In this document: piece by piece, positions 1-20,416 of the stretch
Layout of the letters: every line of letters begins with the position of its first letter
How positions within the stretch are numbered: position 1 is the stretch's first letter
From: a virus
Length of the DNA stretch: 20,416 nt
Virus record (IMG/VR): IMGVR_UViG_3300029309_000435
Span: 1 to 20,416 of that record
Strand: one strand, 5' to 3'
The notes under the pieces: model-generated
Database searches by the model: none
Told to the model about the DNA's origin: nothing
What the model saw: the letters and a program-made list of their open reading frames with translations, nothing else
Made by a program: the position numbers and the translations under genes

Positions 1-2
1 CT

Positions 3-1466
3 ACTGGTACTAAAGTAGAATGTATAACATTTACTAATGTAGCTGTAACTACTTTCCAAGATGCTGACGGTGATACTAAGATTCAAGTAGAAGAAAGTTC
101 TGATGAAGATACTATTAGAATGGATATTGCTGGTACAGAAGTACTAACATTAACTAATAGTGCTATGACACTTAAAGGTACTACACCTACATTAACAATA
201 GGTGATGCTGGAGAAGAAGATACTAAAATTATTTTTGATGGTAATGAAACTGATTTTTATCTTGGTCTTAGAGATAATGGAAATAAATTTTTAATAGGTA
301 CAGGACAAACTTTAGGTACAAATCAACTTGTTGAAATTTCAAGTGGTGATGTTGGTATTGGTGCAGGTGGTACTAATCCTATGGGATTAAGTTTTACAGG
401 AACAACCCTTGCTGTACATGACCCTTCAGTTGTAGCTAGTTTTCAATTAGATGGTGGAAACACTGCAAGAATAGACATGGGTATTGCAGGAACTAGAAAT
501 TTTTCAATTTATAGTGATGCTTCAAACTATTCAGAATTTAAAAGAACAACTAATCATCCGCTAGTTTTTAGTACTAATAATACTGAAAGAATGCGTCTTG
601 ATGGTTCTGGAAATCTTGGTATTGGAGTTACATCATTATCACAAAAACTTGAAGTTAGTGGAAATGTAGGTATTACAGATAATCTTGGAGTAGGTACAGG
701 TAGTTCTAGTCCAAATTCTAGATTACAAATTAAAAAAGATGGTACAGGTAATTATGCAAATCAAACTTTTACTAATGCTAATTCAACAGCAGGTATAACT
801 TTTGGTATAGCAGGTTCTGGTACTGGTAATTATTTAGCTAATAATGCTTTTCTTTTAAATACAGGTGCTAGTGCTTTTATATTCGGTACATCTGATACAG
901 AAAGAATGAGAATTGATAGCGGTGGAAATTTTTATTTTAGGAAAACAGGTCATTCTTTTGCAACATCAGGTATTGAATTTTTAAATAGTAATGTTACAAA
1001 CATGACAAATGCTAGTAATAGTGTTTTAAACCTTCATAGAACAGGAAGTAATGGAACAATTTTAGAATTTTTTAAAGATAGTGGTTCTGTTGGAACTATA
1101 AGTACCAATGCTAATTCTTTACCTTCCGATAGAAACTTTAAAAGAGATATTAGCGATTTAGATTTAGGTTTAAATTTAATTACTAAACTAAAACCAAGTC
1201 AATATAATTATAAACTTGATAATAAAGATTGTCCAAAAATGTATGGTCTTATAGCACAAGACTTAGAAGAATCTTTAACAGAAGTTGGAGTAGAAAAAAA
1301 TAGCACTTGGTTATTACAACACAATCCAAAAGATAATGAAAAACAATCTGACTATGCTTTAGATTATTTAAAGTTAACACCTATTTTAATAAAAGCTATT
1401 CAAGAACAACAAGAACAGATTGAAGCCTTACAATCTGAAATTAACACACTCAAAGGAGGTGAATAA
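3..1466 (+). CDS. Tail fibre/spike protein with C-terminal S74 intramolecular chaperone (5' partial)
   Basis: The frame is open from the window edge, so the true start lies upstream; 487 residues are visible. Most of the protein is Gly/Thr/Asn/Ser-rich beta-type sequence with recurring TERMR(L/I)D units (near 594 and 897), typical of trimeric fibre or spike shafts. The C-terminus carries a peptidase S74 chaperone: the SDRNFKRDI motif at about 1125-1151 holds the Ser-Lys dyad, followed by a YGLIAQ segment (from about 1243) and a C-terminal coiled coil. In this family the chaperone helps the fibre trimerise and then cuts itself off just before the Ser; the cut here would fall at about 1124/1125. 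The protein probably binds a host surface receptor. It heads the visible late operon. The S74 domain is clear; which tail part it belongs to is inferred. Confidence 0.85.
   Translation, partial: TGTKVECITFTNVAVTTFQDADGDTKIQVEESSDEDTIRMDIAGTEVLTLTNSAMTLKGTTPTLTIGDAGEEDTKIIFDGNETDFYLGLRDNGNKFLIGTGQTLGTNQLVEISSGDVGIGAGGTNPMGLSFTGTTLAVHDPSVVASFQLDGGNTARIDMGIAGTRNFSIYSDASNYSEFKRTTNHPLVFSTNNTERMRLDGSGNLGIGVTSLSQKLEVSGNVGITDNLGVGTGSSSPNSRLQIKKDGTGNYANQTFTNANSTAGITFGIAGSGTGNYLANNAFLLNTGASAFIFGTSDTERMRIDSGGNFYFRKTGHSFATSGIEFLNSNVTNMTNASNSVLNLHRTGSNGTILEFFKDSGSVGTISTNANSLPSDRNFKRDISDLDLGLNLITKLKPSQYNYKLDNKDCPKMYGLIAQDLEESLTEVGVEKNSTWLLQHNPKDNEKQSDYALDYLKLTPILIKAIQEQQEQIEALQSEINTLKGGE
1454..1462 (+). 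promoter_or_regulatory. Strong consensus ribosome binding site
   Basis: AGGAGGTGA is a near-perfect Shine-Dalgarno sequence, five bases before the ATG at 1468. It lies inside the last codons of the tail protein. It fixes 1468 as the start of the next gene in preference to an in-frame ATG at 1420 that would overlap the tail protein. Confidence 0.85.
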
Positions 1467-1467
1467 A

Positions 1468-1809
1468 ATGGCAATTAACTACACATGGGATGTCAAAACT
1501 GTAGATGTTAAAGAAATAGACGGCAACGCTGATACTGTTTTTTTAGTGCATTGGCGATTAAATGCTGAAGATGATGCTAATAATGATGCTGATGGCAACC
1601 CACAATCTGCTACAGTATATGGCACACAACCTTTAGACACTTCAGACTTATCAAACTTCACAGCTTTTGCAGATTTAACTGCAAGTAATGTGCAAGGTTG
1701 GGTTGAAGCAGCTATGGGTGAAGATGAAGTTCAAGATAAAAAAGATAATCTAGATGCTCAGATTGAAGAGTTAGTTACACCAACAGTTCAAACTAAACAG
1801 GTGGGCTAA
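1468..1809 (+). CDS. Conserved-looking small phage protein, unknown function
   Basis: The start at 1468 (113 aa) is set by the consensus ribosome binding site at 1454-1462. The protein is acidic and probably soluble, with no signal peptide or membrane segment. Its N-terminus (MAINYTWDVKTVDVKEIDG) reads like the start of a short beta-rich protein that I associate with genes next to tail fibres in marine phages. The C-terminal third is a likely helix rich in Asp, Glu and Lys. Its position right after the fibre gene suggests a tail accessory or assembly role, but nothing in the sequence proves it. Confidence 0.75.
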   Translation: MAINYTWDVKTVDVKEIDGNADTVFLVHWRLNAEDDANNDADGNPQSATVYGTQPLDTSDLSNFTAFADLTASNVQGWVEAAMGEDEVQDKKDNLDAQIEELVTPTVQTKQVG

Positions 1810-1810
1810 T

Positions 1811-2053
1811 ATGGAACTATCTTCGTACCTGATTTGGAATGCTTTTATAACATTAGTCCTAGCTCCAATACTCTACAACATTCGACAAAACTCTCAAGAG
1901 AATAAACGTATTGATATTTTGTTAAATAAAACTAGAGAAGAGATTGCAAGAGACTACGTTACTAAAAATGAGTCCAGAGCAGTTATGAAGGACTTAGTAG
2001 ATAGACTAGATAAGTTAGACGAAAAGCTTGACAAACTCTTTGAATTAAGGTAA
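1811..2053 (+). CDS. Small membrane-anchored coiled-coil protein
   Basis: This 80-residue protein has one hydrophobic segment at about residues 5-23 (YLIWNAFITLVLAPILY), then a charged helix with heptad-like spacing (residues about 45-78, ending in repeated LDKLDEKLDKL). It starts two bases after the preceding stop, with a GGTGG-type ribosome binding site. A single N-terminal membrane span plus a coiled coil fits a small lysis accessory (a class III-like holin or spanin-like part) or a tail-associated membrane protein. It is far from the 3-TM holin at 13499, so its role in lysis is uncertain. Confidence 0.7.
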   Translation: MELSSYLIWNAFITLVLAPILYNIRQNSQENKRIDILLNKTREEIARDYVTKNESRAVMKDLVDRLDKLDEKLDKLFELR

Positions 2054-2061
2054 AATAGTAT

Positions 2062-4110
2062 ATGAAAAAGAAGTATAAAAGAGCAGGTACTACTTCTGAA
2101 CGTCAAGACTATCGCAAAGGTGGTCAAGTTTCTAAAGAAGGTCACGAAAGAGAAAAGCTTTTACCCGGTGGTATGCCGGCAGGCATGGGTGCTGATTTTA
2201 GTAGGCAATATGCTCAAGCTGGAACACCAAATCTTTCAAATTTAGATTTTACTAATTTAAGAATACCAGAAGTTAACATACCAGTCCAATCAACTCCTGC
2301 AGCTCAAGCACAAGCAAATACCGGAGAAACAATGTCATTAACAGAAGAACAGAAACAAAATAATAGAGAAGGTTTAGCAACAGCAGCATCAGCACAGTTG
2401 CCTGAAGCTGCTAAATTACCTGATGCTCAACAAGTATCTACTAATATTTCTCAACAGGGAACTGTTATGGATACACCTACAACTGTAGGAACAACTCAAA
2501 TAGCACAAGCTCCACAGGAACAGGCAGCTACGGTAGGAACTATACAAACTGTACCAGCTCCAACAGTTGCACCAGTAGCTACAGTACAGCCTACTCAAGT
2601 TGTACAAGCTCCAACAGTAACTGCTGCACAAACAACATTATCAGAAGATGAATTAGCAAAAACTGCAGGAGTAGATAGGATACCAACTATTGATGCTGCT
2701 CAAGTACAAATACAAGAAGGAGCATTAGCTCAACGAGTAGTAGGTCAATTAAGTCCACAATCTATTTCAACTGCAGCTCAAGCAAGCGGTACAACTTTAG
2801 CAAGAGTTACTAGAGCTAAAAAACAATTAAGAACTGCTGGATTAGATGAACAAACAATTAATCAATTAGGTGATAATCCTGAAGCATTAGAAGATAGATT
2901 AACTGATTTTACTGAAGCACAAAGAGGTGTTATTGAAGGTTTACCTGAAGAAGCATTAATAAGTAATCAGATGGATACTTTATTAAAAGGTATTGAAAAT
3001 GGTACAGTGCCTACATGGGCACAACCTGCAGTAGCAGCAGTGGAACAGATGTTAGCCCAAAGAGGTTTAGAAGCTTCTTCAGTAGGTAGAGATAATTTAA
3101 TAAATGCTATAATACAATCAGCAGTTCCATTAGCTCAAGCAAATGCTCAAGCTATTCAACAATCAGTAGCTCAAGAGAAAAATTTAATAGCTCAAGAATC
3201 TTTAGCTAATGCTCAACTACGACAACAGACAGCATTACAAAATGCACAAAACGTATTTAGTTTAAACATGGCTCAGTTTAACGCTGACCAGCAAACAGAG
3301 TTAGCTAATAGTAAATTTTTACAGACTGTATCTTTGACTAATGCTAGTACAGAGCAGCAAGGAATTATTCAAAATGCTGTATTACAATCTCAAGCAAATT
3401 TAGTAGAAGCCGATGCAAATACAAAATTAGCTATACAAAATTCTAAAGCTTTTTTACAAACAGATATGGCTAATCTTAGTGCTCAACAACAAGTAAATGT
3501 ATTACAAGCTCAACAAGAGCAGCAAAGAATGTTATCTAATCAAGCTGCTACAAATGCTGCTGCACAATTTAATGCTACTAGTGCAAATCAAACAGAGCAG
3601 TTTATGGCTAACTTAGCATCTCAAATAGCACAGTTTAATACTACACAAAGAACCGCAACTGCACAATTTAATGCTAGTCAAGAAAATGCTGCAGCAGCTA
3701 GGAATGCTGGAAGAATTGCAGATTCTATTAGATTAAATGCACAACTAGCTACACAGATTGACCAATTTAATGCTAATCAAGATTTTGCTAGGAGTCAATG
3801 GAATGCTCAAAATGCTGCTGCTGTAGAAGCAAGTAATACTCAATGGAGAAGACAAGCCAATACTTCAAACACTGCAGCACAGAATGCAGTTAACTTACAA
3901 AATGCTATGAATGCTTTTAATTTAAGTAGTCAAGCACAAGCTTTTCTATGGCAAGAACTAAGAGATAATGCTGATTATGTATTTAGAGCAGAGCAAGGTG
4001 AACGAGAAAGAATAGCTGCGTTAGTAAACACAGCAGTTTCTAGCGACCCTGCAAGTTATAAAAATACAACATCTTTAAAAAATTTAATAGGAGCAATAGT
4101 AGAGAGTTAA
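2062..4110 (+). CDS. Ala/Gln-rich repeat protein, probable virion or ejection protein
   Basis: 682 residues, very rich in Ala, Gln and Asn. The N-terminus (residues 1-50) is basic and glycine-rich (GGMPAGMGADF). Residues about 75-200 are a low-complexity Pro/Thr/Gln/Val linker, probably disordered. Residues about 240-345 look folded and helical. Residues about 350-630 are long helices with a recurring (A/D)QFN motif at residues 404, 501, 523, 534 and 567, suggesting an extended coiled coil or fibre. No enzyme motif is seen. It lies in the virion gene run ahead of the giant ejection protein, so an internal core, ejection or tail component is likely; this is inferred from position and composition. 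Confidence 0.75.
   Translation: MKKKYKRAGTTSERQDYRKGGQVSKEGHEREKLLPGGMPAGMGADFSRQYAQAGTPNLSNLDFTNLRIPEVNIPVQSTPAAQAQANTGETMSLTEEQKQNNREGLATAASAQLPEAAKLPDAQQVSTNISQQGTVMDTPTTVGTTQIAQAPQEQAATVGTIQTVPAPTVAPVATVQPTQVVQAPTVTAAQTTLSEDELAKTAGVDRIPTIDAAQVQIQEGALAQRVVGQLSPQSISTAAQASGTTLARVTRAKKQLRTAGLDEQTINQLGDNPEALEDRLTDFTEAQRGVIEGLPEEALISNQMDTLLKGIENGTVPTWAQPAVAAVEQMLAQRGLEASSVGRDNLINAIIQSAVPLAQANAQAIQQSVAQEKNLIAQESLANAQLRQQTALQNAQNVFSLNMAQFNADQQTELANSKFLQTVSLTNASTEQQGIIQNAVLQSQANLVEADANTKLAIQNSKAFLQTDMANLSAQQQVNVLQAQQEQQRMLSNQAATNAAAQFNATSANQTEQFMANLASQIAQFNTTQRTATAQFNASQENAAAARNAGRIADSIRLNAQLATQIDQFNANQDFARSQWNAQNAAAVEASNTQWRRQANTSNTAAQNAVNLQNAMNAFNLSSQAQAFLWQELRDNADYVFRAEQGERERIAALVNTAVSSDPASYKNTTSLKNLIGAIVES
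3262..3936 (+). repeat. Degenerate QFNA-type repeat region within the 682-aa virion protein
   Basis: The motif (A/D)QFN(A/T) occurs five times in about 170 residues, with related AFN and SQWN variants, embedded in Ala/Gln/Asn-rich helix. Spacing is irregular (97, 22, 11 and 33 residues), so it is a degenerate protein-level repeat rather than a tandem DNA repeat. Confidence 0.6.
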
Positions 4111-4126
4111 AATATAGGAGAATATT

Positions 4127-5278
4127 ATGGGATTATTTAGTGGAATAAAAAAAGCTTTTAAAAAAGTAACCGGAGCAGTTAAGAAAGTTGTGAAGGGAGT
4201 TGCTAAAGGAGTTAAAAAAGCTGTTAAAGGTGTAGCTAAAGTTGTTAGAAAAATAGGAAAGGGTGTAAAAAAATTAGCTAAAAATAAATATGTACGGATG
4301 GGATTAATGATAGCTGCTGCAGTTACGTTGCCTATGTTTGTACCTGCGATAGCTGCTTTACCTGCCGTAGCTGCAGGAGCTGTTACCGGTGCTATTACTG
4401 GTGGTGCTGGAGCTTTACTTTCAGGTGGAGATTTAAAAGATGTATTAAAAGGTGCTGCATTTGGTAGTGCTACAGGAGCTGCTTTTGCTAAGATTGGTGA
4501 AGCAATTAAAACTGCAAAAGCTGCTAAAGTTGGAGGAGAAAGTCTTGATTTAACTCAAGGTAAATTAGATGCTATGGGAGCAGATGTTCCTGACATCGCT
4601 GCTACTGCTACTGATGCTGCTCCAACTATTGATATTTCTGGAGACGTTGTTTCTCGTACAATACCTAAACCTGATTTTCAATTTGACCCGACTGAGGTTA
4701 GTAAGTTTTCAATAGACCCTAATATTAATCCATTAGATGGGCTATCTCCTACAGGGGTAACGACTACTGCTAATGTTAATATTCCAAGTGAAACCTTAGT
4801 TTATCCTAATCAGATAATGAAACCGGGAGCTCCAGCTCAGTCTGTAACAATTACCAAACCGGGTATTGATACTTCAGTAATTGCTCCTGCTAAAAGCGTA
4901 AAAGATTCCATAACAATGAGTCAGAACTTTGCTAAATATGGAAGCACTGAAGCTACATTAGGACAAAAAATAGCTTCTAAGTTTAAAGAAGCGTTTAGTC
5001 CAGAAAAATTAACAGATACTGCTTTAGGCGTTGCTGAAGATGCAGTTGTAGGAGGTTTAAGAAATCTGGCAGCAGGAGACCAAGAAGAAGCTTATCAACA
5101 AGGAGGTAGACAATATCAAGCAGGTGTTGTTGACCCATTATTACTTCAACAAGTACAGTATGCACATTCACAAGCATCGGTAGACTTCAATACTAGTCAT
5201 CAGAATTTACTGTATGGTACAGCAGATATGTCTCATTACACGCCTTTACAAACTCAAGAAATACTTAGGATATCATAA
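4127..5278 (+). CDS. Virion protein with cationic amphipathic N-terminus and hydrophobic Gly/Ala segments
   Basis: 383 residues. Residues 6-54 are a striking lysine-rich stretch in which KK or KG alternates with Val/Ala/Phe (for example KKVVKGVAKGVKK), resembling a membrane-active amphipathic helix. Residues about 58-130 are hydrophobic and Gly/Ala-rich (MGLMIAAAVTLPMFVPAIAALPAVAAGAVTG as two adjacent spans, then GGAGALLSGG), plausible membrane-inserting helices. The rest is polar, with a Gln/Tyr-rich stretch near residues 320-360. A ribosome binding site (TAGGAG) precedes the start. Basic plus membrane-inserting character and a position among virion genes suggest a DNA-ejection protein that helps cross the host envelope. 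This is inference; no family was recognised with certainty. Confidence 0.75.
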   Translation: MGLFSGIKKAFKKVTGAVKKVVKGVAKGVKKAVKGVAKVVRKIGKGVKKLAKNKYVRMGLMIAAAVTLPMFVPAIAALPAVAAGAVTGAITGGAGALLSGGDLKDVLKGAAFGSATGAAFAKIGEAIKTAKAAKVGGESLDLTQGKLDAMGADVPDIAATATDAAPTIDISGDVVSRTIPKPDFQFDPTEVSKFSIDPNINPLDGLSPTGVTTTANVNIPSETLVYPNQIMKPGAPAQSVTITKPGIDTSVIAPAKSVKDSITMSQNFAKYGSTEATLGQKIASKFKEAFSPEKLTDTALGVAEDAVVGGLRNLAAGDQEEAYQQGGRQYQAGVVDPLLLQQVQYAHSQASVDFNTSHQNLLYGTADMSHYTPLQTQEILRIS

Positions 5279-6018
5279 TGGCTAAAAAACAAATAAAACC
5301 AGTATCACAATTTGTTACTAGAAATTTATCAGAATCTATTTCAAGAACAGTAGATGAAGCTGCTGAGTCTGGATTAGATTTTGAAGAATTTATAAGAGAG
5401 CTAGATAAAGAACCTGTAAATAAAATAGCTGAAAATAAAGAAAATCAACAAGATTTAGATGAGTTGGTATCAATGGTTGGTAAGGGTGTATCAATTCCCG
5501 GACAGTCTTTAACTAATTCTCCAGACCAAAAATATCCTTGGGAAACTCCTCCTAAACATAGTAACCCTAGAGAAGCACTTACAGCTATAACAACAGAGTT
5601 ATTAGAAACTGAAAAGGTAGGGTTCTTAATAGAAAGTTTAGCAGAAGGAATGGCAGTTACAGATATTACAACTTCTATTTTATTTGCTAAGTTTTATCAA
5701 GGAGAAATAAATCCCGATGTTATGTTATTATTAATTGAGCCAGTTATGTACACTATAATGTCTATTGGTTCAGAAGCAGGTATTGAATATAACATTGAGC
5801 CCGGAGATGTAAATGAAAGTTTTGATGAGCCGGATGAAGAATTTGAAAAAGGAAAGTTGTCAGAATTTAATAAAGCTATTGGTAAAGTTGGTGCAGAAGC
5901 TAAACCTAATATAAATAATAATATTAAAAGTGAAATACTACCTAAAAGTTTATTAGAAAAAATAGAAGACAAAGGTCCAGAAATTAGAAGTTTATTAAAT
6001 AAACAAGAAGAGGAATAA
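5278..6018 (+). CDS. Probable virion structural protein, conserved-looking, function unknown
   Basis: 246 residues, starting with TAATG overlap with the previous stop, so translation is probably coupled. The middle holds an IPGQSLTNSPDQKYPWETPP segment (about residues 73-94), then helices with a mildly hydrophobic stretch near residues 145-165. I associate this kind of proline-rich YPWE segment followed by a helical domain with structural proteins of marine phages, but I cannot name the family. The C-terminus is acidic and charged. No catalytic motif or signal peptide is seen. Position suggests a core or ejection role. Confidence 0.75.
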   Translation: MAKKQIKPVSQFVTRNLSESISRTVDEAAESGLDFEEFIRELDKEPVNKIAENKENQQDLDELVSMVGKGVSIPGQSLTNSPDQKYPWETPPKHSNPREALTAITTELLETEKVGFLIESLAEGMAVTDITTSILFAKFYQGEINPDVMLLLIEPVMYTIMSIGSEAGIEYNIEPGDVNESFDEPDEEFEKGKLSEFNKAIGKVGAEAKPNINNNIKSEILPKSLLEKIEDKGPEIRSLLNKQEEE

Positions 6019-6019
6019 C

Positions 6020-7432
6020 ATGGCAGAAGAATTTGACTATTTAAAAGATTCTAAATTTGGTAAGTTAGCTACTAATATTCTTGATAAAAGAGAAAAAGAT
6101 AATGATAGATTACTACCAACTGGAGGAAATTTATTAGCGTTGTTCGCAGACGTTGCTTCTAAATATATAACTAAAAAGAATAGAGATTTACAACAAGAAC
6201 AAGCTACAAATATTGAAACTTTAACAAGGCAATATAATGATGTTATCGGCACGAGAAAAGATTTTTTTAATAGTAGTGCTATAAAAAAACAGAGAGAAGA
6301 TTATCAGCTTTGGAAAAATCCAGAAACAAAACAGAAAGCAAGATTAGCAAAAGCTATAGAATATTTTAATCAAGATAAAGATATGATAGAAGAGTTTGGA
6401 AGTATGAATCCTTATAATGAATATTTAAAACTTCCTAAAAATTCTAAAAACGCTGAGTTAATGAATGATGCACTAGAGCTTCTAATGGGTCAAGCAGATG
6501 TATATTTTGAAAGTATAAATGACGATGCTATAGTCGTGCCTACACAAGCAGAATATTTAAGAGAAGTTAAACAAGCTTTTGAAGCTGCACTAAAGGAAGC
6601 AAGGAATGACCCTACTAAAAAAACTTTTTTACGAAAACAATTTTTAAAAGCATTTGGAAGAGATGAAAAAGGTAATCCTAGATTTGGTTTAGTCAATCAA
6701 GATGAGTTAAAAAATCTAAGAGTAAATGCTGAAGAGGCTGCTGGTATTGGTAGAGATAATCCTTTAGCAATGGTAAGTGATTTAGATATAGAGCAAAGAG
6801 AAGCAGATAAAGCTAGAGTTTTTGAACGACCTGATTTAAGTGAGTTTGATTTTCTTACTCAAAAACCAAAAAGTTCTAAACCTAATCCTGTTGATAGACG
6901 TGTTTTAATAGATGCTAGTTCTGACGTTAGGAGTCTTTTTAATGACCAATACAAATTTGATATTGTAAATAATGATGGAGCTAAGAAAAATTTGTCTTTC
7001 TATTCTGTATACAAAGGTCTTAAAAACTATAATGGTAGTAATCAAATGCAAGGTCAATATAACCAAACGAATCTTATATATGATGTATTAACCCTATCAA
7101 AAACTGCTAGAGCAGAATTTGAAAAAACAAATTACGATGGTGATGTAAGAAGTGCTGAATCATTTTTAGTACCTGCGATACAAGAAGTATTTGATAGAAT
7201 GTCTAACGGACTGCCTTCTTTAGGCTTTGAAAATACTATGGAGGTAATAGCACCTGATGAAATGGTTGAGTTTACTAGCAATGGTACAGACTATAAAATG
7301 TCAATACAAGAAGTTGCTGAGACATTTATTGGTAAATCCAATGAAGAAAAAAACGACTGGATTGATAATATAGAATTTGAACCGAAGTATAAATTTGTAT
7401 TTGATGTGTTAAGACGTAGGGATTATGAATAA
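6020..7432 (+). CDS. Probable internal virion/ejection protein, 470 aa
   Basis: 470 residues, highly charged and mostly helical, starting two bases after the preceding stop. It holds a basic N-terminal helix region (residues about 5-60), a central helical domain with alternating Lys and Glu/Asp, and a C-terminal domain ending FEPKYKFVFDVLRRRDYE. No signal peptide, membrane segment or catalytic motif is seen. It sits immediately before the giant 1695-residue protein and overlaps its start, a position like that of the middle core protein gene (gp15) of T7-like phages. Homology to gp15 is not visible by eye; only the order supports the analogy. Confidence 0.75.
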   Translation: MAEEFDYLKDSKFGKLATNILDKREKDNDRLLPTGGNLLALFADVASKYITKKNRDLQQEQATNIETLTRQYNDVIGTRKDFFNSSAIKKQREDYQLWKNPETKQKARLAKAIEYFNQDKDMIEEFGSMNPYNEYLKLPKNSKNAELMNDALELLMGQADVYFESINDDAIVVPTQAEYLREVKQAFEAALKEARNDPTKKTFLRKQFLKAFGRDEKGNPRFGLVNQDELKNLRVNAEEAAGIGRDNPLAMVSDLDIEQREADKARVFERPDLSEFDFLTQKPKSSKPNPVDRRVLIDASSDVRSLFNDQYKFDIVNNDGAKKNLSFYSVYKGLKNYNGSNQMQGQYNQTNLIYDVLTLSKTARAEFEKTNYDGDVRSAESFLVPAIQEVFDRMSNGLPSLGFENTMEVIAPDEMVEFTSNGTDYKMSIQEVAETFIGKSNEEKNDWIDNIEFEPKYKFVFDVLRRRDYE

Positions 7433-10400
7433 TGTCTAATAGGGAAAAATCAATACAAGAGCTGATTGCAGAAAAAGCAAGTACTCCTAAAACAACAGAA
7501 ATTTCTTTAGAGTCTATACCTGAAACAAACTTAACTGAAGAAAAAGTTGTAGAAGGTTTAGAAGAGAAAGATGACATACATATAGAACTAGACAAGAAAA
7601 ATAGACTTCTAGATGATGACATTTCTGAATTTAGAAAATTTAATTATGGTGCAGAACAAGAAACTCATATCCTAGGAAATTTATGGAGACAAGGAAAAGC
7701 TCTTTATAGAAGTGCAACTTCTGATGAGTTGACTTTAACTTACTCAGAAGCTGCTCGTCAAATAGAAGCTGAAAGACAAGAAGCTATTTTTGAAAAATTT
7801 CCAGAGTTTAGAGGTAAAGAAGAAGATGCTGCAGTAATCGCTGGAAGAGTAGCTACAGGATTTCTTGACCCAGTTGCTCTTGCAGTTCCTTGGACTAGAA
7901 TAGCTCAAGCAGGTAGAATAGCTACCATTACAGCAGGGGGAGCTTTTTCTGCTGGAGATATAGCACTTAGAGAATATTCTTTGTATGGAAGGGTAAGTCC
8001 TTATAGTGTAGGACTTGCTGCAGGTTTAGGTGCTGGAGCAACAACTATTAGTTCCGTAATAGCAGATAAAATTAATAAGGCAATTCCCAGTGGTAAATTA
8101 ATTACTGTTGATGAAACTGGTAAGCCAGTAATTACTAACATGTCTAGGATTGATGCTGAAGATACGTTAGGAGATTTAAGTCCAGAAATAAAAAGAGGTT
8201 TGGAATTAGTTTCAAATGATGTATACAAAGTTTCTGGTCCATACATTGCTAGGTTTTCAAAAGATTTAGAAAGTTTAGGAGTTAAATATAATAAAAGATT
8301 AATAGCTAGAAATGAATTAAAAAAGCATCAAAAACAATTAGAACAATTAGAAAGAATTGGCTTAGATAAACAAGTAGAATTATTTAAAGGTGGTCAAGTT
8401 GAGCAGGTTAAAAAGATAATAGATGCTCAGAAAAAATTAGTAGAACAGTATCAAAAAGAAATTGATGATATTCTACTAAAACAAATGCCGGAAGATTTAG
8501 GCGTTGTTGGTTTTGAATCTTTTAAAAGAGCTTATCAAGCAGGATTATTAAAAGGAAGGATTGGTGAACAACTAACACGAGCTTTTGTACAAGAAGCAGT
8601 TAGACCGTTAATAGGAGCAGTTGGTGGCTTTGCTGCTGGAAGTGCTATGGGTGCTAATGATAATTCTGCGTATATGTCAGCAGCTATAGGAGCTGGTATA
8701 ACGATGGGAATTATATCTAAAAGATTAGAGCTTGATAAAGGTATACCTAAAGAAGTAGTATCTTTCTTTAAAAAGGAAGGAGAAAAAGTTTTTAAGCGTA
8801 ATTGGAGAACTAATTTAAATTTAACTTTATTTGGTGCTGGAACTCACGCTTCTTATATGCAATCTCGTAGCTCAGTTTTAAGAGACTTTAGTGAAGATTT
8901 ATATGGATATAGAGGAAATGCTTACGATTTAGGTAAGCCTATGAGACCAAACATAGAAGAGTTAAGGTACACGAGTAATGATTATTTTAGAAAGCAAGTA
9001 TTTGACCTTTTACAAGATGTTGACGATGACACTATTTTAACTGCTGGTAGAATAATACAACAGCAAGATGCTCCTTCTAATATGAAGTATAACTTTATAG
9101 AAAAAGGAGATTTAGATAATAAACAAGCTGTAGAATTAGCTAATAAATTTATAGGTATTAGAAAAGAAATAAAAGACTATGCAGAAAAAGCAGGTCTTAC
9201 TTTTACTGAATTAGATTCTTATGGATTAACGCAGATACTAGATTCTGAGGAAGTTAAGAAAATGGGATTTGCGAATGCTCAAAAAATAATAGCTCAAGCT
9301 TTTATAATACAAAGTAAAAACCTAAGTACTAAAGATTCAAAAGTAAAAGTATTGACAAAAAAAGAAGCTAATAGATTAGCAATAAAATATTTAAATCATT
9401 CTGATAATGTTAGAAGACAAGAGGTATTAGACGAAGTTAGTATAACTGATGACACTTTTAAACTTATTAAGAATGATGGTAAAAAAATTAAAAAAGGAGA
9501 AAGTCTTTTACAAGCTTCTAAATATTTAGCAAACGAAAGAACTTTAGTAGACCCTGAAGCTAGAGCATTTGCTAAAAATCTTTTTATTCAAGACCCAGAG
9601 TTTACGACACTAAGACTTTCAGAGAATATTGTACCCGTTGCAGAGTTTGCTAGGCGTTATGGAGAAAAAGGTCAAGGACTAAGAAAAGTTTTTGCTGATA
9701 TTAAAAAGTATTACAGTCAGTTTGGTAATGTAGATACTAATTCTTCTTTACAAAAATTAGTTAGAGAAGATTTTGAACAAGTTAGAAATAGTGTAAATGC
9801 TTACTTTGGTGTCTATGATTTAAGAGGTGGTATAAGAGGTAGTGATGCATTTAAAAGTGTAATGTTAACTTTACAAACTTTATTATCAACTACAAAACTA
9901 ACTAAAGTTGCTTTACCTTCTTTAGGAGATTTACTACAAGTAATACAAAACAGTGGCTTCAAGGCAGCAGCTAATTCTGCATATTTACAAATGAAGCAAA
10001 GAGGTTCAAAAGCAATAAAACCTTCTGCTGCTTTAGCTCAAAGAAGCCCGACTGATGAAACCGGTATAATTTTTAAAGAGCCTATTTTTGGTAGAAAATT
10101 TGGAAATAGAAAATATAGAAATACTTTAGAAAGAGAGCTTAGTGATTTTTCACAAGCAGCTACTACTCGTTATCAACAAGGATTAATAAACTTTCAAGGA
10201 AGATTTTTTGAGATAGTTCAATTAGGTAGAGTAACTAGATTTGCTAGAGAATTTGCTTATGATGCTGGAGCATTTAGAATTTTTGATTTAGGTAAAAAAG
10301 CTGCTACAGGTAACTTAAGTAAAGCACAAATAAGAGAAATAAATCTTTTAGGTTTTAAACCTGAAGAAATAAAATTTTTAAGTAAGTTTAAAAGTATGGA

Positions 10401-12519
10401 TGATGCTTTTAAAAATCCTGAAGGTAAAATAGTTATTGACATAGCTGGAAGAAGGTCTGCAGATAGAGATGCATTAATACCACAGATAGGTAATAGAAGA
10501 TTATTTTCTCAATCTAGAGACCCTATGATGAAATTTGCTGGAAGTTTTTTATCTTGGGCACAAGCAAAAGCTACTCAAACTAACTCATTGGTTAGAAGAA
10601 TAGAGGATGGAGATGCTAAATTAGCTTTAATGATGTTAGCATCTTTGCCTATATATGGAGCAGTTAGAAGTTTACAAATATCTATGAACTCAAGTGAAGA
10701 ATTTAGAGAGGAGCATCCTAACTTTTTATCTGGATTTGAAAACGAAGGAGACCTTAGAAAGTTTATTGCAGACTCACTAATTTTTAGTGGGCAAACTTTA
10801 CCATTTAGTATAGATAAATTAGTTAACTTTGTGAAGTATAGTAATTCAGATATAACTGAATCTATCTATCCTGTACTAGGATTTCTAAACGATTTATTTG
10901 GAGCAGTTAGAACTGGAATTAAAGGTAAACCTTTTACCGGTATTAATAGATTAGTTGAAACTGTAGTTCCTTTTGGTAAGGATTTTACTCGTTCTGAAAA
11001 AGTTGGAGAGGCTCTAGGTCTTCCCGATACTATCGAAGGGGAAGCTAAATTTAGGGATTCAGATAGAGCTCTAAGACTAAACTTTGTAACGGGTGGAGAA
11101 GTTGAAGGAGAAGAAGTTCCATTTACTCAAGAAAATCCTGCAGATAGAATTAATCCATTGACAGGAGAACCATACAGTCAAACTTCAAAAGGTGTCTTAG
11201 CTACTTTAAAAGATAGACAAGAAGATAGAATTCCTAAAACCTATGGTGGTTTGTTAAATAATTTACAAAGACGTAAAAAGTTTGCGTTAGGTGCTACTGT
11301 TGCTGGACTACTTACTAGAGAAATACTTGACCAATTACCTAACAAAGTTTATCGTGGAGGCTCAAGTAGAATTATTACCAGTAAAGAAGGAACTTCATCA
11401 GTGTTTGCAACTCCAGATAAGATAATGGCTGACTCTTTTGCTGACCCTAAATCTGTTGCGAAGTCAATGGTAACAGATGGTGAGTCTTTAAAAATGAAAG
11501 ACAAACTTAATCTACATGAAATTGATATAAGTGGTGCTAAAAATCCTTATGTACTAGACCAACCTAGTGAGGCAATGAAAATTAGAATAGAGAGAGCTTT
11601 GATGAAGGAGGGGAATAGTGATGCTAGAAATGATGCGTTAAATTCTTTACTAAATCCAGAAGATTTTGATATAAGAGTAGCCTCCTCTGATTTTTATAGG
11701 GTAAACAGAGAGGTTGGTAAGTTTTTAAAAGACGAAGGCTATGATATAGCTTTAGATAGTAGAACTTTGCAAAAAGGTTTTAATAATAATCCAGAAGCAG
11801 AGTTATTTATTTTAGGTAAGTTTCCTGTAAAAGCTATACCTAGACTAAAAGTTAAAGGTCAGGAAATTGAAGGTGGAGATTTAGTTACCTTTAAAGATGT
11901 AGCTAAAAAAGTAGACGAGCCACCTACAGTAAAAGTTCCAACATGGTTTAAAGAAACTCAAGTTAAAACTGATGTTAACCCTGCTGATGCTCAAAAAACT
12001 CAAGTAGGTATAACCTCTGGAACTTATAAAAAAGTAGTGCCTTTATTAAAGACAGGTAATACTTTAGACTTTGGTGCAGGTTTAGGTAAAGGTGCTAAAA
12101 TATTAAAAGCTGATAGCTATGAGCCGTTTCCTAAAAAAGGTTTTGAACCTACCTTTACAGAAACATCTGCAATACCTAATAGTTCCTATGATAATGTAGT
12201 CAGTTTAAACGTTCTCAATGTTGTTAAACCTGATGTTAGAAATGATATAGTTTTAGATATAGGTAGAATTTTAAAACCAGAAGGTATTGCTATTATAACT
12301 ACCAGAGGCTCTGACATTTTTGGTAATAAAAATAATATTACTAAAGGTGTCTTGTCAAACTTAGAAGAAGGTGCTATAATAACAAGTAGTGGCACTTATC
12401 AAAAAGGTTTTACTAATCCAGAGTTAAAAGAATATGTTAGTGGCTTACTAGGCGATATGTTTGAAGTAGAAAACATTACTGGTCTAGGTAAGGCAGGTAT
12501 AAAAGTTACAAAATTATAA
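7432..12519 (+). CDS. Giant internal virion (ejection) protein with C-terminal ART-like and methyltransferase-like domains
   Basis: 1695 residues, TAATG overlap with the previous gene. The N-terminus is charged; residues about 135-210 and 390-430 are Gly/Ala-rich hydrophobic segments; residues 290-350 are coiled coil. Residues 800-1180 include a conserved-looking core around FAGSFLSWAQAKATQTNSL (1035-1053), typical of large phage ejection proteins. The size and position match the giant last core protein (gp16-like) of podoviruses. The C-terminus differs: residues about 1305-1470 look like an ADP-ribosyltransferase fold (VYRGG, SSVFATP, ADSFADP, then AELFILGKFPVKAI), and residues about 1530-1640 resemble a class I methyltransferase (LDFGAGLGKG, then SYDNVVSLNVLNVV and LKPEGIAIITTRG). 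No lytic transglycosylase motif was seen. The ejection role is inferred; the two C-terminal folds are motif-level calls. Confidence 0.85.
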   Translation: MSNREKSIQELIAEKASTPKTTEISLESIPETNLTEEKVVEGLEEKDDIHIELDKKNRLLDDDISEFRKFNYGAEQETHILGNLWRQGKALYRSATSDELTLTYSEAARQIEAERQEAIFEKFPEFRGKEEDAAVIAGRVATGFLDPVALAVPWTRIAQAGRIATITAGGAFSAGDIALREYSLYGRVSPYSVGLAAGLGAGATTISSVIADKINKAIPSGKLITVDETGKPVITNMSRIDAEDTLGDLSPEIKRGLELVSNDVYKVSGPYIARFSKDLESLGVKYNKRLIARNELKKHQKQLEQLERIGLDKQVELFKGGQVEQVKKIIDAQKKLVEQYQKEIDDILLKQMPEDLGVVGFESFKRAYQAGLLKGRIGEQLTRAFVQEAVRPLIGAVGGFAAGSAMGANDNSAYMSAAIGAGITMGIISKRLELDKGIPKEVVSFFKKEGEKVFKRNWRTNLNLTLFGAGTHASYMQSRSSVLRDFSEDLYGYRGNAYDLGKPMRPNIEELRYTSNDYFRKQVFDLLQDVDDDTILTAGRIIQQQDAPSNMKYNFIEKGDLDNKQAVELANKFIGIRKEIKDYAEKAGLTFTELDSYGLTQILDSEEVKKMGFANAQKIIAQAFIIQSKNLSTKDSKVKVLTKKEANRLAIKYLNHSDNVRRQEVLDEVSITDDTFKLIKNDGKKIKKGESLLQASKYLANERTLVDPEARAFAKNLFIQDPEFTTLRLSENIVPVAEFARRYGEKGQGLRKVFADIKKYYSQFGNVDTNSSLQKLVREDFEQVRNSVNAYFGVYDLRGGIRGSDAFKSVMLTLQTLLSTTKLTKVALPSLGDLLQVIQNSGFKAAANSAYLQMKQRGSKAIKPSAALAQRSPTDETGIIFKEPIFGRKFGNRKYRNTLERELSDFSQAATTRYQQGLINFQGRFFEIVQLGRVTRFAREFAYDAGAFRIFDLGKKAATGNLSKAQIREINLLGFKPEEIKFLSKFKSMDDAFKNPEGKIVIDIAGRRSADRDALIPQIGNRRLFSQSRDPMMKFAGSFLSWAQAKATQTNSLVRRIEDGDAKLALMMLASLPIYGAVRSLQISMNSSEEFREEHPNFLSGFENEGDLRKFIADSLIFSGQTLPFSIDKLVNFVKYSNSDITESIYPVLGFLNDLFGAVRTGIKGKPFTGINRLVETVVPFGKDFTRSEKVGEALGLPDTIEGEAKFRDSDRALRLNFVTGGEVEGEEVPFTQENPADRINPLTGEPYSQTSKGVLATLKDRQEDRIPKTYGGLLNNLQRRKKFALGATVAGLLTREILDQLPNKVYRGGSSRIITSKEGTSSVFATPDKIMADSFADPKSVAKSMVTDGESLKMKDKLNLHEIDISGAKNPYVLDQPSEAMKIRIERALMKEGNSDARNDALNSLLNPEDFDIRVASSDFYRVNREVGKFLKDEGYDIALDSRTLQKGFNNNPEAELFILGKFPVKAIPRLKVKGQEIEGGDLVTFKDVAKKVDEPPTVKVPTWFKETQVKTDVNPADAQKTQVGITSGTYKKVVPLLKTGNTLDFGAGLGKGAKILKADSYEPFPKKGFEPTFTETSAIPNSSYDNVVSLNVLNVVKPDVRNDIVLDIGRILKPEGIAIITTRGSDIFGNKNNITKGVLSNLEEGAIITSSGTYQKGFTNPELKEYVSGLLGDMFEVENITGLGKAGIKVTKL
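11344..11841 (+). other. ADP-ribosyltransferase-like domain in the ejection protein
   Basis: Residues about 1305-1470. The order of motifs is VYRGG (candidate NAD-binding Arg at 1308), SSVFATPDKIMADSFA (Ser-Thr-Phe-like strand and helix), and a closing strand AELFILGKFPVKAI. This matches the layout of ART-like domains in phage polyvalent proteins (Y-H/R-G, then F-T-P with an A-x-x-F/Y helix, then a final V/F-F-x-x-x-x-I-K strand). The catalytic Glu or Gln of the third motif is uncertain; Glu1455 or Glu1457 is a candidate. Confidence 0.5.
12019..12516 (+). other. Class I SAM-methyltransferase-like domain in the ejection protein
   Basis: Residues about 1530-1695. Motif I is LDFGAGLGKGAKIL (1545-1558), an acidic post-strand residue follows in SYEP (1562-1565), and the SYDNVVSLNVLNVV strand (1585-1598) is followed by a helix and LKPEGIAIITTRG (1614-1626), the usual pattern of a small Rossmann methyltransferase. 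No DPPY/NPPY-type motif for DNA amino-methylation is seen, so the substrate cannot be guessed. Confidence 0.65.
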
Positions 12520-12525
12520 TAAATA

Positions 12526-12891
12526 ATGTATAAATACTTTACAGAAGATGAACTAAAATGCAAACACACCGGTCTATGTGATATGGACTGGGCATTTATG
12601 CAAACAGTTGAAAGGATTAGAGAACGTTGTGGTTTCCCTTTCAAAGTAAGCAGTGCTTATCGTTCTCCAGAGCATCCCATAGAAGCTAAAAAGAGCACCC
12701 CCGGAGCTCATTCTTCTGGTAAAGCTATGGATATACTTGTCAACGGAGAACAAGCCATGACACTCGTTAAAATAGCTCTGGAAGAGGGTATTAATAGGAT
12801 AGGAGTTGCACAAAAAGGAGACCGTGCTTCGAGATTTATTCATCTAGACATGGATAACTCACGAGCCACTCCTCGTATTTGGAGCTACTAA
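12526..12891 (+). CDS. M15 family peptidase, probable endolysin
   Basis: 121 residues matching the short peptidase M15 (D-Ala-D-Ala carboxypeptidase/L-Ala-D-Glu endopeptidase) fold. The zinc-binding pattern is visible: SAYRSPEH (residues 43-50), GAHSSGKAMDI with His62 and Asp69, and FIHLDMD with His106. Such proteins cut peptide crosslinks in peptidoglycan and are common phage endolysins. No signal peptide or membrane anchor is present, so export would need a holin. It follows the ejection gene by six bases without an obvious ribosome binding site, and the next gene starts in its stop codon. With the holin downstream it forms the lysis cassette. Confidence 0.9.
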   Translation: MYKYFTEDELKCKHTGLCDMDWAFMQTVERIRERCGFPFKVSSAYRSPEHPIEAKKSTPGAHSSGKAMDILVNGEQAMTLVKIALEEGINRIGVAQKGDRASRFIHLDMDNSRATPRIWSY

Positions 12892-13145
12892 TGTTAATAT
12901 TATACAGAGAAAGAGATTTAGACGAAGCATATAGAATAGATTGTAAAGCTAGAACCAAAGGTAACGAGCCTTGGATAAAGCGAGAAGATTTTAGAAACAT
13001 CTATGAAGCTTTACTAGATACATACTTTACAAATTCTGTAGAAAAAAAACTAGAGCAAAAAGAACAAGACGTTGCTGAATATGTTATTGAGCAAGTCAAC
13101 AAAGCTCTAGAAAGAACTATAGACTTTGACCCTGAAATAAAATAA
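12891..13145 (+). CDS. Small charged phage protein, unknown function
   Basis: The start at 12891 (84 aa) overlaps the peptidase stop as TAATG and has a GGAG eight bases upstream, so I prefer it to the in-frame ATG at 12879. The protein is helical and strongly charged, begins MLILYRERDLDEAYRIDCKA, and has no membrane segment, so it is not an obvious spanin or holin. Two Cys/Trp-containing patches (IDCKA, EPWIK) may be part of a small fold. It lies between the endolysin and the MscS-like gene; a role in lysis timing is possible but unproven. Confidence 0.7.
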   Translation: MLILYRERDLDEAYRIDCKARTKGNEPWIKREDFRNIYEALLDTYFTNSVEKKLEQKEQDVAEYVIEQVNKALERTIDFDPEIK

Positions 13146-13146
13146 T

Positions 13147-13506
13147 ATGGACTTAGAACAATACTATGTCGAGGCTATCGGCTTTATAATAACTTTACTA
13201 ACTGGTCTAGCTTTGAAAGACTGGTCTATGTCTTTTGTAAAAGGTGCTTCGTTTAGACTTAGTAACTCTTTTAAAGAAGGAGACAAAGTTATTCTCGATG
13301 GACAAGTAGCAATGATAATTAAAATAGGGTTTACCCAAACTGTATTCGGGGTATACTCAGATGATGGATATACATGGAGGTATATTCCCAATCAAAAGAT
13401 AGATTCTATAAAACTTGAAAAAGTTGTAGACCAAGATTTACATGCTGACTCAGCTATAGAGAAGGCAGAAAAACTTAGAAAAATATTGGAGGCAAAAGAT
13501 GTTTGA
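13147..13506 (+). CDS. MscS-like mini membrane protein (pore helix plus beta domain)
   Basis: 119 residues. Residues about 9-33 form a membrane segment ending GLALKDWSMSF, followed by GASFRLSNSFKEGDKVILDG (33-52), an IGFTQTVFG strand (60-68) and a YIPNQKI turn (79-85). This is the order in MscS channels: TM3 with a GLAL-x-(D/G) pattern, the P/S-F-x-x-G-(D/E)-x-V beta-domain entry, then the IPN-x-K-(I/L) hallmark. TM1, TM2 and the large cytoplasmic alpha-beta vestibule are missing; full MscS is about 286 residues. It sits in the lysis cassette between endolysin and holin, and its end overlaps the holin start by eight bases. It could form or gate an inner-membrane pore, act as an antiholin, or answer osmotic change. 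The match is by eye but strong. Confidence 0.75.
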   Translation: MDLEQYYVEAIGFIITLLTGLALKDWSMSFVKGASFRLSNSFKEGDKVILDGQVAMIIKIGFTQTVFGVYSDDGYTWRYIPNQKIDSIKLEKVVDQDLHADSAIEKAEKLRKILEAKDV

Positions 13507-13861
13507 TAAATTAATTAAACCAGTAAGTGATATAGTTGGTAAGTTTGTAAAAGACAAAGACTTACAAGCACAACTAGACCACGAACTAAAAACATTATTC
13601 CATCAGGCTAATTTAGCACAAGTAGAAATAAATAAACTAGAAGCAAAAGGCAACTGGTTTCAATCTTCATGGCGACCACTAACAGGTTATGTTTGTGTTG
13701 CCGGATTAGCTATTAACTTTTTAATCTCACCAATAGCAAAAGGTTTTGGTATAGATATACCACAAGCTGATGCCGGTGTAATGATGCCACTTCTAACAGG
13801 TATGTTAGGAATTGCAGGAATGAGAAGTTACGATAAACTAAAGAAAACAGATTCAAAATAA
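13499..13861 (+). CDS. 3-TM holin (GTA-type holin family)
   Basis: 120 residues. An N-terminal amphipathic, charged region (residues 1-55) precedes SSWRPLTGYVCVAGLAINFL (about 55-74), a second hydrophobic stretch (ISPIAKGFGI) and a third (VMMPLLTGMLGIAGMRSYDK, about 92-112). The S-x-W-R-P-x-T-G motif and the closing G-x-A-G-x-R-S-Y-x-K are typical of the Holin_3TMs family found in phages and gene transfer agents. A GGAGG ribosome binding site lies about seven bases before the ATG. It would permeabilise the inner membrane at the end of infection and release the M15 endolysin. It is the last clear + strand gene. Confidence 0.85.
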   Translation: MFDKLIKPVSDIVGKFVKDKDLQAQLDHELKTLFHQANLAQVEINKLEAKGNWFQSSWRPLTGYVCVAGLAINFLISPIAKGFGIDIPQADAGVMMPLLTGMLGIAGMRSYDKLKKTDSK

Positions 13862-13991
13862 TTTTAACCAATGCTTATGGAGGTAAAAAAAGCTAGTGAA
13901 AAATGGCAATGGCGAGGATTTCTGTGTCCTCTGTATCCTATTCTGGATAACAATGACAGTAATGTATGCTTCAATTACAGCAATCTAAGAA
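13862..13991. other. Convergent junction between + and - arms
   Basis: This 130-base stretch separates the + strand lysis genes from the - strand replication/RNR genes. Transcription from both sides converges here, so a two-way terminator is expected, but I see only weak hairpins (a five-base GAGGA/TCCTC stem near 13913-13930 and a four-base ATCC/GGAT stem near 13936-13950) without flanking T-runs. A possible short membrane-peptide gene lies inside. Confidence 0.6.
13902..13988 (+). CDS. Possible 28-aa single-span membrane peptide
   Basis: A short frame starting MAMARIFCVLCILFWITMT reads as one hydrophobic span with two Cys, directly after the holin gene. Such tiny membrane peptides are common in phage lysis regions. 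Against it, the only good ribosome binding site nearby (GGAGG at 13879-13883) is about 18 bases from this ATG, and no homologue is known to me. It could be chance. Confidence 0.3.
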   Translation, partial: NGNGEDFCVLCILFWITMTVMYASITAI

Positions 13992-14213
13992 CTACTTTAT
14001 AAAATCTAGTTCACTCTGAAAATAATTATGCAAGGTGGCAAATTTCTTTTGCCCCGCCTGTAGGATAGTTTTAACTATTTCATTCTCATCTCTAGTTTTA
14101 AATACCTTATCTACCTCTTCTACTGGTAGCATACTTAACTCTGTAACAATATCATTGTTAGCAGTAAGCACTACTTTAAAACTTATTAGATTAGCTTCTT
14201 TCTTCTTCGCCAT
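13992..14213 (-). CDS. Small protein downstream of nrdB, unknown function
   Basis: 73 residues, N-terminally basic (MAKKKEANLISFKVV), with one alpha-beta-like fold and no membrane segment or catalytic motif. It begins inside the last codons of nrdB, overlapping by 23 bases, and a GGAGGA ribosome binding site five bases before the ATG supports the start. It is the last gene of the - strand operon, so it is probably co-expressed with ribonucleotide reductase. Nothing shows its role. Confidence 0.75.
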   Translation of the reverse strand: MAKKKEANLISFKVVLTANNDIVTELSMLPVEEVDKVFKTRDENEIVKTILQAGQKKFATLHNYFQSELDFIK

Positions 14214-15189
14214 TATTCTCCTCCATAGATGCGAAAGTTATCTGGTCTTGTCTTCCTCTTAATCCTGCCTTCATGTATGAAGTAGCACGACCCTCAAAGA
14301 AGTTTTGATGTTCAACTCCCATAACTTCATCTAACCAACCTAACGGATTCTCCCTCTGGTCAAAGTTTGTTTTTAGTCCTAGTTGTAGCAGTCTCCTATC
14401 TGCTATATATCTATTATATGCATACATATCTTTCTTAGTTAGTCCTTGTATGTCTCCCATATCAAACACTAAGTCTAAGAATTTATCTTCAAGTTCTACC
14501 ATGTGTCTACATATATCGTATAATTCTTTTTTAAATTTGTCAGTCCATATTTCTAAGTTCTCTTGAATAAACTCTCTAAAAAGTTTGGTCATAGCTTCAA
14601 CGTGCATTGACTCATCTCTGATAGAATAGGTAACTATCTGACCCATACCTTTCATTCTACCGAACCTTGGAAAGTTTAACAAGATTGCAAAGCTACTAAA
14701 TAGTTGTAGTCCTTCGGTAAAAGCCGAATAGACTGCTAAAGTTTTTGCAATACTTTCTTTATCTCTTTTAGTTGTTTTTAAATTACTAATGTACTCGTGT
14801 TTATTAGACATTTCTTCGTATTCAGAAAAAGCTTTGTACTCTATCTCAGGCATACCGACAGTGTCTAATAATAAACTATAAGCATGTTGATGAATAGATT
14901 CCATGTTAGCAAATGAACCCATCATCATTCTTGCTTCTGGTTTTTTAAATATTCTCATGTATCTATCTATGTAACCAGAGCCAACATCTACATCAGACTG
15001 TGTAAACAACCTGAATATCTGTGTTAATAAATTCTTTTCATTGTCTGATAACTCTTGCCAATCTTTAACATCTGTATGTAAAGGTACAGACTCAGGCATC
15101 CAGTGCATTTGATTTTGTAATACATAGTAATCAAACATCCACGGGTTATCAAATGGTTTGTAATAATCTCTTGTTCCTAACAGACTCAT
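14191..15189 (-). CDS. nrdB: Ribonucleotide reductase class I beta subunit (R2)
   Basis: 332 residues. It houses the di-iron/tyrosyl radical cofactor that starts reduction of ribonucleotides by NrdA. All expected ligands are readable by spacing: Asp66, Glu97 and His100 (in NMESIHQHAY), Glu159 (in FTEG), Glu193 and His196 (in RDESMHVE), and the radical Tyr104, seven residues after Glu97. This excludes the metal-free class Ie and radical-Tyr-less class Ic types by motif. The start overlaps the preceding stop as TAATG with an AGGAGGAG ribosome binding site. The phage uses the pair to enlarge the dNTP pool during replication. nrdA and nrdB are separated by three inserted small genes, one a cytochrome c. 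Confidence 0.97.
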   Translation of the reverse strand: MSLLGTRDYYKPFDNPWMFDYYVLQNQMHWMPESVPLHTDVKDWQELSDNEKNLLTQIFRLFTQSDVDVGSGYIDRYMRIFKKPEARMMMGSFANMESIHQHAYSLLLDTVGMPEIEYKAFSEYEEMSNKHEYISNLKTTKRDKESIAKTLAVYSAFTEGLQLFSSFAILLNFPRFGRMKGMGQIVTYSIRDESMHVEAMTKLFREFIQENLEIWTDKFKKELYDICRHMVELEDKFLDLVFDMGDIQGLTKKDMYAYNRYIADRRLLQLGLKTNFDQRENPLGWLDEVMGVEHQNFFEGRATSYMKAGLRGRQDQITFASMEENNGEEERS

Positions 15190-15398
15190 TAAAACTCCTC
15201 CTGTAATATTTCTAATTTTTCAGAAGCACTAGCATATTTTTTTACAAGTTCATCCATAGATTCGACCACATTAGGATGGTCTGCTACGGCTACTTTATGT
15301 TCAAAAAATACCTCAAGATTAGCTTTAGCTTCTGCTTTTTCTGCTTTGTATTTTGTTTCTAGAGCTTTATACAATAGTGCTCCTGAATATTTAGTCAT
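15189..15398 (-). CDS. Small helical protein upstream of nrdB, unknown function
   Basis: I place the start at 15398 (69 aa, MTKYSGALLYKAL) because GAGGAG lies nine bases upstream; a longer frame starting at 15440 would overlap the membrane protein gene and lacks that signal. The protein is Ala/Lys/Glu-rich and probably a helical hairpin or coiled coil (residues 10-35 and 48-67). No catalytic residues or membrane segment are seen. It is coupled to nrdB through a TAATG junction, so a role tied to nucleotide metabolism is possible. Confidence 0.75.
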   Translation of the reverse strand: MTKYSGALLYKALETKYKAEKAEAKANLEVFFEHKVAVADHPNVVESMDELVKKYASASEKLEILQEEF

Positions 15399-15411
15399 AA
15401 TAATTTTCTCC

Positions 15412-15636
15412 TCATGGTTTAAGAAATTCTGGTTTGTCAAAAAAAATAAACATTGTTATAAAAGGTAATATACCTATACCGATTACAAAAATAGATGGTA
15501 ATATTACTGCCCAAAACATAGGATTCTTTGTCATAAAATCTAGGTCTTTATTATTCATACCTTTCTTTTTATCTTCTTCAGTGTAATCTGGATACGATAA
15601 AGAATCTTCAAATCTTTTGACATGTTTTGGTTTCAT
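15412..15636 (-). CDS. Single-span membrane protein co-translated with the cytochrome c
   Basis: 74 residues. A polar, charged N-terminus (residues 1-38, Lys-rich) is followed by one hydrophobic span at about residues 41-66 (FWAVILPSIFVIGIGILPFI onward) and a short tail FFDKPEFLKP. The positive-inside rule puts the N-terminus in the cytoplasm and the tail outside. Its ATG overlaps the cytochrome stop in an ATGA junction, so the two are probably translated together and may act together, for instance as a membrane dock for the cytochrome or as a small oxidase-type subunit. I do not recognise a family. Confidence 0.75.
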   Translation of the reverse strand: MKPKHVKRFEDSLSYPDYTEEDKKKGMNNKDLDFMTKNPMFWAVILPSIFVIGIGILPFITMFIFFDKPEFLKP

Positions 15637-16064
15637 AAAGTATCAATGTAAGCTTGTAAATTTTCCATATCTTCAAGAGTTAGGTTAGCAGCTTGACCCC
15701 ACATGAGAGCAGATTGTGCACCCCTAGTCTCTCCATTTTTATATTGCATTAACATTTTTACAATAGATGTACTTCCAGATAATTTTGGTCCAATACCTCC
15801 TTCTCCTTTCATACCATGACACATATTACAATTAACATATATCTTAGCACCTTTATCAGCAGGTGTTTCTGTTTGCATTGCAACTCTTTTTGCTTCTAGT
15901 TGTTCTATAAATGTACCATACTTTGCAGTATATTCTTCATAACATTCTCCCCAACAACCATGTACATCTCCATAACCAGACACGTCTGCGTTTATAATAG
16001 TTGTATAAAGTATTCCACCGATACCTAAAACTCCAACTAATAACATTGCTATACTGTGTTTCAT
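15633..16064 (-). CDS. Mono-haem c-type cytochrome, membrane-targeted
   Basis: 143 residues from the ATG at 16064, chosen because GAGGGA sits four bases upstream and the ATG follows the nrdA stop; an in-frame GTG at 16076 inside nrdA is less likely. Residues 5-25 are a hydrophobic signal or anchor (IAMLLVGVLGIGGILYTTI, possible cut after INA). Residues 70-143 are a class I cytochrome c: CNMCH at 79-83 (Cys79 and Cys82 bind haem, His83 is axial), GIGPKLSG, then a probable axial Met121 in ALMWGQAANLTLEDMENL and a final helix. Two extra cysteines (37 and 41) may form a disulfide. It needs host periplasmic haem ligation. It would carry electrons in respiration; the redox partner is unknown. Confidence 0.92.
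   Translation of the reverse strand: MKHSIAMLLVGVLGIGGILYTTIINADVSGYGDVHGCWGECYEEYTAKYGTFIEQLEAKRVAMQTETPADKGAKIYVNCNMCHGMKGEGGIGPKLSGSTSIVKMLMQYKNGETRGAQSALMWGQAANLTLEDMENLQAYIDTL
15816..15830 (-). other. Haem c attachment motif CNMCH
   Basis: Read on the - strand, these five codons give Cys-Asn-Met-Cys-His, the CxxCH signature for covalent haem c attachment. It is the only CxxCH in the protein, so one haem is expected. Confidence 0.95.
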
Positions 16065-16065
16065 A

Positions 16066-17961
16066 TTATCCCTCACAAGCTATACAGTCCACTTCATCTA
16101 GTTTTATTCGTGGAACTTTTATATTAACATTTTCTGCTGCTCTAGCTGCATCAGACCTAAAGTAGTATAGTGATTTTAATTTATGCATACCATACCAATG
16201 CACATCATTTACATACTGCATGTATTCATCATGGGCATTTTGTTCTTCAGTTGCTTTTGGTAACACGAAAAATAAATTTATTGATTGGCTTTGACAGAGA
16301 AACTCTTGTCTTTTATGAGCATGTTCAATAATCCATATTTGATTTATTTCATTAGCAGTTTTAAATAATTCTTTTTCCGTATCATCTAACATAGAAAGAT
16401 GTTGTACTGAGCCGTTATTACCGGCAATATCTTTCCAAACGTTGTCAAGTTCTTCCCCTTTTAATCCTTTACTTTTTAAAACTTTTTCCAAGTATTTATT
16501 TTTTACTTGATAACTACCTGATAAAGTTTTGTGAGTAAACACATTTGCCCTGTAAGGTTCTACTGAGGGAGACGTACCAGCACATATAATACTACTACTA
16601 GCGTTAGGAGCAACGGCAAGGAGATTAGCATTACGCATCCCAGAACCAGATACATCAGGTGCTTCACCACGAATATCAGCCAGTTCCTCACTAGCTTTCG
16701 TAGCTTTCTTTTTAATGTGTTTAAACGCTTGATAGTTGAATCCCGTAGCTTGGATTCCTTCAAAAGGTATGCCGTTTGATTGTAGATAGGCATGAAAACC
16801 CATCGCACCCAATCCCAAAGAACGCTCTCTGTAAGCTGAGTAAGCAGCTTTTGTAAATCCTTCTTTACCATCTTTGACATATCCTTTAAATCTTTTAAAG
16901 TTTGCATTATATTCTCCCAGTTGTGATGTGTCAATAGCATTCTCAATAAAATGTTGTAGAACATTATCTAACATAGTTATTAAATCTTTTATAAAGTAAT
17001 CATCTTTAGACCATTCATCATAATGTTCTAAGTTAACACTAGACAAACAACATACTGCTGTTCTTTCTTCGTTAGTAGGTAGAGTTATCTCTGAACATAA
17101 GTTGCTTTGTTTTATTTCTAAGCCTAAATCTTTTTGTCCTTGTGGTAGGGCATCATTACAGTTGTCTATGTTTATCATATAAGGTTCGCCTGTTTCTGCT
17201 CTAGCGTAGATAATCTGCCACCATAACTCTCTAGCGTTTATAGTTTTAACTGCCTCGTTTGTTTTAGGGTCTATTAATCTCCAGTCTGCATCATCTCTAA
17301 CAGCTTTAAGAAAATCATTAGTGATGTTAATACCATTGTGTAAGTTTAAACACTTTCTATTTATATCTCCACCAGATTCTTTTCTCATGTTTATAAACTC
17401 TTCAATCTCTGGATGCGATATATCCATATATGCAGCATAGCTACCACGTCTAGTTACGCCTTGATTAAAGGCTAACATCTGAGAATCAACTACATGGATG
17501 AATGGAATACTTCCAGTAGAACGACTCCCGCTAGAAGTAGAAATACCATTACTCCTAATATCTCCCCAGTATCCACCAATTCCACCACCTGAACTAGCCA
17601 ACCAAATATTTTCGTCATAGTGAGAAGATAAACCGTCACGACTATCGGGAACATAATTAAGAAAACAGCTAATGGGAAGACCACGAGTTGTTCCCCCGTT
17701 ACTAAGTATAGGAGTGCTAAACATGAACCAACAATCGGAACTGTAGTTATACAGTCTTTGAGCCATTTCATAATCTGTAACACCCTTGAAAGTGGCAGCA
17801 AATACTGCAGCCCTAGCAAAAGCTTCTTGTGCATGTGTTTCTTCCTCCCAGAAATATCTATCTCTTAGTGTATCTAAACTAAACTTGTCTAGCTTTTTTT
17901 CTTTTTCGTAATTTATTTCAATACCTAAATAAGGTTTTTGTCCTACTTTATCTTCTACCAT
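16066..17961 (-). CDS. nrdA: Ribonucleotide reductase class I alpha subunit (R1), lacking the ATP-cone
   Basis: 631 residues; makes deoxyribonucleotides with NrdB. Catalytic elements are visible: Cys99 (GLPISCF), N-x-C-x-E with Asn287, Cys289 and Glu291, a second redox Cys at 304 or 305, the radical-transfer tyrosines 599-600 (SLYYF), and a C-terminal Cys626-x-x-Cys629 that takes electrons from thioredoxin or glutaredoxin. The first 30 residues run straight into the R1 core; the roughly 100-residue N-terminal ATP-cone of many NrdA proteins is absent, which is known to remove dATP feedback inhibition. The ribosome binding site is weak (AAGAA-like) and the gene follows the DUF3310 gene by five bases. 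The next gene, a cytochrome, begins at its stop. Confidence 0.97.
   Translation of the reverse strand: MVEDKVGQKPYLGIEINYEKEKKLDKFSLDTLRDRYFWEEETHAQEAFARAAVFAATFKGVTDYEMAQRLYNYSSDCWFMFSTPILSNGGTTRGLPISCFLNYVPDSRDGLSSHYDENIWLASSGGGIGGYWGDIRSNGISTSSGSRSTGSIPFIHVVDSQMLAFNQGVTRRGSYAAYMDISHPEIEEFINMRKESGGDINRKCLNLHNGINITNDFLKAVRDDADWRLIDPKTNEAVKTINARELWWQIIYARAETGEPYMINIDNCNDALPQGQKDLGLEIKQSNLCSEITLPTNEERTAVCCLSSVNLEHYDEWSKDDYFIKDLITMLDNVLQHFIENAIDTSQLGEYNANFKRFKGYVKDGKEGFTKAAYSAYRERSLGLGAMGFHAYLQSNGIPFEGIQATGFNYQAFKHIKKKATKASEELADIRGEAPDVSGSGMRNANLLAVAPNASSSIICAGTSPSVEPYRANVFTHKTLSGSYQVKNKYLEKVLKSKGLKGEELDNVWKDIAGNNGSVQHLSMLDDTEKELFKTANEINQIWIIEHAHKRQEFLCQSQSINLFFVLPKATEEQNAHDEYMQYVNDVHWYGMHKLKSLYYFRSDAARAAENVNIKVPRIKLDEVDCIACEG
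16069..16074 (-). promoter_or_regulatory. Ribosome binding site that sets the cytochrome c start
   Basis: GAGGGA on the - strand lies in the last codons of nrdA, four bases ahead of the ATG at 16064. This favours a 143-residue cytochrome over a start at the upstream GTG (16076), which has no such signal at normal spacing. Confidence 0.7.
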
Positions 17962-17966
17962 AATTC

Positions 17967-18263
17967 TTATCTGTAATATTCTATTTTATCTAGTAATTCT
18001 AATAGTTTTTTTTCATACCATTCTGCTTTCTTTAAATCTTCAGTGCCGTTTTTGTATCTAAATCGCCAACGATACTTTAAAGAATTACCTCGTAAGTATC
18101 CTATAAATTCTTCTGAAGTTAACATAGAGTCAATAGCATCGATACATTCAATCTCTCCTGTGTTATAGTGTGTAGGATTGTTTATCATATCTCTTTCTTT
18201 TTCTAGTTCTATATCTCTTTCTTGTTCCATTATTATATCCTTAATTGTTTTATGTTTGCTCAT
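17967..18263 (-). CDS. DUF3310 family protein
   Basis: 98 residues. Residues about 28-88 carry the DUF3310 pattern: NPTHYNTGEIECIDAI, then Y-L-R-G-N-x-x-K-Y-x-W-R-F-R-Y and a closing KKAEWYEKKL helix. This family is common in phages and related to T7 gp1.7, for which a nucleotide kinase activity has been reported; I state that link from memory and it may not hold for this protein. A GAGGAG ribosome binding site lies before the ATG, and the start overlaps the preceding gene by 14 bases. Its place just before nrdA fits a role in nucleotide metabolism. Confidence 0.85.
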   Translation of the reverse strand: MSKHKTIKDIIMEQERDIELEKERDMINNPTHYNTGEIECIDAIDSMLTSEEFIGYLRGNSLKYRWRFRYKNGTEDLKKAEWYEKKLLELLDKIEYYR

Positions 18264-18507
18264 TTAATATCTCCTCTAATGTAGCATTTGGATTTTCTTT
18301 TACCTTTTTATAAAACCATCTGAGAGTATATGCACTAACCATAAATTTATTATTAGCGAATATATGTGTTTCTTCTGGTAAGAACTCATGTAGATTTTTT
18401 TTAGTAATCTTAGTTTCATCTTCTCCGTCAGGAGTCATAGACCTAATCCATCTAATCAACAACTGAGTTGCATGTTTACGTAGTCTTTTTGCTTTTCTGC
18501 CATTCAT
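18250..18507 (-). CDS. Small basic phage protein, unknown function
   Basis: 85 residues with a strongly basic N-terminus (MNGRKAKRLRKHATQLLIR) and a C-terminal helix. It starts within the end of the nuclease gene (32-base overlap) with an AGAGG ribosome binding site about six bases from the ATG. The basic start suggests nucleic-acid binding, but no known motif is present. It overlaps the DUF3310 gene, so it belongs to the same operon. Confidence 0.75.
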   Translation of the reverse strand: MNGRKAKRLRKHATQLLIRWIRSMTPDGEDETKITKKNLHEFLPEETHIFANNKFMVSAYTLRWFYKKVKENPNATLEEILNEQT

Positions 18508-19363
18508 TCGTAACCTCTATAACTTTAGGTGGTCTTGGTGTTTGTGTGAGATAACTATATCCTCTTGAATATTTAAATACTCTTAGACCTAATCCATCGT
18601 TAGCATCTGAATGACATTCAAACTTATGTCTGCAATATACACATTCTTTAGGAAGTTTCATATTGCCAGAGCTGCCTTCTGGTTCTGGATTATAACATCT
18701 TTGAGGTGGTTTGTCAAGCTTTATTGCTTTCTTAACATCTCTTATTTTCTTTTTAATATTAGGTTTATCAAACTCAGAAGGTCTGAACAAAGCTAACTCT
18801 CCGGTCTCTTTATTCATAGCTAAGAAGCCGCCTTTTTGTGTACCTTCAGCTTCTTCGTAACCTGCAAGTTGTGGAAGATAGCCGAACGTATCTTGCTCTG
18901 CTAACGTACCGTCTTTAAATTTCTTGAAAGCAAAGCCTGAAGCAGTCTTAATATCTACTACTTCTCCGTCTATAGTACAATCCATGTGTCCTTTAATACC
19001 AGACACGGATACTTCTTTCTGTTCATTACCTACTTTATGTCCAGAAATCTTTACTAAAAATAATAATACTTCTTCTAATAAATGTCCATATAAAAATTTA
19101 ATAAAAACTGGAGCAGGTAAAGACTCAGTAGACTCATTCTCTGATTTTAAATCATACCATAATTGTCTAGTAGGTTTACCAATGTTAGACATTCTTAACA
19201 TGTCAGAACTTCTTGGCGATGGGTTAGCCCAATGATGTAGTACTTCTTTAATGCTTTCTCCTAGAGCATCTATGTCTTCAGAACTAGCATCAAGAGGCTT
19301 TCCTTCTCCTAAAACAGAAATCTTAGAATAAATATCATCTACTAAGTTATCTAAATTTTTCAT
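18476..19363 (-). CDS. PD-(D/E)XK nuclease, Cas4/RecB-like with likely Fe-S cluster
   Basis: 295 residues. The nuclease core is visible: Glu97 or Glu98 in GHLLEE, Asp128 in GHMDC, the Asp137-x-Lys139 of VVDIKTAS, and a QxxxY motif (Gln165, Tyr169) typical of the RecB/Cas4 exonuclease group. Four cysteines, Cys223 and a C-x2-C-x5-C set at 241, 244 and 250, match the Fe-S cluster layout of Cas4 and AddB nucleases. No CRISPR array or cas1/cas2 is present here, so it is most likely the phage's recombination or replication exonuclease, filling the place of T7 gp6. Its ATG overlaps the previous stop in an ATGA junction. The Fe-S cluster is inferred from cysteine spacing. Confidence 0.88.
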   Translation of the reverse strand: MKNLDNLVDDIYSKISVLGEGKPLDASSEDIDALGESIKEVLHHWANPSPRSSDMLRMSNIGKPTRQLWYDLKSENESTESLPAPVFIKFLYGHLLEEVLLFLVKISGHKVGNEQKEVSVSGIKGHMDCTIDGEVVDIKTASGFAFKKFKDGTLAEQDTFGYLPQLAGYEEAEGTQKGGFLAMNKETGELALFRPSEFDKPNIKKKIRDVKKAIKLDKPPQRCYNPEPEGSSGNMKLPKECVYCRHKFECHSDANDGLGLRVFKYSRGYSYLTQTPRPPKVIEVTNEWQKSKKTT

Positions 19364-19881
19364 ATTGTTTCAATTATATTCTTAGCATCTTGTTTGCTAA
19401 TTTTAAACCATTCTCCTTTTTTCTGCTCAGAGTTTTTCTTTAGTAGCTTATGTGCTTTTTTCTCAGCATCTTTTCTATCATTAAAAAATCTACTGTAATG
19501 TAATTTATAATCTCTGAAAGGACTAGAGGTTTGGTATTGATTACATCTATCTTTAGAATCAATAGCCATACCAACTTTTACCCAACCTTTCCAAGATGGA
19601 TTACTTATAATGTATATATCTCCGCTTTCTTCTTTGTTATATAACATCTTAGCAATCTTACTGATAGCTTGTGGTTTCTTTATTTTGCCGAAAACTAATT
19701 TAGTTAAGTTACCTCCTTGCTGTAAGTATCCTTCGATAGTTCTAAACTTTCTTTTATAAAATACTAAACCATCCTCATTAAGATGATGATTGATACCTCT
19801 CTTTCTCCAAGTAGTTCCATCATACATTTTTCCATCTGCTCTGATGTCTCCGTTCTTAGGTTTTATATTAATGTGTTTCAC
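19360..19881 (-). CDS. GIY-YIG endonuclease-like protein with T5orf172 domain
   Basis: 173 residues from a GTG start at 19881, supported by an AGGAG about nine bases upstream and a 14-base overlap with the polymerase stop; the next ATG would remove 18 residues. Residues 87-160 carry the domain: GDIYIIS, VKVGMA with Lys102 and Gly104, Arg112, an A-E-K-K-A-H segment with Glu140 and His144, and the closing GEWF (156-159). T5orf172 proteins are divergent GIY-YIG nucleases seen in phages, some as free-standing homing enzymes. Residues 1-80 are basic and may bind DNA. Location between DNA polymerase and exonuclease fits a homing insertion or a replication-linked nuclease; which one cannot be told. 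Confidence 0.85.
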   Translation of the reverse strand: MKHINIKPKNGDIRADGKMYDGTTWRKRGINHHLNEDGLVFYKRKFRTIEGYLQQGGNLTKLVFGKIKKPQAISKIAKMLYNKEESGDIYIISNPSWKGWVKVGMAIDSKDRCNQYQTSSPFRDYKLHYSRFFNDRKDAEKKAHKLLKKNSEQKKGEWFKISKQDAKNIIETI

Positions 19882-20416
19882 TCCAATTATCTCCTACTTT
19901 GTATTCGCCATCTAAAGGACAACGAAGATTAAAATATTCTCCTGCTTCTGTTATAGCTTCGACTGCACGAAGTCCTACAAAGTCTGCCTGAGACTCCCTC
20001 ACTTCAACTTGCCATTCGTCATGTATATTCGCAACGAACTTATAGTCTATAGTATTTAATTTTAGTTTACTATCTAATAAAGACAATGCTTTCTTCATAA
20101 CAATAGCACCTGCTCCTTGTAATAAAGTATTTAAAGCAGCATGATTATTTCTAATGTAAAGCTTTCTACCGTCTATACCCTTGAGGTACTTCTTAGCTGC
20201 TGCTCTCTGAACTCTATCTCTAAGAGATTTAAATTCTGGTTTATTATCAAAGAAATATTGTCTAGCTCTTTTACCATCTGATGTATTTCCTCCAACCACC
20301 TTGCCAAGTTTTTCATCTCCTGCTCCGTACATGAGGGCGTAGATGAAAGTCTTTGCCTTATCTCTTGATTCAAGTCCTGCAAGTTTTTGATTAGAGGTGT
20401 GTATGTCTCCGTTAAT
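19868..20416 (-). CDS. Family A DNA polymerase, C-terminal part (partial)
   Basis: 182 residues are visible; the frame stays open to the right edge, so the N-terminal exonuclease and most of the polymerase lie outside. Motif B is RDKAKTFIYALMYG, with the Tyr at the position of T7 Tyr526 (Phe762 in E. coli Pol I), and motif C is HDEWQVEV (about 20000-20023), whose Asp is a catalytic metal ligand. The preceding DIHTSNQKL also matches T7-type polymerases. It copies the phage genome. The stop overlaps the GTG start of the GIY-YIG gene, so the polymerase heads the visible - strand operon. The DnaJ-like insert of some marine podovirus polymerases cannot be checked because that part is missing. Confidence 0.96.
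   Translation of the reverse strand: MNGDIHTSNQKLAGLESRDKAKTFIYALMYGAGDEKLGKVVGGNTSDGKRARQYFFDNKPEFKSLRDRVQRAAAKKYLKGIDGRKLYIRNNHAALNTLLQGAGAIVMKKALSLLDSKLKLNTIDYKFVANIHDEWQVEVRESQADFVGLRAVEAITEAGEYFNLRCPLDGEYKVGDNWSETH

What the first reader, a model, noticed from the sequence alone, without database searches (positions are those of the whole stretch)
11344..11841. ADP-ribosyltransferase-like domain on a putative ejected virion protein
Motif order near residues 1305-1470 of the giant protein resembles ART-like domains of phage polyvalent proteins. If active and injected with the DNA, it could modify host targets at the very start of infection, as T4 Alt does.
Basis: inference. Interest (0 to 1): 0.72.

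Follow-up and report, generated by a model that had tools for sequence, protein, structure and literature searches.

The report
ADP-ribosyltransferase cassette on phage ejection protein
A giant protein of a probable SAR11-infecting ocean phage, most likely carried in the particle and shot into the cell, ends in a domain with the fold of enzymes that tag molecules with ADP-ribose, plugged into a slot where related phages carry other enzymes, so the phage may begin reprogramming or disarming its host as soon as it injects its DNA.

Summary
Window 11326-11880 (aa 1299-1483 of the 1695-aa ORF 7432-12519) encodes an ART-fold domain that no Pfam, PHROG or NCBIfam model recognises. I built a family of nine distinct sequences. 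Its profile links to sister domains that hit Pfam ART-PolyVal. An AlphaFold2 model (pLDDT 78) matches almost only ART enzymes in the PDB (AcrIF11, RES, diphtheria toxin, ParT, KptA), and its best Foldseek hit is the resolved C-terminal part of the cyanophage A-4L pre-ejectosome protein. R1308 (His in two distant members), S1323 (same clade only) and E1457 (invariant) are the likely active-site positions; S1322 and E1455 are not conserved. Pfam's ART-PolyVal site is H-Y-D, so R-S/F-E here is a variant. The domain lies in a variable slot after a conserved linker: the nearest core relatives have nothing there, others carry lysozymes, methyltransferases or other ARTs; 18 of 99 non-redundant tails (not a random sample) are ART by profile. 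In one near relative the methyltransferase after the ART is replaced by another domain. Catalysis, target and ejection are inferred, not shown. I rate it a new variant of a known kind (phage polyvalent-protein ARTs).

The parts
7432..12519 (+). Giant ORF, 1695 aa, putative ejection (internal virion) protein and polyvalent carrier of the ART domain
   Evidence: Intact ORF. Relatives over the core: HTVC103P gp52, HTVC104P gp54, HTVC115P gp40 and many IMG/VR contigs
9568..10977 (+). Conserved core, aa 713-1182, shared by all relatives
   Evidence: Alignment A3; 148 relatives found, 80 kept, in viral contigs
11143..11175 (+). Conserved linker motif DRINPLTGEPY (aa 1238-1248), entry point of the variable C-terminal slot
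   Evidence: Seen in core relatives; pattern has 1 match in the window, 0 expected; used to fetch more tails
11326..11880 (+). ART-fold domain, aa 1299-1483 (modelled region; ordered roughly aa 1302-1475)
   Evidence: Alignment A7, profile link to ART-PolyVal-like domains, AlphaFold2 pLDDT 78.4 pTM 0.76, structure matches
11353..11355 (+). Codon of R1308, strand 1 active-site position (His in L316, L317)
   Evidence: strand 7-12 of the model
11398..11400 (+). Codon of S1323, just before strand 2; F1325 (11404-11406) is Tyr in L316, L317
   Evidence: strand 26-29 of the model
11800..11802 (+). Codon of E1457, invariant, just before strand 160-162: likely catalytic Glu
11968..12516 (+). Class I methyltransferase-like domain, aa 1513-1695, second cassette of the slot
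   Evidence: Methyltransf_23 E 2.1e-4 on the isolated domain, below Pfam's cut-off; 36-55% identical to domains in CRP-738, HTVC103P/104P, Bigswole, MJing1
11928..12502 (+). Stretch replaced by an unrelated domain (Pfam Phage_L5_gp82-like) in relative L002, with about 92% identical DNA on both sides
   Evidence: blastn segments 10845-11927 and 12503-15174; L002 tail
2062..7432 (+). Four ORFs (2062-4110, 4127-5278, 5278-6018, 6020-7432) upstream, in the position of T7-type internal virion genes; candidate co-ejected proteins
   Evidence: Gene order; assignment is inference, no informative family hit
12526..12891 (+). Endolysin, next gene downstream; places the giant ORF at the end of the late structural operon
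   Evidence: phrog_894 endolysin E 3.1e-29

Best explanation
The C-terminal region of a giant podovirus internal virion protein carries an ADP-ribosyltransferase domain of a previously unmodelled family related to ART-PolyVal. The protein is made late, packaged in the head core, and ejected ahead of or with the DNA to build the envelope-spanning conduit. Its C-terminal cassettes (ART, then a methyltransferase) thereby reach the host cell. There the ART binds NAD+ (strand-1 R1308, strand-2 region S1323/F1325, strand-5 E1457) and transfers ADP-ribose to a host macromolecule at the start of infection. A protein of transcription, translation or defence is the likeliest target. Shown here: homologous family, fold, conserved positions, purifying selection, cassette swapping. 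Inferred: packaging, ejection, catalysis, target.
For: Family of nine with E1457, Y1307, G1309, G1310 and S1312 invariant. Profile link to Pfam ART-PolyVal-hitting sisters, with shuffle controls. AlphaFold2 model pLDDT 78. Of 49 PDB rows listed by VIA-align, all but one belong by name to known ART-fold enzymes, led by the phage ART AcrIF11 at Z 6.6. The exception, 9k3a_B, is the A-4L pre-ejectosome protein, matched over residues 1419-1610, where the sequence reads LYHGT...GSGTYFS...TLVINPD. dN/dS is about 0.25-0.33 in close pairs. The slot in other members holds lysozyme or transglycosylase domains of internal-virion type, and 18 of 99 non-redundant tails are ART by profile. Polyvalent proteins are proposed to be injected and ARTs are their commonest modifying domain (PMC5512222, PMC9503650).
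Against: No direct family-model hit for the window sequence. VIA Z-scores are middling (below 8). The strand-1/strand-2 pair differs from the H-Y-D of ART-PolyVal: in the window clade His is replaced by Arg and the Tyr position by Phe. No virion proteomics. No activity data. Nearest core relatives lack the domain, so it is dispensable.
Confidence: 0.55

Rival explanations
1. ART fold, but catalytically dead or re-purposed: a binding or structural module (for example gripping the ejectosome, DNA or a nucleotide) kept without transferase activity.
For: In the window clade the His and Tyr of ART-PolyVal are replaced (R1308, F1325); E1455 of an E-x-E is not conserved. The A-4L pre-ejectosome protein has a comparable part ordered inside the particle. 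In some sister tails the final strand lacks a clear Glu, e.g. L281 GSVLFL.
Against: R plus Ser plus Glu is a working ART site in other clades (Alt, PMC5512222). E1457 is invariant in nine sequences and Y-[RH]-G-G is strictly kept.
Confidence: 0.2
2. Active enzyme of the ART fold, but its substrate is nucleic acid or a small molecule (DarT- or KptA-like, or an NADase that counters NAD-based defence) rather than a host protein.
For: KptA/Tpt1 and RES (NADase) structures are among the matches; the partner domain is a methyltransferase.
Against: The family profile links to ART-PolyVal, proposed to modify proteins; no nucleic-acid-specific feature seen.
Confidence: 0.18
3. Active ART, but not an ejected effector: the giant protein acts or is processed in the late-infected producer cell, or the C-terminus remains in the particle, and any modification helps assembly or excludes competing phages.
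For: Late-operon position; no proteomic proof of ejection.
Against: Internal-virion-type lysozymes occupy the same slot in relatives; solved precedent of a podovirus pre-ejectosome protein with a matching part; polyvalent ARTs are predicted to be injected.
Confidence: 0.1
4. Not an ART: chance motif resemblance.
For: No library model hits the single sequence.
Against: Fold matches, profile links with controls and conserved positions.
Confidence: 0.04

Closest known systems
ART-PolyVal (PF18760), ARTs of phage and conjugative-element polyvalent proteins (Tox-ART-HYD2 clade; Iyer et al. 2017, PMC5512222)
   Same: Position at the C-terminus of a giant, probably virion-carried protein next to other effector domains; profile homology through sister tails; same strand order
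   Different: Window family is not detected by the Pfam model; active-site positions are R / S-F / E (or H / Y / E in two members) instead of H / Y / D
T4 Alt (Alt/VIP2 clade, R-S-E ARTs)
   Same: Strategy (virion-carried ART); Arg on strand 1 and Glu on strand 5
   Different: No sequence or structural match to Alt found; separate injected protein in T4, here one cassette of a 1695-aa structural protein; kinship measured is to ART-PolyVal
AcrIF11, phage ADP-ribosyltransferase anti-CRISPR (6kyf)
   Same: Best structural match by VIA-align, Z 6.6 over 119 residues
   Different: Small free-standing protein; 18% identity; target specificity unrelated as far as known
Anabaena cyanophage A-4L gp27, pre-ejectosome protein (9k3a chain B)
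   Same: Giant podovirus ejection protein with an apparent C-terminal ART-like part at residues 1419-1610
   Different: No detectable sequence similarity to the ART family profile
Pelagibacter phage HTVC103P gp52, HTVC104P gp54, HTVC115P gp40
   Same: Homologous core of the giant protein (26-34% identity in the aligned core); HTVC103P and 104P share the methyltransferase
   Different: No ART of this family; HTVC103P and 104P carry a lysozyme after the methyltransferase (Pfam for HTVC103P); HTVC115P carries an unrelated tail

Membership tests
ADP-ribosyltransferase superfamily (fold) | Split-beta ART core with active-site residues on strands 1, 2 and 5 | tested here: met
   AlphaFold2 model pLDDT 78.4, strands 7-12, 26-29, 160-162 carry or adjoin R1308, S1323/F1325, E1457; PDB second look is almost all ART enzymes, though Z is 6.6 or less
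ADP-ribosyltransferase superfamily (fold) | Catalytic acidic residue on strand 5 conserved in the family | tested here: met
   E1457 9 of 9
ADP-ribosyltransferase superfamily (activity) | NAD+-dependent ADP-ribose transfer | not testable with these tools
   Needs biochemistry
ART-PolyVal PF18760 | Reaches Pfam's curated score | tested here: not met
   No hit up to E 10 for the window domain; sister L281 30.7 bits against a cut-off of 31.2
ART-PolyVal PF18760 | H (strand 1), Y (strand 2), D (strand 5) active site | tested here: not met
   Window clade has R, S/F, E; L316 and L317 have H, Y, E (definition)
ART-PolyVal PF18760 | Homology to bona fide ART-PolyVal domains | tested here: met
   hhalign A7 against A9 E 7.5e-8, probability 94.5; hmmsearch 4.9e-8 to L281; reverse search with A9 is weak, 0.0094 for L208 and above 0.3 for the window
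T4 Alt / VIP2 clade | R-S-E triad | tested here: inconclusive
   R1308, S1323 and E1457 sit at matching strand positions, but geometry could not be measured
T4 Alt / VIP2 clade | Sequence or structure kinship to Alt | tested here: inconclusive
   No Alt/VIP2 entry among the matches, which does not exclude it
Phage polyvalent protein | Several effector domains fused in one long polypeptide | tested here: met
   ART plus methyltransferase; L313 and L314 add a second ART-PolyVal-like domain
Phage polyvalent protein | Packaged in the virion and injected | not testable with these tools
   Context only; no proteomics found

The most novel reading that the evidence does not exclude
The C-terminus of this marine podovirus ejection-protein family is a dedicated effector slot. 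Phages exchange enzyme cassettes there while keeping the conduit core and linker, and in one clade an H-Y-type polyvalent ART has changed to an R-S-E-type site, giving a new class of virion-delivered ART in likely SAR11 phages.
Probability: 0.45. Interest if true: 0.72.

Novelty: new variant of a known kind. Interest (0 to 1): 0.52.

Why it matters
Pelagiphages are among the most abundant viruses, and most of their effectors are unnamed. A virion-carried ART would mean host takeover starts before any phage gene is expressed. The linker motif DRxxPxTGxPY gives a simple handle to harvest the cassettes of this slot from marine viromes. The coexistence of H-Y-E and R-S/F-E members in one small family makes a change of ART active-site type directly testable.

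Tried and rejected
Single-sequence searches (Pfam, PHROGs, NCBIfam, PDB sequences, phages, plasmids, genome contigs) found nothing for the window domain. AlphaFold2 with two near-identical sequences failed, pLDDT 33. Searching by single-sequence core found one locus; the four-sequence core alignment found 148 relatives. Weak Pfam hits FhaA_N (window domain) and SNaCT12 (L208) were treated as chance. PDB sequence hits of the family profile (cyperene synthase, CpsB) were treated as chance, E 0.036 or worse. Alt/VIP2 structures were not among the listed fold matches; absence is not evidence. BFVD matches were weak, E 0.009 or worse, though two of the first nine are named PolyVal ART. A-4L gp27 shows no sequence similarity to the family profile. 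The paper on the A-4L pre-ejectosome is not held, so whether its authors name an ART is unknown to me. KF356199, fetched as a guess for A-4L, was another phage.

Full report
WHAT WAS CHECKED. The window is a 20,416-base virus record. The finding lies in ORF 7432-12519 (+), 1695 aa, intact. Residues 1305-1470 contain the stated motifs at the stated numbers: R1308, S1322, S1323, E1455, E1457.

THE PROTEIN. The core (aa 713-1182) is homologous to Pelagibacter phage HTVC103P gp52, HTVC104P gp54 and HTVC115P gp40. 148 IMG/VR stretches encode relatives, of which 80 were kept. That relatives infect SAR11 and that G+C here is about 33% suggest a SAR11 host (inference; PMC8528129 on HTVC103P-type phages). 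The ORF follows four ORFs in the position of T7-type internal virion genes and precedes an endolysin and a holin. A glycine-rich, membrane-like stretch lies near aa 390-430 (weak Rick_17kDa hit).

A VARIABLE C-TERMINAL SLOT. After the core, relatives share a linker ending in DR-x-(D/N)-x-x-TG-x-PY, then diverge completely. The closest core relatives (59% identical; L013-L016, L023) end 80-86 residues after the core with no enzyme. Among 99 non-redundant tails Pfam and PHROGs find lysozymes, SLT and glucosaminidase domains, an L5-gp82-like domain, methyltransferases, HNH and ART-PolyVal, including PHROGs named 'internal virion lysozyme motif' and 'internal virion protein with endolysin domain'. 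By my two profiles 18 of the 99 are ART. In relative L002 the ART is 98% identical in DNA, but the following methyltransferase is replaced by the gp82-like domain between flanks of about 92% identity: a clean cassette exchange. Other homologues show ART-gp82 (L277/L312, L311) and ART-methyltransferase-second ART-PolyVal-like (L285/L313, L314).

THE FAMILY. Linker-derived tails and one profile scan gave nine distinct sequences (A7). Invariant residues include Y1307, G1309, G1310, S1312, D1365, G1436, D1442 and E1457. R1308 is Arg in seven and His in two; S1323 is Ser in the same seven; F1325 is Tyr in the two His members; S1322 and E1455 vary. dN/dS in close pairs is about 0.25-0.33 by NG86, which indicates selection for function but not which function.

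LINK TO KNOWN ARTs. The A7 profile finds the tails of L281, L183, L125 and L098 at 26.2, 22.0, 20.3 and 15.8 bits, against a maximum of 8.9 bits in 2,000 shuffles of such tails and 4.0 on 134 reversed tails. Three of those four are close to each other, so this is about two independent links. L281 hits Pfam ART-PolyVal at 6.3e-7, just under the cut-off; L054, the same contig as L183, hits it at 9.6e-5. hhalign of A7 with that group gives E 7.5e-8 and probability 94.5. The reverse search is weak, so the kinship is distant.

STRUCTURE. With A7 the AlphaFold2 model reaches pLDDT 78.4, pTM 0.76; with two sequences it had failed. Foldseek's best PDB match is 9k3a chain B, cyanophage A-4L pre-ejectosome, probability 0.96 but E only 1.7e-3. 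VIA-align ranks AcrIF11 first (Z 6.6, 119 residues, 4.3 A), then 9k3a_B, a RES toxin and diphtheria-toxin-type enzymes, with ParT, MbcT, KptA/Tpt1, exotoxin A, cholix and NatT below; by name all listed rows but 9k3a_B are ART-fold enzymes. Single Z values are middling, and the rows were pre-selected by Foldseek; the agreement of many unrelated ART families is what counts. I identified 9k3a_B as A-4L gp27, 1717 aa. Residues 1419-1610 begin at LYHGT and read as an ART by eye; no sequence similarity to our family was found. If that reading is right, a solved podovirus pre-ejectosome already contains an ART-like part.

MECHANISM. Most likely the giant protein is packaged in the head core, ejected to form part of the conduit, and its C-terminal ART modifies a host macromolecule with ADP-ribose at the start of infection, as proposed for polyvalent-protein ARTs (PMC5512222) and shown for T4 Alt (as cited there). 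Shown here: family, fold, conserved positions, selection, cassette exchange. Inferred: packaging, ejection, catalysis, target. The H to R and Y to F (with a conserved Ser two residues before) changes leave open that the window clade is inactive (about one in five).

NOVELTY. ARTs in polyvalent proteins are known, and ART-PolyVal has a Pfam model. New here are a family that no library recognises, a different active-site pattern with H-type members in the same small family, and its place in an exchangeable slot of a marine podovirus protein. I therefore call it a new variant of a known kind.

Noticed in passing
window 15633-16076 (-): A c-type cytochrome gene (Pfam PF00034 E 4.5e-7; CNMCH haem motif at 15816-15830) with a signal-like N-terminus sits between nrdB and nrdA; the near relative L002 has nrdB and nrdA adjacent without it. 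Possible auxiliary gene.
   Followed up: partly
window 11968-12516 (+): The methyltransferase cassette is widely mobile among phages: in CRP-738 gp40 and MJing1 near terminase/portal genes, in Bixzunavirus near the major head protein, in HTVC103P/104P and LS06-2018-MD07.
   Followed up: partly
L285 (L313) and L314, C-terminal end: A second, ART-PolyVal-like domain (HATKADFDKFDLNYMGTGEGAQVYSEGIYF...) follows the methyltransferase, so one virion protein may carry two ARTs; an ART-PolyVal next to the same methyltransferase also occurs in Rhodobacteraceae phage LS06-2018-MD07, L007.
   Followed up: partly
L319:20116-25269 (-), Anabaena phage A-4L gp27 residues 1419-1610: The solved pre-ejectosome protein 9k3a_B appears to contain a ParB-like stretch followed by an ART-like part (LYHGT...GSGTYFS...GVDALTD...TLVINPD); annotated only as tail protein.
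   Followed up: partly
window 13147-13506 (+): A 119-aa ORF before the GTA-type holin (13499-13861, PF11351) reads like the beta domain of an MscS-type channel; no Pfam hit.
   Followed up: no
L002:1021-2064, L067, L069, L073, L118, L151, L165 tails: A recurrent domain with the motif ADEVIQ(I/V)GPLVLAK, related to mycobacteriophage L5 gp82 (PF25735), is the commonest Pfam-recognised cassette in the slot (9 of 99 tails); function unknown.
   Followed up: partly

Follow-up and report, generated by a model that had tools for sequence, protein, structure and literature searches.

The window analyzed here is a 20,416-base IMG/VR virus record, a metagenome fragment of about 20 kb from a marine virus that infects bacteria, and all positions refer to it. 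One gene, P0001, encodes a multidomain protein of 1695 aa and is flanked by late genes, namely a tail fibre gene, genes resembling those of internal proteins, and an endolysin gene. The main features are as follows.

5278 to 7432, plus strand: two genes 5' of P0001 (246 and 470 aa) that, by position only, correspond to those of T7 gp14/gp15-type internal proteins
7432 to 12519, plus strand: P0001, frame uninterrupted; candidate T7 gp16-like ejection or internal virion protein, by position and relatives
7432 to 11133, plus strand: scaffold part of P0001, residues 1-1234, conserved among pelagiphage-type relatives
11134 to 11175, plus strand: junction motif NPADRINPLTGEPY, residues 1235-1248, past which relatives end 12-16 aa later or run on into a variable tip
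11323 to 11880, plus strand: putative ART-like domain, residues ~1298-1483, from VYRGG through VFATPDKIMADSFA to AELFIL; moderate model and fold matches
11974 to 12516, plus strand: predicted class I SAM methyltransferase (MTase) domain, residues 1515-1695, from a profile match, a confident model and SAM-MTase fold matches
12526 to 12891, plus strand: M15-peptidase endolysin gene, 3' of P0001, 91-96% identical in DNA in relatives L105, L012 and L014, the tips differing

Residues ~29-1250 of P0001 are homologous to gp52, gp54 and gp40 of the Pelagibacter phages HTVC103P, HTVC104P and HTVC115P, respectively, and the gene order around P0001 matches that of HTVC103P and of LS06-2018-MD07. In LS06-2018-MD07 the gene at the gp14 position matches phrog_805 ("internal virion protein"), and for another relative, L113, the match is to phrog_22602 ("virion structural protein", 7e-24); the window's own 246-aa upstream protein has no family match. 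Relatives of the scaffold and the ART-like region were gathered with alignments, single-protein queries being too narrow, and 80 of 148 scaffold relatives from IMG/VR were kept. Searched by sequence against solved structures, ejection proteins included, the scaffold has no match, and neither does the ART-like region.

The model of the ART-like region is of moderate quality (pLDDT 62, pTM 0.61), and the closest solved fold is residues 1419-1604 of chain B of the cyanophage A4 pre-ejectosome (PDB 9k3a; Z 8.0, 4.1 Å over 136 residues), followed by an anti-CRISPR protein (6kyf, Z 7.3), ParT, RES toxins and diphtheria-type ARTs. The top folds thus belong to the ART superfamily or to a phage ejectosome, all at Z 8 or less and from a model of pLDDT 62. 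For the ART active site (H/R-[ST/Y]-E/D), the region offers only a candidate R/H, at VY[RH]G. The earlier note had placed an ART-like region in the same chain as an MTase; the fold matches agree with this, although on a weaker model than that of the MTase. Close to its C-terminal end, the solved A4 ejectosome protein appears to have a domain of this kind as well, and this match is the best link between P0001 and the virion interior.

The C-terminus of P0001 is, by model and motifs, a compact class I SAM MTase that looks catalytically intact. A profile built from 42 relatives, omitting the window and the two rows nearest to it, matches it at E 3.5e-70 (221 bits), while 2000 shuffled versions of the domain reach a maximum of 7.3 bits against the same profile. 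The match takes in a conserved N-terminal "KTQ..TY" segment; the domain therefore begins at 11974, about 45 bases upstream of 12019, where the earlier note had set it. Single-sequence Pfam on the window gives Methyltransf_23 at E 1.6e-4, under the gathering score, and other members of the family reach 5.8e-13. Naming the domain by direct single-sequence Pfam or NCBIfam assignment was rejected, the scores being too weak for any family. The AlphaFold model of the segment (mean pLDDT 93, pTM 0.89) has the seven-stranded Rossmann-like topology of class I enzymes. It has 562 PDB matches at E<=1e-3, and among the matches listed all are class I MTases. They include METTL6-SAH (7ezg; VIA Z 16.0, 2.7 Å over 179 residues) and RPA2492-SAM (3e23; Foldseek E 3.5e-8), and several of the nearest solved folds hold bound SAM or SAH. 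The overall fold is shared with small class I MTases such as METTL6 (Z 16); METTL6 is 18% identical, with no shared substrate motif, and likeness of fold is uninformative on substrate. The motifs of the domain are placed as follows, with counts over 101 MTase domain instances.

12064 to 12087, plus strand: motif I LDFGAGLG, predicted SAM-binding loop (D1546 and G1550 101/101, G1548 99/101, G1552 100/101)
12121 to 12123, plus strand: E1564, acidic residue after strand 2, at the SAM ribose position (98/101)
12208 to 12219, plus strand: NVLN (N1593 to N1596) at the motif IV position, replacing [DNS]PP[YFW] (N1596 101/101)
12304 to 12306, plus strand: R1625, following strand 5 (ITTRG; 99/101)
12400 to 12411, plus strand: QKGF signature, residues 1657-1660 (Q and K 101/101), common to Dnd-associated MTases as [FY]QK[YG][YF]

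Motif I with its GxGxG and preceding acidic residue, and the acidic residue after strand 2, are all kept. A Rossmann MTase core ending the 1695-aa protein, as first proposed from the letters of the DNA, is thus upheld. A fold lacking a SAM pocket, which the earlier note named as refuting, did not turn up: these motifs are kept, and SAM- or SAH-bound structures are the best matches.

At the C-terminus of a conserved scaffold, the MTase module forms a tip that can be exchanged. The basal protein ends at the junction, whose consensus is NPADR[VI][ND]PxTGxPY. A scan with scaffold plus junction gave 90 complete relatives, near-copies included, of which 38 stop 12-16 aa past the junction and 52 bear tips of at least 100 aa. 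Among these tips are matches to Phage_lysozyme (6e-15), Phage_lysozyme2 (3e-11), Peptidase_M15 (1e-3) and ART-PolyVal (2.7e-4). Several ART-like domains and the combination of an ART-like domain with an MTase also occur, and HExxH-bearing segments and transglycosylase-like domains were recognized by eye only. Two breakpoints delimit the module.

11926 to 11930, plus strand: recurrent left recombination breakpoint (homology with L105 ends at 11927 and that with L011 begins at 11930; 11926 for L012, one match)
12503 to 12529, plus strand: right recombination breakpoint, at the gene end (homology with L105 resumes at 12503; the MTase match with L012/L014 runs to 12513, and the two are near-identical again from 12529)

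In L105, the DNA is 92% identical on both sides, and 11927-12502, the MTase module, is swapped for about 930 bases that encode an unrelated domain with a weak match to Phage_L5_gp82. L011 has a different scaffold and shares only P0001 residues 1191 onward; its MTase is 82% identical in DNA from 11930 on, and identity in its ART-like region is only 35%. L012 and L014 carry the ART-like and MTase cassette (about 59% aa identity) on a third scaffold and continue past the MTase into a further ART-PolyVal-like domain, and the genes downstream of P0001 are the same, at 96% DNA identity. A comparison of homologues for presence or absence of the module, as suggested in the earlier note, thus finds it variable among sisters. 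On the tree, window-type and HTVC103P/L253-type MTases lie apart with strong support, and since the two types separate, MTases were captured at least twice by the scaffold lineage. Because sister phages replace the MTase by other enzymes, P0001 resembles a syringe component whose heads can be exchanged. That tips change while the rest of the genome stays near-identical may reflect selection by hosts or defences that differ.

The MTase family extends well beyond this scaffold. In IMG/VR, 234 stretches encode a relative, and in 79 complete proteins the domain is internal (59), a C-terminal tip (12) or stand-alone (8). In LS06-2018-MD07 it lies in a giant protein, adjoining an ART-like domain and two genes past the "internal virion protein"; in HTVC103P and HTVC104P it sits in a large protein and is followed by a phage lysozyme; HTVC115P has the same scaffold without it. 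Among 398 genomes of one relative's phylum, only that known relative was found, the other 397 having no MTase match at E<=1e-8, and a search for plasmid carriage of the phage MTase returned none. A genome-wide pattern scan gave 4 loci, biased in that it required the QKGF string. Recent acquisition from a host was rejected on these grounds (no match in 397 genomes; 4 loci in the biased scan). Absence from the phylum's other genomes together with spread among phages therefore marks the MTase as a phage module carried on unrelated virion-associated proteins.

Some of these carriers are encoded near head genes. The MTase gene lies between portal and coat genes in the Roseobacter phages CRP-3 (gp36) and CRP-738 (gp40), and between portal and major head genes in the cluster C mycobacteriophages Myrna (gp97) and Bigswole. 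In cluster C it is fused to a prohead-protease-like protein; for gp97, the published Myrna capsid paper gives no peptides. In Microcystis phage MJing1 (a 231-aa gene) and in L018 it stands alone within the head gene cluster. That so many family members are internal or stand-alone near portal and capsid genes counts against delivery into a host, as it also fits an assembly role. The enzyme could then work in the producing cell during assembly, methylating ejection proteins or those of the capsid or portal; its attachment to a virion protein would bring it to the substrate, with nothing delivered. In favour are the family genes placed between those for terminase/portal and major capsid, the cluster C fusion and the stand-alone genes of MJing1 and L018. 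We hold this unlikely, however, since the MTase is present only sporadically and gives way to lysozyme, M15 and ART-like tips, a pattern unfit for an assembly function that all sisters need. Even in cluster C the MTase is mostly missing, the protease part being found in 283 records versus 6 mycobacteriophage records with the MTase.

Selection and residue conservation bear on whether the domain is an enzyme at all. Against L011 its dN/dS is 0.053/0.31 = 0.17, and against L012/L014 about 0.32 (L012: 0.145/0.457), so that these sequence comparisons place it under purifying selection. D1546, G1550, N1596, R1603, Q1657, K1658, E1664 and L1665 are invariant in the 101 domains. For QKGF this conservation is partly ascertainment, because the string belonged to the search pattern with which the relatives were collected. 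A catalytically dead MTase fold, kept as a structural or binding tip, would agree with a compact core whose segment from strand 2 to strand 4 is very short, and with a family for which no activity is known. We give it little credence, as purifying selection counts against it and as, across ~100 sequences from unrelated scaffolds, few positions are better conserved than those that bind SAM and the polar ones of the pocket. As to the substrate class, [DNS]PP[YFW] occurs nowhere in the 1695 aa of P0001, confirming the earlier remark that an N6/N4 motif is missing. Since this motif is absent, N6-adenine or N4-cytosine DNA methylation is unlikely; identity as such an enzyme was rejected, NVLN standing at the motif IV position. 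A protein, RNA or small molecule appears the more likely target than N6/N4-methylated DNA.

The best named relative of the family is TIGR04096 (dnd_rel_methyl), the uncharacterised "DNA phosphorothioation-associated putative methyltransferase" of Dnd islands, which 39 of 45 members match at E<=0.01 (best 3.7e-17). In a profile-profile comparison, whose target was made of four plasmid-borne TIGR04096 proteins and one distant bacterial homologue, the probability is 98% (E 4.3e-14). The window scores 20.1 bits against a curated cut-off of 150 bits and is therefore a relative, not a member; membership was rejected on this score and because the gene lies among phage late genes, outside any Dnd island. 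The two groups have in common, in the same order, a KT[AQ]I N-terminal segment, D[YF]G[AC]G, NLxxVLNV[VI], ER/xxR and T[FY]QK[YG][YF]xxxEL, and TIGR04096 proteins carry TFQKYY at the QKGF position. They differ in that the TIGR04096 Dnd proteins, about 670-690 aa long, extend further at the N-terminus, possess a long C-terminal region and show GWDP after strand 2, whereas the phage domain spans about 180 aa, has YEPFP there, and is free-standing or fused to virion proteins. In cellular relatives, TIGR04096 is found in islands of the Dnd type, close to genes for cysteine desulfurase and ATP-binding proteins. By sequence, the window MTase belongs to a phage-specific branch. Neither this closest named relative nor the exchange of tips on a conserved scaffold figured in the earlier note. 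Our literature search returned no paper naming TIGR04096, no functional information on it, and no paper connecting a Dnd-associated MTase to phages. An anti-Dnd or Dnd-mimicking enzyme, acting on the same substrate as TIGR04096 and so countering phosphorothioation-based defence, would be in line with this kinship, with the shared NLxxVLNV and TFQK-[YG]-[YF]-xxxEL, and with the residence of TIGR04096 in Dnd-type islands, but it is improbable, because no function is known for TIGR04096, Dnd is not known in the hosts of the window virus, and the kinship is distant (about 23% aligned identity).

P0001 is probably an internal virion or ejection protein, because it follows the tail fibre and two gp14/gp15-like genes among late genes, its relatives match virion families, its sisters bear hydrolase tips, and its ART-like domain matches A4. 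The designation as an ejection protein made in the earlier note is supported in that P0001 is a large late-gene protein whose relatives carry cell-wall hydrolases and are virion- or ejection-like; its probable location is read from synteny, from related tips and from the ART fold of the solved cyanophage ejectosome. The explanation that we favour as reasonably probable is that an ejected, T7 gp16-like internal virion protein of a pelagiphage-type podovirus delivers a SAM-dependent MTase tip, together with an ART-like domain, into the cell. We infer packaging at full length inside the virion and an active MTase whose substrate would make its delivery of benefit to the phage; the anti-defence or takeover role suggested in the earlier note is likewise hypothetical. 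During assembly P0001 would be built into the internal core, and upon infection it would exit the capsid before the DNA or along with it, the MTase tip thereby being the first to reach the periplasm or cytoplasm. There, in the opening minutes of infection, it would use host SAM to methylate a target of the host or of the incoming phage, acting prior to any phage gene expression, as is known for the P1 Dar proteins (PMC12810830).

A broader reading is possible, and we put it forward tentatively. The largest ejection protein of pelagiphage-type podoviruses may be a platform of interchangeable first-strike effectors, swapped at NPADR[VI][ND]PxTGxPY as in the C-terminal exchange of polymorphic toxins; one tip would be a new virion-delivered MTase, related to a Dnd-island enzyme and acting in the first minutes. 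If delivered, it would be a virion-borne MTase of a kind absent from the listed polyvalent-protein MTases, and if the host is SAR11, as relatives suggest, it would concern phages of one of the most abundant ocean bacterial groups. The junction may also serve as a database probe, any sequence after NPADRxxPxTGxPY being a candidate injected phage enzyme, and the TIGR04096 link could offer a second handle on a Dnd defence island enzyme for which no functional study was found.

Among known systems, the T7 gp16-type and A4 pre-ejectosome proteins appear to resemble P0001 in size and in their position after gp14/gp15-like genes, and the sisters of P0001 bear hydrolase tips. Gene order and sizes fit the T7 gp16-like type, with the gp14 match found in the relative LS06 only; the P0001 scaffold has no sequence match to solved ejection proteins. 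To our knowledge, no MTase has been reported in ejection proteins of the T7 gp16 or A4 type. A second comparison is with the Dar proteins of phage P1, DarB among them, which the virion packages and co-ejects (PMC12810830). DarB bears an MTase as P0001 does, yet it is an N6-adenine DNA MTase plus helicase, with no sequence or motif relation. The polyvalent proteins of phages and conjugative elements, for which virion-delivered action was argued (Iyer et al., 2017; PMC5512222), come with TaqI/EcoKI-like N6-adenine MTases that have NPP[YF] and are fused to SNF2 helicases (DarB), whereas P0001 has neither NPPY nor a helicase. A zincin-like metallopeptidase (MPTase) for processing is a frequent hub domain in polyvalent proteins; a Pfam scan of P0001 gave no MPTase match, and HExxH was read by eye in some sister tips. 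Polyvalent proteins join unrelated enzymatic domains (ART, MTase, lysozyme) in a single late-gene phage protein, and P0001 may do likewise: its MTase is firm, and its ART-like domain is at fold level only (pLDDT 62). It lies in a late virion gene neighbourhood, and its relatives carry ART-PolyVal domains and lysozymes, as polyvalent proteins do. Virion-delivered multi-enzyme proteins are thus already known as a theme; to this the sequences appear to add an MTase family that is distinct from the N6-adenine enzymes of polyvalent proteins described so far and akin to a Dnd-island MTase, and a defined tip-exchange junction on a pelagiphage-type ejection protein.

Beyond the conserved scaffold of the 1695-aa ejection-like protein, the junction NPADRxxPxTGxPY is followed in IMG/VR relatives (L106-L258) by many differing C-terminal tips, most of them without a name (for example L143, L217 and L110). 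As a group, these tips are candidates for phage domains that are injected into the cell. In phage L105, which is 92% identical, the methyltransferase is replaced by this tip:

L105 1048-2064, about 300 aa, weak match to Phage_L5_gp82 (5.2e-5), containing LRLDIPAYNNFDKWVVSIH and GMNPYRFSYFYDKADGMPVV

Downstream of the methyltransferase, similar sequence is found in both Roseobacter phage CRP-738 and LS06-2018-MD07 (L003 and L006), and in CRP-738 it corresponds to Pfam DUF7178. It carries a "VDTH" motif that, judged by eye, is reminiscent of HhH base-excision glycosylases.

Other features of the window are:

15633-16076, minus strand, c-type cytochrome, 147 aa (Pfam Cytochrom_C, 4.4e-7)
19360-19881, minus strand, T5orf172/MUG113 (GIY-YIG type) domain gene
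19868-20416, family A DNA polymerase fragment, adjoining the preceding gene

The cytochrome, flanked by ribonucleotide reductase genes, has a CNMCH haem motif and an N-terminal hydrophobic helix. It is also present in a dozen related IMG/VR loci, and no relatives were found among 50,697 phage records. For a phage to carry a cytochrome c would be unusual.

As for TIGR04096, the putative methyltransferase family of Dnd islands, its model also matches a bacterial protein:

L093 7248-8444, TIGR04096-like protein, 399 aa

The model matches it in swapped order, positions 328-476 first and 6-146 second, covering just part of the longer Dnd protein.

Follow-up and report, generated by a model that had tools for sequence, protein, structure and literature searches.

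A minimal MscS-derived membrane protein recurs beside phage lysis genes and may be a partner of the holin

The timing of phage lysis is set by membrane proteins, and the sensing step is poorly understood. The locus studied here raises the question of what a protein resembling part of a bacterial mechanosensitive channel does in a lysis cassette. The window, by which we mean the whole 20,416-base virus record that was analysed, belongs to a tailed phage. Its tail and internal virion genes lie on the plus strand with the lysis cassette at the plus-strand end, and the replication and nucleotide genes lie on the minus strand. The cassette runs, entirely on the plus strand, from an M15-type endolysin (12526..12891; PF08291, 3.5e-10; phrog_894 endolysin, 3e-29) through an 83-aa ORF (12894..13145) to the gene of a 119-aa MscS-like protein with an ATG start (13147..13506), hereafter called mini-MscS, and then to a holin of the GTA_holin_3TM type (13499..13861; PF11351, 1.7e-16; phrog_3427 holin, 1e-24). 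The ORF at 13147-13506 is real, as judged from dN/dS, the family profile and the AlphaFold2 model, and it overlaps the holin gene by 8 nt (ATGTTTGA). As read from the sequence, the Shine-Dalgarno-like GGAGG of the holin (13488..13492, plus strand) falls within the coding sequence of mini-MscS, 6 nt ahead of the holin ATG. The original prediction had placed mini-MscS between endolysin and holin; the position in the cassette is correct, but the 83-aa ORF separates the gene from the endolysin. A PHROG search with this 83-aa ORF returned no match, and a sub-cut-off Pfam match to Enolase_C was taken as chance.

Several other genes of the window deserve mention. A c-type cytochrome gene (15633-16076, minus strand; PF00034, 4.5e-7), with a CNMCH motif and an N-terminal hydrophobic segment, is flanked by the genes for the large and small ribonucleotide reductase, and a gene with a T5orf172/GIY-YIG-type domain (19360-19881, minus strand; PF10544, 8.3e-13) adjoins the DNA polymerase A gene. 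On the plus strand, a tail protein (120-1466) carries a C-terminal S74-type intramolecular chaperone (PF13884, 3.2e-11), and a 1695-aa internal virion protein (7432-12519) has a methyltransferase-like C-terminus (PF13489, sub-cut-off at 4.6e-3). Roseophages, mycobacteriophages and Microcystis phages have relatives of the latter at 32-52% identity, either alone or in a different context. The large virion protein of Pelagibacter phage HTVC103P is a distant relative as well, and an annotated counterpart of mini-MscS was not found in the stretch of that phage that was examined.

The GLAL, G-D-x-V and IPN-x-K hallmarks from which an MscS relation had been proposed are all present in the window protein, as GLAL at residues 20-23, G-D-K-V at 45-48 and I-P-N-Q-K at 80-84. 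Taken alone, this sequence only hints at MscS: it scored 12.5 bits against PF00924, below the Pfam cut-off of 20.2, had no significant match among PDB sequences, and single-sequence searches of Pfam, NCBIfam, PHROG and PDB were negative or sub-threshold throughout. We therefore built a family profile. When a 40-row profile of the family was aligned by hhalign with a profile of the TM3-beta part of MscS, built on channels of Pseudomonadota, the probability was 96.0 (P 4.8e-9), against 0.6% for the reversed profile and at most 4.6% for 200 column-shuffled MscS profiles. In the least biased test, a 42-row profile (A5) was run against 200 whole genomes from the phylum of E. coli; it matched 20 places at E <= 0.1, 16 of them MscS channels, and the top nine matches were all MscS channels (best E 6.4e-8). 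The best bacterial match is an MscS by Pfam (PF00924, 4e-17; C-terminal domain PF21082, 8.8e-8), and its alignment spans TM3 into the beta domain: GFALKDLAASFIAGLTVMIDRPFQVGDRVTFEGNYGDIITIGLRS. The relation to the MscS superfamily is thus significant for the family profile and not for the window sequence alone, and single-sequence searches by themselves would have given a wrong negative answer. The mini-MscS family descends from MscS.

The fold was predicted for the monomer by template-free AlphaFold2, with a pLDDT of 68 when an alignment of 30 close relatives was used and 84.9 with 42 diverse relatives. The latter model has a helix at residues 3-38, strands at 47-50, 53-60, 64-71, 74-81 and 90-92, and a second helix at 103-117; the long helix is kinked at K24-D25 in the first model and continuous in the second. 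The best 50 rows of a Foldseek search were all MscS-type channels, and in VIA-align residues 3-93 matched MscS 91-178 (Z 10.1, rmsd 2.7, 88 residues). A chance likeness to any Sm/SH3-like barrel was rejected, as unrelated SH3-like rows cover the barrel only and with a lower Z (7.5). Because AlphaFold2 was trained on solved structures including MscS, the predicted fold depends partly on the sequence match. The model contains an Sm-like beta domain after the TM3-equivalent helix, so that the claim of a protein reduced to pore helix and beta domain is borne out, and neither the MscS profile match nor the Sm-like barrel, on which the original prediction had been staked, is missing.

Four segments can be delimited, all on the plus strand. 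The AlphaFold2 helix and a column comparison with MscS define a TM3a-equivalent membrane helix (residues 3-22, 13153..13212), and the ungapped profile alignment and column counts define a TM3b equivalent (residues 24-38, 13216..13260). The AlphaFold2 strands and the structural match delimit the Sm-like MscS beta domain with F-x-E-G-D-x-V ... I-P-N (residues 42-93, 13270..13425), and a charged AlphaFold2 helix (residues 103-117, 13453..13497) replaces the C-terminal alpha/beta domain of MscS. The profile alignment with MscS runs without gaps from TM3 to T65; hydrophobic residues stand at the positions of MscS L105 and L109, the charged K24-D25 pair sits at the Q112/G113 kink and G33 at G121, and G45-D46, I60, T65 and P81-N82 are further equivalents that are kept. 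With the MscS superfamily (E. coli MscS, YnaI and MscK; PF00924) the protein thus shares the TM3 pore helix and the beta domain, including equivalents of the kink position, G121, G-D, T153 and P-N. An invariant W77-R78-Y79 and a K-L-E-K stretch are specific to the family.

In MscS, TM1 and TM2 bear lipid contacts and the beta domain packs the subunits together. The canonical TM1 and TM2 sensor helices and the C-terminal alpha/beta vestibule are missing in all 42 diverse members, and the pore has lost most of its Gly/Ala packing, small residues making up 28% against 53% in MscS over 13 aligned columns. The helix has a small-xxx-small-xxx-small face at residues 12, 16 and 20. Simple hydropathy counts gave no decisive number of TM helices; the charge around the helix predicts an N-out/C-in orientation in 41 of 42 members, the same as that of TM3 in MscS. 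Differing from the superfamily also in being phage-borne and adjoining holins, mini-MscS represents the MscS fold in a minimal variant, distinct from canonical MscS. To our knowledge, one helix plus a beta domain would be the smallest MscS form.

Such a small protein could be a decayed MscS fragment, which the conserved length and low dN/dS rule out. Successive scans of viral contigs found 35, then at least 187, at least 290 and at least 530 stretches encoding relatives; among the matches listed, 530 of 599 viral stretches encode one. Identity to the window protein goes down to about 40% and the contigs reach 342 kb; many relatives are carried by marine phages, usually adjoining genes that burst the host cell. 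The dN/dS values of 0.05-0.17 (four pairs) and the at least 530 relatives make the ORF more than chance. The 42 diverse members are 119-153 aa long and all start just before TM3, so that the word truncated, applied to the protein at first, is right relative to MscS but not in the sense of a fragment. Since no member of the family has TM1, TM2 or the C-terminal domain, mini-MscS is a stable minimal form of MscS.

Five family members searched against 50,697 annotated phage records gave no match, no member tested matched PHROG at E < 0.02, and no PHROG family matches the channel domain of E. coli MscS. In Pfam, only three of the 42 members match any family at E <= 0.01, namely PF00924, if one bCoV_NS7B match taken as chance is set aside. 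No close bacterial copy was found in a scan of genome contigs. In BFVD, three viral proteins of 104-138 aa are candidate members and may belong to the family. The literature already describes MscL in phages, and mechanosensitive channels in large viruses of eukaryotes; when it was searched for MscS together with phage, holin or prophage, no protein of the present kind came up. The fold family is known, and the papers searched contain no description of a one-helix form carried by phages in lysis modules.

We surveyed the neighbourhoods of the gene, bearing in mind that the loci share descent and were selected for similarity, which makes all counts patterns rather than independent trials. In four clades of smaller phages, a GTA-type holin lies within 3 kb at 51 of 51 distinct loci, mostly directly downstream with the 8-nt overlap, and in three clades of large phages 10 of 11 loci have Rz-like spanins and/or GH19 or GH108 endolysins. 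Close linkage to lysis genes is thus seen in several phage types, which supports the lysis context of the original prediction. Further clades have a small phrog_10198-type membrane protein next to mini-MscS. Over 117 distinct loci, the partner within 3 kb is the holin in 52, the phrog_10198-type protein in 26 and, in 5, a protein that combines an acidic, EF-hand-like stretch with two hydrophobic segments (EF-hand/2TM); 83 loci thus have one of the three, never two together, and 34 (~29%) have no recognised partner. When the search was seeded with the holin instead, its 80 closest relatives were accompanied by mini-MscS in 12 cases, EF-hand/2TM in 22, the phrog_10198 type in 11 and none in 35, again never by two of these. 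Because two never occur together, mini-MscS, EF-hand/2TM and phrog_10198-type proteins look like alternative second membrane components. Of the 75 closest holin relatives for which enough upstream sequence is available, only 11 have mini-MscS directly upstream, and many of the others have other small membrane proteins. The holin therefore does not need mini-MscS, and the gene is an optional accessory. In some clades mini-MscS stands beside terminase or lipase genes, and replication-side contexts also exist; the terminase and lipase neighbourhoods are the strongest reason for caution about a lysis role. In one clade (loci L469, L477, L479 and L489) mini-MscS immediately precedes and overlaps the gene of the large terminase, at a distance from known lysis genes.

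The survey also brought up other membrane proteins. The phrog_10198-type protein (L408 6336-6653; L482 6184-6528; L020 5437-5784; L529 about 2783-2986), which contains ...GAGAAWFGLYVG..., adjoins mini-MscS or GTA-type holins and occurs in about 350 phage records, mostly of Vibrio. It is a candidate unannotated holin or holin partner, although as a holin it is unproven, since its neighbours in phage Mosig are baseplate genes. The EF-hand/2TM protein (L425 6399-6821) adjoins mini-MscS in some loci and lies directly upstream of the holin in L526, L528, L531 and L534. Large-phage lysis neighbourhoods with mini-MscS (L408 3661-4840, also L404-L407 and L409) contain a gene for a MotA/TolQ/ExbB-type proton channel (PF01618, 2.1e-9), followed by a gene whose product has a single hydrophobic segment at its N terminus and may be an ExbD/TolR-like partner.

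What, then, might the protein do? A direct part in lysis, whether as second component, brake or main holin, seems probable to us. The best single explanation, advanced tentatively since we put it at somewhat less than an even chance, is that mini-MscS, an MscS derivative, would span the membrane N-out/C-in, probably form a ring and serve the lysis module as its second membrane component, which times or triggers the holin. One N-out/C-in helix (TM3a/TM3b) would be followed by the cytoplasmic beta domain, and most likely the protein would self-assemble late in infection, by way of its beta domain and the face of small residues on its helix, into a ring in the inner membrane, acting with the holin. 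In the mechanism that we prefer, the ring would pass a small ion leak, or switch state with membrane tension or energy, and thereby set the trigger time of the co-translated holin; a small leak, tension-dependent assembly and a simple brake would each fit mini-MscS, and a putative lysis phenotype would go with them. The MscS ancestry, the holin-linked clades, the spanins and unrelated endolysins in other clades, the swapping of partners and the predicted orientation favour such a lysis reading. The loci without partners, the terminase and lipase neighbours, the loss of pore Gly/Ala and of TM1 and TM2, and the absence of the gene from most holin relatives count against it.

The closest competitor, which we consider unlikely, is a brake of the antiholin kind that does not conduct: the ring would bind the holin or stabilise the membrane and delay triggering until released by tension or depolarisation. 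The overlap with the holin gene, the fixed gene order and an optional presence fitting a regulator agree with this, and the lost pore packing speaks against a real pore. Many antiholins are, however, sequence-related to their paired holin, and mini-MscS is a separate protein unrelated in sequence to the GTA_holin_3TM holins (PF11351, phrog_3427) that are its genomic partners in the window and in 52 of the 117 loci. Less probable is a function outside lysis, as an osmotic valve or membrane sensor during infection, entry or exclusion, with an incidental late-gene position. The 34 partnerless loci and the terminase-, lipase- and replication-side contexts would suit it, but position alone hardly explains why mini-MscS is paired repeatedly with lysis-type membrane proteins, only ever one at a time, and this beside unrelated endolysins (M15, GH19 and GH108). 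We doubt about as much that the phage subunit enters host MscS rings by way of its beta domain and fixes them in the open or the closed state, with turgor either preserved or lost ahead of lysis; keeping the beta domain while losing TM1, TM2 and the C-terminal domain is what an interfering subunit would be expected to do, and 58 of the 60 bacterial genomes sampled have MscS channels, but the closest bacterial relatives appear only at the profile level (E 6e-8), much of TM3a differs from MscS, and the holin pairing would lack an explanation. Least probable of all, mini-MscS would itself be the main holin or pinholin with the downstream protein as accessory, a role that the pore-former fold, the small-xxx-small face and the loci lacking a GTA-type holin within 3 kb might suggest, but a recognised holin always co-occurs in the best-sampled clades (51/51) and mostly does without mini-MscS.

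Known systems bear on the preferred reading, a holin-timing second component, in different ways. TcMscS of Trypanosoma cruzi, a miniature MscS with TM2, TM3 and the beta domain only, is a tension-gated heptamer (PMC12334622), from which it follows that the superfamily admits partial domain loss. Both proteins lack TM1 and the C-terminal alpha/beta domain around a core of TM3 and beta domain. TcMscS, however, still has TM2 and an N helix and has been proven to be a channel, whereas mini-MscS has one helix and is known from sequence and model; with one helix fewer and much of the pore packing lost, it is uncertain as a true channel. LysF1b of the mycobacteriophages Girr and NormanBulbieJr, which has one TM, a predicted N-out/C-in topology and a 2-TM holin-like neighbour, is needed for efficient lysis (PMC13056207), so that a single-TM protein of this orientation beside a holin-like protein can be needed for lysis. 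Mini-MscS resembles it in single TM, predicted topology, place in the lysis cassette and overlap with the partner holin-like gene. It differs in having a beta domain instead of an extended helical cytoplasmic domain and in a reversed gene order, and no homology was shown. The MscS-like protein of the Aureococcus anophagefferens virus, a eukaryotic virus, has 261 aa and three predicted TM helices (PMC6163359); it is likewise a virus-encoded MscS fold and was among the structural matches of mini-MscS, but unlike mini-MscS it has no reported lysis cassette.

The findings suggest that an osmotic safety valve was recruited by phages as a component of their lysis machinery. Somewhat more tentatively than for the window itself, we propose that mini-MscS may represent a widespread, so far nameless class of MscS-derived phage lysis proteins in which a one-helix ring lets membrane tension or an ion leak act on holin triggering, and that in ocean phages it may be one of several holin partners that stand in for one another. 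The same search yields two further uncharacterised families, the phrog_10198-type and EF-hand/2TM proteins, as candidate holin partners, and mini-MscS would be useful for asking what minimum of the MscS fold is needed to conduct. If the proposal is true, an MscS-derived holin partner would tie turgor or membrane tension directly, and testably, to the lysis clock.

Follow-up and report, generated by a model that had tools for sequence, protein, structure and literature searches.

What is a gene for a c-type cytochrome doing between the two ribonucleotide reductase (RNR) genes of a phage? The question is raised by a viral stretch of 20,416 nucleotides (IMG/VR record IMGVR_UViG_3300029309_000435; hereafter the window). 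Its minus strand reads polA (3' part), a GIY-YIG-type (T5orf172) gene, a Cas4-type exonuclease gene, two small genes, nrdA, the cytochrome gene (cyt), a membrane protein gene (tm74), a gene for a 70-aa protein and nrdB. The features of the locus are as follows.

14191..15189, minus strand: nrdB, ribonucleotide reductase small subunit (PF00268, E=8e-74)
15189..15401, minus strand: 70-aa phage protein, phrog_1811, a common nrdB neighbour
15412..15636, minus strand: tm74, 74-aa single-span membrane protein (open reading frame; ATGA overlap with cyt)
15633..16064, minus strand: cyt, predicted mono-haem class I cytochrome c of 143 aa with an N-terminal anchor (Pfam, AlphaFold and Foldseek agree)
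15702..15704, minus strand: codon of Met121, probable sixth haem ligand (reading frame; invariant in 49 homologues)
15816..15830, minus strand: codons of the haem-binding motif C79-N-M-C-H83 (Cys79, Cys82 and His83 invariant in 49 homologues)
16066..17961, minus strand: nrdA, ribonucleotide reductase large subunit (profile match)

The cytochrome reading frame runs from an ATG at 16064 to a stop at 15633-15635, and a GAGGG resembling a ribosome-binding site lies a few bases upstream of the ATG, within the 3' end of nrdA. An earlier note on this DNA had described tight overlaps on both sides. This is correct for the downstream side, where the TGA of cyt and the ATG of tm74 indeed share an ATGA junction, but not for the upstream side, where one base separates the nrdA stop codon TAA (16068-16066) from the cytochrome ATG. 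The tm74 frame (ATG at 15636, stop at 15412-15414) does not overlap the next gene (15189-15401), which has its own Shine-Dalgarno-like GGAG. Elsewhere in the window, the T5orf172/GIY-YIG-type gene (19360-19881) sits between polA and the exonuclease gene, a position taken by other genes in relatives, and a 1695-aa protein (7432-12519) has a sub-threshold methyltransferase match in its C-terminal part (PF13489, E=0.005).

Profile searches and structure prediction, both proposed in the earlier note, agree on the identity of the protein. It matches the cytochrome c family PF00034 with E=4.2e-7 (31.6 bits against a cut-off of 21.3), and its AF2 model (pLDDT 88) has bacterial c554/c552 as best Foldseek matches (probability 1.00), while the predicted fold also matches bacterial c546/556. 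Structural comparison of the model with c554 gave a VIA Z of 13.7 and an rmsd of 1.6 over 77 residues. Chain K of the P. aeruginosa bc1-cbb3 supercomplex 8smr, which is cytochrome c4 by profile search, reached a VIA Z of 12.4. The reading as a mono-haem cytochrome c with the motif CNMCH (residues 79-83) was therefore right. All 49 homologues compared, from phages and from cells, have C79, C82, H83 and M121. This supports the earlier suggestion of Met121 as a ligand, and we regard it as the probable sixth haem ligand. With a CxxCH motif, a profile score above cut-off, a methionine C-terminal of the motif and the corresponding fold, the protein is best described as a predicted class I cytochrome c, haem attachment itself being a prediction. 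Cytochrome c4 with its two haem domains was ruled out, as there is one CxxCH in 143 aa. Likewise, the cbb3 subunit CcoP (PF13442, TIGR00782) was rejected, because the PF13442 score is 25.9 bits against a cut-off of 27 and there is one haem motif; the window protein gave no ccoP profile match.

The protein consists of a hydrophobic helix (residues 2-25), a helical segment with the invariant C37 and C41 (the CxGEC pair) and the haem domain (67-143). The N-terminus had been left as a signal or an anchor segment. As helix 2-25 lacks a conserved cleavage motif, a membrane anchor appears more likely than a cleaved signal. Attachment of c-type haem takes place on the periplasmic side, and an anchored cytochrome should hence face the periplasm. 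Pairwise dN/dS values are 0.04-0.49, which indicates purifying selection. The gene lies in phage genomes, has cellular homologues and is under purifying selection, as expected of an auxiliary metabolic gene.

The search of viral databases and related phages that had been called for recovered 66 loci with a window-type cytochrome in IMG/VR, on T7-like, T5-like and T4-like backbones and in at least six types of neighbourhood. T7-like contigs carry the gene arranged as in the window. The T5-like contigs have a DNA polymerase nearest to that of Proteus T5-like phages (45%), and the contig type of L127 encodes a DNA polymerase B (gp43) nearest to cyanomyoviruses (49%) together with uvsX-like and gp41-like genes that were named by eye. 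Three further neighbourhood types have the capsid gene gp23 on the contig (L111/L114, L120 and L119/L121), and eight contigs in all carry gp23 together with cyt. In the tree, the phage copies of this first set form one clade (support 100/99) apart from 31 cellular sequences, which, for independent contigs, excludes chance. The T7-like and the T5-like copies each require at least two entries. One locus is a mosaic (L030), with NrdA and NrdB 95-96% identical to those of the window and a cytochrome of 76%. That an assembly chimera or mis-binned host DNA accounts for the gene is hardly credible. It is true that the cytochrome is known from metagenomic contigs only and lacks an INPHARED record, but the same arrangement occurs in many independent metagenomes, the phage copies form clades of their own, a T4 capsid gene lies on the same contigs, and the GC content of the loci (33-38%) resembles that of the window (34%). 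We therefore reject contamination on the basis of the independent contigs, the clade and the gp23 linkage, and agree with the earlier view of a phage operon gene.

A second phage-only clade, again supported at 100/99, was revealed through the loci linked to an alternative oxidase (AOX) described below. Relatives of its representative are encoded by 352 IMG/VR stretches, of which the best 80 were examined; the remainder may include members of the first clade. This second clade is the commoner one, and its order is mostly nrdA-nrdB-cyt-glutaredoxin. Among the best 80 of the 352, nrdB lies within 4 kb in 63 and a glutaredoxin-like gene (grx) in 60, usually in the order nrdB-cyt-grx; the glutaredoxin of L372 is Pfam-confirmed. 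Linkage to RNR consequently recurs across backbones, with cyt on one or the other side of nrdB. The T5-like phages and some of the T4-like ones have cyt away from the nrd genes. Neither the window cytochrome nor the second-clade query had a match in INPHARED, PHROGs held no match to the cytochrome, and a fold search of BFVD returned no viral cytochrome. As 50,697 phage records gave no match, the gene would be missed by reference-based annotation.

The space between nrdA and nrdB is a variable cargo slot. In the closest isolate, HTVC115P, the two genes overlap with no gene between them, and neither cyt nor tm74 is present. In 80 relatives retrieved by way of nrdB, the two genes lie 2 to 1109 bases apart. 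The inserts, named from sequence by eye, are an HNH-type endonuclease gene, genes for an apparent 2OG-Fe dioxygenase or DNA methyltransferase, or other small genes. The product of tm74 had been taken as the partner of the cytochrome, and we looked for the pair in related phages as advised. The pair is not constant. Among the close relatives, nearly identical phages have tm74 without cyt (L053, L055, L059), and others have cyt without tm74 (L008, L037, L131). The two genes are thus separable cargo, and tm74 as an obligate partner is rejected. Tm74 gave no noteworthy match in Pfam, NCBIfam or PDB, and a search of 294 genomes from the order of genome G001, run without a positive control, yielded no cellular homologue. 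Its structure model has a pTM of 0.41, and by charge it is probably oriented N-in. In one small viral contig (L069, 3361-4467) tm74 is convergent with a class III adenylate/guanylate cyclase-like gene that has a membrane part. A different conserved single-span protein of 69-70 aa, tm69, adjoins cyt in T5-like and T4-like contigs (L108 6524-6730, L121 10614-10820 and others), with weaker matches elsewhere in L125, L127 and L134.

The cellular proteins most similar to the phage cytochromes are stand-alone membrane cytochromes from marine Gammaproteobacteria. Proteins that share the anchor-CxGEC-haem architecture are encoded in Litoricola/HIMB30/LSUCC0096, in Halioglobus and in other genomes of the order of G001, altogether in 28 of the 391 genomes sampled from this order (E<=1e-18); at the loci read, their genes stand alone. 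In a sample of 398 genomes spread evenly over the phylum, none was found outside this order (E<=1e-15). The phage proteins are about 36-47% identical to these homologues over their full length. Related but more distant cytochromes, which adjoin a cytochrome c4-like gene, are found in a probable SAR86 order (assigned on genome size, GC and gene content only), and SAR86 was rejected as the direct source as far as it was sampled. For the window phage a gammaproteobacterial host is our best guess. This conflicts with the backbone, since the window NrdA and exonuclease are closest to those of pelagiphage HTVC115P (61% and 53%), and the closest backbone isolate infects SAR11.

In several phage lineages an AOX gene (PF01786, E 1e-70 and 3e-66) lies near cyt, and the phage AOX sequences contain the di-iron motif EAENERMHL. 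Five arrangements were observed: AOX-methyltransferase-cyt (L106, L112, L113, L120), cyt-tm69-ThyX-AOX (L115, L116, L119, L121, L143, L144), tm69-cyt-AOX (L117, L118), cyt-AOX (L339, L354) and AOX-cyt (L365, L370). Starting from AOX, a cytochrome of the family was found within 5 kb at 32 of the 80 loci examined and was absent from the flank at the other 48. The window has no AOX gene, and the T7-like contigs have none near cyt. A small transmembrane gene following AOX is, in general, a weak pattern. Among the cellular genomes compared, the phage AOX is closest to the copies in Halieaceae-like genomes (mostly 64-71%). It is slightly more probable than the contrary, in our judgement, that marine phages of heterotrophs share a mobile respiratory module of anchored cytochrome and AOX, which moves among T7-, T5- and T4-like lineages and sits with the genes for DNA synthesis so as to rebuild the electron transport of the host for phage replication; in one contig, an SdhB-like protein joins AOX instead.

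The contig in question is L390 (IMGVR_UViG_3300020463_000001, 200,733 bp, with gp23), a T4-like contig in which the gene for the SdhB-like protein (Fer2_3 and 4Fe-4S dicluster; 3948-5570) overlaps the AOX start and is preceded by that of an FeS-assembly protein (PF01883). Several further genes were observed in these neighbourhoods. A contig with cyt and AOX also has an IscU-like gene (NifU_N, PF01592; L339 8401-8838). A gene for a TctA transporter, with a possible binding-protein gene after it, lies a few genes from AOX and cyt (L120 5382-7921, also L106 and L113), and a conserved membrane protein of about 133 aa is encoded near AOX or cyt (L354 4172-4573, L370, L427, L452). An AOX about 60% identical to that of L120 is annotated as a hypothetical protein in Phage C48C1 (OQ984149, Kyanoviridae; L151 8037-8588).

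From the computed evidence, namely sequence family, predicted fold, invariant ligands, purifying selection, phage location, repeated horizontal transfer and linkage to RNR and AOX, we propose with a probability of roughly 0.6 that the product of cyt is a mono-haem cytochrome c anchored in the membrane on the periplasmic side, and that phages acquired its gene from a marine gammaproteobacterium and retain it for an auxiliary electron carrier in respiration. That many ocean phages have an intact cyt, usually within the RNR operon and often with AOX as a neighbour, suggests that they supply parts of the respiratory chain of their hosts during infection. Export, haem loading, redox partners, host and benefit we infer. 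The cytochrome would be translated together with the RNR genes, exported and loaded with haem by the host Ccm system. By the most likely route, it would then accept electrons from the bc1 complex or cytochrome c4 and deliver them to a haem-copper oxidase of the cbb3 or aa3 type. AOX, where present, would oxidise quinol and pass excess electrons to oxygen as an overflow. The benefit is probably that NADH and quinol oxidation and ATP supply persist while host genes are silenced and dNTP synthesis is at its height. A carrier between bc1/c4 and the haem-copper oxidase would be the simplest role for the protein, and it is favoured by the invariant ligands, the purifying selection and a fold near that of the cytochrome c4 in the bc1-cbb3 supercomplex. 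An effect of the phage on respiration and proton-motive force is plausible. However, carrier and AOX do not readily form one path, as AOX bypasses cytochrome c and both would compete for quinol electrons.

The same co-occurrence with AOX, the classical overflow oxidase, could instead point to protection: the cytochrome might help to remove reactive oxygen or nitrogen species, or to prevent over-reduction of the quinone pool, and so limit damage when infection disturbs electron flow. An AhpC-type peroxiredoxin co-occurs in the T5-like cyt contigs, and the glutaredoxin neighbour would fit as well. Yet a mono-haem protein with an invariant Met ligand is not itself the usual di-haem peroxidase, and no peroxidase partner gene is directly adjacent; we consider protection unlikely. 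More doubtful still is a decoy that throttles or redirects host respiration, for example by favouring the phage AOX route or by excluding other phages at the membrane. The phage clades stand apart from every cellular sequence compared and small membrane proteins such as tm74 occupy the same slots, but the haem-binding and ligand residues are under purifying selection, as for a working carrier.

The position inside RNR operons, as nrdA-cyt-nrdB in T7-like phages and nrdB-cyt-grx in the second clade, might suggest a direct link to the reductase, such as redox or oxygen supply to its di-iron cofactor. This is very improbable (the earlier note had called it unlikely), because NrdA and NrdB are cytoplasmic and the haem would be on the periplasmic side. 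Moreover, the T5-like and some T4-like phages keep cyt apart from nrd genes, and the slot takes unrelated cargo. Since the gap is a general cargo slot, the position among the RNR genes may be due to no more than expression timing and mobility.

Phage electron-transport genes are already a known kind, and the parallel with cyanophage electron carriers drawn in the earlier note is real. A mobile cassette of cyanophages combines plastocyanin with PTOX (PMC3037559), and plastocyanin was proposed to feed cytochrome oxidase during infection (PMC10452541). In both cases a small phage-borne electron carrier often travels with a quinol oxidase. Here, in contrast, the carrier is an anchored haem c protein of gammaproteobacterial type located among RNR genes, and the oxidase is an AOX with gammaproteobacterial relatives rather than a cyanobacterial PTOX. 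A plastocyanin-type blue copper carrier is ruled out, and the cytochrome at most works like plastocyanin while belonging to a different family. It shares fold, haem motif and ligand with bacterial c554/c552/c4-type proteins, and anchor and CxGEC architecture with the stand-alone membrane cytochromes of Litoricola/HIMB30 and Halieaceae, from which the phage copies differ by their separate phage-only clades. A c-type cytochrome-related gene on viral contigs is known from phage soxCD, found on two contigs with SoxD copies that lack one or both haem motifs (PMC8190135); SoxD belongs to sulfur oxidation, whereas the haem motif here is invariant and the gene widespread. Virus-encoded quinol oxidases also include prasinovirus alternative oxidases (PMC12584671) and cydAB of one hydrothermal-vent virus (PMC12043954); the excerpts consulted report no viral cytochrome c partner, and the hosts differ. 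Searches of the open-access PMC literature found no report of this cytochrome in phages of heterotrophs. Judged by the open literature searched, an intact c-type cytochrome this widespread, with AOX and outside cyanophages, counts as a new variant. That phages control the energy metabolism of their hosts has been documented in cyanobacteria, where it is driven by light. If our reading is true, a cytochrome c and terminal oxidase shared among phages of heterotrophs would extend such control to aerobic respiration in the ocean, and would raise the testable question whether DNA synthesis by these phages requires that electron transport be repaired or rerouted. The cytochrome, with AOX where present, would then be the heterotroph-phage counterpart of cyanophage plastocyanin and PTOX.
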